Assembly: GCA_016218575.1 (NCBI GenBank)
Contig: JACRDN010000016.1
Location: 62,001 to 126,000, forward strand
Length of the DNA stretch: 64,000 nt
Direction of reading: 5' to 3'
Origin: Elusimicrobiota bacterium
GTDB lineage: Bacteria; Elusimicrobiota; Elusimicrobia; UBA1565; UBA9628
The translations under genes were made by a program, and so were the position numbers. This document shows positions 1 to 64,000 of this stretch, one piece after another. The notes beneath the pieces were generated by a model. The model saw only the letters and a program-made list of their open reading frames with translations. It made no database searches and was not told where the DNA came from. Numbering within the stretch: position 1 is the first letter of the stretch; each line of letters starts with the position of its first letter.

Positions 1-1256
1 TGATCTCCGTTCTCGAGGAGGCGGCTCTCGCCAACCCCGAGGTCCATTTCTCCTGCAAGTCCGAGGGGCGCAAGGCCCTCCTCTTCGCGGCGGAGAGATC
101 CCCCGATCCCGTCGAGAGCCGCTTGAGGCGGGCCGCCGCCGTCCTCGGCCCGGACCTTTCCGATGGACTAATTCCCGCGGTCGCCGAAAGGCCGGGGCTC
201 AAGCTCTGCCTTTTCCTCTCCCCGCCGGAAAGACCTTCCGCCTCGCGCTATTTCCAATTCTGGCTTCTCAACCGCAGGCCCATCGCCTCGCGCCTCCTTC
301 AGCAGGCCCTTTACCGGGCCTACGAGGAGCATCGTCTGGCAGGCAAGCACCCGGTGTGCGTGGGGCATTTGGAACTCTGCCCCGACTCCTTCGACGTGAA
401 CGTGCATCCGGGCAAGCGCGAGGTGCGCTTCAAGTCCGACCGGGATATTTTCGAGGTCGTCTCGGGCCTGGCCCGCTCAGCGCTGTTGAAGGCCCAGCGC
501 GCGGGGGCCCTTTGGGCCGGAGCGCCCGCGGCCCCGGCTTTGGAGGTGCGGGAAGCGCCGCCGGCCTACCGCGGCGGCCCGGCGGCCGCTTTGGAGCCCT
601 TCCTGGGGCTCCAGACTGTACCCTCTCAGGCCTTGGCCGCCCCCGAGAGCGCCCCGGCGTGGTTCACGCCGCCCTACCGTTATCTGGGGCAGATCGAGAA
701 GAGCTATCTTCTCTTCGAGGCGGCGGGCGGCCTCTTCATGCTGGACCAGCACGCGGCCGCCGAGCGAATCCTCTTCGAGAAACTGATGGCCGAGATCGAG
801 GAGGGCCCGGCCCGGGCCCAGAATCTCATGCTCCCCCTCTGCGTGGAGCTCCCGGCCTCGGCCGTGCCCAAGGTCCTGTCCAAAAAGGAAAGGCTCGAGC
901 GCCTGGGATTCACGGTGGAGCCCTTCGGAAAGACCGGCCTGCGCGTGTTGGCCGTGCCGGCGCTTATCGGCAAGGACTCGGAGCTCAAGGAAGTCCTCCA
1001 CCGCCTCGTGGATTCCCTGGGCGACCCCGTAAACGCCGCCCAGGAGGCCCGCCACGACGCCTTGGCCACGGTCGCCTGCAAGGCCGCGGTCAAGGCCCAC
1101 GATCCCCTGGGGCCGGAGCAGGCCTTGCGGCTTCTCGAGGACCTCAAGGACTGCCGGGACGGCTCCTGCTGCCCCCACGGCCGGCGCGCCATCCTGGCCA
1201 TGAACCGGGAGGAGTTGGCCCGCCGCTTCCAGCGCCCCGGCGCTCCGCCGTTGTAG
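1..1256 (+). CDS. mutL: DNA mismatch repair protein MutL, C-terminal part (gene cut by window start)
   Basis: The frame is open from base 3 and encodes about 417 residues. The first part is the end of the N-terminal ATPase region (S5-like fold), with the family signature LNRRPI (bases 267-284) and NVHPGKREVRF (bases 399-431). After a proline/alanine-rich linker comes the C-terminal dimerisation/endonuclease domain. It carries DQHAAAERILFE at about 744, which fits the DQHA(X)2E(X)4E nicking motif, then ACKAAVKAHDPL and CPHGRR near the end. The last motif is usually CPHGRP, so the final residue differs. MutL links MutS mismatch recognition to strand nicking; the intact motif predicts an active endonuclease. 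The next gene on the same strand is over 250 bases away, after a strong hairpin. Confidence 0.95.
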   Translation, partial: ISVLEEAALANPEVHFSCKSEGRKALLFAAERSPDPVESRLRRAAAVLGPDLSDGLIPAVAERPGLKLCLFLSPPERPSASRYFQFWLLNRRPIASRLLQQALYRAYEEHRLAGKHPVCVGHLELCPDSFDVNVHPGKREVRFKSDRDIFEVVSGLARSALLKAQRAGALWAGAPAAPALEVREAPPAYRGGPAAALEPFLGLQTVPSQALAAPESAPAWFTPPYRYLGQIEKSYLLFEAAGGLFMLDQHAAAERILFEKLMAEIEEGPARAQNLMLPLCVELPASAVPKVLSKKERLERLGFTVEPFGKTGLRVLAVPALIGKDSELKEVLHRLVDSLGDPVNAAQEARHDALATVACKAAVKAHDPLGPEQALRLLEDLKDCRDGSCCPHGRRAILAMNREELARRFQRPGAPPL

Positions 1257-1288
1257 TTTCTCGACGACAAATAGGCCATTTTTGGGCC

Positions 1289-1316
1289 TTGACATCCCGG
1301 CTATTAGTGCTATACT
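1289..1316 (+). promoter_or_regulatory. Near-consensus sigma70-type promoter (TTGACA - 16 - TATACT)
   Basis: TTGACA lies at 1289-1294 and TATACT at 1311-1316 with a 16-base spacer, 33 bases after the mutL stop. The predicted transcription start, about 7 bases after the -10 box, falls at about 1323, exactly the first base of the hairpin at 1323-1370. No sizeable ORF starts at that point. Confidence 0.7.
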
Positions 1317-1322
1317 GAACTT

Positions 1323-1378
1323 GGGGGTGCCAAGGCAGTCGAATTAAGCGACGCTTGCCTTGGCACCTCCGGCTTTTT
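1323..1378 (+). terminator. Long hairpin plus T-run: mutL terminator or compact small RNA
   Basis: Arms 1323-1337 and 1356-1370 pair over 15 bp with one G-U. Inside, GTCG (1338-1341) pairs with CGAC (1349-1352) around a 7-base loop, leaving a 3-base bulge. After GGC come five T (1374-1378), so the element looks like an intrinsic terminator on the + strand. Because a near-consensus promoter would start transcription at its first base, it could also yield an RNA of about 55 nt that is nothing but this hairpin. It also separates mutL from the oppositely oriented antitoxin fragment. Confidence 0.65.
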
Positions 1379-1490
1379 AGGGGTCTCGAGAGAAGGCCCA
1401 GCCGGAGACGTACTTGTGGATGATGCTCGCGACCAAGCTTTGGTAGGGAATTCCTTCCTCGACCTGACGAGCTCTCAGTATGACAATCAT
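1377..1490 (-). pseudogene. C-terminal fragment of a CopG-type antitoxin (BrnT/RelE-associated type)
   Basis: A 37-codon reading frame from ATG at 1490 contains EEGIPYQSLVASIIHKYVSG, the conserved end of the CopG-like antitoxins in which a ribbon-helix-helix protein finishes with (E)EGIPYQTLISSxxHKYxxG. Such antitoxins are normally 80-95 residues; here the N-terminal half is missing and an in-frame TAA lies three codons before the ATG. No toxin gene is next to it. I read it as the relic of a lost toxin-antitoxin locus. The match is motif recognition only, not an alignment. Confidence 0.65.
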
Positions 1491-1513
1491 CAGCGTTTAG
1501 GCTGGGGCGGGTT

Positions 1514-2335
1514 ATGTCTAATGGACCCGTGATGAACCTCAAGGGCAAGACCGTCCTGGTCACCGGCGCGGCCTCCGGAATCGGGCGGCGCCTGGCCCGG
1601 GACCTCTTCTGGAACGAGGGCAGCCGCCTCATACTCGCCGACATCGACGCGGAGGGGCTGGAGGAGCTCGAAAACGAACTCGAGCCGCCGGGGGAGGGAG
1701 ACCGCGTCGAGGCCGTCGTCTGCGATATCGCCTTGGAGGCGCACGTCGAAAGGCTCGCCCGCGCGGCCGGCGGCGGTCCGATAGACGTGCTGGTCAACAA
1801 CGCGGGAGTAGCACGGCTGGGCTCCTTCGAGAACGGCGACTTTCGCGATTTCGAACGCGTTATCGCGGTCAATCTCCTGGGCACGGCCCGGGTGACCAAG
1901 GCCGTGCTGCCCCGACTGCTCAAAAGCCGCGAGCCCTTCATCGTCAACGTCGCCTCCATGGCGGGCTTGGTCGGGGCTCCGGGGATGAGCTCCTACGTAG
2001 CGTCGAAGTTCGCGATCGTGGGGCTTTCCGATGCCCTGCACGCCGAGCTCGAGGGGCGCGTAGGCGTCGGGGTTGTCTGCCCCACCTTCGTGCGCACCAA
2101 CATCGCGCAAAACGCGCCGGGCAGGGCGGGCTCTTTTCTGGCCGCAGTCGGGTCCAAACCCGCGAAAGTCTCGACGGCGATCCTGCGGACGATCAAGGAG
2201 AATAAGAGGCTGGTCCTGGTCAATCCCGACGCATATTTCTTCTACTATCTTCACCGTTTCTTCCCGGGCTTGAGCGAGACCCTGGTGAGCGCGGGCTATA
2301 AAATGCTCCAGGCCGCCGGAGTCGTGGAGGCGTGA
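1514..2335 (+). CDS. Short-chain dehydrogenase/reductase (SDR)
   Basis: A 273-residue classical SDR. From the ATG at 1514, the nucleotide-binding TGAASGIG is at 17-24, NNAG at 95-98, a serine-rich strand at about 148 and the catalytic YVASK at 161-165. It should oxidise or reduce a hydroxyl/keto group with NAD(P)(H); the substrate is unknown. A start at ATG 1532 (MNLKGKTVLVTG) also looks natural because SDRs usually begin just before that strand, and TCTAAT at 1517-1522 would be a -10 box 9 bases before it. The stop overlaps the GTG start of the next gene (GTGA), so three genes appear translationally coupled and probably act on one lipid-like substrate. Confidence 0.9.
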   Translation: MSNGPVMNLKGKTVLVTGAASGIGRRLARDLFWNEGSRLILADIDAEGLEELENELEPPGEGDRVEAVVCDIALEAHVERLARAAGGGPIDVLVNNAGVARLGSFENGDFRDFERVIAVNLLGTARVTKAVLPRLLKSREPFIVNVASMAGLVGAPGMSSYVASKFAIVGLSDALHAELEGRVGVGVVCPTFVRTNIAQNAPGRAGSFLAAVGSKPAKVSTAILRTIKENKRLVLVNPDAYFFYYLHRFFPGLSETLVSAGYKMLQAAGVVEA

Positions 2336-3105
2336 GCTCCCGGGATTTTTTCGGCCCTTACCTCCAGGAGGACATCTCCATCCGCGGCGCGGCCGCAAAA
2401 TCCCCCCTGTTTTACCGAGACCTGCACATGATGGGAGCTGTTTTCACGGCGCCCCTCGGCCGCCTGAGCGCGGCTCTTCCCCGCGGGGGCCCCGCCCCTT
2501 TGAACGTTCTCGGGCGCGGGTTCGTCGCCGTCCATTGCCTGGAGTACAAGGACACCGACATCGGACCCTACAACGAGGTCTCTCTCTCTATCGCGGTGCG
2601 CCGCGGCTGGCTGCCGCTGGCCTCGCTTTTCCAGGCGGCCCGCTCGCTTTGGCGGCGGGAATTCCACGGCTACGTCTCGGCTCTGCCGGTGACGACGACG
2701 ATAGCCCTGCACGGGGGCCTCGACTACTTCAATTATCCCAAGTACCTGGCAGACATCACCTTCAGGGAGACGGCCGGACATCGGGTCTGCACTTTGCGCG
2801 ACAAAGAGAGCCTGGACGTCATCCTGGAGTTCGAGGGGCGAAGAATCCCGACCCGGAACCGCGCGCCCAGGGACCAGAACCTGACGGCGATGTTCTCTTA
2901 TCCGGAAATCGCCGGACGCCCCCATCGGGCGACATTCCTGGTGAATCACATCGAGCGCGGCTCCCGTTTCTTGAGCGGCGCCAGACTGCGCCTGGGCAGC
3001 CACCCGCGATCCCAGGCCTTCGCGGAGTTGGGCCTGGGCCCCTTGGCGCACTACCTGTTCGCCCCCAGATGCCAGGCGATCCTGTTCAGGCCCGAGCCCC
3101 TGTGA
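2332..3105 (+). CDS. Acetoacetate decarboxylase-like family protein
   Basis: 257 residues from GTG inside the SDR stop (GTGA). The segment YKDTDIGPYNEV (about 73-84) and the later NYPKYLADI (about 136-144) resemble the acetoacetate decarboxylase superfamily, where a lysine in the YPK context forms the Schiff base. The single lysine is kept; the neighbouring second lysine that lowers its pKa in true decarboxylases is a tyrosine here, so catalysis may differ. It lies between an SDR and an FAD-dependent oxidoreductase in a coupled operon, suggesting modification of a keto-acid or fatty-acid-like substrate. The family assignment rests on motifs and size and is moderately sure; the reaction is unknown. 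Confidence 0.6.
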   Translation: MSSRDFFGPYLQEDISIRGAAAKSPLFYRDLHMMGAVFTAPLGRLSAALPRGGPAPLNVLGRGFVAVHCLEYKDTDIGPYNEVSLSIAVRRGWLPLASLFQAARSLWRREFHGYVSALPVTTTIALHGGLDYFNYPKYLADITFRETAGHRVCTLRDKESLDVILEFEGRRIPTRNRAPRDQNLTAMFSYPEIAGRPHRATFLVNHIERGSRFLSGARLRLGSHPRSQAFAELGLGPLAHYLFAPRCQAILFRPEPL

Positions 3106-4364
3106 ACGATGGCAAACAGCGCGTCGCCGTAGTCGGGGGAGGCATCGCGGGCCTGGCCGCCGGCTATTACCTCTCTCGCAGGCATGAGGTCTCCCTCTTC
3201 GAGAAGTCCGGCCGCCTCGGCGGCAACGCCTACTCCTACAGAACCCCCGCGGGAGACTTCCTGGACGTCGCGGCGGCGGCGTTCGGCAAGGCCGGCTACA
3301 AGAACTTCTACGCCCTCCTGGATGAACTGGAAATACCCACCGAGCCCTGCCCGACCTCTTATTTAAGCTTCCACAACCTCGACACCGGGGAGGGGCTGTA
3401 TCTCACCCCATCGGTGGAAGGAGCGCTCTGCCAGGGCCTGAAGCTCCTGCGCCCGGCCAACCTGGCGAGCCTCGCGAGGCTCTTCCTGGGCCTCAAGCGT
3501 GCCCAACTGCGGCGCTCTCGGGGCCGGCTTTCAGGCGAGACCCTCGGCGGCTGCCTGGAGGGACTGCCGGAATTCTCGGGAGACGCCGAGATCGCGTTTC
3601 TCTCGGCGCTGAGCCTTCTCTCCTCGATGGAAATCCACGAGCTTCTGGCCTCGCCCGCGGACTTTTTTCTCGACAAGCTGCGGACGCACCATGACGTGAT
3701 TTCGCCCAAGGCCTTTTATTCCGTCCGCTGCGTGCGGGGAGGCACCCGGCGCTACGTCAATTCCCTGGCCGCGCCATACCGCAAGAGGATACGGTTCAAC
3801 GCCAGTATCGCCGCCATCGAGCGCGGCGCGGGGGGCGGGACGACTCTGGTCCTGGAGGACGGCTCGCGGGAGGCCTTCGAGGCGGTGGTTATGGCCTGCA
3901 ACCCGGACCAAGCCCTGGCGCTCCTGGCGCGGCCGACCGCTCTCGAGCAGGAACTATTGGGCGCTTGGCGCTACAAAGAAGGTCGGGTCGTGGTCCATCG
4001 CGACCATTCCTCCTTCCCTCCCCGGCCCTTGATAGGAGCCTACACCTTCCTCTACACGCTCAGGGCCGGGACAATGCGGACTTCGGTCAACGGCGCCCTC
4101 TGGCACGAGCCCCAAGCTCCCAAGGATTGCGACTTCATCAGCGCCCAGCATCCCAACTATCCCATCCGGCCCGATCTCATCGCCCTCGATACCAGGCTGC
4201 GCACTCCCCTCTTCGACTTCGCGTCCTGCGCGACCATTCCCCTCCTGCCGCGCCTCAATGACGGAGGCCCCGTCTACTACTGCGGCAGCTACTTCGGCCA
4301 CGGGCTCCACGAGGACGCCGTGGCCTCGGCCAAGCAGGTCGCCCGGCGCTTGTATTGCCTTTAG
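3102..4364 (+). CDS. FAD/NAD(P)-binding oxidoreductase, amine-oxidase fold (COG2907-like)
   Basis: 420 residues from a GTG overlapping the previous stop (GTGA). The dinucleotide-binding motif GGGIAGLAAGYYL starts at about residue 12, an acidic strand end FEK follows at 33-35 and RLGGNA at 38-43, the pattern of flavin amine oxidases and phytoene-desaturase-like proteins. The middle phrase VRGGTRRYVNSL and the tail GPVYYCGSYFGHGLHEDAVASA are typical of the COG2907 group, often found beside fatty-acid-modifying enzymes such as cyclopropane synthases. Here its partners are an SDR and a decarboxylase-like protein. The frame is open far upstream, but those residues are the ADC-like gene read in another frame. 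The exact substrate is unknown. Confidence 0.85.
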   Translation: MNDGKQRVAVVGGGIAGLAAGYYLSRRHEVSLFEKSGRLGGNAYSYRTPAGDFLDVAAAAFGKAGYKNFYALLDELEIPTEPCPTSYLSFHNLDTGEGLYLTPSVEGALCQGLKLLRPANLASLARLFLGLKRAQLRRSRGRLSGETLGGCLEGLPEFSGDAEIAFLSALSLLSSMEIHELLASPADFFLDKLRTHHDVISPKAFYSVRCVRGGTRRYVNSLAAPYRKRIRFNASIAAIERGAGGGTTLVLEDGSREAFEAVVMACNPDQALALLARPTALEQELLGAWRYKEGRVVVHRDHSSFPPRPLIGAYTFLYTLRAGTMRTSVNGALWHEPQAPKDCDFISAQHPNYPIRPDLIALDTRLRTPLFDFASCATIPLLPRLNDGGPVYYCGSYFGHGLHEDAVASAKQVARRLYCL

Positions 4365-4368
4365 CCGC

Positions 4369-5088
4369 TTAAGGCAGTCCCCAAACCGGATGCCACTGGG
4401 GAATGATCCGGACATCCTTGAGGAGGGCCCGAGCCTGGCGCAGGAACCGGATGGCGAGCTCGGGCGCCACGGGCTCGACCCCTAAGCGTGGGGTGGCGGG
4501 CTGGAGGACAAGCGTGACATCGGGCGAGCCTTCCTGCATCAGGCGGATGACTTGCCGCCACTCGGCCGGAGTGGAGCGGGATGTCAGGACCACCTTCACG
4601 AAAGTATTCTTGGGCGCGATCCGCAGGAATTCCAGATGCTCGGACCACGTCTGCCTCCCCGTGGCCGAGGGAAGCTTCACATCCATGGCCACGACGTCGC
4701 AAAGCCCCGCCACCTGGCGCAGGGCACCGACGCGGGTGCCGTTGGTCTCCAAATAATTCCGAAAGCCCTTTCCCCGCGCCCAGGCCATCATGGGCTTTAG
4801 AAAAGGGACATGCAGCAAAGGCTCCCCTCCGGTCCAAGAGACGGCCTCCGGCCTCTTCTCCTTGGCCAAGGCCGCGATTTTCTCCTCCACTTGAGACCGG
4901 CTCCACAAGGCTCCCGAGGGAATGGGAATGGTCTCTGGCTCGTCGCAGTAGTCGCAATGGAGGTTGCAGCCGCCAAAGCGCACGAATATCTGCCTTTGCC
5001 CAAGATAGAGCCCTTCCCCCTGGAGGGAAGAGAATATTCGCACGATGCGGGCTGCATTTGAATTAGCGAGCTTGGCTGTCTCGGCCAT
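4369..5088 (-). CDS. queE: 7-carboxy-7-deazaguanine synthase QueE (radical SAM)
   Basis: 239 residues. The second step after QueD in queuosine/7-deazaguanine synthesis: radical-SAM ring contraction of 6-carboxytetrahydropterin to 7-carboxy-7-deazaguanine. The sequence begins with IVRIFSSLQGEGLYLGQR, which is diagnostic of QueE, then FGGCNLHCDYCD giving the CX3CX2C cluster ligands C41, C45 and C48, and SWTGGEPLL for SAM binding. The ATG at 5088 is chosen because it starts 2 bases after the queC stop and the upstream extension is queC read out of frame. It converges with the FAD gene, whose stop is 4 bases away. Confidence 0.93.
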   Translation of the reverse strand: MAETAKLANSNAARIVRIFSSLQGEGLYLGQRQIFVRFGGCNLHCDYCDEPETIPIPSGALWSRSQVEEKIAALAKEKRPEAVSWTGGEPLLHVPFLKPMMAWARGKGFRNYLETNGTRVGALRQVAGLCDVVAMDVKLPSATGRQTWSEHLEFLRIAPKNTFVKVVLTSRSTPAEWRQVIRLMQEGSPDVTLVLQPATPRLGVEPVAPELAIRFLRQARALLKDVRIIPQWHPVWGLP

Positions 5089-5090
5089 TT

Positions 5091-5756
5091 TTAGCTCAGA
5101 GCGGGATCGGCGACGCCGACCTCGTAAAATCCCTTGGCCCTGAGCTTGCAGGAGTCGCATTTCCCGCAGGGACGCTGCCCGCCTCTATAGCAAGACCAGG
5201 TGAGGGCAAGCGGGGCATTCACCTTCAAGGCGAGCTTGATGATGCCCTTCTTATCAAGACGGATAAGAGGTGCTAGGACCTCGAATTCCCGCCCCGCGGA
5301 ACCCGAACGGCTTCCCAGCCTCGCCGCTTTCTCGAAAGCGGCGAGGTACCGGGGCCGGCAGTCGGGGTAGCCCGAGTAGTCAAGGGCATTGGCGCCGATC
5401 ACGATGGCTTGAGCTCCCACCGCGTCGGCCAAGGACAGGGCCAAGGACAGGAAAACGGTGTTTCGTCCGGGAACGTAGGTGCTCGGCAACTCCCTGCCGA
5501 TCTTCGGGAGGGGCAGATCGGGAAGAGCAAGCCCCTTGTTTATCAGCGAGCTGACCTTCAACCACGGGAGGGCGAGCTTTATCTCATGGAATTCAGCCCC
5601 GGCGCGCTTGGCCGCCTCTCGCGCCGCGTCGAGCTCCCGCCGGTGCCTCTGCCCATAGTCTATGGAGAGGGCCGAGAGGCCATAACCGCGCTTCTTGGCC
5701 CAAAACAAAGCCGTGGTGGAATCAAGGCCGCCGGAAAGAAGGACCACCGCTTTCAT
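5091..5756 (-). CDS. queC: 7-cyano-7-deazaguanine synthase QueC
   Basis: 221 residues. ATP-dependent conversion of 7-carboxy-7-deazaguanine and ammonia to preQ0. The PP-loop SGGLDST is at 8-14, followed by IDYGQRHRRE, the signature of QueC. A zinc-binding C-terminus has C189, C197, C200 and C203 (CX8CX2CX2C). ATG 5756 begins MKAVVLLSGGLDS, so the upstream in-frame residues are not needed. It is the first of the queC-queE pair, 13 bases after the exonuclease gene. A short direct repeat (GCCAAGGACAG twice, about 5428-5451) encodes LSLALSLA. queD and queF are not in the window. Confidence 0.95.
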   Translation of the reverse strand: MKAVVLLSGGLDSTTALFWAKKRGYGLSALSIDYGQRHRRELDAAREAAKRAGAEFHEIKLALPWLKVSSLINKGLALPDLPLPKIGRELPSTYVPGRNTVFLSLALSLADAVGAQAIVIGANALDYSGYPDCRPRYLAAFEKAARLGSRSGSAGREFEVLAPLIRLDKKGIIKLALKVNAPLALTWSCYRGGQRPCGKCDSCKLRAKGFYEVGVADPALS

Positions 5757-5769
5757 GAAAAGAGCCGGC

Positions 5770-6546
5770 CTATCGCCGGACCGGGAATTTCCCGGCAAGG
5801 GCGTCGCGGCAGATCTGGGCCAGCTCCTGGGTGGTCTTCTCGGCCCTCATCAGCCATTCCAAATAGGACCGCTCCTTCTGCACCACCTCGCGCAAGGTCA
5901 AGGTCCTGTGCTTGCCGAAATTGAAGCTCGCCTCGCCGTTGCGCCAGACGAATTTCCCTTCGGAGTCCACGTTCCTGTCGTCGCGCTCCTGGCAGAGCGC
6001 GCTCAAGGCCCCCAGGTCCCGCGGGAGGGCCTCGTAGCGCTGGACCTGGCCCCAAAAAACCTCGAAGGAGGCCCGAGCGTCGGGCTCGGCGCGGTGGGCG
6101 TCGGTCAGCTCCTTGCCGCAGTAGAATTTATAGGCCGCGGTGAGGTTGCGGGGCTCCATCTTGCGGAAGATATGGAGCGAGTCCACGAGCTTGCGCCCGT
6201 TGGTGGGAAAATCGAAGCCCGCGCGCTTGATCTCGGCCTGGAGGATGGGCACGTCGAACTTGAGTATGCCGAAGCCCCCCAGGTCGGCCTCCCCGATGAA
6301 CTCCAGTATCCGGGGCGCCACGTCCTTGAAGAAGGGCTGGTCTCGCACCATCTCATCTGTGATGTGGTGCACCGCCACGGCCTCTATCGGGATGGGCATG
6401 CCTGGATTGACCAAGGAGGAGAAGCTCTGTTCGGCGCCGTCGGGCAGGCGCTTGACGAGGGCTATGTCCACGATCCTGTCGTGCGCGGGGGACACGCCCG
6501 TGGCCTCTATGTCGAAGAAAACCAGGGGCTTTTCGAGCTTAAGCAT
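5770..6546 (-). CDS. DEDDh 3'-5' exonuclease (DnaQ-like) with C-terminal DUF3820-like module
   Basis: 258 residues. The nuclease domain (about 1-180) has all DEDDh blocks: FFDIEATG with D12 and E14, HHITDEM, GFGILKFDVPIL and the HRAEPDA block containing the catalytic His and last Asp. It resembles the DNA polymerase III epsilon proofreading subunit and RNase T family. The tail has FNFGKHRTLTLREV and YLEWLMRAEK, matching the small DUF3820-type module attached to many bacterial exonucleases. The start ATG 6546 is chosen because it sits directly before LEKPLVFFDIEATG and 12 bases after an extended -10 box. It probably leads a transcript with queC and queE. Confidence 0.88.
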   Translation of the reverse strand: MLKLEKPLVFFDIEATGVSPAHDRIVDIALVKRLPDGAEQSFSSLVNPGMPIPIEAVAVHHITDEMVRDQPFFKDVAPRILEFIGEADLGGFGILKFDVPILQAEIKRAGFDFPTNGRKLVDSLHIFRKMEPRNLTAAYKFYCGKELTDAHRAEPDARASFEVFWGQVQRYEALPRDLGALSALCQERDDRNVDSEGKFVWRNGEASFNFGKHRTLTLREVVQKERSYLEWLMRAEKTTQELAQICRDALAGKFPVRR

Positions 6547-6558
6547 GGGAGATAGAGA

Positions 6559-6567
6559 ATTATAGCA
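6559..6567 (-). promoter_or_regulatory. Extended -10 promoter (TGCTATAAT) of the exonuclease gene
   Basis: On the minus strand TGC-TATAAT occupies 6567-6559, 12 bases before ATG 6546. No -35 match is visible at the usual distance; the TGn extension can compensate. The box overlaps the stop codon of the CPBP gene. The mRNA leader would be about 5 nt, with no room for a Shine-Dalgarno site. Confidence 0.6.
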
Positions 6568-7930
6568 TTCCGGAAGCGGCACGACGCCGAACCGCCCTTG
6601 AGACCGGGAGCGGCCTCGGAGTCCAGCGCAGCAACAGATAAAACAGAACCGCTAAGAATGCCAGGCTGGGCCAGCCCATCGCGGGGCTGATGCCGTATAG
6701 AATCCCAAAAAGCGATATCTCGTTTACCCCGCAGAACTCGATCAACAGGTTCAATGCCGTATGCGCCGCGACCGCGGGAGCCAAGCCTCCCTTATGATAG
6801 AGGAGGGCAAAAACCAGCCCGCCAAGCACCCTGGACACGAATATGCGGCCTACAAATCCGTAGGCGAAAATGTGCCTGGCGCTAAATACCAGCGAGGACA
6901 CGATGAAAGCCGCCCATAGGCCGGCTTTCGAGGCGCCGTATTTCTCTCGAAGACCGCCAAAAAGAAAGCGGCGGAATAAGATTTCCTCTCCCAAAGCGCT
7001 CAAAAATATATTGGCACTATAAGAAAACAGAGGACCCAAAACCATCTCCCCAACAACCAGATGAAGACCCGTGACCGCGGCTGCGTAAACAAACGTGAGA
7101 ACATGCTTATTCGTTAAACGGAGGAACTTTACAATCTCTCGGGCGGTTAAAACTTTCAGCGTTGTCGTCAAGGCCTGGTAAATTAAGAACGCCGCGAACC
7201 CAGCCCAAGGAGAAACCTGCTGGAGCATGGCCATGAGATCCATATCGAGAGCATCCTGCGCATGGTCCACCGGCCCAATGGCAAAGGCCGCGGCCAATAC
7301 AGATCCCGGAACGGCCAAAGCACCGATCAAGGCCCCAAAAAACGTGGTGCCCGCCGGACGGCTCTCCAAGAATACGGGAAAACCGATCCGCGAATTTGCT
7401 CGGTCGGGCGCGCTGGCCGGATTGGCGGGCGGCAGCCGAGCCGCCCCGCCGCCGCTTCTTTCCGGCACGACTACGGCAGGGCTGGACTCCCCTTGGCCCG
7501 CGATCCGAAGACCGTCAAAAAACCCCTCGATGGCCCCAAGGCGTCCCAGGAGGTCGCTGGAAAATGCGTCCCGGGCCATGCCGGCCTCGCTCCGGGTAAT
7601 CCTCGAAAGAAGGCTTTGCGCCTCGGGATGGGCGGCAATGACGCGGGCCATTTCCGCGAGGACTTTCAGATTCGCGGGCCCGATCAGCCGCCGCATGCGC
7701 TCCCGAACCTCGGGATTGACGCCGGCGTTCTCCTTGAGCATTGCCGGACGTCCTAGGAGAGAGAAGACGACGCTCCCCAATTCATCGTGGTGGGCCAACT
7801 CTTCCCCTTGGGCATTGACCACCTCGGCCGGAAGATGTCCGCTATTCAGGAAGCTCTCAAGGACTTGCGGCTGGCTCAAGGCCGATAAGGAAGGCCGAAA
7901 AACGCGCCCGGCTGTCGCCTGGATTCTCAT
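6560..7930 (-). CDS. CPBP family intramembrane metalloprotease with large N-terminal domain
   Basis: 456 residues from ATG 7930. The C-terminal half is multispanning and carries the three CPBP (CAAX/Abi) motifs: EEILFR (E315, E316, R320), FSARH (F349, H353) and HTALN (H390, N394). These proteases are related to Rce1 and often act in processing or immunity of peptides. Residues 1-190 form a soluble, probably exported domain unrelated to anything I recognise. An exported N-terminus needs a signal, and a clear signal peptide lies just upstream in another frame (see 7857-8099), so this start may be secondary. Base composition is less GC-rich than in neighbouring genes. Confidence 0.85.
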   Translation of the reverse strand: MRIQATAGRVFRPSLSALSQPQVLESFLNSGHLPAEVVNAQGEELAHHDELGSVVFSLLGRPAMLKENAGVNPEVRERMRRLIGPANLKVLAEMARVIAAHPEAQSLLSRITRSEAGMARDAFSSDLLGRLGAIEGFFDGLRIAGQGESSPAVVVPERSGGGAARLPPANPASAPDRANSRIGFPVFLESRPAGTTFFGALIGALAVPGSVLAAAFAIGPVDHAQDALDMDLMAMLQQVSPWAGFAAFLIYQALTTTLKVLTAREIVKFLRLTNKHVLTFVYAAAVTGLHLVVGEMVLGPLFSYSANIFLSALGEEILFRRFLFGGLREKYGASKAGLWAAFIVSSLVFSARHIFAYGFVGRIFVSRVLGGLVFALLYHKGGLAPAVAAHTALNLLIEFCGVNEISLFGILYGISPAMGWPSLAFLAVLFYLLLRWTPRPLPVSRAVRRRAASGML

Positions 7931-8099
7931 TGATCCCTTGCCTGATTAAAGCCTGCGAGGCAAGGGCAAGACCGCGCGGCAATAACAGCGGCCCCGAGCG
8001 GGACCGACCCCTCCCGGCCATGGCCGAGGAAGGGAACACGGACCAGGCAAGAGACACAGCCGCCGCGCAAGCGGTCGCCCTACGCGCGAAAGATCGCAT
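7857..8099 (-). other. Out-of-frame signal-peptide segment upstream of the CPBP gene (probable frameshift)
   Basis: From ATG 8099 the frame reads MRSFARR, then a hydrophobic core AAAVSLAWSVF and a good cleavage site SSAMA, i.e. a convincing Sec signal peptide. It runs on through ALIRQGINENPG and stops at 7857, overlapping the start of the CPBP frame. Removing one base from the A5/T5 run at 7898-7902 would join it to the CPBP frame (RARFRPSLSALSQPQVLES). It may therefore be the true N-terminus of the CPBP protein, broken by a one-base indel, by a sequencing error, or bridged by slippage. It also accounts for most of the 225-base space between the CPBP and FAD genes. Confidence 0.5.
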
Positions 8100-8155
8100 G
8101 GCACAGGATGACCCGATCCGGAAGTTCTTTCCAGGGGCTTTATGCCCAGCGAGCA

Positions 8156-8173
8156 CTAGGCCGAAAGGCCTAG
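8156..8173 (-). terminator. Hairpin over the stop codon of the FAD gene
   Basis: CTAGGCC and GGCCTAG pair over 7 bp around a 4-base loop, with the TAG stop codon inside the arm. There is no T-run after it, so termination is uncertain. It ends the seven-gene glycan operon. Confidence 0.35.
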
Positions 8174-9478
8174 ATTCTCGGCGCAGCGCTTGCCGTCCAG
8201 GACGGCCTCCTCCATGAAGGAATACTTCCAGGCGCCGTAGCGGCCGATGGAATCGGCACCCATTCTTTTGAGGTGGGCGAAAATCGCCTCCACGGCCCGA
8301 GTGCGGTCGAAGTCGTAGACCACGTACGCGCAAGGAATGGGGGTCCAGAGCTTGGCGATGATCTTGTCGGAGGACTTGAGCAGGCCCGAGCCGCGCAGGC
8401 CGCGCAAGATCGCGTTTTCCATGCGCTTGAGGTCTATCCTCTCCCCGGGCTTGCGCGAGAGCTCGATGTAAAGGGAGCTAGCGCCTTTTGGCGCGGCGAG
8501 CTTGGAAAAATTATTGTAAAAGCCCACCCGATAGAACGGATACTTCTTCTCCGGGAAATAGATCCAATGCTTCTCGGAGACATCCGGGCGCCCCACCCCC
8601 AAATTGAGGCAATACACCGTATTCCAGCGAAGCTTGCGCCGCGCCTCCAGGACGGAAGCCGGCAAGGGCGAGGCCAGGTCGAGGAATTGGGGCAAGGGCA
8701 CGGTGTTGACCAGGCGCTTGTAGGAGATCTCCCCCACCCCCCGCGCCACCGCCACGCGCTCGCGCAAATCCACGGAAACGACGGCATGCCCTGCCAGGAA
8801 CTGGCCGGCCTCAAGCCTGGCCGCCAAGGCGTCCGGCAAGGCCTGGATCCCGCCGCGGACGGGGTAGCGGAACGCCGCGTTGTAGCCGAAAAGCTCCTTC
8901 TGCTCCATCAAGGCCCCGCGCAGGACCTCGGAGGTCTTGGGTCTCGGGATAAAGCGCCCCTGCCATTGGGTGGTGAGCTTCGCGAGAGGCATCCTCCAGA
9001 GTTTCTCATTATAAGGGAACATGAAATGCCGGCATATCCCCTCCCCGAACTGGCGCAGGCACCAGTCCTTGAAGGAGGGGTCCGACCCCAAGCCCCGCTT
9101 GGGCGGCCGGTGGATCGTCTTCAAGAAGCCCAGCACGCACTCCTCGATCACGCGATCTGGCAGGCCGTAGGTGTTGGCTTGGAAGGGATAGCGCGCGTAG
9201 CGGCCGGCAAGATAAATCCAGGATTTCCTCTGGTGCGAGGCGACATTCCCGGCGAGAAGCTCCATGACGAGCTTCTCGCCATAGGAGTCATGCAGATGCA
9301 GGAGATGGCCGGTATGGTCGAAGACAAAGCCCTCGTGGTTGATGGAACCGGCCAAGCCTCCGGGGCGCGGGTTCTTCTCCAGCACCAAGGAGCCGAGCCG
9401 GCCTCCTTGGTTTAGATGGTAGGCGGCCGACAATCCGGCCAGCCCCCCGCCCAGGATCAAGACGTCGGTTTTTATCAC
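8156..9478 (-). CDS. FAD-dependent oxidoreductase, protoporphyrinogen-oxidase/UDP-galactopyranose-mutase-like
   Basis: 440 residues from a GTG inside the previous stop (GTGA). The N-terminus TDVLILGGGLAGLSAAYHL is a flavin Rossmann motif, followed by EKNPRPGGLAGS and FDHTGHLLHLHD, the pattern of glycan-cluster FAD enzymes often labelled protoporphyrinogen oxidase or UDP-galactopyranose mutase homologues. FMFPYNEKLWRMP in the middle is typical of the mutase-like group. It is the last gene of an operon with a phosphosugar transferase and GT-C enzymes, so a nucleotide-sugar or lipid-linked-sugar substrate is likely; haem synthesis is not. Mutase activity is a family-based inference. A paralogue is encoded at 42324-43721. 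Confidence 0.85.
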   Translation of the reverse strand: MIKTDVLILGGGLAGLSAAYHLNQGGRLGSLVLEKNPRPGGLAGSINHEGFVFDHTGHLLHLHDSYGEKLVMELLAGNVASHQRKSWIYLAGRYARYPFQANTYGLPDRVIEECVLGFLKTIHRPPKRGLGSDPSFKDWCLRQFGEGICRHFMFPYNEKLWRMPLAKLTTQWQGRFIPRPKTSEVLRGALMEQKELFGYNAAFRYPVRGGIQALPDALAARLEAGQFLAGHAVVSVDLRERVAVARGVGEISYKRLVNTVPLPQFLDLASPLPASVLEARRKLRWNTVYCLNLGVGRPDVSEKHWIYFPEKKYPFYRVGFYNNFSKLAAPKGASSLYIELSRKPGERIDLKRMENAILRGLRGSGLLKSSDKIIAKLWTPIPCAYVVYDFDRTRAVEAIFAHLKRMGADSIGRYGAWKYSFMEEAVLDGKRCAENLGLSA

Positions 9479-10500
9479 GGGCGCATCACGACCTGGGCCA
9501 AGGCCTTGGAGAGGAGCAGAAGCTCGGCCAGGATCACGGCGTAAATGCACAGGGCGAACCCCAAGGGCAGCACAGTCACGAGAAACGCGCAGAAGGCAAG
9601 GAAGAGCCCCGCGCCCGCGGCCAGGCAGACGATACGGCCGCGGGAGTAGCCGAGCTTCTCCAGGCGTAAGGCAAAATGATCCTTGGAGCCGAGGAACGGT
9701 GACTCTCCCTGGCGGATCCTCAGGATCATGACGAAGAAGGTGTCGTACATGGGGATGAGGAGGATCAAAAGCGGGGCGAAAACCCCCAAAGGATTGATCT
9801 CGCTGTATTTGGTCCCCAAGGCCAAAGCCGAGAGGACGAAGCCCAGGAAAAGGCTGCCGCAGTCTCCCATGAATATCTTGCGGCGAGGGGAGATGTTCCA
9901 GGGAATGAACCCCAGCGCGGCCCCGGCCAAGGCCGCGGAGGCGAAGTTGACGTAAAGCTCCTCGGAGGGAAGCGAAATCATCAAGAAGCCCAAGGCCGCG
10001 ATGGCGGCTTGGCTGGCGCTCAAGCCGTCCATGATGTCTATGATGTTGAAGGCGTTGGTGATCCCGACCACCCAAAGCACGGTCAGGCCCACGGCCAAAT
10101 AATCCGGGCTCAGGAAGCGGATGCGGATCCCGAAATAGAGAAGGAGGAAAGCGGCCGCCATCTGCACCGTGAATTTGGGCTTAAAGTGGAGGCCGTAGGG
10201 CTTTTTCAAGTCGTCCACGACGCCTAGAAGGAAGACCAAGGTCCCCCCGACAATCAAGGCGCGCAGGGTCCGAAGCGTCCCGGTCGGGAAATTGGTGAGG
10301 AGGCGAAGCATCACCAAGGTCCCGACGAAGCCGCAGTAAATGGCTATGCCCCCCAAGGACGGGGTCGAGGTCTTGTGGGTCTTGATCGCGGAGGAGGGCT
10401 GATCCATCCAGCCCCGGCGCAGGGCGAGGGCTCTGACCAGCGGGGTCAAGGCGAAGGAGAGGACCCAGGAAGCTCCCAAGGCGTACAGGTAGAGCCTCAC
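9475..10500 (-). CDS. Polyprenyl-phosphate phosphosugar transferase (WecA/MraY family)
   Basis: 341 residues, about 10 membrane segments. It carries the family signatures: HKTSTPSLGGI near residue 40, VVDDLKK with the magnesium-binding DD, NAFNIIDIMDGLS, FMGDCGSLFLGF and the cytoplasmic SPFLGSKDHFALRL (His region). It should transfer a sugar-1-phosphate from a UDP-sugar to undecaprenyl phosphate, starting a lipid-linked glycan. The GTG start at 10500 overlaps the previous stop (GTGA); a longer upstream start would run into the GT-C gene. Sitting among GT-C and GT2 genes, it is probably a glycan-initiating enzyme of the WecA type rather than peptidoglycan MraY. Confidence 0.9.
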   Translation of the reverse strand: MRLYLYALGASWVLSFALTPLVRALALRRGWMDQPSSAIKTHKTSTPSLGGIAIYCGFVGTLVMLRLLTNFPTGTLRTLRALIVGGTLVFLLGVVDDLKKPYGLHFKPKFTVQMAAAFLLLYFGIRIRFLSPDYLAVGLTVLWVVGITNAFNIIDIMDGLSASQAAIAALGFLMISLPSEELYVNFASAALAGAALGFIPWNISPRRKIFMGDCGSLFLGFVLSALALGTKYSEINPLGVFAPLLILLIPMYDTFFVMILRIRQGESPFLGSKDHFALRLEKLGYSRGRIVCLAAGAGLFLAFCAFLVTVLPLGFALCIYAVILAELLLLSKALAQVVMRP

Positions 10501-12473
10501 AGCACCTTCACTTTGTACAAGGCGCAAGCGGGACCCTGGAAAACCGGCTCCAAGTACTGGTCAAGGCCCGCCCAGTTCCGGGCGGCGCGCGCGCTCGCCG
10601 GGCCCAGGGCCGGGGCCAGGCGGGCGGCCTCGCGGGGGACGTAGAGGACGGTCGAGAATCCCTCCCCGCGAATCCTCCTAGCCAGAGCCGCGGGATCCGA
10701 GGCTTCAGCGCCCCAGGACAGGTAGCGGTTGGGAGCATTCACCGTCGCTGCCTCGTGCTCGCCCTTGACGTAATAGCCGCGCTGCTCGCCCACCACGAGG
10801 ACGGCGCCGCCGTTCCCCGCGGAATCCGCCCGGCGGGCGCAGGGATAATAGTCGAGGCGACGCGATAGGAACTCCTCGCGGCTTTGCAGCCCGAAAAGAA
10901 GCTCGGGAACCCTCAAAAGCCCGGCCTCCACGTAGCCGAATAGGAAGAGATGGGCCCCTATGAAGAAACCCATGGCCGAAGCCAAAGCTCTCCGCCCCCA
11001 GGCCTCGAGCCCGTCCCACAATTTATGAAGACCGCTTCCCGCCAAAAGGCATAAAAGAGGAAGAATCGCCGCCAAAAAGCGCAGGACCTCGGCCGTGAAA
11101 AACCACACGCCGAAATAGGCCAGGCAGAACCAAGAAAGGCCCCTCAAGAATTGATTTTTCCACCCGGCCCAGATTCCAACCGGCAAGAGCCAAAACACCG
11201 CTTCCCAGCCGAGCCCCCCTAATACGTCGGCTCCCCCTCCAAAACGGGGGTCGTTGGTCAGCAGCCTCAAGGGCAGGAGGAGAAGGTCCTTCCCAAGGGA
11301 TCCGACGTGCCCGTATTCGGTGAAGACGTGGAAATACGCTTCGGACGACCGGGAGCTCCAGCCCGTGCGGGTCATGGGAAACCAGCGGTAGAAAAACGGA
11401 AACACGGGATTGCCCACGGCCAGGAAGTTCTTGGCGAGCCACGGGATAAATAGAGCCGTCACAATCCCGACGAATACGCCCAAGTCCGCGGCCGCGGCGC
11501 GCCTTTGGGCCCGATGCGCGCGCAAAGCCGCCGCGGCCAGCGGAACCGCCAGGAGTGCTGCAGTGGCGCCGGCGTAGTACTTGGTGCCCAAGGCCAGGCC
11601 CGTGAAAAGGGCGGAAAGGCAGAGCCAGGAGCGAGGCCCCGCGCCGGGGCTGAGCTGCCTCCAGCGCAGATAAGAGAAAACCGCTGCCGTGCTCCAAAGC
11701 ATGGCCAAGGGCTCCACGTAGGTGGTGGCCGAGAGGAGCATGGCGCTCGTGTGCGTGGCCAAGAGAAGGCAGGAGAGAAGCACCGCGTTCATCGGGGCTT
11801 CGCGCTTTCCCATCTCGAATATCCAGCACAGGCTCAAGGCCGTGGCCAGCCACATGAGCATTTGGGCCATGAGATCCGATTTCAGGACCAAGGCCAAGGC
11901 GAAGAGCATTTCCCCGTTCTGGGGAAAGTGCGAAAAAATCAAATGCGGGGGATAGGAGAATCCCCCGGCCCGGACATAGGCCTGGGGTAGGGCCAGGTGG
12001 TAGACCAAGGAGTCGTACTGATGGGGAGGAACCCAGGTCATCCAGAAGCACAGGAGCAGGGGCAGGAAAATCGCGACCGAGGCCAGAGGCCTCTCGCGCA
12101 AGAGATTGCGGTCCGCCGCCAGTGAAGCGAGCATGGGCCGCATCTCGGTGAAGCCGACCACCCATAGCAGGGAAAGCAACAGGATCACGGCCCAAAGATT
12201 GAGGAGCCCGCAGGCGGCCAGCATGAAGGACCCAAGGCTTAAGACCCCGAGGCCGAGGCTTGCGCCGATCAAGGTTTTCTGGGAATCGCTGACGTCCGCG
12301 AGATTCAAGAAGCCCGCGAAAACCCGCCCGCTTCCGGCCGCAGTCAAGGCGACGAGGCTGAAGAGCAAGGTCGCCCAGAGTCCCTCCTCCGCCGCCGGCC
12401 CGCAATAGCGCGCCACGGTCGTTACCGCCAGGAGGAGGCTCGCGGCCGCGGCAAAGCCCGAAGGCCGGCTCAT
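10497..12473 (-). CDS. GT-C fold multispanning glycosyltransferase (GT39-like)
   Basis: 658 residues with a dozen or more hydrophobic segments, ending in a soluble domain of about 120 residues. The first periplasmic loop contains PPHQYDSLVYHLALPQAY, with the acidic residue typical of PMT/ArnT-type enzymes, then ATTYVEPLAMLW. These enzymes use polyprenyl-phosphate sugars as donors on the periplasmic face. The ATG at 12473 shares one base with the preceding TAA (TAATG); the 29 residues upstream in the same frame are the end of the GT2 gene. Donor and acceptor are unknown. Confidence 0.75.
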   Translation of the reverse strand: MSRPSGFAAAASLLLAVTTVARYCGPAAEEGLWATLLFSLVALTAAGSGRVFAGFLNLADVSDSQKTLIGASLGLGVLSLGSFMLAACGLLNLWAVILLLSLLWVVGFTEMRPMLASLAADRNLLRERPLASVAIFLPLLLCFWMTWVPPHQYDSLVYHLALPQAYVRAGGFSYPPHLIFSHFPQNGEMLFALALVLKSDLMAQMLMWLATALSLCWIFEMGKREAPMNAVLLSCLLLATHTSAMLLSATTYVEPLAMLWSTAAVFSYLRWRQLSPGAGPRSWLCLSALFTGLALGTKYYAGATAALLAVPLAAAALRAHRAQRRAAAADLGVFVGIVTALFIPWLAKNFLAVGNPVFPFFYRWFPMTRTGWSSRSSEAYFHVFTEYGHVGSLGKDLLLLPLRLLTNDPRFGGGADVLGGLGWEAVFWLLPVGIWAGWKNQFLRGLSWFCLAYFGVWFFTAEVLRFLAAILPLLCLLAGSGLHKLWDGLEAWGRRALASAMGFFIGAHLFLFGYVEAGLLRVPELLFGLQSREEFLSRRLDYYPCARRADSAGNGGAVLVVGEQRGYYVKGEHEAATVNAPNRYLSWGAEASDPAALARRIRGEGFSTVLYVPREAARLAPALGPASARAARNWAGLDQYLEPVFQGPACALYKVKVL

Positions 12474-13240
12474 TATCCCCGCGTGGCGCCGTGTTTCGGA
12501 GTGAGGAGGGCTAAGGAAACAAGGCCCAGGCGATGGACCAAGAACTGGGCCAGCACCCAAAGAGCGGAAAGGCCGTAAACCACGCTGCGCCTAAAATTGA
12601 TGGAGGACGCTTCGGGGAAATAACGCGCAGCCACCGGCACGTCTCCCACGCGGAACTGGCAGGCCGCGGCTTGGATCAAGAATTGCTGATCGAAGACGAA
12701 GTCGTCGGAGTTCATCTCCCAGGGCAAGGTCTCGAGGACTTGCCGAGAATAGGCCCTAAGCCCCGAGTGCCATTCCCCCAGATTTTGCCCGGTCAGGAAA
12801 TTCTCAAGTCCCGTCAGCAGGCGGTTGAAGACGTACTTGTAGAGCGGCATCCCCCCCTTCAAGGCCTCCCAGCGGGTGCGGATGCGGTTGCCCAGGACCA
12901 CGTCGCAGACCCCGGCCGAGATGAGCCCGCTCATGATCGGGGCCAGGCGCGCGTCGTACTGGTAGTCGGGGTGGATCATGATGACGATGTCGGCCCCGCG
13001 CTTCAAGGCCTCGGCATAGCAGGTCTTCTGGTTGCCGCCGTAGCCGAGGTTTTTTTCATGGATGATGGTCGTCAGGCCCAGGCGCCTGGCCGCCGCGACC
13101 GTGCCGTCCTTGGAGCAGTCGTCCACCAGGATAATCTCGGAGACGGCCCCGGGCGGGATGTCGCGCACCGTTTTCTCAAGCGTTTTCTCCGCGTTGTAAG
13201 CGGGCAAAACCGCGATGACCTTGAGCTTGGCTCCTGGCAT
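12473..13240 (-). CDS. GT2 glycosyltransferase, dolichyl-phosphate mannose synthase-like
   Basis: 255 residues. A GT-A fold begins with [18 protein letters not shown] and [10 protein letters not shown] (UDP/GDP binding), then MIHPDYQYD in place of the usual DxD block, [15 protein letters not shown] and [12 protein letters not shown]. This subgroup makes polyprenyl-phosphate sugars from nucleotide sugars, the donors for the GT-C enzymes that follow in the operon, which makes good functional sense. Two hydrophobic stretches occur near the C-terminus. ATG 13240 lies 9 bases after a TTTAAT box in the AT-rich gap, so an internal promoter may add to read-through from upstream. Confidence 0.88.
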
Positions 13241-13282
13241 ATGCGTACTATTAAACTACAATTTGCTCAAAAAGTTAAAAAG
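13241..13282 (-). promoter_or_regulatory. AT-rich gap with tandem AACTTTTT repeat and possible -10 box
   Basis: This 42-base gap is the only real space in the operon and is strikingly AT-rich for this genome. On the minus strand it reads AACTTTTT twice in tandem (13278-13263), and TTTAAT at 13255-13250 lies 9 bases before ATG 13240. This looks like an internal promoter. No clear -35 box at 17 bases. Confidence 0.4.
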
Positions 13283-14929
13283 TTAGCGCATGATTCCGTA
13301 CACTTGGAGGACCGGGCCGTTGAGGCGGCCTGGGACCGGGGAGAAGGTCCGCAGAAGCCGCCCATCCCGGGCCAGCTCCTCGAAGAACATCGCGTACTCG
13401 GGCTCGCGGTCGGGGCGCGCCCCGTAGCTCGAGGTGACGACGTACCGGATGCGCAGGGCCTTGGCCACGTCGAGACCCGGGCGCACGTCCGCGTACGAGG
13501 AATCGGCCTGGGAGAGGGCCACGTGGCGGGGGGACGCGTCCATACCCCGGGCGGAGTGCTGGATGCGGTAGATGCGGTAGCCGCCTCCGGGGTGGAAGTC
13601 GGCCATGGCGCGGTAAAGCCTCGCCCGTGGGGAGCCCAGCCGCCGCGTCCTTTCCCATAGCTCGAGGGCTTGCTCCCGCGCCATGGGAAGGCCCGGAGAG
13701 GCGTCCGGCTGGTCGAGAAGAACAGCCTCCCCGGCTGGAATGTTCTCCCGGATCCAGCGGGCCGCTTCCTGACGAGTATCCGCACGCCTCATCTCGCGGT
13801 CGAGGCTGAGGCAGGACAAAAATCCCGGGAGCACCACGATCAAGGCCGCCGCGGCCGCAAGCCAAGCCTTTCTTGGACGCTCGATCCAAGAGAGCCCCCG
13901 AGAGGCCAGGAAAGCCAAGCCCGGGTAGCCTCCCGCCAAATAGCGCGGCCAGCCCCCGTCGGGATTGCCGCTCAAGGCAAGTATGTAGAAAAGAAGCGGG
14001 CCGGCCGAAAGAAGGGCGAGTCTCGACCGCCCCGCGGCCAGAAGGAAAAATCCCAGGAGACACGCCGCTCCCCCCGCCAGGCCGGAGCCGGAAAAACCCG
14101 CCATGTTGGCGAGGATGGACTTGAGGAGCTCCCGGCGGTTGACGGGATAGAGCGCGGCCTGCTCCATGTGATCCCGTATCCCGGCCCAGAAGCCCGGGAA
14201 ATCGAGGAGGGCGTAGGGCGTGCCCGCGAGAAACCCCAAGCCCAGGGCCGCCAAGCCCTCGAGAAGGAAGCGGTGCGGCCTCTCGGAGAGCCTCAGCACA
14301 TGGGCCAAGGGAAGAAGGGACCAAAGCGGCAGGGCGGTGTACTGGGCGGAGAATGCGAGCCCCAAGAAAAACCCGCAGGCCCAGTAAGAAAGGCGACCGC
14401 CCTCGCGCTGGAGGCGGAAAGCCCAATACCAGCCCGCGGCCGCCAGAAAAAACATCAGGGAGTCTGGCTTGGCGGCATGGCCGAGCTCGGATAAAACGGG
14501 CGAGAAGGCCAGCAGGATGGCTCCCCAGGCAAGGCCCTCTCCGCCCGGGCGGGCCTCCCGCTCCATTTTCCAGACCCAAGCAAGTCCGGCCACGCTGAAA
14601 AAGGCGGAGAGGACTCTTCCCATCAAATAAAAGGGCGCGGGATGCCAGGCGAAATGCCCCACGAAGGCGCCCAAGCCGCGGCAAAGGCCGAGGCATGACC
14701 AAAGTAGGAAGTATAGGCCGTAAAGGATGAAAAGAAGGTATGGCCATAGCGTCGGGTACTTGAAGGCATAGGGCCTGAGGCTTCCCCCGCCGAAAGAAAC
14801 GGCCAAATTGACCAGGTGCGGCTCGTCGCCGTTGAAGGTATGAGGAAGGCCCCAAGCAATCCCTACAAGACGAACCAGCAAGGCCGAGAAGAGCAACGCC
14901 GAAAGGCCGGCGAGGCCTCGCCGGCTCAT
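13283..14929 (-). CDS. GT-C fold glycosyltransferase (GT39/ArnT-like)
   Basis: 548 residues, about 11 membrane segments followed by a C-terminal soluble domain. The first loop has HTFNGDEPHLV, the acidic DE pair of GT39 enzymes, which is catalytic in PMT and ArnT. A second typical phrase is KPDSLMFFLAAAGWYW. It should transfer a sugar from a polyprenyl phosphate donor in the periplasm. ATG 14929 overlaps the previous stop as ATGA. The soluble tail, with NIPAGEAVLLDQPDASPG, resembles the C-terminal domains common in this subfamily. Acceptor unknown. Confidence 0.8.
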   Translation of the reverse strand: MSRRGLAGLSALLFSALLVRLVGIAWGLPHTFNGDEPHLVNLAVSFGGGSLRPYAFKYPTLWPYLLFILYGLYFLLWSCLGLCRGLGAFVGHFAWHPAPFYLMGRVLSAFFSVAGLAWVWKMEREARPGGEGLAWGAILLAFSPVLSELGHAAKPDSLMFFLAAAGWYWAFRLQREGGRLSYWACGFFLGLAFSAQYTALPLWSLLPLAHVLRLSERPHRFLLEGLAALGLGFLAGTPYALLDFPGFWAGIRDHMEQAALYPVNRRELLKSILANMAGFSGSGLAGGAACLLGFFLLAAGRSRLALLSAGPLLFYILALSGNPDGGWPRYLAGGYPGLAFLASRGLSWIERPRKAWLAAAAALIVVLPGFLSCLSLDREMRRADTRQEAARWIRENIPAGEAVLLDQPDASPGLPMAREQALELWERTRRLGSPRARLYRAMADFHPGGGYRIYRIQHSARGMDASPRHVALSQADSSYADVRPGLDVAKALRIRYVVTSSYGARPDREPEYAMFFEELARDGRLLRTFSPVPGRLNGPVLQVYGIMR

Positions 14930-16041
14930 GGCGCGCCGCGGCAGAACACGCGCGCCGCCTCGGCCACGCGCGAAAGCTGCGGGGCCTCAAGCTCGGGATA
15001 CAAGGGAAGCGACAATATCTCGGAGGCGGCCTTTTCCGCCTCGGGAAAATCGCCCTCTCGGCCGAGCCAGGGACCGAGGGCCGGCTGAAGATGCGCGGGC
15101 CGAGGATAATGCACGTCGGCTTGTATCCCCAGGGCCTGGAGCTTGGCCAACAGCGCGTCGCGACGCGCGTGACGCACCACGAAAAGATGGCAGTTGGAAA
15201 TTCGATCTTGCTCTTCCTCGACGAAAGAGAGGCCCGCAAGTCCGGCGAGGGCCTGGCGGTACGTTTGGGCGTGCCGGCGCCGGGCCGCGTTCCAAAGGTC
15301 CAAATGCGCAAGCTTGGCCGAGAGCACCGCGGCCTGCACATCCGCCATTCTCTCGTTTCCCGCCAGGGCGTCGTGGTAGTTTTTCTTCTCGGAGCCGTGA
15401 TTGCGCAAGGCGCGCAAAGCCCGGGCCAAGGCCTCGTCGTCGGTCGCCACGGCCCCCGCGTCCCCATAGGCCCCCAGGTTTTTCCCGGGGTAGAAGCTGA
15501 AGGCCGCGGCCCGGGCCAAAGACCCGGCCTTGCGGCCCTTATAAAGGGAGCCCGCGGCCTGGGCCGCGTCTTCGAGCAGTATGAGACCTCTCCTCCTGGA
15601 GAGGTCTCGGAAGTTTGCCATGTCCGCCGGCTGCCCGTAGAGATGCACCGGCAAGATGACCTTGGTCTTCGAGGTGAGGACTTTTTCCACCTGGACGGGG
15701 TCCAGGTTTAGCGTGCGCGGCTCCACGTCCGCGAAGACAGGCTTGGCCCCGCAAAGGAGGATCGCCTCGACCGTGGCGAAAAAGGTGAGCGGGGTCGTCA
15801 CCACCTCGTCGCCCGGCCCCACCCCGCAGGCCTTGAGCAGGAGCCAAAGGGCCGAGGTCCCCGAGGAGACTCCCACGCAATATTTGACGCCGAGGTAAGC
15901 GGCGAACTCCCGCTCGAAACTTTCCACGGCCGGGCCCAGGACGAAGTGCTGGCTTGCCAGCACTGGGGCGAGGGCTTGGCCGATCTCGGCGCGGATGGAC
16001 TGGTCCTGGGCCTTGAGGTCAACTAAGGGGATGGTCTCCAC
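14926..16041 (-). CDS. DegT/DnrJ/EryC1 family aminotransferase
   Basis: 371 residues, usual length for the family. PLP-dependent (fold type I) transamination of keto sugars in nucleotide-sugar synthesis. GVSSGTSALWL at about 57-67 binds PLP phosphate, LEDAAQAAGS at 156-164 supplies the Asp and Gln, and FYPGKNLGAYGD carries the Schiff-base lysine K187. The GTG start at 16041 follows a TAGAAT box by 9 bases, making it the likely lead gene of the operon running to 8156. A perfect hairpin (15583-15608) is embedded in the codons for the DLSRRRGL region. The product sugar cannot be deduced. Confidence 0.92.
   Translation of the reverse strand: METIPLVDLKAQDQSIRAEIGQALAPVLASQHFVLGPAVESFEREFAAYLGVKYCVGVSSGTSALWLLLKACGVGPGDEVVTTPLTFFATVEAILLCGAKPVFADVEPRTLNLDPVQVEKVLTSKTKVILPVHLYGQPADMANFRDLSRRRGLILLEDAAQAAGSLYKGRKAGSLARAAAFSFYPGKNLGAYGDAGAVATDDEALARALRALRNHGSEKKNYHDALAGNERMADVQAAVLSAKLAHLDLWNAARRRHAQTYRQALAGLAGLSFVEEEQDRISNCHLFVVRHARRDALLAKLQALGIQADVHYPRPAHLQPALGPWLGREGDFPEAEKAASEILSLPLYPELEAPQLSRVAEAARVFCRGAP
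15583..15608. repeat. Perfect inverted repeat inside a coding sequence (11-bp arms, 4-base loop)
   Basis: GAGACCTCTCC at 15583-15593 and its exact complement at 15598-15608 flank TCCT. It lies within the aminotransferase gene and keeps the reading frame open. Confidence 0.9.
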
Positions 16042-16096
16042 AGCCAGGAGATTCTACCCTCTTTAAGAAGACTTTTGCACCGTGGTACAATGCGTC
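16042..16096. promoter_or_regulatory. Divergent leaderless-type promoters of the aminotransferase operon and the ABC exporter
   Basis: Minus strand: TAGAAT at 16056-16051, 9 bases before GTG 16041. Plus strand: TGG-TACAAT (16083-16091), an extended -10 box only 5 bases before ATG 16097, with TTAAGA at 16063-16068 as a moderate -35 at 17 bases. Neither gene has room for a ribosome-binding site in its predicted leader. Confidence 0.6.
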
Positions 16097-17860
16097 ATGG
16101 CTCCCTCCCCGCCGCTCTCGCGCCTGCTGCGCTACGCCTCCAAGCACCGGCGCCGGGTGCGGCTCGCCTCGGCCTGCTCGGCCGCCAACAAATTCTTCGA
16201 CATCGCGCCCGAGCTCCTCATCGGCATGGCCGTGGACGTCGTGGTCAAGGGCCGACGATCGCTGATGGCCGGCTGGGGGCTCGCAGACCCCATGGCCCAG
16301 CTCGCGGTCCTGGCTGGGCTCACGCTGGCCATCTGGGTGCTCGAGTCCCTGTTCGAGTACTTCTACCAAATCCTTTGGAGGAATCTCGCGCAGACGATCC
16401 AGCACGAGCTCCGTATGGACGCCTACTCCCATGTCCAGCGCCTCGACATGGCCTATTTCGAGGAGCAGAGCACGGGAAGCCTCGTGGCCACGCTCAACGA
16501 CGATATCAACCAGCTCGAGCGCTTCTTGAACGGCGGGGCCAACGACCTCATCCAGGTCTTCTTCTCCGCGGCCCTAATAGGGGCCATCTTCTTCTACCTG
16601 GCCCCGCTCGTGGCCTTCTTCGCCATGCTGCCGATCCCGGCGATTCTGGCCGGGGCCTTCTGGTACCAGAAGCGCGCCGAGCCCCTCTACGCCGCGGTGC
16701 GCGACCAGGCCGCGGCGATCTCGGCGCGGCTCTCCAACAGCATCTCCGGCATCGCCACGATCAAGAGCTACACCGCCGAGGAGCGGGAGCTGGAGCGCCT
16801 TCGGGCCGAGAGCCTCGAATACACCCGCGCCAACGCCCGGGCCATACGCATGAGCTCGGCCTTCATCCCCATCATACGCATGGCGATATTGGCCGGGTTT
16901 CTCGCGACCTTGGTCCTAGGAGGAAGAATGGCGCTCCAGGGAACCTTGGCCGTAGGCTCCTACAGCGTCCTGGTTTTCCTCACCCAGCGCCTCCTTTGGC
17001 CCCTCACGGGGCTGGCGGAGACCGTGGATCTCTACCAGCGCGCCATGGCCTCGGCGCGGCGGGTGCTGGACTTGATCGGAACCCCGGTCGCGCTCGTCCA
17101 TGGGGGCAAGCCTCTTTTAAGGAAGGACGTCCGGGGCGAGCTCCGCTTCACGAATGTTTCCTTCTCCTACCGCGGAAGAGCCCCGGCTCTGCGGAACATT
17201 TCCCTCGCCATCCCGGCCGGGAGCACCGCCGCCTTCGTAGGGCCGACGGGCTCTGGAAAAACCACCTTGACCAAGCTCCTCCTGCGCTTCCACGACCCCA
17301 ATGAAGGCCGCATCACTCTCGATGGGACCGACATCACCGAGTTCGACCCGCGGGCCCTCAGGCAAGCCATCGGCTTTGTGAGCCAGGATATCTTCCTTTT
17401 CCACGGCAGCGCCCGGGAGAACATCGCCTACGGCGGCGCGGAGGGAGGAAACGGCAAGGTAGAAAGCGCCGCGAAAGCGGCCGAAGCCCACGAGTTCCTG
17501 GTCCAGTTGCCCCAGGGCTACGACACGGTGGTGGGCGAGCGCGGCCAAAAGCTCTCCGGCGGCCAGCGCCAGCGCCTGGCCATCGCGCGCGCCGTGCTCA
17601 AGGATCCGCCCATTTTGGTCCTGGACGAGGCGACCTCCGCGGTGGACAACGAGACCGAAGCCGCCATCCAGAAGTCTTTGGATCGCATCGTGGTCGGCCG
17701 CACCACCATCATGGTCGCCCACCGCCTCTCCACCATCGTCAAGGCCGACCGCATCTTCGTCCTGGACAAGGGCCGGATCGCCGAGTCCGGCAGCCATCCT
17801 CAACTCCTAGCCCTTCGCGGCATTTACGCCGGGCTCTGGCACGTGCAGACGGGCGCCTAG
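16097..17860 (+). CDS. ABC exporter, fused permease-ATPase half transporter (MsbA-like)
   Basis: 587 residues from ATG 16097. The N-terminal permease domain has six membrane segments (about 1-330). The ATPase domain carries Walker [10 protein letters not shown] (about 382-390), the ABC signature LSGGQ (486-490), Walker B ILVLDEAT with D510 and the H-loop AHRLST (H542). Such half transporters dimerise and export lipids, lipid-linked sugars or peptides. A GTG at 16082 is in frame, but it overlaps the -10 region, so the ATG is preferred. It is transcribed alone, facing away from the glycan operon; an MsbA-like lipid flipping role is plausible but the substrate is not shown. Confidence 0.92.
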
Positions 17861-17881
17861 AAGCAGTCGGTATGCGCCGGA

Positions 17882-18319
17882 TTACGTCTTGACCCACGAT
17901 CCCAAAGCCTCGAGCGCCGAGCCCTCGCTGAGTTTTCGGTATTGCTTCAACACCTCAGTCGGAACCCATTTTGGGAACGCGACATCGCGGCTGATGTGGC
18001 GACCGGAGGAGGTATGCTCCTGGCGGACCCGCGCCAACTGCTTGGCCGAGAAGCGGTAGCCTAGCCGGACCAAGGCGGGCCAAAGCCTTTTATGGACCAA
18101 GGTGATCTTGCCGCCTACGAGCCGGCAAACCAGAACATCGGGCGACTCCGTCACGTTTCCGAGAATCGCGAATATCGCCTGACCCTTGGGATGGCCCCAC
18201 CAGCTGCCCTTGATAGACTCGCCCGCGATGAAATCAACCAGGCTCGGGACGGGGCCTTTCGCCGAGACCAGAACCACCCCCTGCTTGCGGACAAAATCCA
18301 GCGCCTTGTCGGCGGTCAT
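17882..18319 (-). CDS. Conserved protein of unknown function (about 145 residues)
   Basis: 145 residues, soluble, basic. I do not recognise a named domain. It has a block GSWWGHPKGQAIFAIL at about 38-53 followed by SPDVLVCRLVGGKITLVHKRLWPALVRL, a pattern I associate with small conserved bacterial proteins of unknown role. The ATG begins 3 bases after the RelE-type toxin stop, so it is the last gene of that module and may belong to it functionally, or be read through from the heptose operon. No membrane segment or signal peptide. Confidence 0.6.
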   Translation of the reverse strand: MTADKALDFVRKQGVVLVSAKGPVPSLVDFIAGESIKGSWWGHPKGQAIFAILGNVTESPDVLVCRLVGGKITLVHKRLWPALVRLGYRFSAKQLARVRQEHTSSGRHISRDVAFPKWVPTEVLKQYRKLSEGSALEALGSWVKT

Positions 18320-18322
18320 GGC

Positions 18323-18580
18323 TCAAGTGTCATAGACTTCCCGGCGATGGCCGACCGTCAAAACCAATACGACCAGCTCTGCCTTCCGAACCTTGTATAA
18401 GATGCGCCAGTCTCCGACCCGATAGGACCATCTGTCGCTGAGCAGTCCCGTCAGGCGTTTGCCGAGCTCCGGGTGCTGGGAGAGCCTTATTATGGCTTTT
18501 TCGACGCGCTCCTTGACGGCGCGATCGAGCTTTCGAATGCGGCGGGCCGCCTCCTCGGTGTAGAGGACGCGGTAGGTCAT
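18323..18580 (-). CDS. RelE/ParE-family toxin
   Basis: 85 residues, typical toxin size. It begins YRVLYTEEAARRIRKLD, then VEKAIIRLSQHPELGKRLTG, RVGDWRILYKV and a C-terminal HRREVYD, the fold signature of RelE/ParE toxins, in which basic residues and a terminal Tyr/His act in mRNA cleavage at the ribosome (RelE type). The RVGDWRILYKV block and the tail favour the RelE/YoeB side over gyrase-targeting ParE. The ATG overlaps the antitoxin stop (ATGA), the classic antitoxin-first arrangement. Confidence 0.88.
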   Translation of the reverse strand: MTYRVLYTEEAARRIRKLDRAVKERVEKAIIRLSQHPELGKRLTGLLSDRWSYRVGDWRILYKVRKAELVVLVLTVGHRREVYDT

Positions 18581-18825
18581 TTGAATATGTCTTCGTGCTC
18601 CACGAGGCGCCGCGCCCTCTCGTCTTCCTCCGCTTTAAGCAAGGACAGCATCAGCTTCTTGTCGGCCAGGATCTCCAAGGTTTCGAGCTCCTCCGGAGAC
18701 ACGAGAACCGCCGAAGGGGTTCCATTCCTGGTGATGACGACGCGCTCGCGCTTTTTCCTGCCGATGGAGGCCACCATCTCGGGCAGATGCGCCCGGACAT
18801 AGGAGACTGGAGCGATTTTTGTCAT
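18577..18825 (-). CDS. Phd/YefM-family antitoxin
   Basis: 82 residues from ATG 18825. The N-terminal half, ISYVRAHLPEMV-like with VVITRNGTPSAVLVSPEELETLE, is the Phd/YefM DNA-binding fold; the acidic C-terminal helix (KAEEDERARRLVEHEDIF) should wrap the toxin. The start is chosen from a strong Shine-Dalgarno sequence, GGAGGTGA, 5 bases before the ATG, one of very few good SD sites in this window. That and the palindromic operator upstream suggest a self-contained, perhaps acquired module. It represses its own promoter, more tightly with toxin bound, as is known for the family. Confidence 0.9.
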   Translation of the reverse strand: MTKIAPVSYVRAHLPEMVASIGRKKRERVVITRNGTPSAVLVSPEELETLEILADKKLMLSLLKAEEDERARRLVEHEDIFK

Positions 18826-18843
18826 TGTTTCACCTCCGGCCAT

Positions 18844-18865
18844 ATTGTACATTATTCTGTACAAT
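18844..18865. promoter_or_regulatory. Palindromic operator of the toxin-antitoxin module
   Basis: ATTGTACA (18844-18851) and TGTACAAT (18858-18865) are perfect 8-bp arms with a 6-base spacer, 18 bases upstream of the antitoxin ATG. Read on the minus strand, the arm nearer the gene contains TACAAT, usable as -10 box, so repressor binding would block RNA polymerase. The outer end touches the stop codon of the cupin gene. Confidence 0.75.
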
Positions 18866-19194
18866 TATGCCACTGCCGACACGACCTCAACGCCGTCTCG
18901 CTCCACGACGCCTAAGAAAACGGCTTCTTGGAGCGCGACCAAGCGGTGAACCTCTCCGGGGCCGGCAAACACATGATCGCCCGGGCCCAGGATTTGCGAG
19001 CAATACTCGACGCTCCCTTCGATTAAAAATATCTGTTCCCACCCCGGGTGCTTGTGAAACGGAAATGAAGACCCCCTCGCGAGCTTGAGAAGGGCCGTGC
19101 CTCCCCCGGCATCATTGCGCCATAGCCAACAGAAGGCGATGCCCTCGTACACGGTGGGGTTCCACTGCCTATCCTTGGCTAACGAGAAAATCAT
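18865..19194 (-). CDS. Cupin-domain protein
   Basis: 109 residues forming a single small beta barrel. FPFHKHPGWEQIFLIEGS at about 44-61 gives the HxH(X)nE metal ligands of cupin motif 1, and GPGDHVFAGPGEVHRL is motif 2 with its His. Known small cupins are metal sensors, sugar isomerases or dioxygenases; nothing here decides which. ATG 19194 overlaps the stop of the broken VOC gene (ATGA), so it was translationally coupled to it. Its stop codon lies in the toxin-antitoxin operator. Confidence 0.8.
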   Translation of the reverse strand: MIFSLAKDRQWNPTVYEGIAFCWLWRNDAGGGTALLKLARGSSFPFHKHPGWEQIFLIEGSVEYCSQILGPGDHVFAGPGEVHRLVALQEAVFLGVVERDGVEVVSAVA

Positions 19195-19422
19195 GACTGA
19201 ACCTCCCTTGCGAACGCGACGACATGCCCATCGGGGTCGAGGCTGTACGCCGCCTCATGGCCCCAGTCCCGCATCAATAGAGGGCTCAACTCCCGCGCCC
19301 TCGCTCAAGCGGAACTCGGTCATTCCCGGAACGTCGAGCTGGGGCTTCAGGCCCAAGACGCGCCCGTAAAAGGCCGCGCTTCTATTCTGGTCCGAGACGT
19401 ATAAAATGAAATGCGCTTTCAC
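19191..19422 (-). pseudogene. Glyoxalase/VOC-family protein with internal deletion and frameshift
   Basis: The N-terminal part, from GTG 19422 (VKAHFILYVSDQNRSAAFY, then VLGLKPQLDVPGMTEFRLSEG), is the first half of a VOC domain. In this frame it stops at 19255. The second half is still readable in another frame up to 19191: RDWGHEAAYSLDPDGHVVAF, the VOC C-terminal motif with its metal-binding Glu region. Normal members have about 120-130 residues; about 50 residues between the halves are missing and the total length is not a multiple of three. The ends keep GTGA and ATGA overlaps with both neighbours, so the gene was intact until recently. Confidence 0.8.
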
Positions 19423-20612
19423 GCCGCGTTCTCCCGACGGCTGTACCCCGCCCCGGCCAATACGGCCAGGAATGGGATTAGGGGCAGACGGTAGCGCAGG
19501 TTGCTCGCGAAAACGGAATGAAGCAAGGTGAGGTGAAAAACCCAAGCAATAAAAAATAGAAGAACAGGTTTTTCATGCATGAATCTCCAACTCCCCATCA
19601 GGGCTCCGGCAAATAAGAGCAACGAAAAGACTCCCGCTCCCCAGCGCGCCAGCGCAGAATGGGGCGGGCCGGGGCTCAAGCGCCAGAACTTGAGGGCTTT
19701 GCGCCAACAAAGCCTCAGGAACTCTCCCGGATGAGCCCCGATCCAGGCCTTGGCCTTGGCCGCGAAGTGCGCGTCCACGGCAAAGGGATCGGAAAGCCCC
19801 AGGGCCTTGGCCTCCGCCCCCATGGCGGCGGGCCTTTTGTGATGGACCTCGTCGGGGTCCACGGTCAATCCTTCGTAAAGATTCCATCCACCTTGGACCG
19901 AGACGGGGACAAAGCGCCCGTAGCGCAGGTAATTGCGCGCGGTCCAGGGGACCAGCGAGAGAGCCCAGACGACCCCGCATAGCCCGATCAGCCGCACCCA
20001 GCGCGGCTGGAAGCGGCGTAGGAAAAAAGCCGCAACAGCGAGAACCGCACCGAAAGGAAGAAGCACCCCTCGCACCACGGTGGCGAGTCCCCCGGCCAGG
20101 CCGGCCAGCGCGGCCTCGAAATCGCTCCCCTTTTGCCAAGCCTCGCTCCAGTGCAGGAAGAACCCCGTCACGAGAAAGAGAAAAAGAGTTTCCGGCATGA
20201 ACCGGGCGTTAAAATACACGAGCATGGGATCAAAAGCCGTGAAGAGGCCCGCCAGCAAAGTGGCTTGCCGGTTAAAGCCGAGCCGCCTGGAGAGTCGCGA
20301 GCTTAAGGGTGCGAGGCTCGCGCCGAGACCGAACTGGACCCAGCGCGCCGCGGTAAGCCCCCAATCCCCGGCCCGCAGAAATGGGGCCAAGAAAATGGAA
20401 TAGCCCGGTGGGTGCGTAAGAAAGGGCTCAGGCCCGTGGCCCAGAAAGGAGCGGGCCATGGCGATATAGACCCCGTCGTCGTATAGTCCGTCGTCGGAGT
20501 AGCCAAACAATCTTCCGGAAAAGGCCGCCCAAGCCAAACGCAGGCCCAAGGCCAGGAAAAAAAGCGCCAGCTCGTCCCGGGGAAGGCCCAGGGCCTCGTC
20601 AGGTTCGGACAA
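19419..20612 (-). CDS. GT-C fold glycosyltransferase (GT39-like)
   Basis: 397 residues with about ten membrane segments. The first loop contains GYSDDGLYDDGVYIAMARS, an acidic motif of GT39-type enzymes, then HPPGYSIFLAPFL and RFMPETLFLFL, both typical. The start is ambiguous: the frame stays open into the hddC gene, and the best candidate is TTG at 20612, which overlaps hddC by 14 bases. It could use a polyprenyl-linked heptose made from the products of the same operon, but that is inference from position. Confidence 0.78.
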   Translation of the reverse strand: MSEPDEALGLPRDELALFFLALGLRLAWAAFSGRLFGYSDDGLYDDGVYIAMARSFLGHGPEPFLTHPPGYSIFLAPFLRAGDWGLTAARWVQFGLGASLAPLSSRLSRRLGFNRQATLLAGLFTAFDPMLVYFNARFMPETLFLFLVTGFFLHWSEAWQKGSDFEAALAGLAGGLATVVRGVLLPFGAVLAVAAFFLRRFQPRWVRLIGLCGVVWALSLVPWTARNYLRYGRFVPVSVQGGWNLYEGLTVDPDEVHHKRPAAMGAEAKALGLSDPFAVDAHFAAKAKAWIGAHPGEFLRLCWRKALKFWRLSPGPPHSALARWGAGVFSLLLFAGALMGSWRFMHEKPVLLFFIAWVFHLTLLHSVFASNLRYRLPLIPFLAVLAGAGYSRRENAA

Positions 20613-21291
20613 AATCGCTCCACTCCCGGCAGGCCCTCTCGTAGCTCTCGAGCGTTCCGATGTCCAGGACTCGCTCCAGGGGGAATCCGAAACACTCCCC
20701 GCTCCATTTTGGGAAAACGTCAAGACCTAGGTCCCCCCGGGCAGGCAAACGGTCCAGAAATTCCGAGCCGGCCAAATAAACTCCGGCCGCGGCCAGATCG
20801 GACTTGGGTCGGGCGGGCTTTTCCTCGAAGCGCAGCACGCGCCCACCCGGCCCCAGCTCCACGATACCGGCACTCCGAGGATCGGGAGCCTGGAACAGGC
20901 CCAAGGTGAGCTTGGAACGGCTCTCTCGATGAAACGCGGCCATGCTCGAGAGATCGTCTCCAACCACGGTATCGGCGTAGAGAATCCAATACGCGGATTC
21001 GCCCCGCACGAAGGTCTTGTTGGCGGCCAAGGTACCGGCGGAACCTAGTAGTTCCGTTTCGTGGAACAAATGGACCTTAACCGCGTAGCGGTTGGCGTCG
21101 AAGAATCCCCTCACCTGTTCGGCTTTGTAATGCGTATTGATCAGGACCTCCTCGACGCCGAGGCGTTCGAGGAAGTTCATCTGCCAATGCAGAAGAGGCC
21201 GCCCGCCCAGGGGCGCTAAGCACTTGGGCAAGGACTTGGTGACGGAGGGAAGCCTTGTCCCCAGGCCCGCGGCCAGGAGAAAGGCCCTCAC
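20599..21291 (-). CDS. hddC: Heptose-1-phosphate nucleotidyltransferase (HddC-like)
   Basis: 230 residues. Nucleotidyltransferase fold with MRAFLLAAGLGTRLPSVTKSLPKCL-type pyrophosphorylase motif (split here as LAAGLGTRL at 5-13 and PKCLAPLGGRPLL at about 22-34), DTVVGDD for metal and FEEKPARP. It should attach GMP to D-glycero-alpha-D-manno-heptose 1-phosphate, giving the GDP-heptose used in S-layer or capsule glycans. Its size and position directly after the heptose kinase gene favour HddC over general mannose- or glucose-1-phosphate enzymes. GTG 21291 overlaps the previous stop (GTGA). Confidence 0.78.
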   Translation of the reverse strand: MRAFLLAAGLGTRLPSVTKSLPKCLAPLGGRPLLHWQMNFLERLGVEEVLINTHYKAEQVRGFFDANRYAVKVHLFHETELLGSAGTLAANKTFVRGESAYWILYADTVVGDDLSSMAAFHRESRSKLTLGLFQAPDPRSAGIVELGPGGRVLRFEEKPARPKSDLAAAGVYLAGSEFLDRLPARGDLGLDVFPKWSGECFGFPLERVLDIGTLESYERACREWSDFVRT

Positions 21292-22280
21292 TTCCAGATG
21301 CGGCGCTTCATGTTGAACACGATCTTGCTGCCGTCGGGCTCAAGGGCGATGGGGAGCTCCCGGCGGCCGTCCAACGCGGCGCGGACCGCGGCCCTCTTCA
21401 TCTCCGGAACGAAAAGAAGGAAAAAGCCCCCGCCCCCGGCCCCGGTGATCTTGCCTCCCTCGGCCCCGCTGGCCTTGGCCGCGGCATAGAATTCATCGAT
21501 CAAGGGATCACTGACACCCTCGGCCAAAGACTTCTTGAGGAGCCAATTCTCATCGAGGATTTTCCCCAAAACGTCCACATCTCCAGACTCCAAGGCTCGC
21601 CGCGCGCGCGCGGCCAGCGCTGCGATTCGGTCAAGGTTCGCGCTGTTAGCGCGAGCCTGGAAGCGCTCTTGCTTTAAGATGTCATGGGCGCTTCGGGTCT
21701 TGCCGGTGTAATAAAGGAGAAGACTGCTCTCGAGCTTTCTCAGGATTCTAGTGTCTGCCGCGGGACTTGCGACCTCCACGGCACCGCCTTCCCTGAAGGT
21801 GAAAAACCGTACTCCCCCGTAGGCCGCGATGTACTGATCCTGGCGGCCGATGGGCCTGCCGCAGCGCTCGAGCTCTACCTCGCAGGCCTGCCGAGCCAAG
21901 GTCTCGGCATCCACTTGGCGGCCCTGGAAGGCGTGGAAGGCGTTCAAAAGGCCCACGGTCAGGGCCGAGGAGGAGCCCAGGCCCGAGCCCTCCGACGGGA
22001 TGTCGGCCAAGGTCGTGACCTCGAAGCCTCGCTCGAGGCCCGCGATTTTCATGGCCTCGCGCGCAAGCTCGTGCTGGACCTTGCCGACCGTGGAGACCCT
22101 CTCCTTGCGCCGGCCGTAATTGACGTGGATCTCGTCGTCGAAGCGCTCCTGGATGATGACGTGCACGTACTTGTCTATGGCGCAGGAAAGAACTCGCCCA
22201 GGCTTCTTGTCGCAGTAGAAAGGAATGTCCGTTCCGCCCCCGGCCAGGCTCACGCGTAAAGGCGTTTGGGAGATAATCAT
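21288..22280 (-). CDS. hddA: D-glycero-alpha-D-manno-heptose 7-phosphate kinase (GHMP family)
   Basis: 330 residues. GHMP kinase fold: TPLRVSLAGGGTDIPFYC at 6-23 is the HddA/FGGY-like N-terminal signature, EGSGLGSSSALTVGLL at 97-112 is the ATP-binding motif 2, and KITGAGGGGFFLLF near 274-287 is motif 3. It phosphorylates heptose 7-phosphate at C1, giving the 1,7-bisphosphate. GmhA, HddC and, 6 kb away, GmhB complete the route. ATG 22280 overlaps the preceding stop (ATGA). Confidence 0.88.
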   Translation of the reverse strand: MIISQTPLRVSLAGGGTDIPFYCDKKPGRVLSCAIDKYVHVIIQERFDDEIHVNYGRRKERVSTVGKVQHELAREAMKIAGLERGFEVTTLADIPSEGSGLGSSSALTVGLLNAFHAFQGRQVDAETLARQACEVELERCGRPIGRQDQYIAAYGGVRFFTFREGGAVEVASPAADTRILRKLESSLLLYYTGKTRSAHDILKQERFQARANSANLDRIAALAARARRALESGDVDVLGKILDENWLLKKSLAEGVSDPLIDEFYAAAKASGAEGGKITGAGGGGFFLLFVPEMKRAAVRAALDGRRELPIALEPDGSKIVFNMKRRIWK

Positions 22281-23335
22281 TTGAAAGGAATAGTCTTGCC
22301 GCCGCCCGCCGCCGAACGGCAGGCGGCCTCCAATATCTCGACCACCCGGACCCCGATCTCGGGGCCGCTCAAGGGCTGGCGCTTGGCGCGGATGGCGTCC
22401 AGGAAATCCATCGCCTCTTTCCTCAACGGCTCATCGGGCAGAAGGGCGGGGATCGAAATATCCCCGGCCCCGTAATAAAGCGTCTTTTTCCCCCGCGCCG
22501 CCGCGCCCACCCGGGTGTCCTTGCCGGGAAACACCAGTCTTACCTTCTCGAAGGGCTCCACGTCGTCGTAAAAGGCCGAGCCCTTCTCGGCGTAAACCTC
22601 GACGCGTCTGATCCTGCGGCTGGAAAGCCAGCTCACGTGGATGCGGGCCACGACCCCGCGCGTAAAGGCGATCTCGATGAAAGCCGCCTCGTCCAAGCGT
22701 TCCTGGAGGTAGCGCCGCCCCGTAGCCCGCACCGACAGCGGGCGCGACCCCGCCAAGGCCAAGGCCAAGGCCGCGTCATGGGGGGCCATGTCCCAGATCA
22801 CGTCATGCTTGGGCTCCGGCGGGCCGGGATTGACCCGGACCATGTCCATGTAAAGCGGCCGGCCAAGCTTGCTCGGAACTAAAGACTCCTGCAGGACCTT
22901 CACGGCAGGGTGATAGAGGAATACGTGCCCCACCCCCAGGCAGAGCTTCTTCTGCGCGGCAAGCCGCGCAAGTTCCCGGGCCTCGGCCGAGGAATGGGCC
23001 ATGGGCTTCTCTATGAAAACGTGCTTGCCCGCCTTAAGCGCGGCGCGGGCTATGGGGAAATGGGTCACCACCTCGGTGGCCACGATCACAGCGTCCACCT
23101 CGGGGTCGCGCAGAGCGGCCTCGGCGCTTTCCGAGGCCTTGAGATGGGGATAGCGCTCCAAGGCCCAGGCCCGTCGGCCGGGCTTCAAGTCGCAGAGCCA
23201 CTTCACTTTGGAGCCCGGTATCTCCTGGAACACCCGGAGAAGGTTCGGCCCCCAATAGCCGCAGCCGATTTGCGCTAGTAGGACCTCTCTCCTTTCGAGA
23301 GAGGTCCTGGGTGAGTGTTTTTTCTTGCCGTTCAT
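22277..23335 (-). CDS. Gfo/Idh/MocA-family oxidoreductase
   Basis: 352 residues. A Rossmann fold with AQIGCGYWGPNLLRVF at about 22-37 and the sugar-oxidoreductase signature HVFIEKPMAHSSAEA. These NAD(P)-dependent enzymes act on sugars, often nucleotide sugars (for example 3-dehydrogenases such as WlbA). In a heptose operon it may oxidise a nucleotide-linked sugar. ATG 23335 overlaps the previous stop (ATGA). A perfect 12-bp hairpin lies at its 5' end (23280-23308), in codons for the basic residues before the Rossmann strand, a region members do not normally have. Confidence 0.85.
   Translation of the reverse strand: MNGKKKHSPRTSLERREVLLAQIGCGYWGPNLLRVFQEIPGSKVKWLCDLKPGRRAWALERYPHLKASESAEAALRDPEVDAVIVATEVVTHFPIARAALKAGKHVFIEKPMAHSSAEARELARLAAQKKLCLGVGHVFLYHPAVKVLQESLVPSKLGRPLYMDMVRVNPGPPEPKHDVIWDMAPHDAALALALAGSRPLSVRATGRRYLQERLDEAAFIEIAFTRGVVARIHVSWLSSRRIRRVEVYAEKGSAFYDDVEPFEKVRLVFPGKDTRVGAAARGKKTLYYGAGDISIPALLPDEPLRKEAMDFLDAIRAKRQPLSGPEIGVRVVEILEAACRSAAGGGKTIPFK
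23280..23308. repeat. Perfect inverted repeat inside a coding sequence (12-bp arms, 5-base loop)
   Basis: AGGACCTCTCTC at 23280-23291 and its exact complement at 23297-23308 flank CTTTC. It lies about 30 bases after the start of the Gfo/Idh gene on the minus strand, so it could affect translation there. Confidence 0.9.
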
Positions 23336-24051
23336 GACTTGATGTCGAAAGTCAGGTAGACAATCGGCCTCAAATTGCCGATCCAATCCACCACAGGACG
23401 TATCTTAGTATAACGGCGGTAGGCGCTCAAATCGGGATATATCTTGGTCACCGGCACCTCGCAGACCTTGTAGCCCAGAAAGAGCGCTTTGAGCTGAAGA
23501 TAGTATTCCAGCTCCCCTCTATTAAGCCATTCCTGGTCGAGATTGATCCGCTGGTCCTTGAGGAGGGAGGCCCGGATCGCGCGGAATCCGTTGGTGGCGT
23601 CGGTGATGGGAAATCCCGTGGCCAGGCGCACGAGCCAGGGATAGGCCCGCGTCAATATCACGCGGTGAAGGGGCATCTTGCCGTAGGCCCCGCCCCGAGC
23701 GTAGCGCGAGCCCTGCACGTAGTCGTAGCCTCGGCTGGCGATGGGCTCGATGAGCCGGGGGATCTCGGCGGGATCGTCCTTGTCGTTTCCGGCCATGACG
23801 ACGAGAATTCCGTAGCCCTTCTTGAGCCCGTAGCGGAGCCCCGTGCGGATGGCGGCCCCCACCCCCACGGTCTTCTCATGGCGCAGGACCGTGGCCCCGG
23901 CGGCGGCGGCCTCCTCGTCGCTGCCATCGTAGGAGGCGTCGGAAACCGCCACCACCTCGGCCACCACCCCGGGGGGAATGCGCGAGAGCGCCCGCCCGAT
24001 CTTGCCTTTTTCGTTGTAGACCGGGACTATGACCGCGATCCCGTCTTTCAC
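23332..24051 (-). CDS. GT2 glycosyltransferase, dolichyl-phosphate mannose synthase-like
   Basis: 239 residues, one soluble GT-A domain. Motifs: IAVIVPVYNEKGKIGRAL, VSDASYDGS (nucleotide-binding Asp), VVMAGNDKDDP in place of DxD, GSRYARGG and the acceptor loop FPITDATNGFRA. The protein lacks C-terminal membrane segments. It should make a polyprenyl-phosphate sugar or transfer a sugar directly. GTG 24051 overlaps the gmhA stop (GTGA). Confidence 0.88.
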   Translation of the reverse strand: MKDGIAVIVPVYNEKGKIGRALSRIPPGVVAEVVAVSDASYDGSDEEAAAAGATVLRHEKTVGVGAAIRTGLRYGLKKGYGILVVMAGNDKDDPAEIPRLIEPIASRGYDYVQGSRYARGGAYGKMPLHRVILTRAYPWLVRLATGFPITDATNGFRAIRASLLKDQRINLDQEWLNRGELEYYLQLKALFLGYKVCEVPVTKIYPDLSAYRRYTKIRPVVDWIGNLRPIVYLTFDIKS

Positions 24052-24674
24052 GCCTTCTGCTTCAAGTAGAACGTGATGATGTGGGCCAGGCTCATGTGCA
24101 TGTCCTCGATCACCCCGTACTGGTCCGAGGGGACGAGCAAGGCCAAATCGGCCAAGGACTTGAGCTTGCCGCCGTCAAAGCCGAGCCAGGCGAGGGTCTT
24201 GGCCCGGCGCGCCTTGGCGAACTTGGCGGCCGAGATGAGGTTGGGGGAATTTCCGGAGCCGCTCAGCATCAAGACCACGTCGCCGGGCTTCAAGATGTTC
24301 TCCAACTGACGGGAGAACACCGCGTCAAAGGAGATATCGTTTCCCACCGCCGTGATAAAGGCGTTATTGTCGCACAAGGACAGGCAGCGCACCAAGGGCT
24401 GGTCGGTCCGGGCCGCGGTTTTCGAGAAATCCACGGCGATGTGGGAGGCGCTCGCGGCCGAGCCCCCATCGCCGATCACGTAAATCGTCCGCCCCTTGGC
24501 CTGGGCCTCGACGATCACGGCCGCCATGCGCCCCACGAGCTCCAGGTCCAAGCCCTCCCACTGGGCCGTGATCTGCCCGCGGTACCAGCGCGCGAACCCC
24601 CGGGCGTCGAGCCCACCCGGCCCCACGGCATAAGTCCGGCCGGGAAGAGTGCCTTTTATTTTCTTGCCCGCCAT
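24048..24674 (-). CDS. gmhA: Sedoheptulose 7-phosphate isomerase (GmhA-like, SIS domain)
   Basis: 208 residues. A SIS sugar-isomerase domain with YVIGDGGSAASASHIAVDF and LSGSGNSPNLISAAKFA, the two phosphosugar-binding serine loops, plus the C-terminal EDMHMSLAHII typical of GmhA. It converts sedoheptulose 7-phosphate to D-glycero-D-manno-heptose 7-phosphate, the first step of the heptose route, and it is the lead gene of the operon with hddA and hddC. ATG 24674 is chosen because an extended -10 box ends 8 bases before it; a more upstream in-frame ATG would lie beyond the promoter. Confidence 0.87.
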   Translation of the reverse strand: MAGKKIKGTLPGRTYAVGPGGLDARGFARWYRGQITAQWEGLDLELVGRMAAVIVEAQAKGRTIYVIGDGGSAASASHIAVDFSKTAARTDQPLVRCLSLCDNNAFITAVGNDISFDAVFSRQLENILKPGDVVLMLSGSGNSPNLISAAKFAKARRAKTLAWLGFDGGKLKSLADLALLVPSDQYGVIEDMHMSLAHIITFYLKQKA

Positions 24675-24682
24675 GTTCGCCC

Positions 24683-24691
24683 AGTATAGCA
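24683..24691 (-). promoter_or_regulatory. Extended -10 promoter (TGCTATACT) of the heptose operon
   Basis: Minus strand TGC-TATACT at 24691-24683, 8 bases before ATG 24674, so the transcript should begin at or next to the start codon. A TTGGGA at 19 bases is a weak -35 candidate. About 90 bases away on the other strand lies the promoter of the 24795 gene. Confidence 0.65.
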
Positions 24692-24782
24692 AAAGCGTTT
24701 CCCCTGGTCCCAATTCCACCTGGGCCGAATGCCCTTCGGATTCTAGGCCCTTTGGCTCATGACCCTCCTAAAAGTGATCGTT

Positions 24783-24788
24783 TAGAAT
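24783..24788 (+). promoter_or_regulatory. -10 box (TAGAAT), leaderless type
   Basis: TAGAAT lies 6 bases before ATG 24795. No clear -35 box at 17 bases. It would give a leaderless mRNA for the two secreted proteins that follow. Confidence 0.5.
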
Positions 24789-24794
24789 CATCAA

Positions 24795-26495
24795 ATGAGA
24801 CTCGTATTCGCCCTCCTTGGCAGCATCGGTCTTTTCTCCGCCACCGCGCGGGCCGCCGGGCCGGCGCCCGCGGCCCGGGCGCTGATTCCGCCAAAACCCG
24901 CCGCTCTGTGGCGGCCGCTGGAGATGAAAATCCCTTCTCCAGGGAAGAGAAATACGCTGTCCTTCCTTGACCAAGCCTCGACTCCGAGAGACTCCACGGC
25001 CCTGGCCGCCGGCCTAGAGGCGATGTATGACGCCTCGAGAACCGCGCCCCTCATCCTAGATTCGCAAGGGGACTTTTGCTCCGGAGGAGGATTCCATTCC
25101 GGCTTCGGCGGAGGCTCGGCCGGCGGCAGGGGAGGTCCTGGCGGCGGCGGATTCGGAGGCCCTCCGGATAGAAGTGGAGGTTCCGAACCGGGCGCAAGCC
25201 CCGGGGAGCCGAATGATGGGAGTCGTTTTTTTTGGCTGTCGCCCGCCGATATGATCGCAAATGGCAGCCGTTTGATTCTCCCGGATCGCGCGCCGGCTCG
25301 GACCCCGCGGCAGGCGAGTGCTGCGCCCACCGAGGGAATTGAAAAAATCTCCCTGAAGCCCGTCCTGGAAGCGCTTTCCATCGAGGACATGGATTGGGGA
25401 GGGATACCGCTGCGTTCAGCGCGCGACATCGCCCTGACACCGGGAGAGGCGCAGGCTTCCAACTATCACAGGAGAATGCCCAGCAATACCTACCCCATCG
25501 AAAAATTCGCCGCGGATTCCTCGGGAGAATTCCTGGCTTTGTCCTTTCACCAGGCCGTGGTGCCTAAGGACAGCCAGGCGGACCGCGGCGCGGTCGTCGT
25601 GAAGATCGAGGATGGAGCGCCGAGAATCGCCCACGTAATCAAGCCAGGAAACGGCTGGAACCGCGTCAGCGGGCTTCGATTCGTCCCCGGGCCTTTTCTA
25701 AGGGTCGAGGGATTTAACCCCGCCAAGGACTCTCATCGATATTCTTTGAGCTACGAATTCTTAAATCCCGCGACCGGAGCCAGGTCCAAGCTCGGGGATT
25801 ATTTGCCTTTCGAACACGTCGTCACGGCCAGGGCCTTCTCGGATCATTTCTACTTGGTGGTCCACGACGAGGCGGGCCAAACGCGCCATTCGCTGGTCTA
25901 CTTCGACCCCAGGGAGCGCGCCGCCGGCGTTTTGCCCTTGTTGAATTCCGATGAAGCCGGCCTAAGACATTTTCTCCACAATGTCGTCGATGAAAGAGAC
26001 GTCTGGAGCCGCGGGGATAGTTCCGTCTGGGTTCGAGCCACTGTCCATATCCAGCAGCATCCGCATCAAGCCAGCTGGATTTTGAAAATTACATCCCAGG
26101 GAGCCTCACTGGAAGAGGATGAGGTAGGCCCAGGCGTGGTGTCGCACGCATATCGCGTCGAGGGCGCGCCGACTTTGGTTTCGCGCAGGAGGGATTCCAC
26201 CGTCTCGCTGCATGAGATCGCCTCGGATCGTCTCGTCCAGGAGTGGACCTTGAAGGGAACGGCGAAGGAATCAGTCTGGGGGACGCTCAGGAAGGCCCCG
26301 GGCGGGTACGTCGCCCAAGGCGGCAATCATCCCTATTACGGCTTCTATCTCTTGAAGGACGACGGGACCATCGAAGCACTGACGCCGGCGAAGCTGCGCC
26401 TCATCCACTTCGACGCCTATCCCGGCCTGATCACGGGCGTCGGGAACCTCAAGCGCGAGAACTACAGCGTGGATTTCTACCGGATCCGCTACTGA
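24795..26495 (+). CDS. Exported protein of unknown function, probable beta-propeller
   Basis: 566 residues. A signal peptide (MRLVFALLGSIGLFSATARA, cleavage after ARA) is followed by a low-complexity proline/alanine region, a glycine-rich linker at about 93-125 (repeats of GGGxxG), and a C-terminal part (about 220-566) made of short repeated beta-strand units such as GEFLALSFHQA, DHFYLVVHDEAGQ and SVWVRATVHIQ. That looks like a propeller, but I find no named family. The next gene follows after one base and is also exported. GC content is lower than in glycan genes. Confidence 0.7.
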   Translation: MRLVFALLGSIGLFSATARAAGPAPAARALIPPKPAALWRPLEMKIPSPGKRNTLSFLDQASTPRDSTALAAGLEAMYDASRTAPLILDSQGDFCSGGGFHSGFGGGSAGGRGGPGGGGFGGPPDRSGGSEPGASPGEPNDGSRFFWLSPADMIANGSRLILPDRAPARTPRQASAAPTEGIEKISLKPVLEALSIEDMDWGGIPLRSARDIALTPGEAQASNYHRRMPSNTYPIEKFAADSSGEFLALSFHQAVVPKDSQADRGAVVVKIEDGAPRIAHVIKPGNGWNRVSGLRFVPGPFLRVEGFNPAKDSHRYSLSYEFLNPATGARSKLGDYLPFEHVVTARAFSDHFYLVVHDEAGQTRHSLVYFDPRERAAGVLPLLNSDEAGLRHFLHNVVDERDVWSRGDSSVWVRATVHIQQHPHQASWILKITSQGASLEEDEVGPGVVSHAYRVEGAPTLVSRRRDSTVSLHEIASDRLVQEWTLKGTAKESVWGTLRKAPGGYVAQGGNHPYYGFYLLKDDGTIEALTPAKLRLIHFDAYPGLITGVGNLKRENYSVDFYRIRY

Positions 26496-26496
26496 T

Positions 26497-27942
26497 ATGA
26501 TTCGCGCGCTTTTAATTGTCTCCTCCTTGGCGCTCGGCCGCTCCAGGCCATGCTGGGCAAGCCAGTCCACGAGAAATCCCGGGGCCGAGTCCTTGCTGAT
26601 CAGCCTGCCGGCACTCCATTCAGCCCCAATTTCCGAGGGGATGAGCGCCGTTTTCCCTTCTCGGCCCTCCGTCCGGGTAAGCGACGCGGTATCCATTCAA
26701 GCTCCAGTTCCTCGTTCAGGCATTGACAAGAAAGCCGACCAAGCCGTCCAAGCGGGAGTCAGGTATCTGCAAGGCCGGACCCTATCGGATCATGCCTGGG
26801 CGGTCTATCTATTCGATCAGGCTCAGACCCATTACGAATATCGAAACCTCCCTCAAGCGGCCCGGGAAACCCAGCTCCTCTATCTCAATTCACTGCTGCG
26901 CTTCTTGCGCTCAGTCTTAAAAGAGAAGGGACAAGAAGACGCCTTGGAAAAATTGGCTGACGCCGTCTACACCTCAGAATTCAAGCCTATTCCCGCTTTG
27001 GAAGACGCGGAATTTAGATCGCACCTTGTATCTATTGTCGAGAGTTTAGACGCGGGCGGCAAGCCCTCGGAAGTGAGAACCGCTCGCCAGAGGCTCAAGA
27101 ACTTCCTGGAAAACGGGAGAAATCCGCCCGCTTTCGGAATGTCCTTCACCATGCTCCTGCCGGCAATCGAAGTGGAGATCGGCAGGCTCCATCGCGAGGG
27201 CGTCCTGGCTCACGGCCAGGAGCTCGACTCCAGCATCACGGAAAGGATTGGAGCCGCGCCGAGCCTGCAGGGATGGGACGCCACGCCGAAGCGCGTCCAG
27301 GGAGTCTTGGTCCATCTTGGAAAGAGCAATCAGAAAATCGTCACGGTCGGAGACGGAACCCTTCTCTATACCGGAGCGTGGAACAGGGCCATGCCCGGAT
27401 CAGGGGAAAACGACGACCCCTCCATGCTGGTTTTGTCGGCCCTGCGGGATTTCAAGGATCCGACCGCTTTGGGCAAGGCCCGAAGCGTAACGAGGCTCCA
27501 CGGGGCCATAAAGGCTTACAGGCAAGCCGGCAGCGATCCGCGCGATAAGACCAGCTCTCATTTCGACGTCTACTTGCTTTATCGCAACGCCCTTGTGGGC
27601 TTTCTCAGCCATTTATTGCGCCATCCTGCTGAGACGCTGCCCAAGGGCATTGTTGAAGCAAACGCCAAAAAGATCCTTGCCTATCTGCGCGGCGCCAATC
27701 CCCGAGGCCTCTATTACGCCCTCGGCCACAAGCCCCAAGGCTTGACCAGAAAAGCCAGGCGGCGGATCCTGGCCTTTCTTAAGAAAATGCGACCAACGAC
27801 GATGGACCCGAACTTCACCGAAGCGCTTAAGCTGTTGAAGAATTCCCTGCGCGGCGGAGCCCGTCAAGGGAGAAAAACCCAACCGAGCATCCCGTTGCCT
27901 GAAGGGCCCCTGCCGGATCATCCGGATTTCAAACTGAATTAG
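26497..27942 (+). CDS. Exported alpha-helical protein of unknown function
   Basis: 481 residues. The N-terminus MIRALLIVSSLALGRSRPCWAS is a likely signal peptide. The rest is mainly helical and charged, with no membrane segment and no motif I recognise; segments such as FDQAQTHYEYRNLPQAARETQ and LYRNALVGFLSHLLRHP look like helical repeats. It starts one base after the stop of the previous exported protein, so the two form an operon and are likely to work together. Codon use is less GC-biased than average for the window. Confidence 0.68.
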   Translation: MIRALLIVSSLALGRSRPCWASQSTRNPGAESLLISLPALHSAPISEGMSAVFPSRPSVRVSDAVSIQAPVPRSGIDKKADQAVQAGVRYLQGRTLSDHAWAVYLFDQAQTHYEYRNLPQAARETQLLYLNSLLRFLRSVLKEKGQEDALEKLADAVYTSEFKPIPALEDAEFRSHLVSIVESLDAGGKPSEVRTARQRLKNFLENGRNPPAFGMSFTMLLPAIEVEIGRLHREGVLAHGQELDSSITERIGAAPSLQGWDATPKRVQGVLVHLGKSNQKIVTVGDGTLLYTGAWNRAMPGSGENDDPSMLVLSALRDFKDPTALGKARSVTRLHGAIKAYRQAGSDPRDKTSSHFDVYLLYRNALVGFLSHLLRHPAETLPKGIVEANAKKILAYLRGANPRGLYYALGHKPQGLTRKARRRILAFLKKMRPTTMDPNFTEALKLLKNSLRGGARQGRKTQPSIPLPEGPLPDHPDFKLN

Positions 27943-27958
27943 CCAAAATCCTCTACTG

Positions 27959-27985
27959 CTCGAGCGCTTCGAGGAAGCGCTCGAG
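27959..27985. repeat. Perfect inverted repeat in the intergenic space (12-bp arms, 3-base loop)
   Basis: CTCGAGCGCTTC at 27959-27970 and its complement at 27974-27985 flank GAG. It lies between two convergent genes (stop at 27942 on +, stop at 28015 on -), where a bidirectional terminator would be expected, but no T-run follows on either side. Confidence 0.7.
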
Positions 27986-28014
27986 GGCCCGGGGCATGTC
28001 CTCGCGGCCGAAGC

Positions 28015-28560
28015 CTATTTCTCGGAAAGAATCCAAAGTGCCGCGGAGGCGAGGTCGCGGAAGGTGGCGTGGGGCTTGATCCGGTAGGCGCCGTCGCGGC
28101 CCGCGTGCCCGGTGTGGACGAGAAGCCCCTTGCAGCCGGCGTTATAGGCGGCTCGCATGTCGGTGGTGGTGTCTCCGACCAGATAGCAGCTCTTCATCTC
28201 CAGGTCGAATTTCTTGGCCGCCTTCTCGAGCATTTCCGTGCCGGGCTTGCGGCAGAGGCAGGCTTGGCGCCGCCCGAACTCGGGATGGTGGGGGCAGAAA
28301 TAGACGGCGTCCAGGCCCGCCCCCTGCTTGTGCAGAAGGCTTTCCAGGCGCCGGTGGATTTGCTCAAGGCGGGCCAAGCTCAAGAACCCCCGGGCCACCC
28401 CGGATTGGTTGCTCACCACGATGACCTTGAAGCCGGCCTTCCTTAATCGGGCGATGGCCTTGGCGGCGCCGGGCAGGAGCTTAAGCTCTCTGGGGTCGCA
28501 GAGGTAATTGACTTCCTCGACGATCACCCCGTCCCGGTCCAGGAATACCGCTCGATTCAT
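28015..28560 (-). CDS. gmhB: D-glycero-D-manno-heptose 1,7-bisphosphate phosphatase GmhB
   Basis: 181 residues, the usual GmhB length. A HAD phosphatase with VFLDRDGVI (nucleophile D8, acid D10), VVSNQSGVARG and the zinc-binding CPHHPEFGRRQACLC (C89, H91, C101, C103), which distinguishes the GmhB/HisB-N group. It removes the C7 phosphate of heptose 1,7-bisphosphate between the HddA and HddC steps. ATG 28560 is 7 bases downstream of a TATACT box that is shared with the divergent GT2 gene. Confidence 0.9.
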   Translation of the reverse strand: MNRAVFLDRDGVIVEEVNYLCDPRELKLLPGAAKAIARLRKAGFKVIVVSNQSGVARGFLSLARLEQIHRRLESLLHKQGAGLDAVYFCPHHPEFGRRQACLCRKPGTEMLEKAAKKFDLEMKSCYLVGDTTTDMRAAYNAGCKGLLVHTGHAGRDGAYRIKPHATFRDLASAALWILSEK

Positions 28561-28567
28561 GCAATTA

Positions 28568-28575
28568 AGTATACT
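28568..28575. promoter_or_regulatory. Palindromic AGTATACT: one -10 box for two divergent genes
   Basis: AGTATACT reads the same on both strands, so it supplies TATACT to each. On the minus strand the box (28573-28568) is 7 bases from the gmhB ATG; on the plus strand (28570-28575) it is 11 bases from the GT2 ATG at 28587. Polymerase bound in one direction excludes the other. Confidence 0.6.
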
Positions 28576-28586
28576 GTCACCGAATT

Positions 28587-29594
28587 ATGCCTTTTTTCTC
28601 CATCATACTGCCGACTTATAATCGCGCGCGCATGCTGCCGAGCGCGCTCTCAACCGTGAAAAGGCAGAGCTTCCAGGACTTCGAGGTGCTCATCGTGGAC
28701 GACGGCTCCACGGACGACACCCCGCGGATGATCGAGGAGTGGACCCGCGATTCCCGCTTCAAGTACCATCGCCTCGAGAAAAACATCGGGAACATGCACT
28801 GCCGCAACCTCGCCCTCGGCATGGCCTCGGGGGCCTGGATCACCAACATAGACTCCGACGACTTCTGGACCTTGGACCGGCTGGAGGTTTTTGCCCGGCA
28901 TATCCAGGCCCGCCCTCAGGCGGGCTTTGTCTTCTCGAACGGCTATCTGTACCGCTACGGCCGGATCATCGGAATGGCCTTCGATCCCAGTCACTCAATA
29001 AAGGAAGGTAAAGTCCCAGGCTACTACGCCGTAGGCGAGGAGTTTCTGCCTTACCTCACCACCAATTTAGCCATCCCGCGCGAGCTGTACCTCAAATACG
29101 GCAATTACCGCAAGGACATGATAATCCTCGACAACGAGCTTTACGCCCGGATGCTGGAGGACGGGGTGGAGATCGCCGTGATCCGCGAGCCTTTGGCCGT
29201 GCGCCGCATCCACGAGGGACAGGTTACCCACAAGTGGATCGAGGAGTATCCCGAGGCCGTGGAGGCCCTGAAGGCTTGCGGCACCCCTGCCGAAATCCTG
29301 CGGCAGGAAAAGGAAAAGCTGGTTTACGAAGTGGCCGATTACCTTTGGCGGGCTTTAAAGCCCAAAGAGGCCCGGGACTTCATGCTCAGAGAGCTCGGAA
29401 ACCAGGCCAAGGACTCCCCGCTTTATTTCAAAACCTTCGTGCCCCCGGGCGCTTTGGCCTGGGCCAAGAGCGCCCGCCGGTTCTATCTCATGCTCCGCCA
29501 CCACCCGGTCTGGGCTTCTCCCGAGGTCCGGGAAGTCTACGCCCTCATCAATCCCCTGCTGGCCAAGGAAGCCCGGGACCCCAAAAATGCATGA
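28587..29594 (+). CDS. GT2 glycosyltransferase
   Basis: 335 residues. An inverting GT-A fold: FSIILPTYNRARMLPSAL, IVDDGSTDDTP and NIDSDDFW (DxD metal site) within the first 100 residues, then RRIHEGQVT as the acceptor-side helix. The C-terminal 120 residues are helical and include FYLMLRHHPVW, with no clear membrane span. It uses a nucleotide sugar to extend a glycan in the cytoplasm. The next gene overlaps its stop (ATGA). Confidence 0.88.
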   Translation: MPFFSIILPTYNRARMLPSALSTVKRQSFQDFEVLIVDDGSTDDTPRMIEEWTRDSRFKYHRLEKNIGNMHCRNLALGMASGAWITNIDSDDFWTLDRLEVFARHIQARPQAGFVFSNGYLYRYGRIIGMAFDPSHSIKEGKVPGYYAVGEEFLPYLTTNLAIPRELYLKYGNYRKDMIILDNELYARMLEDGVEIAVIREPLAVRRIHEGQVTHKWIEEYPEAVEALKACGTPAEILRQEKEKLVYEVADYLWRALKPKEARDFMLRELGNQAKDSPLYFKTFVPPGALAWAKSARRFYLMLRHHPVWASPEVREVYALINPLLAKEARDPKNA

Positions 29595-30265
29595 AGCGGG
29601 CCGCGGCGTTATGGACCGGGGGAAAGGACTGCTCTCTGGCGCTGCATGAGGCGCGCGGCCTCGGCGCCGAGGTAGTCGAGTTGGTCACCTTCGTTCCCGA
29701 ATCCCCGTCCTTCCTGGCCCACCCCCTGCCATTTCTCAAGCGCCAAGCGCAGGCTCTAGGCCTTCCCCACCGCGCAATCCAAGTCAAACCGCCCCTCGAC
29801 GCCGGCTACGCGGTAGCCATTCGGACTCTGAGGCGGGAGGGCATTGACGCCCTGGTGACGGGAGACATCGCCGAGGTGGACGGCCATCCGAATTGGATAA
29901 AGGAGATGAGCCGGGGCTCGGAGGTCGAGGTCCTGACCCCGCTTTGGGGCCGGGACCGACGCGGCCTGCTCAAGGACCTCCTGGACCGCGGCTTTAAGGC
30001 AACGTTCTCTTTGGTGAAAAAGCCGTGGTTCACGCGCCAGTGGGTCGGCCGGCCCCTAGACCATAAAGCCATAAGCGACATGGAAGCTTTAGCGTCCGCC
30101 ACCGGGCTCGACATTTGCGGGGAGAACGGAGAATACCATACCCTCGTCCTGAACGGCCCTAATTTCAGAATGGGGCTTCAAATCTCCGCTTTCGACGTGC
30201 GTGAAAGAGCGGAGATGCTGTACATGGATATTCGGGAGATTAAACCTCTAGGACCTTCGTCCTAA
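29591..30265 (+). CDS. Dph6-like ATP-pyrophosphatase (ATP_bind_4 family)
   Basis: 224 residues. It starts MKRAAALWTGGKDCSLALHEA, where TGGKDCS is the PP-loop of the adenine-nucleotide alpha-hydrolase family, and ends with GENGEYHTLVLNGP, the strongly conserved second motif of the diphthine-ammonia ligase group (Dph6/DUF71). Bacteria lack diphthamide, so the bacterial members have another, unknown substrate, presumably activated by adenylation and amidated. ATG 29591 overlaps the GT2 stop (ATGA). The stop codon lies in a small hairpin (TAGGAC-cttc-GTCCTA). Confidence 0.85.
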   Translation: MKRAAALWTGGKDCSLALHEARGLGAEVVELVTFVPESPSFLAHPLPFLKRQAQALGLPHRAIQVKPPLDAGYAVAIRTLRREGIDALVTGDIAEVDGHPNWIKEMSRGSEVEVLTPLWGRDRRGLLKDLLDRGFKATFSLVKKPWFTRQWVGRPLDHKAISDMEALASATGLDICGENGEYHTLVLNGPNFRMGLQISAFDVRERAEMLYMDIREIKPLGPSS

Positions 30266-30309
30266 CAACCGTTGCCCGGATGGCCCAGGCGCTCCCTGGC
30301 AGCTTCTGG

Positions 30310-30315
30310 TACACT
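30310..30315 (+). promoter_or_regulatory. Extended -10 box (TGGTACACT), leaderless type
   Basis: TACACT at 30310-30315, preceded by TGG, lies 6 bases before GTG 30322. No -35 match. Confidence 0.5.
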
Positions 30316-30321
30316 ACCTAA

Positions 30322-31749
30322 GTGCTTGTTTGGGCCATCCCGGCGCTCTTTTTCCCCTCCCCGGCCATTTCCGCCGCTCCATCGGTCTCGCCGAGAACCG
30401 TGGCGGAGATGCGACTGCCTCAACAGAGCGCCGCTCTAGTGTCCGTGCTGGAAACGGTGAACCGCGCCGCGCATAAGCTTTTAAGCTTGGAGTCCCAACT
30501 GACGAAGGCGGAGTTGCTGGAGCTTGCCGGGCAAATGAAAATCTTCGCCGCTCTTCCAGAAACTGAAATAGATAAAATTTACCATGAAAACCGTCTCCGC
30601 CTAAAGCAGCAAATCGTTCTCATATACAAGTCTCTTTCAAAAGAAGGGGTGCCGCCGCCCGGAAGAGCCGGCGTCTTGACGGTCATGGAGCCCTTTCTGG
30701 CCCGCCTGAGCTGGCAAACCTCGCGAGAACACGCTGGGCGACCCAGGCGACTCATAAGAGATTGCTTGAAGAGATTGTCGCTTTGCGCTTGGCTCGAAAG
30801 AGAAAAGGAAGCCCTGACCCAAGACGAGCTGGAGAAATTGAACGGGCAGCTCGAACTCGTCCTCAATATTCCAACCCAAGAACTGGAGGAAGACGCCCGA
30901 ACCCCAGCGGCTTGGGCCGCGGCCTCCGTCAAACAGCTCGCCGGCGAGCTTACGGGGCATCTCGCGAAGAGTTCGCGCGATCGGAACGGGCAGAAGCGCG
31001 ACGCATCTCAAACCCTTAATTGGGCGCGCCAAGTGAAGAGAAAGCTCGCCTCCATCGGCCCGAAAGTGACCAGACGGGAAGCTCATGCGCGCGTTCTGCA
31101 GGAGCTTATACAGCTCCATGGCAAAAAGTATAAAACCGAGAATTTCGCTCCCGACCGGGCCTCTTTTCAAGAGATCACCGCCTTCCTGAAAAAGCTCGAC
31201 AAAACACCCGGAGTAAGCTCAATCAGAACCCGCACATTCGCCTCGTCCGGGAAAACAATACTGGTGCTGACGGTTGCCTCGACAAAACCAAAAACAGTGA
31301 GGAACCGCCTGGTCAGGACATTAAGCCCGGAAGACGCCGTTTTTTCAAGCGCTTGCTGTCGAATAAGCAGGTCTCTTGGGAAACATCAAGGCGCTCTCCG
31401 GCCGCTCCAGCCTCAAGGCTGCCGCAGGAAGACGCCTCAATGGACCCGCCTCCCGATGAGCCGCGCTTTCCCGCGGACCAGCTTGAACGGGAAGAGGAGC
31501 TGGCCTGCGCTTATTTCCCGGCCGGCGGCAGCGCAAAAAACAAACTGGAACGGCGGATCGCCTTGCTGGCGGCCAGGCACGTGCTCAACCGGCGCGCCGA
31601 CTTCGGCCTGCCGCCCGGCGCGGTGCCTCTGGTCAAGACCATCCACTTCCTCGCGGATGGAAAAGCTCGTATTATTTTCGCGCCCCAAGAGGTCCAATCC
31701 AAAACACAAGAAGACGAAGAAAAGCGGCCGCCCTCCCGCATCCCCATGA
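30322..31749 (+). CDS. Exported protein of unknown function, first frame of a frameshifted gene
   Basis: From GTG 30322 the frame gives a signal peptide (MLVWAIPALFFPSPAISA) and a helical, charged domain to about residue 335, without a family I recognise. It stays open to 31749, but after about 31345 the translation turns into a Trp/Cys/Ser/Arg/Pro-rich stretch of the kind produced by reading a real gene out of frame. The overlapping frame (31353-32141) has normal composition there. One extra T in the T6 run at 31340-31345 would fuse both into a protein of about 606 residues. Promoter, signal peptide and composition resemble the exported pair at 24795-27942. Confidence 0.55.
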   Translation: MLVWAIPALFFPSPAISAAPSVSPRTVAEMRLPQQSAALVSVLETVNRAAHKLLSLESQLTKAELLELAGQMKIFAALPETEIDKIYHENRLRLKQQIVLIYKSLSKEGVPPPGRAGVLTVMEPFLARLSWQTSREHAGRPRRLIRDCLKRLSLCAWLEREKEALTQDELEKLNGQLELVLNIPTQELEEDARTPAAWAAASVKQLAGELTGHLAKSSRDRNGQKRDASQTLNWARQVKRKLASIGPKVTRREAHARVLQELIQLHGKKYKTENFAPDRASFQEITAFLKKLDKTPGVSSIRTRTFASSGKTILVLTVASTKPKTVRNRLVRTLSPEDAVFSSACCRISRSLGKHQGALRPLQPQGCRRKTPQWTRLPMSRAFPRTSLNGKRSWPALISRPAAAQKTNWNGGSPCWRPGTCSTGAPTSACRPARCLWSRPSTSSRMEKLVLFSRPKRSNPKHKKTKKSGRPPASP

Positions 31750-32141
31750 TCGGAACGGAGATCATAATGGTGGTGGATCCAACCGCCGAGGAAGCCATCT
31801 CGGCCCAAGGACATTGGCTAGAGCCTGCGGCGGAATTTATGCTGGTTGACAGGGCATTGCTTCAAAGCCAGGCCCGCAAGATTTTAGAGGACATCTTGAG
31901 GCCTGGCGAAAACATCCTGGGGCAAGGAAGATTGGTTCTTCTTAGAGGAAAAATTCTCGCCTGGGAATTCCAAGTCATGGGAGACGACAGGCTCAGCACG
32001 CGGCTCGGCGGGGGCTTTCACTATTTTTACATTGACGCCGCCAAGGGGAACCCCGTCAGGGTTGATGTCCAGAAGGAAGGGGCCAGGCATGTCCTATTTG
32101 ACTTTCTTGACGACCTTCACTTAGGCCAGCCGGAACCATAA
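31353..32141 (+). CDS. C-terminal part of the frameshifted exported protein (unknown function)
   Basis: 262 residues from a TTG codon, in the frame that continues the 30322 gene. There is no promoter or ribosome-binding site here and the region directly upstream in the same frame reads RRRFFKRLLSNKQVSW, so this is most likely the second half of one gene. Recognisable features are a charged helix (DQLEREEELACAYF) and a beta-rich part with GTEIIMVVDPTAEEA and GGGFHYFYIDAAKGNPVRVDV, which looks like a small alpha/beta domain, not named. Its 3' end overlaps the converging TldD-like gene by 25 bases. Confidence 0.55.
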   Translation: MLSNKQVSWETSRRSPAAPASRLPQEDASMDPPPDEPRFPADQLEREEELACAYFPAGGSAKNKLERRIALLAARHVLNRRADFGLPPGAVPLVKTIHFLADGKARIIFAPQEVQSKTQEDEEKRPPSRIPMIGTEIIMVVDPTAEEAISAQGHWLEPAAEFMLVDRALLQSQARKILEDILRPGENILGQGRLVLLRGKILAWEFQVMGDDRLSTRLGGGFHYFYIDAAKGNPVRVDVQKEGARHVLFDFLDDLHLGQPEP

Positions 32142-34078
32142 AGCGACTCATAAGACGACCGCGTCATGGCCGGGGCCATGGTCTCTTTCTCCAGGGACGG
32201 GCCCGCCAGGCTCCTGAGGGCCGCCTCAAGCCGCCGCAAGGACTCCCCCAAGGCCGGCAGGCTGGGGCCCAGGACCTTCACCTCAATGATCATGTCCGGA
32301 CCTTGTTTGAGCGCTCGCACCGCCGCCACCTCCTTAAAGGGCAGAGGCGGCGGCTCCCTACGCCAGCCTTTGAGAATGTACCGCTCCACCTGGACATGGG
32401 GAACCCGGGGAATGGTCGGGATGCGCCGGCCGCGCTCCCGGGAATCGCCCGGGGGCGGGGACAGGACCGGCGCGGTCTCGGGCCTGGCGCTCGAGCGCTG
32501 GGCCTCGGCGTCGGCCAAAAGCAGGCTCGGGGAAATGACGGAAAGCGGGACGTTGAGGGAAACGTTTTCGGCCCGGGCGTCGCCGCCCGCGGCCAAAGCG
32601 TTGTTCATAAGAGCCAAGGGAGTGCCCACGAGATCCAGGTGGCGCACCATGGTCATTTTCCCGGTCTCGGCCTCCACGAGATAGACCAGGCGCGGGATGA
32701 GGCGGATAGAGACCTGCCCCCGGCTCTCCTGATTCTGCACCACCGCCTGGAGCTTTCGCACCCAAATGCCGTACGGCTTTCCTTGGAGCCTGCACTGCCG
32801 CCTCAGCTCGGCCAGCAGCTCCTCCTGGGATAAAGGCTTGGCGGAGCTGAATATCAAAGTCCCCGGAGACCCGCCGACCCAATATCCCGGAGAGGCCCGG
32901 CCGTGCCCGTTGGAGCGGGGAAACCCCTTCACCGAATAGCGGGAAGTCAGGAACCCCTTGAGGGTTCCTCGAGAGATAAGCTGGACCTTCTGCGCCGGGA
33001 CGCCCTGGTCGTCATAGTCGTAATGCCCCGCCAAGGCGAGGCCTCCGAAGGAGGGAACCGTGGGATCGTCCTCCAGGCTGAACTCGGAAGCGAGAATCCG
33101 AGAGCCAAGCTTGCCGCGAAAGGTCTGGGCGCCTCCCGGGTTGCGCAGCTCCTCGCCGGAGAGCCTTAGGCCCCAGGCCAGGACAACGCCGGCCGCGACC
33201 GAGGGATCAAGAAGGGCCGGGGCGCTGAACGGGGAGGTGCTGGGGGCCGTCTTGAGGGCGCTCAAATCGCTCAATATGTCCCTGGCCGCCCCCTCGATCT
33301 CAGCGGAGGACGGCAAAGCGGAGGGAGAGACCGCCGCGAACTGGCGGCTCGCGGAAATTCTGAGGCCGTCCTCCGCCAAGGCCACGGCCTCGAGCTCGAT
33401 CTCGGCCACATCGCGGCCCGAGTCCACTCGCCCGCCCTCGCTGCTCCTCAAGCGCGACCACTGCCGGTCGAGGCGCACCTTGACCTGGGCGGAAAGAAGT
33501 CCGGAGTTCTCCCGAAAAATCCGACTGCCCCGGCGGCAAAGCTCAGACAGGGCCGGAACGCTCCAGGACGAGGCGGGCCGGTCCATGAGCCTCTGGCGGG
33601 CGGGCTCTTGAGAAAGATCGCCGGCGTCGTACTCGGCCGGGCCGCGCTGGACGCGCAGGGCCTGCTTTCTCAAAAAATCCCCGACCGCGCCCGTGTACAT
33701 CCCGTCGAAAAGCCTCCACAGCCCGTGCCGGAGTGCTAAGGAGTCGTCCTCCATGGAGAACTCCCCGCCGATGAAAATATTCGGAAGCCCGAGAGGATGG
33801 TTGTCGAGGCCGGGGGAGCCCACGCGCAGGTCCGGGGTGACCAAGCGCTGGCGGACCGTGGCCTCGAGCTCGGGGGCTCCCATGGCGCAGCGCTGCCACC
33901 ACATCTCCTGGTCCGTAACCGTCACGCTCGCGAAATAGGGCTTGGGATACCCCTCGGCCTGCATGGCCATGGCGCGGGAGAGCTCCGTGTCTAAGGCGGC
34001 CTCCAACATCTCGGAGGCCGCCGCCTGGGAATATCCCGCCAGTATACAAGCAAAAATCAGAAGTAGTCTCATCTTCAT
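32117..34078 (-). CDS. Exported TldD/PmbA-family protein with lost metal site
   Basis: 653 residues: a clear signal peptide (MKMRLLLIFACILAGYSQAAA), then a TldD/TldE fold. Comparison with the paralogue at 35273-36928 shows the same order of blocks (GYPKPYF, SFGGLALAGHYDYDDQGVPA, KGFPRSNGHGRAS, LVGTPLALMNNALAAGGDA). Where active TldD has HExxxH this protein reads GVVLAWGLRL, and the late cysteine ligand is replaced in LNVPLSVISPSLLL. It should therefore be a catalytically dead partner, as TldE is for TldD in known heterodimers. About 150 extra C-terminal residues have no counterpart. It is the last gene of the superoperon; ATG 34078 overlaps the previous stop. Confidence 0.82.
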   Translation of the reverse strand: MKMRLLLIFACILAGYSQAAASEMLEAALDTELSRAMAMQAEGYPKPYFASVTVTDQEMWWQRCAMGAPELEATVRQRLVTPDLRVGSPGLDNHPLGLPNIFIGGEFSMEDDSLALRHGLWRLFDGMYTGAVGDFLRKQALRVQRGPAEYDAGDLSQEPARQRLMDRPASSWSVPALSELCRRGSRIFRENSGLLSAQVKVRLDRQWSRLRSSEGGRVDSGRDVAEIELEAVALAEDGLRISASRQFAAVSPSALPSSAEIEGAARDILSDLSALKTAPSTSPFSAPALLDPSVAAGVVLAWGLRLSGEELRNPGGAQTFRGKLGSRILASEFSLEDDPTVPSFGGLALAGHYDYDDQGVPAQKVQLISRGTLKGFLTSRYSVKGFPRSNGHGRASPGYWVGGSPGTLIFSSAKPLSQEELLAELRRQCRLQGKPYGIWVRKLQAVVQNQESRGQVSIRLIPRLVYLVEAETGKMTMVRHLDLVGTPLALMNNALAAGGDARAENVSLNVPLSVISPSLLLADAEAQRSSARPETAPVLSPPPGDSRERGRRIPTIPRVPHVQVERYILKGWRREPPPLPFKEVAAVRALKQGPDMIIEVKVLGPSLPALGESLRRLEAALRSLAGPSLEKETMAPAMTRSSYESLYGSGWPK

Positions 34079-35280
34079 GCCTTGAGGCGCCTCAGACATC
34101 GCTCGAGACCCACACTGGCGTACAGGATGAAAAAGGGCATCATGGCCAGGCGATACCGGATCATGGTGAATATCATGGCATAGACCAGGCTTTCCGATAA
34201 AAGGAAAAGATAGACCCAGGCCGATCCCGGAGGCTTGAGGAAAGCCCATATCAAGCCCAGAAACCCCAGGGGAATGATCCAGCCGTCGCTCAAGAGGCTG
34301 GCCCAGAAAACATGGCGGTAGGCGATATCGTAGCCTCGGTCCCGCGGCGCCAACCGCCATTCGTCCCAAAACAGGCGCCAGGCGGCCAGGCGCAGGAAGG
34401 CGGCCGGGTGATCCCGGACGCGCTTGAGGCCCTGCCTCCAAAAGTAGCGGTCGCGGGCGACGTCGTCCAGGTCCCGCCCGCCTTGGTAGCCCGGGTCCAG
34501 ACTTAGGATTTTCGTCTGCTCGAGGGTTCCCCCGAGCTCCTGGGGCACCACCTGGTAAATGTAGAAGTTCGTTCCCCCGCCCTCGGTGTTGCCGAGGATC
34601 AAGCGGTTAAAGCTTATCCAATTGCGCAGCGGCCAAAGCCCATAAATGGCCGAAAAAACGGCAAGATAGATGGCCACGAGCCTCAGGCCGCGCTGGCCCG
34701 TCCCGCGCAGAGTCCATAGAAATCCGGCGGGAACGAGGATCAACGCGAAAGGAAGGACGGTGGCCTTGGTGAGAACCGCAGCCGCGGCCGCGGCTCCGGC
34801 GGCGGCGAAAAGAAACGGCCGTCTCTCCCGCGAGGCCCGTTCCAGCCAATACAGGCAGAAAACCGCCCAAAAGCAGAGAAAAGTCTCGCGCAGGGGCTTG
34901 GCCGCGTAATATATAAAAGGGGGATAAACGGCGGCCAGGAAGGCGGCGCCTAGCGCTGTCCGCTCTCCATGAAGGGAGCGGGCCAGGGCGTGCAAGTAGA
35001 ATATCATCCCCACGCCAAAGCAGGAGTGGACGATCAGGAGAATCCAATAGCTCGCGCCGAAGAGCCTGAAGAACGCGGCCAGCACGATCGGATAACCCGG
35101 CTCTCGCGCGGCCGTGGGCCGGCCGTCCTCTCCGAGAAGCGCGCCGCGCTCGGCCAGGGAGCGCGCCAAGTCCACGTAGCTGTCCGTGTTGTAGAGAACG
35201 GGGGGTGCTGCGCGCAGGCCGTAACCCAGGCGCAGGGCCAGGGCCCCCGCTAGGACCAGCCACAGCCGGCGGTCAGTCAT
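34075..35280 (-). CDS. GT-C fold glycosyltransferase (GT39-like)
   Basis: 401 residues, about ten membrane segments. The first loop has PPVLYNTDSYVDLARSL and REPGYPIVLAAFFRL, the acidic and aromatic motifs of GT39-type enzymes, then KPLRETFLCFWAVF. It lies between the two exported TldD-family genes, overlapping the upstream one by 8 bases (ATGACTGA) and the downstream one by 4 (ATGA). Such tight placement suggests that the glycosyl transfer and the TldD pair act on one exported product. Confidence 0.78.
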   Translation of the reverse strand: MTDRRLWLVLAGALALRLGYGLRAAPPVLYNTDSYVDLARSLAERGALLGEDGRPTAAREPGYPIVLAAFFRLFGASYWILLIVHSCFGVGMIFYLHALARSLHGERTALGAAFLAAVYPPFIYYAAKPLRETFLCFWAVFCLYWLERASRERRPFLFAAAGAAAAAAVLTKATVLPFALILVPAGFLWTLRGTGQRGLRLVAIYLAVFSAIYGLWPLRNWISFNRLILGNTEGGGTNFYIYQVVPQELGGTLEQTKILSLDPGYQGGRDLDDVARDRYFWRQGLKRVRDHPAAFLRLAAWRLFWDEWRLAPRDRGYDIAYRHVFWASLLSDGWIIPLGFLGLIWAFLKPPGSAWVYLFLLSESLVYAMIFTMIRYRLAMMPFFILYASVGLERCLRRLKA

Positions 35281-36928
35281 GCAGGGGCGAGGGAAGAAGC
35301 GGCGGCCGGCTGCGATCCTCGGGAATCCTTTGGAGCTCCACCTCTGAGACGAGCACGCTCGGGGCGATCTGGCTCACGGGAATGGAGCCCGACTCGGCGC
35401 CGCAAAAGTAGCCGCTGGAAAGCCTCGGGTCGTTTCCCGCGGCCGTGATGCGGTTTAAGATCACCAAGGGAGTGCCCACCAGGCTCACGCCGCGCACCAA
35501 AGTCATTTCTCCCGTCTTGCCGTCCACCCGGTAGACAAATTGCGGCCGCACCTCCAAGGTTTGCGCGGCCTGGCGGGAATTGGGGTTTTCCCCTCCAGAG
35601 GAGCCCACCAGCCAAAAGCCGTAGGGCTTGCCCGACTTGCGTATGAGGGCCAGGAGTTCGGCCTTCAAGGCCTCAGGGCTTCGAACTCCCTCGGCGCGCA
35701 CGATGAGGTTGGCCATGCGTCCCGTGGGCCGCTTGTGGAAGTCCGAGCGGCCGTGCCCGTTGGAACGCTTGAAGCCCTTGGCCGGCCAGCGCGACATCAG
35801 GAAGTTTCTCAGGACCCCGCGCTCCACCAAGGCCACGCTTCGCGCCGCGACTCCCTCGGAGTCGTATTGATAGAAGCCGGGCAGGGGGCGGCCCTCGAAG
35901 CTCTCCAAAGTCGGGTCGTCCCAGAGGCTCAAGAACTCGGGAATGATTCTCTTACCGACCGAGTCCTTGAAGACCTGGCTCTGCTGGGGGTCCCGCTGGC
36001 GCTGGCCCTCGAGCTTGTGGCCGAGGGCCTCATGGAATAGAACGCCGGTGAACTCCGGGTCCAGTATCGCGGGGGCCGCCATGGGCTCCTGCACCGGGGC
36101 CCGGCGCAGCTCCAGGAGCTTCTCGGCCAGGGCCTTTATCTCGCCCTTGAGCTCCCGCTCCGGGGGAAGCTCGCTTAAATCCCTCATGGTCCAGGTTTTG
36201 AAGACCCCCATTTTCATGCCGTCCTCGGCTCGCGTGCTGGCCCAGAAGCTGAGGGCGTTGGGCACGCTCTCGGCCGGGGTGGAAAGGAAAGTCCCCTCGC
36301 TCGTGACGAGATAGCGCCAGGGCGAGCGCAGGCGCACCGACACTTGGGAATCGTAGATTTTCGGATAAGGCTTCAGGGAGAGGCTCACGTCCTTGGCGAG
36401 TTTCTCGGCCCGGGCCAAGTCGAAGGCGGCCGGGGTTCTGTCCAGGACCAGAACGGCGGGAGGCTCCTGGGTGAAATCCGCCAGAGGCTCCTCCACGTAC
36501 TCGACGGCCCTTTTGGCCTTTTTCTCGAGATAGCCGGAGATGGCACCCTTATAGGCGTCGTCCGTCAGCCGCCAAAGGGCCTGGCGCAAGGCCTGCGGAT
36601 CGGCCCCGACGGTAGCCTGCCAGCCTTGGAAGGCAAGATCGGTGTTGTCGAGCTCGGTCGAGCCGAAGCGCGCCTCCACGTAAAGGCTCTGGAAGCTCTC
36701 ATGCTCGCGACGCAGGATGGAGCCCAGGGAGGCAACCCACTCCCAGCGAGTCTGGTCCACCAGGCGGTAGGCCATGAAATACGGCGGGCCGAAGCTTTCG
36801 TGCCTCAGACCCTTGAGAGAGCGCTCCATTTCCGCCCGCATCGGGCTGAAAACCGCGGGTCCAGACGCCGCCGCGTCTGGATGACAGGCGAAAAGCAAGA
36901 AAGCGAGAGCCCATCGAGCTCGCCCCAT
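35273..36928 (-). CDS. Exported TldD-family metallopeptidase with intact zinc site
   Basis: 551 residues. The N-terminus has a signal peptide whose end, LLFAC, could be a lipobox, so the protein may be a lipoprotein. The catalytic HEALGH motif is at 299-304 (H299, E300, H304) and the C-terminal metal-ligand cysteine is C509 in YFCGAESGSIPVSQIAPS. TldD/TldE complexes cleave unstructured peptides through a narrow channel and mature peptides such as microcin B17, in the cytoplasm; an exported version implies a periplasmic or surface substrate. ATG 36928 follows the previous stop directly (TAGGATG); an upstream ATG at 36955 is possible. The inactive paralogue is two genes downstream. Confidence 0.88.
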   Translation of the reverse strand: MGRARWALAFLLFACHPDAAASGPAVFSPMRAEMERSLKGLRHESFGPPYFMAYRLVDQTRWEWVASLGSILRREHESFQSLYVEARFGSTELDNTDLAFQGWQATVGADPQALRQALWRLTDDAYKGAISGYLEKKAKRAVEYVEEPLADFTQEPPAVLVLDRTPAAFDLARAEKLAKDVSLSLKPYPKIYDSQVSVRLRSPWRYLVTSEGTFLSTPAESVPNALSFWASTRAEDGMKMGVFKTWTMRDLSELPPERELKGEIKALAEKLLELRRAPVQEPMAAPAILDPEFTGVLFHEALGHKLEGQRQRDPQQSQVFKDSVGKRIIPEFLSLWDDPTLESFEGRPLPGFYQYDSEGVAARSVALVERGVLRNFLMSRWPAKGFKRSNGHGRSDFHKRPTGRMANLIVRAEGVRSPEALKAELLALIRKSGKPYGFWLVGSSGGENPNSRQAAQTLEVRPQFVYRVDGKTGEMTLVRGVSLVGTPLVILNRITAAGNDPRLSSGYFCGAESGSIPVSQIAPSVLVSEVELQRIPEDRSRPPLLPSPLHD

Positions 36929-36929
36929 C

Positions 36930-39473
36930 CTACTTTTTCGAAGGAACGATTTCATAACCGGAAGAGACAGGGCTGCCCACTCCAAGGGAAAACGGCGCCG
37001 GCGCGACGCGCAGAAGGCCCAAGGATTGCGCCTTCTGGTAGAGGGCCGACAGATTTCTCTTGGCCTGCTCGTAATGGGAATCCAGTGAGAGGGCTTTGCG
37101 GTAGGCCCTCTCGGCGCCTTGGAGGTTATCCATGAGGAAGTAGGCGTTGGCCAGATTAGTGTAGGCCTCGGCCGATTCGTGCCGGTGGACGGAAAGCTCG
37201 CGCCCGGATTCTTGAACATAACCTTGGTACGCGAGCAGCGTGCTCCTCAGGAAAGTATTCCTGAGGAGCACTGCATCAATCTCGCACTTCTCGGCCGTGA
37301 TGGCCGCCTCGAACACTCGCGCGGCCTCGGCGAAGCGCTTCTGGACCATGAATATCTGCCCCATGCGGAAGTAGTTCGGAGCGTAGACGGGATCTATCGC
37401 CTCGTAGAGCTTGAAGCGGTTCAAGGCCCTTTCCAAGTACTTCGGAACCTCCTCGGGATGGCCGTGGCCCATGGCCCATTCCGCCCGGCGCATGTGCAAG
37501 GTCCCCACCTGATGGTGCATCTGGACGTAGTTGGGAGCCAGGCGCCGGACCTCGTTGAAGACGTCCAAGGCCCTCTCGTAGTCGTCGCGGGGCTGGTTGT
37601 CCCTGTCCCCCCAGGCCGGATTGTACTGCTTGTCCATGTTGAAGCGGTCGAAGAAGACGTTGCCCATGAAGTAGAGGGACATCACGAAGTTGGGATTGTT
37701 CTCCTGGACGATCTGGTAATGATGCAGGGCTTGGTCCCATTGCCGCTGCTTCGAGAAGAAAATGCCGACGTTGTGGTGCACGTCGGCCTTGAAATAGCCC
37801 CAGAATATCCTCAGGGGATAGAGGGCCGCCAGCACGGCCAAGGCCACGGCCGGCTTCTCGGAAAGGTAAACCAGCTTGACGAAGAGAAACGTCATCGCGA
37901 GCACGCAGGCAGAGAGCACCGCCCAGGCCAGCCACCACTGGAGCACATCGCCCTGGTAGACGATGCGTTCGACCGGGCCCTGAAGATCGGCGAAGTCCCT
38001 GAAAAGGAAGAAGGCGGCCCAGGCCAAGCCGCCCCAGGCCGCGAGACGCGCCGGCCATACTAGAAATTCCGAAAAAGTTTGGACGAGAGAGGCCTCGCCT
38101 GGGACAGGCGCGGTCTTAACCTCGCGCCTGTCATTCATCTCATACAGCCCACTTCCCCTTGCCAAAAACACGATCATCCCGCAGAGAAGCCCCAAGTACA
38201 CCCCAGAGGACACGAAGCGCAGGCTCACGTCGAAGCAGTTATGCCCGAGCATCCCCATCAAGGCCACGAGATACCCCGTCAGGTCGTAGGCGCGCGGGGG
38301 CGGCCGGCCGTCCTTGAGGCTTAAGGTGGTGGTCAGCTGCCCAAGAGAGCGGAAGCCCACCACCATGGTGCTGAGCATCATCCAGATGAAGATGCCGAAC
38401 CCCAGGAGGCCGTTGTCTAGAATCTGCTCCAAGTACTCGTTTTCCGAGTGGTCGGTCTCGGTGTTGTGCTTGCCCTCGATGTGGAATATGGGCGGTCGGC
38501 GAAAGGCCGGATAGGCCGGCGGGAAGCTCCCGATGCCGGTTCCGATCCAGGGCTGGGTCATGATCAGCTCCCAGGTCGCCTCCCAGGTGAACAGCCTGAA
38601 ATTGACCGAGACGATGCGGGCGCTCAAGTCCTTGGCCACGAAACCCACCAGCCCCAGGATGCCCGCGGCCGCGACTCCCAGGATCCATTTGCGGTAAGGA
38701 GCGGCCTGCTCCTTGAAATAAGTGAAGGCGATCGCTCCGAAAAGAAAAATCACCATGGCGAAACCCACCCAGGCCCCCTTGGTGCCGGTCATGATGAGGT
38801 CTATTAGCAGCAGCGTCATGAGGGGGAGCAGCCTTTTTTTCCTGGTCTTGAGGTATTGCGTGAAAAGAATGGGAAACAGAATGACCAGAAAGTCCGCGAA
38901 GAAATTGGGATTCCCGTAGGTCGAGAATATGCGCTGGCCGAAGGCCCCGCGCCAAATGAAGGGGTCTATGCCCTTGCCCACGCCGGGGGGAAACCAAGTG
39001 TTGTCGATGATCTGCCAGAAGCCGTAGACCACGGCCACCCAGCCGGTCATGACGAGGATCCTCGTCAGCCTATCGGCCGCGGCGGCGTTGAACTCGCAGA
39101 TGACGATCAAGGCCACGGTCATGAAGAAAAAGTGCCGGATGAAGAAATCCACGCTCGCCATGGCGTAGGGGGAATGGGTGAAGGAGAGCACTCCCACCGC
39201 CAAATAGGCCAGGAAGGGGGAGATGCAGACGAGGTCGCTGCGGCTTAAAGGGGCTCCGCGCGCCTCGATGAGGCGGGCCACCCAGAATACCAGCAGGGCC
39301 AAGCCCCCCATCTGCATGACCGTGATCTTGACCTGGGCGGAGTCGTAGGTGCGCAAATAGAACAGGGAGGAGATCAGGAAATACAGGATGGGAAGCCACC
39401 AGGCGATGATTTTCCTGGCGAAGAGTTCCACCTCCTGGGATCGGCCGTTGGCCTGTCCGGCTGCGGATTTCAT
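36930..39473 (-). CDS. O-antigen ligase/polymerase (WzyC family) with C-terminal TPR domain
   Basis: 847 residues. The N-terminal 540 residues form about 12 membrane spans. The large periplasmic loop has TYGNPNFFADF, GTGIGSFPPAYPAFR and HNTETDHSENEYLEQILDNGLLG, the conserved O-antigen ligase (Wzy_C) block, with Arg and His residues used for lipid-linked glycan transfer. From about residue 560 the chain is a run of TPR helices (for example EAYTNLANAYFLMDNLQGAERAY) on the periplasmic side, likely a protein-docking site. It should polymerise or ligate the glycan made by the operon. It carries a perfect 14-bp hairpin (37240-37271). Confidence 0.9.
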   Translation of the reverse strand: MKSAAGQANGRSQEVELFARKIIAWWLPILYFLISSLFYLRTYDSAQVKITVMQMGGLALLVFWVARLIEARGAPLSRSDLVCISPFLAYLAVGVLSFTHSPYAMASVDFFIRHFFFMTVALIVICEFNAAAADRLTRILVMTGWVAVVYGFWQIIDNTWFPPGVGKGIDPFIWRGAFGQRIFSTYGNPNFFADFLVILFPILFTQYLKTRKKRLLPLMTLLLIDLIMTGTKGAWVGFAMVIFLFGAIAFTYFKEQAAPYRKWILGVAAAGILGLVGFVAKDLSARIVSVNFRLFTWEATWELIMTQPWIGTGIGSFPPAYPAFRRPPIFHIEGKHNTETDHSENEYLEQILDNGLLGFGIFIWMMLSTMVVGFRSLGQLTTTLSLKDGRPPPRAYDLTGYLVALMGMLGHNCFDVSLRFVSSGVYLGLLCGMIVFLARGSGLYEMNDRREVKTAPVPGEASLVQTFSEFLVWPARLAAWGGLAWAAFFLFRDFADLQGPVERIVYQGDVLQWWLAWAVLSACVLAMTFLFVKLVYLSEKPAVALAVLAALYPLRIFWGYFKADVHHNVGIFFSKQRQWDQALHHYQIVQENNPNFVMSLYFMGNVFFDRFNMDKQYNPAWGDRDNQPRDDYERALDVFNEVRRLAPNYVQMHHQVGTLHMRRAEWAMGHGHPEEVPKYLERALNRFKLYEAIDPVYAPNYFRMGQIFMVQKRFAEAARVFEAAITAEKCEIDAVLLRNTFLRSTLLAYQGYVQESGRELSVHRHESAEAYTNLANAYFLMDNLQGAERAYRKALSLDSHYEQAKRNLSALYQKAQSLGLLRVAPAPFSLGVGSPVSSGYEIVPSKK
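37240..37271. repeat. Perfect inverted repeat inside a coding sequence (14-bp arms, 4-base loop)
   Basis: GTGCTCCTCAGGAA at 37240-37253 and its exact complement at 37258-37271 flank AGTA. It lies in the TPR part of the ligase gene and encodes VLLRNTFLRST. Confidence 0.9.
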
Positions 39474-40156
39474 TGCCCCACCCCCAGCATCTCGCGGGCC
39501 AACTGCCGAATGAAAACCATTCCAGTGGGCAAAGACTTGGCCGTGCTCTTTCCCCCCAGGCGCTGGCCTTCCCGCGTCGCGATCTCGGCCACGCGCAGGC
39601 CCTCCTTCATCGCCCGTATGGACATTTGATATTCGATCACGAAGCCGTCGGCGTCGCAGGCCATCTTGGCGAAGGCCGAGCGCCGCACCGCCCTGAACCC
39701 GTTGATGGCGTCGGTGATGTACGATCCCCTATTCCAAAGGATGTTCGCGATCAAGGTGAAGGCCTGGTTCACCCATTTGCGCGGCCGCAGGCACTGCGCG
39801 TCCTCCTCGTTGAAGGCCCCCTTCATCATGCGCGAGGCGATGGCCATGTCATAGCCTTCCTCGAGCTTCTCGAAAAGGCGCGGGATGTCCGCGGGATCCT
39901 CGTTGCCATCGGGGCTAAAGAAAACCAAGGCCTCCGCCGAGGTCGCCTCGGCCGCGACCCGGAAGGCCACCCCCCTGCCGCGGCGGGGCTGATCCAGCAC
40001 GCGCAGGCCCTTGCCTTCCAGGAACTGCCGCGTGCCGTCCAAGGAGCCTCCGTCCACCGCGAAGAACTCCTGGGCCGAGTGGCGCGGAATCTCGTCGAAA
40101 ATCTTGGGCAGGGCCTCGATCTCGTTGAAAGTAAGAAGAACCAGGGCCCTTCTCAT
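39470..40156 (-). CDS. GT2 glycosyltransferase, dolichyl-phosphate mannose synthase-like
   Basis: 228 residues, one GT-A domain without membrane spans. Motifs: ALVLLTFNEIEALPKIF, AVDGGSLDGT, VFFSPDGNEDP (metal site), SRMMKGAFNEED and ITDAINGFRAVRR. ATG 40156 overlaps the epimerase stop and its own stop overlaps the ligase start, both as ATGA. Probably makes a polyprenyl-phosphate sugar used by the GT-C enzymes of the same operon. Confidence 0.88.
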   Translation of the reverse strand: MRRALVLLTFNEIEALPKIFDEIPRHSAQEFFAVDGGSLDGTRQFLEGKGLRVLDQPRRGRGVAFRVAAEATSAEALVFFSPDGNEDPADIPRLFEKLEEGYDMAIASRMMKGAFNEEDAQCLRPRKWVNQAFTLIANILWNRGSYITDAINGFRAVRRSAFAKMACDADGFVIEYQMSIRAMKEGLRVAEIATREGQRLGGKSTAKSLPTGMVFIRQLAREMLGVGQ

Positions 40157-41148
40157 CTCGCGAGCCCCAAGACCTCTTGGTTTTCCCGGCACCAGGCGAT
40201 CGTCCGCGCAAGTCCTTCCTCGAGGCCTACCTGGGCCAAGAAGCCCATCTTCTGCCTGGCCTTGCTGGTATCGCAATTGCGCCGGGGCTGGCCAGAGGGC
40301 TTGGCCGCGTCGAAAATGAGCTTGGCCCGAGAGCCGGAGACCTTCAGTATCAGCTCGGCCAAATCGCGGATCTTGATCTCCTCGTCGGTTCCGATATTAA
40401 CGGGATCGCACTCGGCGCAGCGCTCGGCCGAGTCCAGAAGCCCGCGCGCCAAGTCCTCGACGTAGAGGAAAGCCCGGCTCTGCGATCCGTCCCCCCAAAC
40501 CAGGACGGGATCCTCGCCCCCGAGAATCCGGCCGATCAAGGCCGCGATCACATGGCAGTCCTGGGAGCCGAAATGGTCCCGCGGGCCGTAGGCGTTGTAG
40601 GGCCTGGCGATGGCCACCGTCATGCCGTGCTCCTGGTGGTAGGCTCGGCCCAGGTACTCGGCCATGCGCTTGGCCCAGCCGTAGCCCTCATTGGTGATCT
40701 CGGGGCTGCCTTTGAAGCCCTCGCCCTCGGGCGTGGGAATCATCGCCTCCCGGGGATAGACGCAGGCGGAGCTCACGGCCAGGAATCTCTCGACCCCGGC
40801 CAGGCGCGCGGCCTCCATCATGTGGCAGGCCATGAGCATGTTCTCCCGGAACATGGTCGCGGGATGTTCGGCGTTATAGGCGACCCCGGCCACGCGCGCG
40901 GCGAGATTGAGCACGACCTCGGCTCCCTGGCAGGCCTTGCGGCAGTCCTCCGGAGAGCGGAAATCGGCCCGCAGAAGCGAGATGTCGCTCCTCACGGCCT
41001 CGAGGTTGGCCTCCCGGCCATGGGAGAAATTGTCGGCCACTGTCACGCGCACGCCTTTGCCCCGGCGCAGGAGCTCCTCCACCAGGTGGCTCCCGATAAA
41101 GCCCGCCCCGCCCGTCACCAAGACTTTTTTATTGTCCCAAAACCCCAT
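40153..41148 (-). CDS. NAD-dependent epimerase/dehydratase (extended SDR)
   Basis: 331 residues. Extended SDR with VLVTGGAGFIGSHLVEELL (NAD binding, residues 9-27), NLAARVAGVAYNAEHP, the catalytic serine in VSSACVYPRE and YGWAK with the catalytic Tyr/Lys. The RVAGVAYNAEHP phrase and SACVYP resemble GDP-L-fucose synthase and GDP-mannose epimerases, so a GDP-sugar substrate is likely; this would fit the GDP-heptose made elsewhere in the window. It starts 3 bases after the GT2 stop. Confidence 0.87.
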   Translation of the reverse strand: MGFWDNKKVLVTGGAGFIGSHLVEELLRRGKGVRVTVADNFSHGREANLEAVRSDISLLRADFRSPEDCRKACQGAEVVLNLAARVAGVAYNAEHPATMFRENMLMACHMMEAARLAGVERFLAVSSACVYPREAMIPTPEGEGFKGSPEITNEGYGWAKRMAEYLGRAYHQEHGMTVAIARPYNAYGPRDHFGSQDCHVIAALIGRILGGEDPVLVWGDGSQSRAFLYVEDLARGLLDSAERCAECDPVNIGTDEEIKIRDLAELILKVSGSRAKLIFDAAKPSGQPRRNCDTSKARQKMGFLAQVGLEEGLARTIAWCRENQEVLGLAR

Positions 41149-41151
41149 CCT

Positions 41152-42327
41152 TTAATCCTCCGGCTTTTCCTCCAAAGCCTTGGGCAGGTGCGCCACGATG
41201 TCCAAGGTCGTCCCGAAGCAAAACAGCACCGTGCCTAGGATCACGGCTAGGCCCCCGGCCAGGACGTAGATCCAATGCAAGGTGATCCGCCCGCTCGAAA
41301 CATACTCAAGGATCGTATCCGAGTTGAGCAGTATCCCGCCCAAGGCGAGCCCAAAGCCCAAGAGGACCGCTCCCTCGCGCAGGCGAGGATATTCAAGCCA
41401 CCCCGCCGGCCGGCGCACCGCGATGTTCGAGGCCGTTTGAGCCACCATCCCGAAGGCGAGAGAGATCATGGAGCAGACCATCAAGGTCAAAATCGTGAGC
41501 AGGCGGTAAATCATGTCCTCGCGGAGTTCGCGGTGGTCCCAATAATACTTGACCGGACCCGCGCCGTAGCCCAAGGCGACCAGGCCGAAGGCGACGCCCA
41601 GGGAACCGAAGATCTTCAAGGGATGGTATGAAAAAATGATGCCCAGGATCACCCTGAGAAAGCGCAAGCCGTCGGCCAGCACGTTGAGCTTGGAGCGGCC
41701 CCGCCGCTCGAAGTAGGGGATGGGAGCCTCCACGATGCGCAACCCCAGGCAGGCGGCGCGCGCGGTCATGGCCGGCGTGAAATGCAGGCCGGAGGGCAGG
41801 GGCTTGAGCCGGCGCAGGAGCTGGCGCTTAAAAAGGCGCATGCCGCTGGCCGAGTCGGAAACCTCAACCCCGGTCAGCCTCGAGATGAGCCAGCCGTAGA
41901 AGAGGTTGCCGGCGTAGCGCAAGCCGGGCATCTGGGACTCCTCGTGCAGACGATTTCCCACGGCCAGATCCGCGTGGGCCCGCACCAAGGCTTGGTAAAG
42001 GTCCGCGAAAGCCGCCGGGTCGCAGGTGCCGTCGGCGTCGAGGAAGGCCAGATAATCCCCCGAGGCCCTCTCGAACCCGCTCAAAAGGGCCCGGCCGTAG
42101 CCCAGGTTCCTGGGGTGCGCCACGAGCCGCACCTCGGAGAACTTGGCGATCAAGGCCTTGGTCCGGTCGGCCGAGCCGTCGTCCACGGCGATCACCTCCA
42201 CGCGGGAAAGCCCCGTCCTCCGGCAGAGAGGCTCGCGCGCGGCCAGGCAGCGAGACAGAATATCCTCGATCGCCTGCTCCTCGTTGTAGGCGGGGACGAC
42301 GATGGAGAGGCTTTTGCCTCGGCTCAT
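41152..42327 (-). CDS. GT2 glycosyltransferase with C-terminal membrane domain (polyprenyl-phosphate sugar synthase-like)
   Basis: 391 residues. GT-A domain to about 230: LSIVVPAYNEEQAIEDIL, AVDDGSADRT, FLDADGTCDP (DxD) and VEVSDSASGMRLF. Then four or five membrane segments (about 230-380) of the GtrB/DPM1-with-tail type. It would build a lipid-linked sugar at the inner membrane. It overlaps the upstream gene by ATGA. Confidence 0.88.
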   Translation of the reverse strand: MSRGKSLSIVVPAYNEEQAIEDILSRCLAAREPLCRRTGLSRVEVIAVDDGSADRTKALIAKFSEVRLVAHPRNLGYGRALLSGFERASGDYLAFLDADGTCDPAAFADLYQALVRAHADLAVGNRLHEESQMPGLRYAGNLFYGWLISRLTGVEVSDSASGMRLFKRQLLRRLKPLPSGLHFTPAMTARAACLGLRIVEAPIPYFERRGRSKLNVLADGLRFLRVILGIIFSYHPLKIFGSLGVAFGLVALGYGAGPVKYYWDHRELREDMIYRLLTILTLMVCSMISLAFGMVAQTASNIAVRRPAGWLEYPRLREGAVLLGFGLALGGILLNSDTILEYVSSGRITLHWIYVLAGGLAVILGTVLFCFGTTLDIVAHLPKALEEKPED

Positions 42328-43721
42328 GGCGCTCCCAGGCGCGCGGCCAAGCGGTCGGCGACCTCGTAGCCCATTTTCATGGCCACGTGGGTGTTGACGT
42401 ACTGGAACCGCCCCTGCCTGCCCGCGGTCTCGACGTTCTCAAGCCCCGCGAGCGCCGCCAGCAAAGTCCTCAACGCGTCCTCGTAGCCCAAGGTGTACAT
42501 GGGATGGGCGTGGCGCGCCCGGAAAACGTGAGACTCCTCGATCTCGGCCCGAGTCAGAAGGTTCTCGCGCACCAGATCCGCGACCACGGCTTGGGTCGCG
42601 GCCGAGTCGTCGCTCCAGAACCGGTCCCGAGGATCGCAAGCGATCTCGGCCACGAGCAAGGTGCGGCCCGCCGGCTCGATCTTGAAGGCGAAATGCGCGA
42701 GATCGGTGATTCTGTTGAAGGAATGCTCCCTAAAATACATGAACGAGGCCGGAAGAACCTTGGGGCGGCGCACCTTGAGCCCCACGAAGACGATGGCGCG
42801 AAAGCGCAGTTGGGCGGCGGCGGCCTCGACCTCGGCGCCCAAGCCGGGGCTTATGGCCCCCGCGAACTCGTTGACGGGCAAGGTGTTGACCACACCTCGG
42901 CAGGCGAGCGCCTCCTTGCCCCGCGGGCCCAGCGACAGGACCTCGGCCAGGCGCTTGCCTTCGCGCCTCAAGCCCGAGACCTCCGTTGCCAGGCGTATCT
43001 CGGCCCCGGCGGCCGCCAAGCGCTCCCCCATCCTGCGGGTGATCAGGGAAAAGCCCTCCTCGGTCGTGTAAAGAGGCCCCTCCACTTTCTCGACGTAGCC
43101 CCGCGTCGACAGCGATGGACGCGCTCGCGCGAGCCCGCGCCGGGCAAAGGCCGAGAAGCCTTCAAGCCATTCTAGGATATTGAGGCGCGGAATGCGCTCG
43201 CGGGCGAACGCCGGGGAAAACTGCGCGGGCGGGATTCCCCACACCCGCAGGATGTAGTCCTTGAAAAAAATCTTGTAGAGGACGTCTCCATAATAGCGCA
43301 GCAGCACCGTCTCCGAGTTCTCGACCTTGGGCTTGACCAGAGCGCCCTCCACGAAGCGGTAGGCAAAGCTCGCCCCCGCCATGACGATGGTCCAGGGAGG
43401 AAGCTTGAAGAGGACGTCCGAGACCCTGAGGGGAAACTGGAAGTAGTTGCCGAGAAACTTGATCTGGATGGTGCGCCGGTAGGGGCGCAGTTCATCGCCC
43501 ATGATGGACTTGATGTCGGCCAGGATTTGAGGGTCCGTGGTGTGGAAAACGTGCGGGCCGTATTCGTAGACGCTCCCGCCGATGCGGATCCCGCCGGCCA
43601 ATCCCCCGACGTGGTCCTCCCTCTCCAGGAGGATCACCGAAAATCCCAAGGATTTGAGCCGCCATGCCGCGCAAAGCCCCGCGCAGCCTCCTCCCAAGAC
43701 GACGACGGGGGGGGCGGTCAT
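42324..43721 (-). CDS. FAD-dependent oxidoreductase, UDP-galactopyranose-mutase-like
   Basis: 465 residues. It begins VVVLGGGCAGLCAAWRLKSLGF (flavin Rossmann), then EREDHVGGLAGGI and YEYGPHVFHT, the phrase that places it near UDP-galactopyranose mutases and related ring-contracting flavoenzymes. Later blocks KIFFKDYILRVWGIPP and VNTHVAMKMGYEVAD support this. In a glycan operon it may form a furanose sugar or oxidise a nucleotide sugar. Paralogue of the 8156-9478 gene. Overlaps both neighbours by ATGA. Confidence 0.85.
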   Translation of the reverse strand: MTAPPVVVLGGGCAGLCAAWRLKSLGFSVILLEREDHVGGLAGGIRIGGSVYEYGPHVFHTTDPQILADIKSIMGDELRPYRRTIQIKFLGNYFQFPLRVSDVLFKLPPWTIVMAGASFAYRFVEGALVKPKVENSETVLLRYYGDVLYKIFFKDYILRVWGIPPAQFSPAFARERIPRLNILEWLEGFSAFARRGLARARPSLSTRGYVEKVEGPLYTTEEGFSLITRRMGERLAAAGAEIRLATEVSGLRREGKRLAEVLSLGPRGKEALACRGVVNTLPVNEFAGAISPGLGAEVEAAAAQLRFRAIVFVGLKVRRPKVLPASFMYFREHSFNRITDLAHFAFKIEPAGRTLLVAEIACDPRDRFWSDDSAATQAVVADLVRENLLTRAEIEESHVFRARHAHPMYTLGYEDALRTLLAALAGLENVETAGRQGRFQYVNTHVAMKMGYEVADRLAARLGAP

Positions 43722-44821
43722 GCCCTGAACTTCTTGACCATCTCGACGACCTTCGAGATGTCGGAACCGCTCAAGGCGGGATGAAGGGGGATGCTCAGGC
43801 CTTCCTCGTTCAAGCGCTCGCAGACGGGAAGCTTGGCCCGGGATTCATAGATGGGATTCAAATGCAGGGGATGGTAGCGCAAGGTGGTGTAAACGCCGTT
43901 CTGATAGAGATATTTGGCCAAGGCGTCGCGCCTTCCGCCCAAGACGCGCAGGCAGTAGGTGAAATAGGAGTGCCGGTCGCCTTGAGGCGCCTCCTGGGGA
44001 CGCAGGAGCCAGGAGATTTCCCTGAACTCCTGTTGGTAATCGTCCCAGATGCGCCTGCGCCTGGTCTGCATGGCCTTAAGCTTGCGCAGTTGGGCAAGGC
44101 CAATCGAGGCCGCGATGTCGGAGGGCAGCATTTTTGGAAAAAAATCCGCCACCTGGTATTCCCACCAGCGCTCCTTGTTGGCCGAGGCCTCGAAGCCCGA
44201 CTTGCCGATGCCGCAGTAGCGCAGCTGCCGCGCCCTTTGGACGAGGGCCGAGTCCCGGGCCGTGAGGCCCCCTCCCTCCCCCATGGCCAGGTTCTTGACG
44301 GCGTCGAAGCTGTAGATGCCGATGTCCCCGAGGCCGCCGCAGGAGCGGCCGCGCCTGGCCGAATCCACGGCGTGGGCTGCGTCCTCCACGATGGGCAGGC
44401 CGAGCTTGGCCAGCTCCTCGATACGGGCGGGAAGCCCCGCGTAGTGCACGACCATCACGGCCCGAGTCCGGGGAGTCATGGCGCGGGAGACCGTCTCCAC
44501 GGTCAGGTTATGCGTGTCGTAGTCCACGTCGCAAAAAACCGGGACGCAGCCCGCGAGAACCACGGCGTGGGCGCAGGCGATCCAGGTAAAGGAGGGCACG
44601 ATCACCTCGGAGCCCGGCGGCAGGTTCAGGAGTTTGACCGCCATGTAGAGGCTGTTGGAGCCCGAGTCGAGGAGCACAAAGCCGGGCAGGCCCAATCTTT
44701 GCGCAAAGGCCTTCTCGAAGGCCGCAGTCTTGGGACCTATCCCCATCCATTGGGCCTCGAGGCTCTGGCGGACCTCCGCCAGCTCCTCGGGACCCACCAA
44801 GGAACCGAAAACGTTGATCAT
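43718..44821 (-). CDS. DegT/DnrJ/EryC1 family aminotransferase
   Basis: 367 residues. PLP fold type I sugar aminotransferase with DSGSNSLYMAV at 52-62, VEDAAHAVDS at 145-154 and YSFDAVKNLAMGEGG with the Schiff-base lysine K176. FGSLVGPEELAEVRQ at the N-terminus is typical of enzymes acting on 4-keto nucleotide sugars. The next gene upstream is an acetyltransferase, a common pairing for N-acetylamino sugars. ATG 44821 overlaps that gene (ATGA). Confidence 0.92.
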   Translation of the reverse strand: MINVFGSLVGPEELAEVRQSLEAQWMGIGPKTAAFEKAFAQRLGLPGFVLLDSGSNSLYMAVKLLNLPPGSEVIVPSFTWIACAHAVVLAGCVPVFCDVDYDTHNLTVETVSRAMTPRTRAVMVVHYAGLPARIEELAKLGLPIVEDAAHAVDSARRGRSCGGLGDIGIYSFDAVKNLAMGEGGGLTARDSALVQRARQLRYCGIGKSGFEASANKERWWEYQVADFFPKMLPSDIAASIGLAQLRKLKAMQTRRRRIWDDYQQEFREISWLLRPQEAPQGDRHSYFTYCLRVLGGRRDALAKYLYQNGVYTTLRYHPLHLNPIYESRAKLPVCERLNEEGLSIPLHPALSGSDISKVVEMVKKFRA

Positions 44822-45330
44822 GCGGTGGCTTGCCTCCGGTAACGGCAGGGGGAGAAGCTCCCGAGCTCGAGCTCGAGGTGATTTTCGGCCTCGCGCGCGA
44901 CACGGTAGCCGCATTTCTCATACCAACCCAAGGCAGGATTGCCCTTGAGCACCAGGCAGCCGATGCGCGGGCAGCGCTCGGCCAATATGTGGCTGCACAG
45001 CAAAATCATGGCCGAACGCATGAGCCCCCGCCCGGAGGCCTGGGGAGCGGCCATGACATTGTAGACGTCGGCGGCTCCCTTGACGAGCCTAAACCCCAGG
45101 CAGCCGAGCGACTCGTTGACCATGAACATGAAATCATCCGGCCGCGCGAGGTAGCCCTCGAACCACTCTCTCTGGCCCCGCTCGGTAATCTCGCCCTGGA
45201 AGAAGAAAGCCGAGCGGTTGGCGTTCTTCCACAGCCTGAGCCGCTCGAGGTCGCCAGTGTCAATGGCGCGCAAGGCCGCGGGGGGTACCAGCCCTTCCGA
45301 GGACAGTCGAAGGCTTTTGGGGGTCGTCAT
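44818..45330 (-). CDS. GNAT-family N-acetyltransferase
   Basis: About 170 residues from ATG 45330. The body is a GNAT fold like the WbdO/PseH group: RAIDTGDLERLRLWKN, VNESLGCLGFRLVKG, VMAAPQASGRGLMRSAMILL (acetyl-CoA loop in motif A) and NPALGWYEKCGYR. It probably acetylates the amino sugar formed by the aminotransferase next to it. Start uncertain: from the ATG, the gene overlaps the fused glycosyltransferase gene by 71 bases; a TTG at 45273 (LRAIDTGDLER) would cut the overlap to 14 bases and still leave the full domain. Confidence 0.82.
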   Translation of the reverse strand: MTTPKSLRLSSEGLVPPAALRAIDTGDLERLRLWKNANRSAFFFQGEITERGQREWFEGYLARPDDFMFMVNESLGCLGFRLVKGAADVYNVMAAPQASGRGLMRSAMILLCSHILAERCPRIGCLVLKGNPALGWYEKCGYRVAREAENHLELELGSFSPCRYRRQATA

Positions 45331-47737
45331 GGCGGCCGTGGCGATGATAGATATAAATGGCTTGATTGGCGAAAAAAGCGCTGTCCCGCGGCCGGGACCA
45401 AAGCGCCCGCCACGGCGAGAACGCCCGGGCCCCATCATAATTTTTTTGCGCCCAGTTGTCTATCGCGGCTTTTCCTATTTCATCGAGCAACAGGTAGTTG
45501 GGAAGTTTTCCTTTAGGCAGCTCCTCCGGCCGCGAGAAAATGGAGAGGGCGTAGCGGTCGTAGCGCAGCGCCGGGGCGTGGGCCGGTTCGGGGTAGCGGG
45601 CAAGTCCCAGGCTTTCGCCCGCGGGAACATGGGCCTCCAGCCAATCCGCGGCCTGGGCCCAGGTCGAGCCCGGCCCACCGTCGCGGCGCATGTTTTCAAG
45701 AAGAACGAGGCTTTCCAGGCCGCTCGTGAAAAAAATCAGCGCCAAGGCCCCGGCCCGAATCCCCCGCGGCGCGCGCCACAAGAGAGCCGCGGCCAAGGCG
45801 GAGCCCAGGCCCATCAGGGGATAGAGAAGACGCAGGAAGGACGAGTCCAAGGGAACCCCGCCCAAGCGCAGCCATATCAATGCGAAACTCCCCAGAAAAA
45901 AGCAGGAGAGGATTCTTCCGGGGCCTTTCCTGCTCGCTCCCCAAAAGACGCCCAAGCCCATGGCCGCGGCTAATACCGGCCCCAGGCCCTCGGCCGCGGC
46001 CTTGGGAAGCCTAGCTAACGCGGTTAAGTGGAGGCCCAGCCGCGTGGGAGAGTAGACTTCCAGCTCCCAAGCAAAGTCTTTATAGGAGGAAATCAGGTAG
46101 GGGTTAAAGAGGACGAAGAGGCAGAGCCCCAGGGCCAAGCCGCCCAACGCCCACGGCCGCTCTTCGGCTTGGTTTTTCCGGGCCCAAGCCCGGAAAAACC
46201 AAGCGACTGCAGGCCCTCCCGCGAAAAAAACCAAGGCCATGTTGGAGCCCACCGCCATGCCGCCGCATACCCCGCAGGCCAGGTAACGCGCCGCGGACGC
46301 GCGGCTTTGAATGAGAGCCGCGGCGTAGGAAGCGGCCAAAGCCCAGAAAGCCGCGTAGGGGTGGGGCTTGAGAACATGCGAGTTGTGGACGACCGCGGGG
46401 CTCAGCAGGAAAAATAGAGCGGCGGCCAGCCCCGCCCCTCTGCCGGAGAGCTCGCGGCCCATGTGGTAGACGATCAGAAGGCTCGCCAATTGGAAAATAA
46501 GTATGAAAAGGCGGCCGCAGAGGTACAGCCGTCCCATTTGCTCCGGGTTCCGGAGATAGAAGCTTAGGTCCGGGGTCAGGACCGCGGCTTTGGTCCAGGA
46601 CAAGACCTGCAGGAACAGGCCCAAGGGATAGACGAAGGCCCCTCCGTATTGGGCATACAAGGGCTTGAACTCGAGCCTCCAAGGCCGCATTTGGGACAGG
46701 ATGATGAAGGATTTTTTCTCATCTGGATTGGCGGACTGCACCAGAAAGGACCTGTAGGAGTTGATGAGCGGCGGAGGCGGGAAATCCCAGCCCGGTGGGA
46801 TCTCCACCAAGCCTTTGACGTAGGTGACGGGCTCCTCACGGCGCATCTCCCGGTGCGAACGTCGGATCTCCCGATAGAGGCCCGCCCAATGCTCGGCCAT
46901 TTTATCGGCGGCTTCCTGGGAGAGGGGCCTTCCCCCGGGCAGAATCCTCAGCCGCTCCTTTCCAGGAAGACCCCAGCGCAAGCCCCAAAGCCCGGCGCCC
47001 AACCCCAGGAGCAGGACCGCCGCCGGGGCCGCGAGCGCGAAAACGCCCGAAAGCAGGATTTTGAGCTCCCACATCATGCGCAGGTAGGACTTGGCCAAGG
47101 AAGCCACGCGGGCCTTGGAGGCGCCCCCGCGGCGCGCGTGGTAATGGAAGGGAATTTCGCGGACCTTGCCGCCGTTCTTGATTATTTTGGCGAGAATCTC
47201 CTGTTGGACGGAAAAATCCCCATAGTGAAGACTCAACCCTTTCAGGGCCGAGGACTTGTAAAGCCGAAATCCCGAGGAGGCGTCACGGATGGGAAACTCC
47301 AAAAGCCAGCTCGTGGCCCAGTTGAGCGCCCGGCTCAAGAGCCAGCGCGACCAGGAGAGCTCGGCCGAGCCTCCGGGGGCGAAGCGCGAGGCCGCCACGA
47401 GATCCCAGCCCTCCCGACTCTTCCACAGCTCCCGGATTTCGGAGCAGGGATGCGAGCTGTCCCCGTCCATGGCCAAAATGTATTCCCCCCGCGCCGCCTC
47501 GAAGCCCTCGGCCAGGGCCATGCCGAAGCCAGGTTTTTTTTGGGGCAAAACGACGGCCCCCCCTTCCCGGGCCGCGGCCGCGGTTTGGTCGCGCGAGCCT
47601 CCCTCCACGACCAGTATCTCGTGGGACTCCACGAGCCCGGCCAAGGTCGCATGGATCTCGGGAAGGAGGACGCGCAGGCTCTCCTCCTCGTTGATCGCTG
47701 GGATGAGGACAGTAAGACTAACGGCGGAAGAAGGCAT
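45260..47737 (-). CDS. Fusion of GT2 (DPM1-like) and GT-C glycosyltransferase
   Basis: 825 residues. Residues 1-250 are a GT2 domain (LTVLIPAINEEESLRVLL, VVEGGSRDQT, AMDGDSSHP with the DxD, FPIRDASSGFRLY). After a membrane segment at 250-270 follows a GT39-like multispanning part (about 370-700) and a soluble C-terminal domain with WLEAHVPAGES. The fusion joins a donor-making enzyme with a donor-using one in a single chain. The start ATG lies 20 bases inside the end of the upstream gene. The last 25 residues are basic and low in structure and overlap the acetyltransferase gene. A perfect 17-bp hairpin is embedded (46167-46204). Confidence 0.85.
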   Translation of the reverse strand: MPSSAVSLTVLIPAINEEESLRVLLPEIHATLAGLVESHEILVVEGGSRDQTAAAAREGGAVVLPQKKPGFGMALAEGFEAARGEYILAMDGDSSHPCSEIRELWKSREGWDLVAASRFAPGGSAELSWSRWLLSRALNWATSWLLEFPIRDASSGFRLYKSSALKGLSLHYGDFSVQQEILAKIIKNGGKVREIPFHYHARRGGASKARVASLAKSYLRMMWELKILLSGVFALAAPAAVLLLGLGAGLWGLRWGLPGKERLRILPGGRPLSQEAADKMAEHWAGLYREIRRSHREMRREEPVTYVKGLVEIPPGWDFPPPPLINSYRSFLVQSANPDEKKSFIILSQMRPWRLEFKPLYAQYGGAFVYPLGLFLQVLSWTKAAVLTPDLSFYLRNPEQMGRLYLCGRLFILIFQLASLLIVYHMGRELSGRGAGLAAALFFLLSPAVVHNSHVLKPHPYAAFWALAASYAAALIQSRASAARYLACGVCGGMAVGSNMALVFFAGGPAVAWFFRAWARKNQAEERPWALGGLALGLCLFVLFNPYLISSYKDFAWELEVYSPTRLGLHLTALARLPKAAAEGLGPVLAAAMGLGVFWGASRKGPGRILSCFFLGSFALIWLRLGGVPLDSSFLRLLYPLMGLGSALAAALLWRAPRGIRAGALALIFFTSGLESLVLLENMRRDGGPGSTWAQAADWLEAHVPAGESLGLARYPEPAHAPALRYDRYALSIFSRPEELPKGKLPNYLLLDEIGKAAIDNWAQKNYDGARAFSPWRALWSRPRDSAFFANQAIYIYHRHGRHDDPQKPSTVLGRAGTPRGLARH
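46167..46204. repeat. Perfect inverted repeat inside a coding sequence (17-bp arms, 4-base loop)
   Basis: GCTTGGTTTTTCCGGGC at 46167-46183 and its exact complement at 46188-46204 flank CCAA. It lies in the GT-C part of the fused transferase and encodes AWFFRAWARKNQA. Confidence 0.92.
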
Positions 47738-48932
47738 GAAGCTGGTCTAGGATGTGCTCGATGTCGGCGGCGGAAAGATACTGGTGGGAGCCGATGTAGA
47801 AGCCCGCGCGGTTGAGCCTGGCGGCCACCGGATACTCTGGCTCTAGGTCTCCGAACATCTTCTTGTAGATGGGCTGGCAAATCAATGGAAAAAGGTCGCG
47901 GGTCTCGATGCCGCGCTCCTCGAGAAAATTCACGAGCTCGGTTTTGTCGCCCTGGCGCGCGACCAAGGGATACATCATGAACATGTGCTCCCGGTCGGCC
48001 GGGGTCGCGGGCAGCTGGAGGAACTCCTCCAGGTCCTTCAAGCCCTCGCTCAGAAGCCGGGCGTTCCTGCGCCGGGCCTTGATGATTTTATCCTTTTCCT
48101 CTATCTGGGCCAGCCCCAAGGCCGCCTCGAACTCTGTCCCGCGGAAACTGTGCCCCACGGAAACGAAGGAGAATCTCTTGGCCACCACCTCCCGGAGCTT
48201 GCCGCCGGATAGTCCGTTGTCATCATCTATGCTGAGGTAGATGGAGTCCCGGCCGTGGTTCATGAGGGAGCGCAGGCGCACGGCCAAATCCGGGTCGTTA
48301 GTCAGGGTAAAGCCCCCCACCCCGGTGACGATGTAATGGGCCACGTAGGTCGAGAAACAGCTCACGTCCCCCCAGGAACCGACAACCTTGCCCTGGCAGG
48401 ATGCGAACAAGGTCTCGCAGGAGTCCTCAATGATCTTGAGGCCCCTCTTGCGGGCGATAGCCGATATGGCCTTCATGTCCGCGGGAAGGCCGGTCAAGTG
48501 CACCGGAATGACGGCGCGGGTCCTGGGCGTGATCCGGGCCTCGATGAGGGCGGGGTCCATGTTGTAGGTAAACGGGTCCACGTCCACGAACACCGGCCTC
48601 ATGCGGTTGTGCAGTACGATGTTGGAGGTGGCCACGAAAGTTACGGCGGGAACCAGGACCTCGTCCTCGTCGGTCCAGCCGTATTTCTCCTTGAGCGCGG
48701 CCAAGGCCACGTGCAGTGCGCTGGTGCCGGAATTGCAGAAGGCCGCGAAGCGGCAGCCGTGGGCCCGGGCGAAGGACTCCTCGAAACGCCGGGAAAAAGG
48801 GCCGTAGGAGATGCGGTTGGACCTGACGACTTGGGAGAGGTACTTTTTTCCCCGGGGGCCGATCTTAAAGTCGCCGACCGTCACCGCGCGCCGAGACGGC
48901 GCGGCCTTGCTGGCTTTCAATGTCGTCGCCAC
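47718..48932 (-). CDS. DegT-family PLP enzyme with His in place of the Schiff-base lysine
   Basis: 404 residues, aminotransferase fold type I: FCNSGTSALHVALAAL at 66-81, PAVTFVAT, KIIEDSCETLFASCQG with D170. Where its relatives have FxxxKN(L), this protein has CFSTYVAHYIVTGVGGF, so the catalytic lysine is His199. The same change is known in ColD, a GDP-4-keto-6-deoxymannose 3-dehydratase, where PLP is used without a stable internal aldimine. It may thus be a sugar 3-dehydratase rather than an aminotransferase. It is the lead gene of the superoperon running to 32117; GTG 48932 lies 6 bases after TACGAT. Confidence 0.85.
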   Translation of the reverse strand: MATTLKASKAAPSRRAVTVGDFKIGPRGKKYLSQVVRSNRISYGPFSRRFEESFARAHGCRFAAFCNSGTSALHVALAALKEKYGWTDEDEVLVPAVTFVATSNIVLHNRMRPVFVDVDPFTYNMDPALIEARITPRTRAVIPVHLTGLPADMKAISAIARKRGLKIIEDSCETLFASCQGKVVGSWGDVSCFSTYVAHYIVTGVGGFTLTNDPDLAVRLRSLMNHGRDSIYLSIDDDNGLSGGKLREVVAKRFSFVSVGHSFRGTEFEAALGLAQIEEKDKIIKARRRNARLLSEGLKDLEEFLQLPATPADREHMFMMYPLVARQGDKTELVNFLEERGIETRDLFPLICQPIYKKMFGDLEPEYPVAARLNRAGFYIGSHQYLSAADIEHILDQLHAFFRR

Positions 48933-48962
48933 AAGCCTATCGTATTAAATATAATCCCCCAC
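48933..48962. promoter_or_regulatory. Divergent leaderless-type promoters (superoperon and YfhO-like gene)
   Basis: Plus strand: TATAAT (48950-48955), 7 bases before GTG 48963. Minus strand: TACGAT (48944-48939), 6 bases before GTG 48932, or TTTAAT (48949-48944), 11 bases before it. The two -10 regions touch or overlap, so the promoters probably compete. No good -35 box is visible for either. Confidence 0.55.
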
Positions 48963-50852
48963 GTGCCAGAGCGCCAAAAAACACGGCCGATGCTCCTTCC
49001 TTTTTTTATTTTTCTGACCCTTCTCGTCCTTGCTTGGAGAAAACTGCTGCTCGAAGGACTGCTCCCCATAGACGGGAACATGATCGCGGTCTCCTACCCG
49101 AATTGGCGGCTCGCCCGCTCTCTCTGGGAAAACCCCAGGCTTCCCCTATGGAATTCTTGGCGCAACATGGGCACCCTCCATTCAGCCGATCCCATCACCT
49201 CGGCGCTCTATCCGCTCCAATGGATTTTCAGCGCTTCCGGGGATTTCCCGGAATACGTGAGGCTCTGGGTCGTCTTTCACTCTTTACTGGCCGCGGGATT
49301 TGCCGCAGCCCTCGCCTGGCGTTGGACCAAGCGGCCTTCTTCCTGCATCGGCGCGGCCTTTACATCGGCCCTCAACGGCTTCTTCATGGCCCGGATCGTC
49401 TTCCCCCATCACCTGGCCTCGGCCTCATGGCTCATGCCCGTGCTTTACGCCGTGGAAACCCAGTCTTGCGCGGGCATCGGCGCCGGCCTGGCCATGCAAT
49501 GGCTGGCCGGCTACCCCACCTTCAGCCTATTGACCGTTCTGGCGGCCGGGATTTTGGCTTTTGCCAAGGGCGGCAAATCGCTCAAAGCGTTGGCCAAAGG
49601 AGGACTGTGGGCGGCGGGGCTTTCCGCGGTCCAGCTCCTGCCTTTCCTGGAGCTTCTGTCCCTCTCGAGCCGCGGCTGGCAGCTCAACGCCTCCATGGCG
49701 ACGCAATTCTCCATCCCTGCGTTACAGCTCTTTAAGGAGCTGGCTCTCCCCCAATGGATGGCCGCAAGCCCCAGGCTCGCGGGCGATCCCGCCATGGTTT
49801 CGTTTTACATCGGCTTGCCGGCCCTAATATTGGCCGGCCTGGGCGCGGCCAAAGGCGGCCGGCTCGGAAAATTCCTGCTCTTGGGCTCGGCCTCCTGCCT
49901 TCTTCTCAGCCTCGGACGGCACATCCCAGGCTACGCCGCCTGCGGGCTGACCCGCCTCTTCCGCTATCCCGCCAATTGGCTTTTCCCCGCCTCTGGGTTT
50001 CTGGCCTTGCTGGCGGCTTTGGGCCTTTCCCACCTGAAAAGCCGCTGGGCTTGGGGAGCCGCCCTTTTGATAGGAGCCGACCTCGTCCTATTCGCGCAAT
50101 ATCCTAAATCCGCCTGGGGCAAGCCGGAATTCTTGAGCGCTCCTCCGGCCTTGGCCCGAACGATCCAAGGCCTGCCTCGGCCCTGCCGAGTCTACCATGA
50201 GGAAGGCCTCATGCGGGCCTGGGCCCAAGGGACGCTGGAGGCCGAGGAGGATTACCTCCTCATGAGGGATTTTTTGGCGCCCTCCTACGGCATGGCCTTC
50301 GGAATCGAAGACATCTCCAATTACCAGACCTTGCGGCTCAAGAAGTCCGATGAGTACCGGGCCCAACTCGCCTCCGTGAAAACCCAGGAGCTTTTGGACC
50401 GGGCCGGAGCATGCCTCGTGATCGGGCTCAAGAGCCCGGCCGCAAAAGTGGAAAGGTCCAACGTCCTGGTCCGCTTCAATCCCCGCGCCCGGCCCCGCGT
50501 TTTCATACAGGACGGAGAGGGAAAAGCGGCCGTGGCGCGGCATGCGCCGGGCAAAGTCGAGGCCGAAGTCGAGGCTCGCGGACCCGTCACTCTGGTCTTC
50601 GCGGAAATGAACTACCCGGGCTGGAAGGCCGAGGTGGACGGGGGAAAAGCCAAAATCGGCGAGGACGCCGAGCCTTTTCTATCCCTGCGCCTGCCCCCGG
50701 GCAAGCACCGGGTGATTTTCAGGTTCAGCCCGGCATCGTTCTGGCTGGGGCTTCTCGCGAGCGCGCTAAGCTTGGCCGGCCTGGCCTTATCCTGCGCCCA
50801 AGATATCCGGGTATTTCTTAAGCACGGCCTCAAGCGCGAAGCCCACTTCTAA
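48963..50852 (+). CDS. YfhO-like multispanning membrane protein
   Basis: 629 residues from GTG 48963, about 11 membrane segments and a C-terminal periplasmic beta domain (about 500-595, with MNYPGWKAEVDG and LPPGKHRVIFRFSP). This combination, with PLWNSWRNMGTLHSADP in the first loop, is typical of the YfhO family of GT-C-like proteins, involved in glycosylating teichoic acid in Bacillus and of unknown role elsewhere. The GTG is preferred because of the TATAAT box 7 bases before it; ATG 48996 is the alternative. The 3' end overlaps the converging GT9 gene by 66 bases. Confidence 0.8.
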   Translation: MPERQKTRPMLLPFFIFLTLLVLAWRKLLLEGLLPIDGNMIAVSYPNWRLARSLWENPRLPLWNSWRNMGTLHSADPITSALYPLQWIFSASGDFPEYVRLWVVFHSLLAAGFAAALAWRWTKRPSSCIGAAFTSALNGFFMARIVFPHHLASASWLMPVLYAVETQSCAGIGAGLAMQWLAGYPTFSLLTVLAAGILAFAKGGKSLKALAKGGLWAAGLSAVQLLPFLELLSLSSRGWQLNASMATQFSIPALQLFKELALPQWMAASPRLAGDPAMVSFYIGLPALILAGLGAAKGGRLGKFLLLGSASCLLLSLGRHIPGYAACGLTRLFRYPANWLFPASGFLALLAALGLSHLKSRWAWGAALLIGADLVLFAQYPKSAWGKPEFLSAPPALARTIQGLPRPCRVYHEEGLMRAWAQGTLEAEEDYLLMRDFLAPSYGMAFGIEDISNYQTLRLKKSDEYRAQLASVKTQELLDRAGACLVIGLKSPAAKVERSNVLVRFNPRARPRVFIQDGEGKAAVARHAPGKVEAEVEARGPVTLVFAEMNYPGWKAEVDGGKAKIGEDAEPFLSLRLPPGKHRVIFRFSPASFWLGLLASALSLAGLALSCAQDIRVFLKHGLKREAHF

Positions 50853-51974
50853 CTTCCCCAGGCAGTCGCGATGGCCGCAGTTGAGATAATTATAGGGCCG
50901 GGCCGGCATGCCCTGGGCCGTGCAAGGGCTGCAGGCGATCCCCGTGCGCAGATCCAAATGCTTCTCGGTGTCCCAAACGGCGCCGTACTCGGCGGGATTG
51001 GAAGGACCCCACCAGGTGACCGTGGGAACGCCGAGAAGCATGGACGCCTTGGCAAGCCCCGTGTCGTTGCTTAAAAACAGGGAGCAGGTTTCAATGGCGG
51101 CGAAGCTTTCGAGAAGGGAGAGCCGCCCTACCATAGAAAGCATCCCGGGAAAACTCTCCAGCGCTCTTCGAGCGCTATTCTTTTCCTCGGGGCCGCCGAT
51201 CAAGACGAATTCCAGGGAGGCTTTCTGCGAAAGCCTCCGGCATACCTCTGCGAAGCGCTCCGGAGGCCACATCTTCCCGTAAGGGTTTCCGGGATCTCCC
51301 AAATGCACCCCCACCCTACGGCGCGGCAATGGGACGCCCATAAGGTCCAGGACCTTGCGGCGATGCTTGTCGGAGATGGGAAGGCGGGGCCGGGGGAAGG
51401 CGGAGCCGGCCGTCATCCCCAGGGCTTCCAAAAGCCTCAAATTCCGGGCCAGGACATGCTCAAAATCCCCAGCGACGCGGGCCACGCGAGTGATCAAGGC
51501 CCGGCGCGAAATATCCCCCGTGATCAGAGCTCTTTTAAGTCTCCCCCAGGGCCGAATATGTCCGACTATCTCGGGAACGGCCTCAAGCCCTTGCTGAAAG
51601 TAATGCGCCGGCGCCGATAAGGTCAAAACCGCCAGGTCAAAGCCGCCATCCGCTATCCTGCGGTTGATCTCGCCGCGGCCCTCCCGGCCCTGAGGCCCTT
51701 CCCAGTCATGGAGCCAAACCTCGTCGACCAGGTTCGTTTCCGGGATTAGCTCCCGCGTCGTGGGATAGGGGTTGGAAAGGAAAACGATCTCGGCTTCTGG
51801 ATGCTCCCGGCGCAGAACCTCCAGCACGGGCAGGAAAAAAAGCAAATCCCCGATCGCGGCGTAGCCCAGCACCAGGACGCGCTTGACCGGCCGCGGGGAA
51901 ACGCCCGTCAGGCGCCTCTTAAGCCCGATCCAAGCCGCGCCGAGGCACGCTCGGGCGTGGAATAATGCGCGCAT
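50787..51974 (-). CDS. GT9 glycosyltransferase (heptosyltransferase family)
   Basis: 395 residues. GT-B fold: VKRVLVLGYAAIGDLLFFLPVLEVL at the start (the GDLL..P pattern of heptosyltransferases) and SNDTGLAKASMLLGVPTVTWWGP near the C-terminus, the nucleotide-heptose binding loop. A cysteine-rich tail, CSPCTAQGMPARPYNYLNCG, is common in one GT9 subgroup. It would use the GDP- or ADP-heptose made in this region. ATG 51974 fits a full promoter 10 bases upstream; the more upstream ATG (52013) would lie inside the -35 box. Confidence 0.88.
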   Translation of the reverse strand: MRALFHARACLGAAWIGLKRRLTGVSPRPVKRVLVLGYAAIGDLLFFLPVLEVLRREHPEAEIVFLSNPYPTTRELIPETNLVDEVWLHDWEGPQGREGRGEINRRIADGGFDLAVLTLSAPAHYFQQGLEAVPEIVGHIRPWGRLKRALITGDISRRALITRVARVAGDFEHVLARNLRLLEALGMTAGSAFPRPRLPISDKHRRKVLDLMGVPLPRRRVGVHLGDPGNPYGKMWPPERFAEVCRRLSQKASLEFVLIGGPEEKNSARRALESFPGMLSMVGRLSLLESFAAIETCSLFLSNDTGLAKASMLLGVPTVTWWGPSNPAEYGAVWDTEKHLDLRTGIACSPCTAQGMPARPYNYLNCGHRDCLGKLEVGFALEAVLKKYPDILGAG

Positions 51975-51984
51975 TCTTGAAAGG

Positions 51985-52013
51985 ATTATAAGGGAACTTT
52001 TTCGGGGGGTCAA
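51985..52013 (-). promoter_or_regulatory. Full promoter of the GT9 gene (TTGACC - 17 - TATAAT)
   Basis: Minus strand TTGACC at 52013-52008, 17-base spacer, TATAAT at 51990-51985, then 10 bases to ATG 51974. A second TATAAT on the plus strand (52019-52024) lies next to it and may serve the divergent gene at 52048. Confidence 0.75.
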
Positions 52014-52047
52014 TCGTATATAATAGTGAGCGTTTTATCGCCAGCCC

Positions 52048-52464
52048 ATGCCTAAGAGAAGAAGACCTCCGCCCGCCTCGAAAGCCGATCTTGAATCGAC
52101 GCGCGGCGCCCTGGCGGAGCAAATCGGAACTGTTGAATTTACGCTCAAAGGCGAAATGCGGGCCGTCCAGTCAGGGCTTAAAGGCGAAATCCAAGATGTC
52201 CGCTTCGAGCTTACCAAAGTGGACAACAAAGTGGATCGTATCGCTATTGAATTGATAAAGACCAGGGAAGAAATGGCCACAAAAACGGATTTCACCTATA
52301 TTAAAACCCAACTCAGCCAAATCATCGCCAATTTGGATGGGCTCGCGGGAGAAACTGCAGACAACAGACGAACTCTGCTGGTTTACGACAAAATCATTGG
52401 TGAGCACGGACGCCAGCTCAACGCTCACGAGACCCGCATATCCTCCCTGGAAAATCGCTCGTAG
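52048..52464 (+). CDS. Small coiled-coil protein of unknown function
   Basis: 138 residues. After a basic, proline-rich start (MPKRRRPPPASKADLEST) the chain is one long charged helix with heptad spacing (LKGEMRAVQSGLKGEIQDVRFELTKVDNKVDRI-like repeats), ending ETRISSLENRS. No membrane segment or signal. Such short coiled-coil proteins are common beside unrelated genes and have no assigned role. TATAAT at 52019-52024 is 23 bases before the ATG; no Shine-Dalgarno sequence is visible. The repeats LKGEM and LKGEI suggest internal duplication. Confidence 0.65.
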   Translation: MPKRRRPPPASKADLESTRGALAEQIGTVEFTLKGEMRAVQSGLKGEIQDVRFELTKVDNKVDRIAIELIKTREEMATKTDFTYIKTQLSQIIANLDGLAGETADNRRTLLVYDKIIGEHGRQLNAHETRISSLENRS

Positions 52465-52472
52465 TCAAAGCC

Positions 52473-52501
52473 TTGCCCTGCGCCGTTTCTCGCTCTATAC
52501 T
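52473..52501 (+). promoter_or_regulatory. Promoter of marC (TTGCCC - 17 - TATACT), leaderless type
   Basis: TTGCCC at 52473-52478, 17-base spacer, TATACT at 52496-52501, then 8 bases to ATG 52510. The upstream gene stops at 52464. Confidence 0.65.
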
Positions 52502-52509
52502 TATTGCCA

Positions 52510-53121
52510 ATGCTGGAATACGCGCTCTTGACCTTCGCCTCGCTTTTCGCCATCGTGGATCCCTTCGCGGCGATCCCGGCGTTCTTGGCCATGACCGCGC
52601 AGGACACCGTGGCCCAGCGCCGCCGCATCGCCCAGACCGCCTCCTGCACCTGTGCCGCGGTGATGATGGTCTTCGCCGCGATCGGGCCTGCCATATTCCG
52701 GACCTTCGGGATCACCTTGCCGGCCTTCCAGATCGCGGGGGGACTCATCCTCCTCCTCTCGGCCTTGGACATGCTCAGAGCCAAGAGATCACCCCTCCAG
52801 GAAACCGCGGAGGAAACCGAGGAAGGGCGCAGCAAGCAGGACATCGCCATCACGCCGCTCGCCATCCCCATGCTTTCCGGGCCCGGCGCCATCACCACGG
52901 CCATCGTCTTGGCCGAGAAGGCCCACGGCTGGGGGCATCGGGCCATCTTCTACCTGTGCATCGCGGCCGTGGCCTATTCCACTTATTGGATATTGGACGC
53001 GGCCGCCTCCGGCGCGAAAAAACTCGGGCCCACCGTCCTCAACATCATCACCCGCCTCATGGGGCTGCTACTGGCCGCCATCGGCGTGCAGTTCATTTTG
53101 ACCGCCTTAAAAATGGGATAA
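52510..53121 (+). CDS. marC: MarC-family membrane protein
   Basis: 203 residues with six membrane segments. LFAIVDPFAAIPAFLAMT at about 13-30 and TPLAIPMLSGPGAITTAIVL at about 117-136 are the two inverted-repeat motifs of the MarC/UPF0056 family. These are predicted transporters of unknown substrate; an early link to multiple antibiotic resistance was withdrawn. A TTG at 52504 is in frame but lies only 2 bases after the -10 box, so ATG 52510 is used. The next gene starts 6 bases after the stop. Confidence 0.9.
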   Translation: MLEYALLTFASLFAIVDPFAAIPAFLAMTAQDTVAQRRRIAQTASCTCAAVMMVFAAIGPAIFRTFGITLPAFQIAGGLILLLSALDMLRAKRSPLQETAEETEEGRSKQDIAITPLAIPMLSGPGAITTAIVLAEKAHGWGHRAIFYLCIAAVAYSTYWILDAAASGAKKLGPTVLNIITRLMGLLLAAIGVQFILTALKMG

Positions 53122-53122
53122 T
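53117..53122 (+). promoter_or_regulatory. -10 box (GATAAT) overlapping the marC stop, leaderless type
   Basis: GATAAT lies 5 bases before GTG 53128 and overlaps the marC stop codon region. Read-through from marC is also possible. Confidence 0.4.
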
Positions 53123-53127
53123 CTCTC

Positions 53128-53943
53128 GTGCTTCGGCTTTTCTTTTTCTCCATCATGGAAAAGATTTGGCAAGCCTTGCGCCCCTTGGCCAGGACTTTAT
53201 TAGGCCCCCGGCTCTTCCACGGCGCCATGGAATTTTCCGGCCTGCGCCGTCTTAAGAGCCGGTTTTGGCTCCTCGAGACGCGTCTGCCCGACGGAGGCCG
53301 CCTCCGGTACCGCCCGCATGACCAATGCGTCATCTCTGAGATTTACGAGCAAGGAATTTACAGGGGAAGCCGCCCTTATCTGGCGGGTCAGACCGTGGTG
53401 GACGTCGGCGCCCATATCGGGGTTTTCACGCTTTACGCGGCCCGGCAAGTGGGGCCGAGCGGCCGGGTGGTCTCGGTGGAGCCTGATCCCAAGAACCTCG
53501 AACTTCTCAAGGCGAACATCGCCCTGAACGATTGCGGGAATGTCCAAGTCCTTCCGGCGGCTCTCTCGTCCCGGGCGGGGAGTGGCAAGCTCTTCGTGGC
53601 GGACAAAAGCTCGGACAACCCCGCGGCCAACACCTTGCATGAAACGCCGGGCAGGCGGGCCATCATGGTGGACGTGCGAACCTTGGACGACACCTTGGAG
53701 GGCGTGCCTCGAATAGACCACCTAAAGCTGGACGTGGAAGGCGCCGAGCTCGCCGTCCTGGAAGGAGGGGAAAGGGCCCTCGCCAGGACTTCCCGCGTCA
53801 TCATGGAGCTTCACCCGAGCCGCGTAGCACCCGACCGAGTCCTGGACTGGCTCACGGCCCGGGGCTTCGACTGCCAAACTCTATGCAAAGAACCCCTTAT
53901 CGCCGAGGCGCTGAGAAAAGTCCCGGCGGGGCAAAACCAGTGA
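53128..53943 (+). CDS. FkbM-family methyltransferase
   Basis: 271 residues from GTG 53128; ATG 53155 (MEKIWQALRPL) is an alternative. SAM-binding motifs: TVVDVGAHIGVFTLYAARQV (motif I) and VVSVEPDPKNLELLKANI (motif II), then IDHLKLDVEGAELAVLEGG, the FkbM signature. These enzymes O-methylate sugars or polyketides. The next gene, an aminotransferase, starts inside its stop (GTGA), so this pair probably makes a methylated amino sugar. Confidence 0.88.
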   Translation: MLRLFFFSIMEKIWQALRPLARTLLGPRLFHGAMEFSGLRRLKSRFWLLETRLPDGGRLRYRPHDQCVISEIYEQGIYRGSRPYLAGQTVVDVGAHIGVFTLYAARQVGPSGRVVSVEPDPKNLELLKANIALNDCGNVQVLPAALSSRAGSGKLFVADKSSDNPAANTLHETPGRRAIMVDVRTLDDTLEGVPRIDHLKLDVEGAELAVLEGGERALARTSRVIMELHPSRVAPDRVLDWLTARGFDCQTLCKEPLIAEALRKVPAGQNQ

Positions 53944-55070
53944 AAGTCCCCTTGCTCGACCTCAAGTCCCATCATGAGCCAATTCAAGGGGAGCTTCTGG
54001 AGGCCGTCCGGCGCATCGTTGGAACCGGGCAATTCATCCTAGGCCCAGAGGTCGTCCGCTTCGAGGAAGCTTTAGCCGACTACTGCGGAGCCCGCCACGC
54101 GATCGGGGTCTCTTCCGGAAGCGACGCGCTCCTTCTATGCCTCATGGCCTTGGGCATCGGGCCCGGCGACGAGGTGGTCACCTCGCCCTACTCCTTCTTC
54201 GCCACCGCCGGAGTCGTCGCCCGGCTCGGCGCCAAGCCCGTGTTCGCGGACATCGAGCCGGAAAGCTGCAACATGGACCCGAAAAAAATAGAGAAAGCAC
54301 TCTCCCCAAAAACAAGGGCGCTCATACCGGTACATCTCTACGGTCAATGCGCGGACATGGCCCCAATTATTGAACTCGCCCGGAAGCGGAATATCCCGGT
54401 GATCGAGGACGCGGCTCAAGCCGTCGGGGCCGAGCACCCCGCCGGACGCGCGGCAAGCATGGGCTTGGCCGGCTGCCTCTCGTTTTTCCCCACCAAGAAC
54501 CTGGGAGCCCTGGGAGACGCCGGGGCCGTGCTCACAAACGACCCGGCCTTCGCCGAGAAGGCCCGCCTTTTGCGCGTGCACGGCTCCCAGCCCAAGTATT
54601 ACCACAAGCTCGTGGGAGGGAATTTCCGCATCGACGCCCTCCAGGCCGCCCTACTGGGCGTGAAGCTGAAATATTTGGATTCTTGGACCCGGAAGCGCCG
54701 GGAGAACGCCGAACGTTATCGCCGGCTTTTCTCGGCCGGCGGCTTGGTCAACAAGGGCCCCACCCTACCGCGAGAGGTCCATGCCGCAAAAGGCCTGGTC
54801 CTCCCGCATATCTACCATCAATTCGTCATCCGCGCCCCGCGCCGGGACGCCCTGCGGGAATTCTTGCGCGAGAAAGAGGTTGAAACCGAGGTGTATTACC
54901 CAATCCCTCTGCATCTGCAGGAGTGCTTCCGCTCCTTGGGATACAAACCGGGGGACTTCCCGGAGGCCGAGAAAGCCGCGGCAGAGACCTTGGCCTTGCC
55001 CATCTATCCCGAGCTGTCGGCCAAGCAGCAGGAGTACGTGGTGGAGTCTATCGCGAAGTTCTACCGCTAA
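53940..55070 (+). CDS. DegT/DnrJ/EryC1 family aminotransferase
   Basis: 376 residues from GTG 53940, overlapping the FkbM stop (GTGA). GVSSGSDALLLCL at 56-68, PVIEDAAQAVGAEHP and FFPTKNLGALGDAGAV with the Schiff-base K186. YYPIPLHLQECFRSLGY near 322-338 and FPEAEKAAAETLALPIYPELS are the C-terminal family blocks, close to WlbE/WbpE-type 3-amino-sugar transaminases. It converges with the ChaN-like gene; the two stops overlap by 4 bases. Confidence 0.93.
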   Translation: MKVPLLDLKSHHEPIQGELLEAVRRIVGTGQFILGPEVVRFEEALADYCGARHAIGVSSGSDALLLCLMALGIGPGDEVVTSPYSFFATAGVVARLGAKPVFADIEPESCNMDPKKIEKALSPKTRALIPVHLYGQCADMAPIIELARKRNIPVIEDAAQAVGAEHPAGRAASMGLAGCLSFFPTKNLGALGDAGAVLTNDPAFAEKARLLRVHGSQPKYYHKLVGGNFRIDALQAALLGVKLKYLDSWTRKRRENAERYRRLFSAGGLVNKGPTLPREVHAAKGLVLPHIYHQFVIRAPRRDALREFLREKEVETEVYYPIPLHLQECFRSLGYKPGDFPEAEKAAAETLALPIYPELSAKQQEYVVESIAKFYR

Positions 55071-55996
55071 GGCCGGCCCTTCAACACATCCTCGATCCTG
55101 GGGGTAATCGCGTCCCAGTTCCGCAAGCGCGTCCGTTCCGGGGGCATAAAGCTCTGTTCGTGGGGAATATAGACCAGATAGGCGTCATAATGGCGGTCCC
55201 TGGATGGCTTATAAAACATGCCCGACCTCGCCGCGGCGTCGCGCCAGGATCTGCCTTTGATGGCGAAGGAATCGATTCGAGGGTTTCTGCGCCTTAAGAA
55301 TGAGGGAATGCGCGACTTGTGCGCGTGCATGGCTCCCACCAGGGCCACAGTTTTTCCGTCCAGATTGTGCGTCCAAATCTCGGCGATGCGCTCGGCCATG
55401 TACTCCGCCCTTTTGAGATAAAAATCGTGGTCCGTGGAGGAGCGCCTGAGCTCGTCCTTTCCCTTGTCGGCCATGTCTATGAACGTGATTCTGATCCCCT
55501 GATCGGCCGCCGCTTTAAGCAAATCCACCCAGATCTTGGTGGAACGCTTGCTGAACTCGATTTTGAAGGGACTGTCGGAAGAAGTCAAATACCAGGACAT
55601 TTCATTCAGCCCTTTGATGTCGCCCCCGTACTGGTATCTATCAATGAAGCGCTGCCAATCGCGCGGAGCCTCTATAGCCAGATAGGTCAGGCCACCCTCT
55701 TTGAGGCGAGGCAAAAGCGCGGTCAGACCCTTGCGGAAACCGTCGTCTTCATGGGTTTCTCCGATGATGACGACGCGGCGCCGCGCCAATATTTTGGCCA
55801 ACTCGGCATCGGCCGGGACGGCTCTTCCGGCGGGAAACGGATCATCCTCAAAAACCCCGGGAGGGGCGGGATCGGGGCCCCCAGGGAGCCCGACAGGGTC
55901 GCGATCGCCCCGGCTGAAGGAATTGGCGCCGGCTGGAGCTTGGAATAGGAATAAAATACAGGAATAGATGAGACAGGCCAGGCTCTTTCGTTTCAT
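55067..55996 (-). CDS. Exported ChaN/TIKI-like protein
   Basis: 309 residues. A signal peptide (MKRKSLACLIYSCILFLFQAPAGA) precedes a domain with VVIIGETHEDDGF and the later VALVGAMHAHKSR, the two GExH and GxxH elements of the ChaN/TraB/TIKI (erythromycin-esterase-like) superfamily, whose members bind haem or act as metalloproteases. YLAIEAPRDWQRFID supports this. Function here is unknown. ATG 55996 fits the signal peptide; a GGGGG stretch 11 bases upstream is a possible ribosome-binding site. Confidence 0.75.
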   Translation of the reverse strand: MKRKSLACLIYSCILFLFQAPAGANSFSRGDRDPVGLPGGPDPAPPGVFEDDPFPAGRAVPADAELAKILARRRVVIIGETHEDDGFRKGLTALLPRLKEGGLTYLAIEAPRDWQRFIDRYQYGGDIKGLNEMSWYLTSSDSPFKIEFSKRSTKIWVDLLKAAADQGIRITFIDMADKGKDELRRSSTDHDFYLKRAEYMAERIAEIWTHNLDGKTVALVGAMHAHKSRIPSFLRRRNPRIDSFAIKGRSWRDAAARSGMFYKPSRDRHYDAYLVYIPHEQSFMPPERTRLRNWDAITPRIEDVLKGRP

Positions 55997-56010
55997 TGTG
56001 CGCGATCCCC

Positions 56011-56042
56011 CTATTCTATCGAGCATAACTGAGCATAACGGC
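56011..56042 (-). promoter_or_regulatory. Probable promoter with tandem 10-bp repeat, upstream of the ChaN-like gene
   Basis: Minus strand TAGAAT at 56018-56013 lies 16 bases before ATG 55996. Immediately upstream GAGCATAAC(T/G) is repeated in tandem (56021-56040), covering the usual spacer and -35 region, which would suit a repressor or activator site. The rest of the 173-base gap to the next gene shows only the divergent promoter at 56134. Confidence 0.45.
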
Positions 56043-56133
56043 GCCGGCTCGGAAATATCAGGGCCATAAGTCCTATTAACGCTTGGGTCTTTAGACCTAA
56101 AATCCCGGCCGCCAACGGGTGGAAACTCGCGCA

Positions 56134-56162
56134 TTGACGGCGGCCAAGCCGCGGGATATACT
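56134..56162 (+). promoter_or_regulatory. Strong promoter (TTGACG - 17 - TATACT), leaderless type
   Basis: TTGACG at 56134-56139, 17-base spacer, TATACT at 56157-56162, 7 bases before ATG 56170. This is the best example in the window of a near-consensus promoter whose start point should coincide with the start codon. Confidence 0.8.
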
Positions 56163-56169
56163 CCCCGGG

Positions 56170-58167
56170 ATGCGGTGGAAAACAGCGATTATCGCGGCTT
56201 CCTGCCTGCTGGGAGCGAACCTCCCCCATGCCATGCAGACGGCGTCTGGGATCGCCGAGGCCCGATCAAGCCCCTCTCCTCGCTTCGTCAACGACGTCGT
56301 CAAGGCCAACGCCTGGCTGCGCCTGGCGGGCAAGCCTCCTCTCAGCATTCCCAAGCTTATGGCACAATCGCAGCCGGATGCGGCTCTGCGGGCGGCCCTG
56401 CTTGGAGCGGCGGCGGAGGTCTCGGGCCGAGCGAGCGCGAACCCCGGACAGGGGCCGTGGGATGCCGGGGCTTTAGCCCTGTTCTCTCCCGAACAGATAA
56501 ACGCCTTGGCGGCAGAGGCCAAAGCCTTGATCCTGAGCGCACCCGCCGATGATGTCTCCAAGCACCACGAGCAGACCGCGCAAGCGATGGCGGGCAAGTT
56601 CGACGGCGCGGTTTCCCGGCACGCCCTCAATGGACCAGGAACAGCGTCTTCCCCGCGCGAGGCGATTCCGGCTTCGGCCATCGAGTTTGCCGCGAAAATC
56701 GAGACCGCCCGCCAGAAAATGCTCCGCAATTGGGAAGGGAACCCTGAAAGCGCCCAAGGGCGATACATCACGCCGGATATTCCCCACCCCCGCTCCAAGC
56801 TGCTGGAAGAGAACGTGGATTTTATTCAAGCCGGCGGCACCATGCCCAGGACCATACGAACCAGGAATAACGCCTATCTGCATTTCGAGACCGGCACCCC
56901 CGGGGTCATCTTGGCCTGGACCACGGACGGCCAACGCCGAGATTATGTCCTGCGCGCCATGGGCGACAGTTACTACGAGGTTTTTCTTCCGCCTGACATA
57001 GAAATATTCGCCTTCGCCGCCTATATCTCAGGCTCTCGCGCATTCGGCTGGGGAGAAATCGAGGACGGCCAAAAGCATGTGCAAATTATTCGCGCCGCGG
57101 ACGACCCATCGGCCTGGCGGAAATGGCTAGAGGAAAAGCTGCGCCCGGAATCGGTCGCCGTCAAGCGGCGAAACTTCCTCTATGGAGCTATGCACGGCCT
57201 TTTTCATATCAGGAGAAAGGCCAAGGCCTCAAAAGATCCGGAGGCATTGAAAGAGATGCCTCCCGTGCCCCCCGGCTCGGCGCAGGCCAAAGACGTCATA
57301 AAAATATTGGCGCGGTTCTGGGAAGAACAGGGCTTGGAGGAGGTTCACGGCTCCTTCGATTATTGGCTGGTGATGGCCGCCCTATCCGACTTTCAAAGCC
57401 CGGCGGTTCTTTGGAAAAATGTCCATCTGCTGATTGCGCTTGATCGCCCGCGGGCCTTCCTTTACATGGCCAAGACCTTGGCCATGCATCTAAGAGCCTT
57501 CCCAGGCCATCCTCTCGAGTATTTCGGAGACCCCGGCCGGCCCCAAGTAGGCTTGGTGGACTTGGCGAATTTGGCCGAAATCCTTCCCCGTTTGGTCTCC
57601 ACCTGCCTTGAAAAGTTCCCGCGGCCCCATACCCCGGGAGAACACGATCCATCACGGGTGGGCGAAAGGGTCCTCTATTTGTGGGTGATCGCCACCTCGT
57701 TAGACCCGGCCATATACTTGGAAAGAATGGCCTGGGTTCGCTTCGGCATAGAGCTCCCCTATCGCCAGAATATCATCGAAGGCCTCAAGGCCCTCGGGCG
57801 GCCACGGGAGACCGAGGCCCTGCTCCGTGAAATATACGAAACCCGCTGGGAAGACTACGGCTTGGAAAACCCCTGGTCCGCCCTATCGCTTGCCGATGCA
57901 TCGGACAACTCCGCGGGCAGGTCCAAATTCTACGCTTTATTTCAAGATTCCCGTCCCATCAAATTCCTCGTTCTTCCACCCTCCAGCAGCGAAAAGGAAA
58001 AACCATCCTGGCTGGGAGACCCGGGGCTTTCCAACATGAAGCGCAGAAAAAAAGCCCTCACCCACATAACGAGCGATGACCCCGATGGATTCAATTTGCC
58101 CGATACCGTGGATGAAAGGCACGCGAATTTCCTTCAGGCTCTGGCCCAGACCGCCGACTCTTTATAA
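56170..58167 (+). CDS. Large exported protein of unknown function
   Basis: 665 residues from ATG 56170; the promoter shows that the in-frame ATG at 56119 is not used. The N-terminus MRWKTAIIAASCLLGANLPHAM is a signal peptide. The rest (helical N-terminal part to about 180, then alternating segments such as LHFETGTPGVILAWTTDGQRRDYVLRAM and SFDYWLVMAALSDF) has no motif I recognise and no further membrane spans. It is a single-gene unit. The stop overlaps the converging asnB gene by 6 bases. Confidence 0.72.
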   Translation: MRWKTAIIAASCLLGANLPHAMQTASGIAEARSSPSPRFVNDVVKANAWLRLAGKPPLSIPKLMAQSQPDAALRAALLGAAAEVSGRASANPGQGPWDAGALALFSPEQINALAAEAKALILSAPADDVSKHHEQTAQAMAGKFDGAVSRHALNGPGTASSPREAIPASAIEFAAKIETARQKMLRNWEGNPESAQGRYITPDIPHPRSKLLEENVDFIQAGGTMPRTIRTRNNAYLHFETGTPGVILAWTTDGQRRDYVLRAMGDSYYEVFLPPDIEIFAFAAYISGSRAFGWGEIEDGQKHVQIIRAADDPSAWRKWLEEKLRPESVAVKRRNFLYGAMHGLFHIRRKAKASKDPEALKEMPPVPPGSAQAKDVIKILARFWEEQGLEEVHGSFDYWLVMAALSDFQSPAVLWKNVHLLIALDRPRAFLYMAKTLAMHLRAFPGHPLEYFGDPGRPQVGLVDLANLAEILPRLVSTCLEKFPRPHTPGEHDPSRVGERVLYLWVIATSLDPAIYLERMAWVRFGIELPYRQNIIEGLKALGRPRETEALLREIYETRWEDYGLENPWSALSLADASDNSAGRSKFYALFQDSRPIKFLVLPPSSSEKEKPSWLGDPGLSNMKRRKKALTHITSDDPDGFNLPDTVDERHANFLQALAQTADSL

Positions 58168-60045
58168 CCGACACCAGAGCTCGAGCATGAGCAGGGCCCA
58201 GAGGCGGTAGCCGTGGTCGCGGCGGCCTGACTGGTGCTCGACCCAGATCCGGCGCAAGGCCTCCTCGCGGAAATAGCCGCGGGAGAGGGCCTCTGGGGAG
58301 ATGACATGGCTTTCCCAGTAGCCCTTGAGGGGGCCGCGGAACCAGCTTCCAAGGGGAATGCCGAAGCCCATTTTCCCGCGATTGCAGATCGCGGGCGGGA
58401 GCTTGTCCCCAAACGCCTCCTTAAGCAGCCATTTATGCCCTTTAAGTCCCTTGAGCTTCCACTCCCCGGGCAGGCTATAAACCAACTCCACGAACTCGTG
58501 GTCCAGAAACGGCGAACGGCCTTCCAGGCCGTTGGCCATAGAGGCGATGTCCACCTTGGCCATCAAGCACTCCGGAAGATAGCTCTTGAAGTCCACGTAA
58601 AGCAGGCGATTGACGAAATCTTCCTGCGCGCAGGCTTTAAAGAAGCCTGCGAGATATTCTTGCGCGGACTCAAAGTTCTCTCCCAATCTCTCTCGGAACT
58701 CGCTGGTATAGAGGTCGTCCTTATCTTCACTGGAAAAATACCCCACCATCTTGAGATGCCGGCGCGGCAGCTCCGTAAAAAGGGCCGAGCGCAGGAAGCG
58801 CTTGAGCTTCCAGGTGAATCCATAGGGGGCCTGGTATTCCGGCAAGCGCTCGGCCCCGGCCTTGAGGGCGGCCCGGACCGGGCCAGGGAGGGCATCGAAA
58901 AGCCGGGCGAGCTTCATGGCCCGGTAGCGGACATAGCCCCCGAAGTTCTCATCTCCCCCGTCGCCGTTCAAGGCCACGGTCACGTGCTTGCGAGTCTCGC
59001 GGGCCACGTAGTAGGTGGGCAAAGCCGAGGCGTCGGCGTAGGGCTCCCCGTAATGCCAGGCGAGCTTCGGAAGGACCTCGGCCATCTCGGGCTTGACGAT
59101 GAACTCGGTGTGCCGGCAGCCGTAGCGCTCGGCCACCTCCCTGGCGAAATGGAGCTCCGAAAAGGCCTCCTCCTCGAAGCCGATGGAGAAGGTCTTGACC
59201 GGAGCCGGGGAAAGCTCGCTCATGAGGGCCACGATGATGGAGGAGTCTATCCCCCCGGACAAGAACGCCCCGAGAGGAACGTCGGAGATCAGGCGCAGGC
59301 GCACGGCTTCCTTAAGCTTCTCCACCACCAGTCTCTTGGCCTCCTCAGGATCCCGGGTGGCCGGAGCCTTGCCCAAAGGCAGATCCCAATAGCGCTCGAC
59401 ATGGGCTTCCCCGTTCTCGTAAACCAGGAAATGCCCGGGAGGAAGCTTCTTCACCCCGCGGTAGATGGTGTGGGGCGAGGGGATGTACTGCAGGGAGAGA
59501 AATTGGTCGAGAGCCTCGGGCAGAACCTCCCTCGAAATGTCCGGCCAAACGAAAAGCGAGCGCAATTCCGAGGCGAAGGCCAGAAAGCCCCGGCCCTGGG
59601 CATAGACCAAGGGCTTCTTGCCGATGCGGTCGCGGGCCAAAAACAGCCTCTTGCGGCGCTTGTCCCAAATCGCGAGCGCGAACATGCCCCGGAGCTTCCC
59701 GAGGCACGCGGGCCCCAGCTCCTGGTAAAGGGCGAGTATCGCCTCGGTGTCGGTCTTTGTCTTGAAACGGCGGCCGCGAGCCTCCAGCTCACGGCGCAGT
59801 TCCTGGTAGTTGTATATCTCGCCGTTGAAGACGATCCAGAAATCGCCCTCGGCGTAGGAGAGGGGCTGGTGCCCCGTGTTCAAGTCTATGATGGCCAGCC
59901 TTCGCATGGCCAATCCTGCGGGCCCATCCACATAAAAGCCCTCGTCGTCGGGCCCGCGGTGGGCGAGGAGGTCGTTAGCGGTTTTGAGAAGCCCGGGATC
60001 CGGGCTTCTCGAGTCGCTGTAGACTATCCCGCAAATGCCGCACAT
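58162..60045 (-). CDS. asnB: Asparagine synthase (glutamine-hydrolysing), AsnB type
   Basis: 627 residues. It starts MCGICGIVYS, with Cys2 as glutaminase nucleophile after Met removal; AHRGPDDEGF, FNGEIYNYQELR and RMFALAIWD-like blocks complete the amidotransferase domain. The synthetase domain carries the PP-loop SGGIDSS at 263-269 and GDGGDENFGGY. In glycan clusters such enzymes often amidate sugar carboxyl groups instead of making asparagine; position after flippase and GT genes favours that, but sequence alone cannot decide. Start chosen at the MCGIC methionine, 7 bases after the flippase stop, with GGGGAG upstream as ribosome-binding site. Two perfect hairpins lie in the gene. Confidence 0.93.
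   Translation of the reverse strand: MCGICGIVYSDSRSPDPGLLKTANDLLAHRGPDDEGFYVDGPAGLAMRRLAIIDLNTGHQPLSYAEGDFWIVFNGEIYNYQELRRELEARGRRFKTKTDTEAILALYQELGPACLGKLRGMFALAIWDKRRKRLFLARDRIGKKPLVYAQGRGFLAFASELRSLFVWPDISREVLPEALDQFLSLQYIPSPHTIYRGVKKLPPGHFLVYENGEAHVERYWDLPLGKAPATRDPEEAKRLVVEKLKEAVRLRLISDVPLGAFLSGGIDSSIIVALMSELSPAPVKTFSIGFEEEAFSELHFAREVAERYGCRHTEFIVKPEMAEVLPKLAWHYGEPYADASALPTYYVARETRKHVTVALNGDGGDENFGGYVRYRAMKLARLFDALPGPVRAALKAGAERLPEYQAPYGFTWKLKRFLRSALFTELPRRHLKMVGYFSSEDKDDLYTSEFRERLGENFESAQEYLAGFFKACAQEDFVNRLLYVDFKSYLPECLMAKVDIASMANGLEGRSPFLDHEFVELVYSLPGEWKLKGLKGHKWLLKEAFGDKLPPAICNRGKMGFGIPLGSWFRGPLKGYWESHVISPEALSRGYFREEALRRIWVEHQSGRRDHGYRLWALLMLELWCRL
59986..60010. repeat. Perfect inverted repeat inside asnB (11-bp arms, 3-base loop)
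   Basis: GAGAAGCCCGG at 59986-59996 and its complement at 60000-60010 flank GAT, in codons for SDSRSPDPGLLKT about 35 bases after the start. A second, weaker one (9-bp arms, CGCAGGCTT) is at 58629-58651. Confidence 0.85.
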
Positions 60046-60052
60046 ATCGGCG

Positions 60053-61600
60053 TCACTCCCCCCGGTGCCAGGCACCGGCCGTTCCGGTGCCTGGCACCGG
60101 GTGCAGATAATCCCTAATCCAGCGCCGATCCGCGTCTCCCATGAGGCGCCAGAGGCAGGCCCCGTAGAGAGCGCTCCCTCCACTGGCCAGGAGAACGAGC
60201 TTGGCCCAACTCGTGGCCCAGGCGTGGAACGGGAACACGGCCGCCAAAAGCACGGCCGCGCTCGCGGCGGGAGCCGAGAGGGCTTCACCGCCGTAACGCC
60301 CCAATGAGATTCCCAAGAACTCTCGGTGCACCACGGCCAAATAGACGGCCATAGGAAGGGCCTGGGCCAACAACGAGCCCAAGGCCACGCCCAAGAGGCC
60401 AAGGCGCGGAATCAATATTATCCAGGCTGTTACGCTCAAAAGGGCCTGGGCCCAGGTCACGGCGGAGGCGTAGCCGGGCCGGCCGCGGCTCGTCACCACG
60501 GAATTTGGAATATACACCAGGATGAAGAAGCCCTGGACCAGCACCAGGATCCGGGCCGGCCAAACCCCAGGACCGGCGAAGTCCCCGCCCAGCCACAGCC
60601 CCAAAAACTGCGGCATGAGCGCGAAAAGAAGGGCCAGGACCGGTAAAACGGTGGCCAAAAGCAGCCTCACCGACCTCAAATACATGCGCGCCAAGGTCTC
60701 CCGAGCCTCGGGGCCCTGCTCTTGGCTCATCATGGGGATGAGCACGGTCGAGATCACGGCCGGTACTATCTGCAGGCGCTGGAGGAGGCCCGAAGGCACC
60801 CCGTAAAGGGTGAGCTCCGCCAGGGAAAGTCGCCGGGCGATCAGAATCTTGTCGAAATGGAAGGTCACGATCCAGGCCAGGCTTCCGAGCCAACCCGCCA
60901 GGGCGAAAGACAAAAAAGGCTTGAATCCAAGCCCGGGGCCTTCGGGGAAAGCCCGGAACTTCCTCCAGGTCGGAATCATCAGAAGGACGCCCAGAAGGAA
61001 AGCCAGCGCCTGAACCGCGGCATAGCCGAGCCCGACGGCCGAGAGCCCGCCCCCAGCGCGCACAAGCGCAACCGCGGCCAAGGGGAATATCCCCGCCTGA
61101 AAGAAGAGTAAGAGGTTTTGCGCGCCGAAGCGCTGGAAGCCCTGCAGGGCGGAGCTCGCCCATTGCGCGCCGAAGAGGCCGAGCCCGGCCGCGGCAGCGC
61201 AGCGTAGTATGCGGGCTCCGGCTTCAACGGAGCCCGCGGGAAGATTAAAGATTTTTTCTGCGCAAAACCGCGCGCCCAGGAACAGCCCGGTCGAGCCGGC
61301 CGCAGCGCCCAAAGCGCAGATACCGCCGGAATAGGCCAGGACGCGCGACAGGCCCCGCCGGTCCCCGGCGGCCTGGAACTGCGCCAGGTACTTCATGTTG
61401 GCCGTGCCGCAGCCCAAGGACAGGAGCAGGAGATAGCTCGCCGCCGCGTGCATCAGGATGTAAAGGCCGTAGGCCTCGACCCCCAAGCGCCAGACCAGAT
61501 AAGGAACGCAGAAGAAATTGACCCCAGCCACCGCGACCTGGCCCAGGAAATTCCAGCTCAAGTGCCTCGCGAACAGAAGAGATCTCCCTTGGGCCGTCAC
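60053..61600 (-). CDS. Lipid-linked oligosaccharide flippase (Wzx/MATE-like)
   Basis: 515 residues with about 13-14 membrane segments. LLFARHLSWNFLGQVAVAGVNFFCVPYLVWRLGVEAYGLY-type N-terminus is the polysaccharide biosynthesis (Wzx) pattern; FHFDKILIARRLSLAELTLYGV in the middle is the second family block. It moves lipid-linked glycan units across the inner membrane. GTG 61600 overlaps the GT4 stop (GTGA). The last dozen residues (PVPGTGTAGAWHRGE) are encoded by a perfect 18-bp hairpin and look like an addition to the normal C-terminus. Confidence 0.88.
   Translation of the reverse strand: MTAQGRSLLFARHLSWNFLGQVAVAGVNFFCVPYLVWRLGVEAYGLYILMHAAASYLLLLSLGCGTANMKYLAQFQAAGDRRGLSRVLAYSGGICALGAAAGSTGLFLGARFCAEKIFNLPAGSVEAGARILRCAAAAGLGLFGAQWASSALQGFQRFGAQNLLLFFQAGIFPLAAVALVRAGGGLSAVGLGYAAVQALAFLLGVLLMIPTWRKFRAFPEGPGLGFKPFLSFALAGWLGSLAWIVTFHFDKILIARRLSLAELTLYGVPSGLLQRLQIVPAVISTVLIPMMSQEQGPEARETLARMYLRSVRLLLATVLPVLALLFALMPQFLGLWLGGDFAGPGVWPARILVLVQGFFILVYIPNSVVTSRGRPGYASAVTWAQALLSVTAWIILIPRLGLLGVALGSLLAQALPMAVYLAVVHREFLGISLGRYGGEALSAPAASAAVLLAAVFPFHAWATSWAKLVLLASGGSALYGACLWRLMGDADRRWIRDYLHPVPGTGTAGAWHRGE
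60061..60101. repeat. Perfect inverted repeat at the 3' end of the flippase gene (18-bp arms, 5-base loop)
   Basis: Arms 60061-60078 and 60084-60101 are exact complements around CCGTT. Each arm itself contains GGTGCC(A/T)GGCACC, a near-perfect palindrome, so cruciform forms of two sizes are possible. The flippase stop codon and asnB start follow within 16 bases on the minus strand, so it may also tune asnB expression. Confidence 0.92.
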
Positions 61601-62769
61601 CGGGCGCGCCCCCCGGCCGCTTCCCGGTAGACCGAGAGGACCTGCCGCGCGGTATTCTCCCATTGGAAGTCCATGGTCCTGGCAAAACCCTTTTTCCGAA
61701 GCTCTTGCGCGAGAGCTTGATTCGTCAAGAGGCGACTCAGGCAATCCGCCATTTCCTCCGGGCTGCCTGGGTCGAAATAAAGGCAGGCATCCCGTCCCAA
61801 CTCAGGAAGCACTCCAGCCCGCGACACGATCGCGGGCGCCCCGCAGGACATGGCCTCGAGCAGGGGCATATTATAGCCGTCGTACCATGAGGGATACGCG
61901 TAGGCCGCGGCCATGGTGTAGAGCCCGGCCAGCTCCTCCCGGGACACGTAGCCGGTCCAGATGACGCGCTCGCTAAGCCCGAGCTCGTGGACGCGACGCC
62001 TCAAGCCCTCGACGTAGGGGCCTTCCCCGGAGCCGACCAGGACCAAGGAGCATTCCTGGGTCTGAGGCCGGGAGACAAGAACGCGCAAGGCCTCGAGCTC
62101 GGTCTCGAGGTTGCGCCGCTCTTCCCATGGTCCGACCGAAATCAAATAGCGCCCGGGAAGGGCGAATTTCTTCCTCAAGCACTCCTGAATTTTCGGTTCT
62201 TCAACGGGCTTGAAGGCTTCGTGATCTATCCCGAGATAAACCCGGCGGATCTTCTCCTCGGCGGTTCCGAACCTCTCCATCAAGTCGCGCTTGGTGCATT
62301 CCGAGTCAACCATCACGAGATCGGCCCTGCTCACCTGCTCGCGCGAGAAGGCCGACCAGCCGGCGCGCGCCTGGGGCGCCAGGAATTCCGGATGGACCTC
62401 GCAGACGAGATCATGGACCGTGATGACGCCGGCCGCGCGGCTCAGATGCGGCAGCCTGGTCGCAGGGGAGTGATACACGGCAACGCCCTCTCCGCGGCAG
62501 AAGGAATCAATCACCGGCAGGCCCCACTCCCACTCTAGGCGAGTCACCCAAGATTCAGGCCAGCGCTTCAGCGCTGGCCTGAATCTTGGGTTTCTTGGAT
62601 AATAGACTTGCTTGTTTTTGCTCTCGAAATCGCGAAAAAAGAACCCGAAGAGCAGGAACTCCTCATCGGCTCCGGAAATCTCGGCCAAGGCCTTGACCAG
62701 GCTCCTCACGTAGGTCCCCACCCCGCGCACGCCCCCGAGGTAAATGGCCTGTTCGATGGCGATCCTCAT
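61597..62769 (-). CDS. GT4 (group 1) glycosyltransferase
   Basis: 390 residues. GT-B fold with MRIAIEQAIYLGGVRGVGTYVRSL at the N-terminus, then GVITVHDLVCEVHPEF, VDSECTKRDLMERFG and the C-terminal EX7E motif in YPSWYDGYNMPLLEAMSCGAPAIVS (the E of PLLEAM, with the donor-binding loop). It transfers a sugar from a nucleotide donor with retention of configuration. ATG 62769 overlaps the upstream GT2 stop (ATGA). A perfect 22-bp inverted repeat is embedded at 62546-62591. Confidence 0.9.
   Translation of the reverse strand: MRIAIEQAIYLGGVRGVGTYVRSLVKALAEISGADEEFLLFGFFFRDFESKNKQVYYPRNPRFRPALKRWPESWVTRLEWEWGLPVIDSFCRGEGVAVYHSPATRLPHLSRAAGVITVHDLVCEVHPEFLAPQARAGWSAFSREQVSRADLVMVDSECTKRDLMERFGTAEEKIRRVYLGIDHEAFKPVEEPKIQECLRKKFALPGRYLISVGPWEERRNLETELEALRVLVSRPQTQECSLVLVGSGEGPYVEGLRRRVHELGLSERVIWTGYVSREELAGLYTMAAAYAYPSWYDGYNMPLLEAMSCGAPAIVSRAGVLPELGRDACLYFDPGSPEEMADCLSRLLTNQALAQELRKKGFARTMDFQWENTARQVLSVYREAAGGRAR
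62546..62591. repeat. Perfect inverted repeat inside a coding sequence (22-bp arms, 2-base centre)
   Basis: The arms 62546-62567 and 62570-62591 are exact complements around TC, the longest such repeat in the window. It lies in the GT4 gene and encodes NPRFRPALKRWPESWVT, at a surface-loop position between the first two strands of the domain. Confidence 0.93.
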
Positions 62770-63731
62770 GGAGATTTCAAGGCGACGTAAAGGGAATAGA
62801 GCGAAAGATATAGGCTGGGCGACAGCGCGGCCAATAAAACCGTGGAGCGGCGAAATAGGGAGAAGGAAGATCTCCCGAGGCCGGGAGCGCCTGCGGCCCA
62901 GGTCCGCCAGGCGGCCGCGGGATCGCCCTTCAACGCGTGATACAGGACTTCGCGGCGCCACAGCTCGAGGCTCTCCAAGGCCTTGGCTCGCGGAGAAAAC
63001 TCCAGCCCCCTCTCGGCGAGCCTCGGCTTCAAATGTTCTCGAAAAATTCGCCTCATCCTGAAGTCCATCTCTAGCTTGCGCGCGTCCGCGTAGCCGCCGG
63101 CGCAAAAATTGGCCCCATGAAGCCGGTGCCGGCCCAGGACCTTGGAAAGATTGGCCAATTCCTTCTGGAAGAGCACCCCGACGCTCAAGAAATCGTCCAA
63201 ATAATAGAAGAGCTCGCCTGGGATGGGCAGGGCCTTGAGCAAATCCTGCCTGCGGAAGGCCAGGGCGCTGGTCGCGGTGAACTGCGTCCGGCCGTCCAAG
63301 AAATCGGCCAAGGCGTAGCGCGGCGGCCAACGCGGGAAGGTCTGGGGGAGGGGCTTGAGTTCACTGTCCGCGTCGCGCAGCCAATGTTGAGCGCCCCCCA
63401 CCTGTTCGTCATCGAACAGGGGCGCGATGGCGGAGAGCTTCTCTCTCTCCCATGAATCGTCCGAGTCCAGGAGGCAAACCACCTCCCCCCGCGCCTCCTC
63501 GAAGCCCCGGTTGAAGGCCGAGGCCTGCCCTCGGCGCTCCTGGAAAACAGCTCTGATGCGCCCCCGAAAGCTCTCCAGAACCTGGCGAGAATTATCGTTG
63601 GAACCATCGTCCACGACGATGACCTCTATTTCCTTGGCGTTAAAATCCTGATCCAGCGCGCTTTGCACGGCCGCGTTTAAAAAGCGGCCATAGTTGTGGT
63701 TGTCGATGACTACGGAAAAGAAAGGCGCCAT
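62766..63731 (-). CDS. GT2 glycosyltransferase
   Basis: 321 residues from ATG 63731, one base shared with the previous stop (TGATG). FFSVVIDNHNYGRFLNAAV, VVDDGSNDNSR and CLLDSDDSWE (DxD) are the GT-A motifs; GRHRLHGANFCAGG is the acceptor-side block. One hydrophobic segment at the very C-terminus (LLAALSPSLYLSLYSLYVAL) probably anchors it to the membrane. It adds a sugar to a growing lipid-linked glycan. Confidence 0.9.
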   Translation of the reverse strand: MAPFFSVVIDNHNYGRFLNAAVQSALDQDFNAKEIEVIVVDDGSNDNSRQVLESFRGRIRAVFQERRGQASAFNRGFEEARGEVVCLLDSDDSWEREKLSAIAPLFDDEQVGGAQHWLRDADSELKPLPQTFPRWPPRYALADFLDGRTQFTATSALAFRRQDLLKALPIPGELFYYLDDFLSVGVLFQKELANLSKVLGRHRLHGANFCAGGYADARKLEMDFRMRRIFREHLKPRLAERGLEFSPRAKALESLELWRREVLYHALKGDPAAAWRTWAAGAPGLGRSSFSLFRRSTVLLAALSPSLYLSLYSLYVALKSP

Positions 63732-64000
63732 CAGGGCTTGCGCCCGCGCACGATCAAGTTGGGCGTGAGGAGGCACTCGCCATGCGCGTAAGATTCGGCG
63801 AAAAGGTAAGCCTTGAGCGCAATCTTGAACAAATTCCAGAGGATCACCCTCGCGGCGCTTCTGACTCCGGTGACCACCGGCTCCTCGGGGGAAATTTCCA
63901 CGTCCGCGAAATCCGCGGCCGCCATCAGCTGCCAGGCGCTGGATTTGGTGAAGGAAATCTCATGGGTAAGATCCCCGTAGCGCAGCCGCCCCGCGAAAAG
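63731..64000 (-). CDS. Class I SAM-dependent methyltransferase, C-terminal part (gene cut by window end)
   Basis: The frame is open to the window edge and encodes 89 residues. RLRYGDLTHEISFTKSSAWQ followed by ADFADVEISPEEP is the C-terminal block of class I methyltransferases found in glycan clusters; AARVILWNLFKIALKAYLFAE and LTPNLIVRGRKP finish it. The SAM-binding motifs would lie to the right of the window. Identification is from the tail only. Its stop overlaps the next start (TGATG). Confidence 0.7.
   Translation of the reverse strand, partial: LFAGRLRYGDLTHEISFTKSSAWQLMAAADFADVEISPEEPVVTGVRSAARVILWNLFKIALKAYLFAESYAHGECLLTPNLIVRGRKP

Follow-up and report, generated by a model that had tools for sequence, protein, structure and literature searches.

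The window, by which we mean the whole 64,000-nucleotide stretch of DNA that was analysed, comes from a 2.8 Mb genome (G000) of the Elusimicrobia, a little-studied bacterial group. A run of surface-glycan genes on its minus strand closes with four genes that overlap at their ends: a gene for a Wzy_C (O-antigen ligase/polymerase-like) and TPR protein (Wzy_C-TPR; 36930..39473), gene A (35273..36955), a GT-C (PMT_2) glycosyltransferase-like gene (34075..35280; PF13231, E 1.3e-11), and gene B (32117..34078). The Wzy_C-TPR gene shares its last 26 bp with the start of A, and the GT-C gene shares 8 bp with A and 4 bp (ATGA) with B. The upstream surface-glycan genes (39470..48932, minus strand) encode GT2 enzymes, a NAD epimerase, a FAD oxidoreductase related to PRK07208/UDP-galactopyranose mutase, and two DegT/DnrJ aminotransferases. 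A first-pass annotation had described two TldD-family genes flanking a GT-C gene, and we confirmed this layout: A (E 4.7e-33, 114.7 bits) and B (E 2.7e-22, 79.5 bits) both match PF19289 above its cut-off of 22 bits, and a PMT_2 protein is encoded between them.

Three further genes of the window are without a Pfam match. The convergent gene adjoining B (30322-32141, plus strand) has a signal-peptide-like N-terminus, and its coding signal changes frame near 31200-31400, so either the gene is frameshifted or the assembly contains an error. The other two are neighbouring genes at 24795-27942 (plus strand), the first of which also starts like a signal peptide.

Gene A encodes a protein of 560 residues, predicted to be an exported, active metallopeptidase of the TldD type. 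The most likely start is at 36955 (MKSFLRKS..., which lines up with MRSF... in relatives); 36928, where the first-pass annotation began the gene, is a later in-frame ATG. Residues 1-30 (36866..36955, minus strand, as are all positions within A and B) form a putative signal peptide with the cut expected after ...DAAA. We considered whether A is a lipoprotein, but relatives do not conserve the possible lipobox (LLFAC24), and we treat A as an ordinary signal-peptide protein. The zinc motif HEALGH (residues 308-313, with H308, E309 and H313) lies at 36017..36034, and C518 (35402..35404) aligns, against 5nj5 and relatives, with Cys454 of E. coli TldD, a zinc ligand (PMC5810440). The motif and the cysteine had both been seen earlier, the latter as C509, which becomes C518 when counted from the 36955 start. 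Further along the protein is a SNGHGR motif (35747..35764), which is kept in active and dead copies alike.

Gene B encodes a protein of 653 residues with a candidate signal peptide at residues 1-21 (34016..34078), and we read it as an exported TldD-like pseudo-peptidase. At the position of the zinc motif it aligns as VLAWGLRLSGE (33152..33184), which is one residue shorter, and the region known as the 'clamp' is shortened (ENVSLNVPLSV, 32537..32569) and is missing the ligand cysteine. All three zinc ligands, both histidines and the cysteine, are gone. The earlier description of B as lacking HEALGH and cysteine is therefore correct for the ligands and incorrect for cysteine in general, because B has four other cysteines away from the ligand position. 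B also carries an extra C-terminal domain of ~107 residues (32117..32440), which occurs in only part of the group of loci to which the window belongs (the window's group); it is common to eight loci of that group and is predicted to be a small alpha/beta domain.

Structure prediction places both proteins in the TldD/E family over their full length. We built AlphaFold2 models of the monomers only and compared them with the PDB by Foldseek. The model of A (pLDDT 93.7) has E. coli TldD as its best match, with a TM-score of 0.72 by query and 0.80 by target, and matches TldD chains with TM-scores by target of 0.75-0.80. The model of B (pLDDT 90.1) matches TldD and TldE with a TM-score by target of about 0.77 (0.75-0.78 for TldD chains), and neither model matched any solved structure besides TldD/TldE at E < 0.001. 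Both models thus have the two-domain TldD/E fold. Among 53 A copies, PF19289 was found in all 53 and PF19290 in five, and a Pfam search detected the N-terminal domain PF01523 in none; because the structural match nevertheless runs the whole length, the N-terminal domain is predicted to have the same fold and to have diverged past the Pfam profile. The scores against the NCBIfam TldD equivalogs are likewise far from their cut-offs (93.9 bits against 635, and 55 against 513). TldD is a cytoplasmic peptide-trimming enzyme. Its zinc ligands (HExxxH plus Cys) are present in A only, and its lack of a signal peptide is shared by neither protein, A and B both having signal-peptide-like N-termini. Canonical copies exist in the same genome as well, an active TldD on contig C23 and a dead TldE on contig C20. 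Separately, one relative carries two adjoining, very divergent TldD/TldE-like genes in addition to its ordinary TldD/TldE genes (L175; G009:C34, about 44468-46008). They are of the canonical kind, one being active and the other dead, and could be part of a peptide-processing cluster.

The pairing of an active with a dead exported copy is conserved. The exported family was found in 43 of the 57 genomes searched (the window's own genome and relatives). In 40 regions taken from relatives, each pair consists of an A copy with HExxGH and Cys followed by a B copy with no ligand on the same strand, and every pair inspected had this order, which is accordingly not unique to the window's genome. The zinc ligands are present in 40/40 A copies and lost in 38/38 B copies, two of the B copies ending before the Cys region, while the SNGHGR motif is retained in both. 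The paired genes usually abut or overlap, with the start of B overlapping the end of A by 4 bp in 14 loci. In an even sample of the phylum, the family occurred in 42 of the 46 genomes that belong to the same class; 41 had exactly two copies, genomes of ~1.4 Mb among them. It occurred in 0/54 genomes of the other Elusimicrobiota classes. Given the PF19289 E-values and the active-then-dead order in about 40 of about 40 pairs, the active/dead pair is far beyond chance. We also considered whether B is a decaying pseudogene and ruled this out, because B is intact across the class, with 26-53% identity to the window's B.

Export is predicted for nearly all members. Using as criterion a 12-residue hydrophobicity above 1.6 on a simple scale, we found a hydrophobic N-terminus in 38/40 A and 35/38 B copies, as opposed to 2/33 canonical TldD/TldE proteins; the copies that fail have long linkers or a short signal, or are fragments. 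Judged from sequence, the signals are near universal, and A, B and their orthologues are probably exported by signal peptides. The claim that both TldD-like proteins bear signal peptides therefore extends to nearly all orthologues, and that of an exported active/dead pair analogous to TldD/TldE gains from the conservation of both order and signals in relatives.

The link to glycan genes is far narrower. The first-pass annotation had taken glycosyl transfer as the key to the pair's function and had proposed maturation or turnover of a secreted glycopeptide, suggesting a search for co-occurring small peptide genes. In the window's group, A directly adjoins the Wzy_C-TPR gene at 16 loci or more, and at one additional locus that gene is found a few kb upstream of A; no other neighbour is conserved there. 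The Wzy_C-TPR gene was absent beside the pair elsewhere in the class, as it was in every other phylum examined. Of the 21 loci in this group, about 7 have a related GT-C gene separating A from B, so the TldD-GTC-TldD order does recur in other genomes, but it is local to this group, and the GT-C gene is a local insertion. Outside the group the neighbours of the pair, or of the single gene, are housekeeping genes that vary from lineage to lineage (uvrA, uppP/bacA, folD, panE-like, dnaG, dapL-like and other unrelated genes, assigned by reading sequences rather than by family search). TldD-family domains are shared with enzymes of RiPP clusters (biphenomycin, ammosamide); those enzymes sit in peptide gene clusters, whereas the 21 loci of the window's group share no conserved small ORF around the A/B pair. 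A glycan link as a general rule is ruled out, being confined to one group. Since it is local, the neighbours elsewhere are unrelated and no peptide gene accompanies the pair, we regard placement in the operon as a local event, and the function is to be sought in the pair itself.

These neighbourhoods bear on two other explanations. A and B could be dedicated to a secreted glycoprotein or glycopeptide of the neighbouring glycan operon, trimming the acceptor's N-terminus before or after glycosylation by Wzy_C or GT-C. The proximity of the Wzy_C-TPR gene to A and the overlaps among the four genes agree with this, but the restriction of the link to one group, the lack of a conserved peptide gene near the pair, and a GT-C insertion in only about a third of that group's loci make it rather improbable. 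Because of the same three observations, glycopeptide maturation is a possible but unsupported guess that would apply to one family at most. The second explanation concerns the chemistry: A could be an exported amide hydrolase acting on a non-peptide substrate, for example as an N-deacetylase of an envelope sugar or of a small thiol conjugate. Some TldD-family enzymes, of secondary metabolism, are reported to be N-deacetylases (Vobruba 2022, as cited in PMC10885120), so peptide hydrolysis by A is not certain, and glycan-gene linkage in one group would suit such an activity. Most members, however, are not linked to sugar genes, and the modelled fold and zinc site are those of the peptidase TldD; we therefore give this explanation a very low probability.

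To look outside the phylum, we scanned one genome per species for a single conserved pattern and obtained 346 relatives. The best 80 of the 346 include Dadabacteria, Deltaproteobacteria, Bdellovibrio, Myxococcales, Nitrospinota and Zixibacteria, as well as Acidobacteria, Bacteroidota, Kapabacteria and a Gammaproteobacterium. Many relatives, among them Myxococcota, Bdellovibrio, Dadabacteria and others, have the active copy only, and whole-genome searches of most of these genomes turned up no further exported member, so an active copy can occur by itself. A-B pairs occur elsewhere in Acidobacteria, Bacteroidota, Kapabacteria, Gammaproteobacteria, Edwardsbacteria, and four genomes of the Myxococcota sample.

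The occurrence of A alone in single-copy genomes is also what would be expected if A were homodimeric everywhere and B were a separate non-catalytic protein, acting in substrate capture, regulation or as a chaperone, that merely stays beside A. The TldD of Sulfolobus solfataricus, reported to be active as a homodimer (Hu et al. 2012, as cited in PMC5810440), is a precedent for this and a model for the single-copy exported members, although as cited there it is canonical and has no export signal, unlike the exported family. Against a separate B stand the strict A-B adjacency with overlaps, the co-retention of both genes across the class and the precedent of TldE, and we consider it unlikely.

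The trees bear on where the dead partners came from. In them the exported proteins group as a single clade, set apart from TldD plus TldE with support of 100/100. Within it, A1 and B1, from the window's group and some other Elusimicrobia, lie close to each other and to single-copy proteins, while A2 and B2 (other Elusimicrobia and other phyla) form a second set. Orthology of B to TldE is ruled out, because B falls inside the exported clade and TldE groups with TldD. Fewest changes on the tree require two losses of the zinc site inside the exported clade, or three when TldE is included. Forcing all B copies into one clade was not rejected with the first sampling (AU p 0.134) and was rejected with a second, denser sampling without canonical rows (AU p 0.016); because the group was defined only once the first tree had been inspected, these p-values are indicative only. 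On this basis a single origin of all dead copies is disfavoured. The catalytic columns shared by A1 and A2 should, if anything, favour one origin in the trees. Taken together, these comparisons make two separate origins of dead partners within the exported family likely, and the exported dead copies seem to have an origin distinct from that of TldE, which is itself thought to be a TldD copy with a lost active site (PMC5810440). Two Elusimicrobia loci, L194 (G048:C42) and L101, have one exported copy and no B. In the tree L101 is basal in the A1 clade, and it may therefore date from before the duplication or have lost its B.

The closest known system is E. coli TldD/TldE (MEROPS M103; PDB 5NJ5). 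It is a hollow heterodimer that is active only as such, with the metal in TldD alone and the shell completed by TldE; peptides are held by main-chain contacts and only unfolded chains are admitted (PMC5810440). A and B resemble it in predicted fold, in the HExxxH motif with a distant cysteine, and in having one active and one dead partner. A further likeness is the 'clamp', a region that is defined in TldD and absent from TldE (PMC5810440): around the ligand cysteine it is shortened in B of the inner window group, although B1 copies nearer the base retain it at full length. Unlike E. coli TldD/TldE, A and B have export signals, no detectable PF01523, a clade of their own and adjacent genes, and B, in contrast to TldE, descends from the exported family.

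Because the parts of a TldD/E system are present here together with export signals, we propose that A and B together make up an exported TldD/E-type peptidase of the envelope, one subunit each, B being its own evolved dead subunit, and we hold this to be somewhat probable. Both proteins would be secreted by their signal peptides and, by analogy with TldD/E, would join as a hollow heterodimer in the envelope. A would hold the single HExxGH...Cys zinc site, and B, once active, would form the other half of the shell. Short or unfolded peptides would enter through a narrow channel and be trimmed by A with little sequence preference. Single-copy genomes would have a homodimer, and a heterodimer would form where a dead copy took over one half. 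The analysis itself shows the sequences with their export signals, the predicted folds, the gene overlaps, the conserved pairing of active with dead copies, the distribution, and the descent from an exported family distinct from TldD and TldE; assembly as a heterodimer, activity as a peptidase, the substrates and the location (periplasm or outside) are inferred. The general task may be envelope housekeeping, clearing or trimming peptides or unfolded N-termini, with the pair now placed, in the window's group, in an operon with the Wzy_C-TPR surface-glycan enzyme. Neighbourhoods outside that group offer no functional hint, which counts against the proposal. To the broadest version we give little credence: in it, an envelope-side TldD/E counterpart would exist in many phyla, 'one active, one dead' would have arisen independently of TldE on two or more occasions, and the counterpart would have become dedicated, in the window's group, to products of the Wzy_C-TPR glycan operon.

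Our literature search, which left out most subscription papers, found no paper on exported TldD proteins. The pair would represent an unstudied envelope peptidase that almost an entire bacterial class has kept, even in its small genomes. With its single active copies and its active/dead pairs, the exported branch may offer natural replicates of active-site loss, and it raises the question of why an enclosed peptidase would repeatedly give up one of its two active sites.
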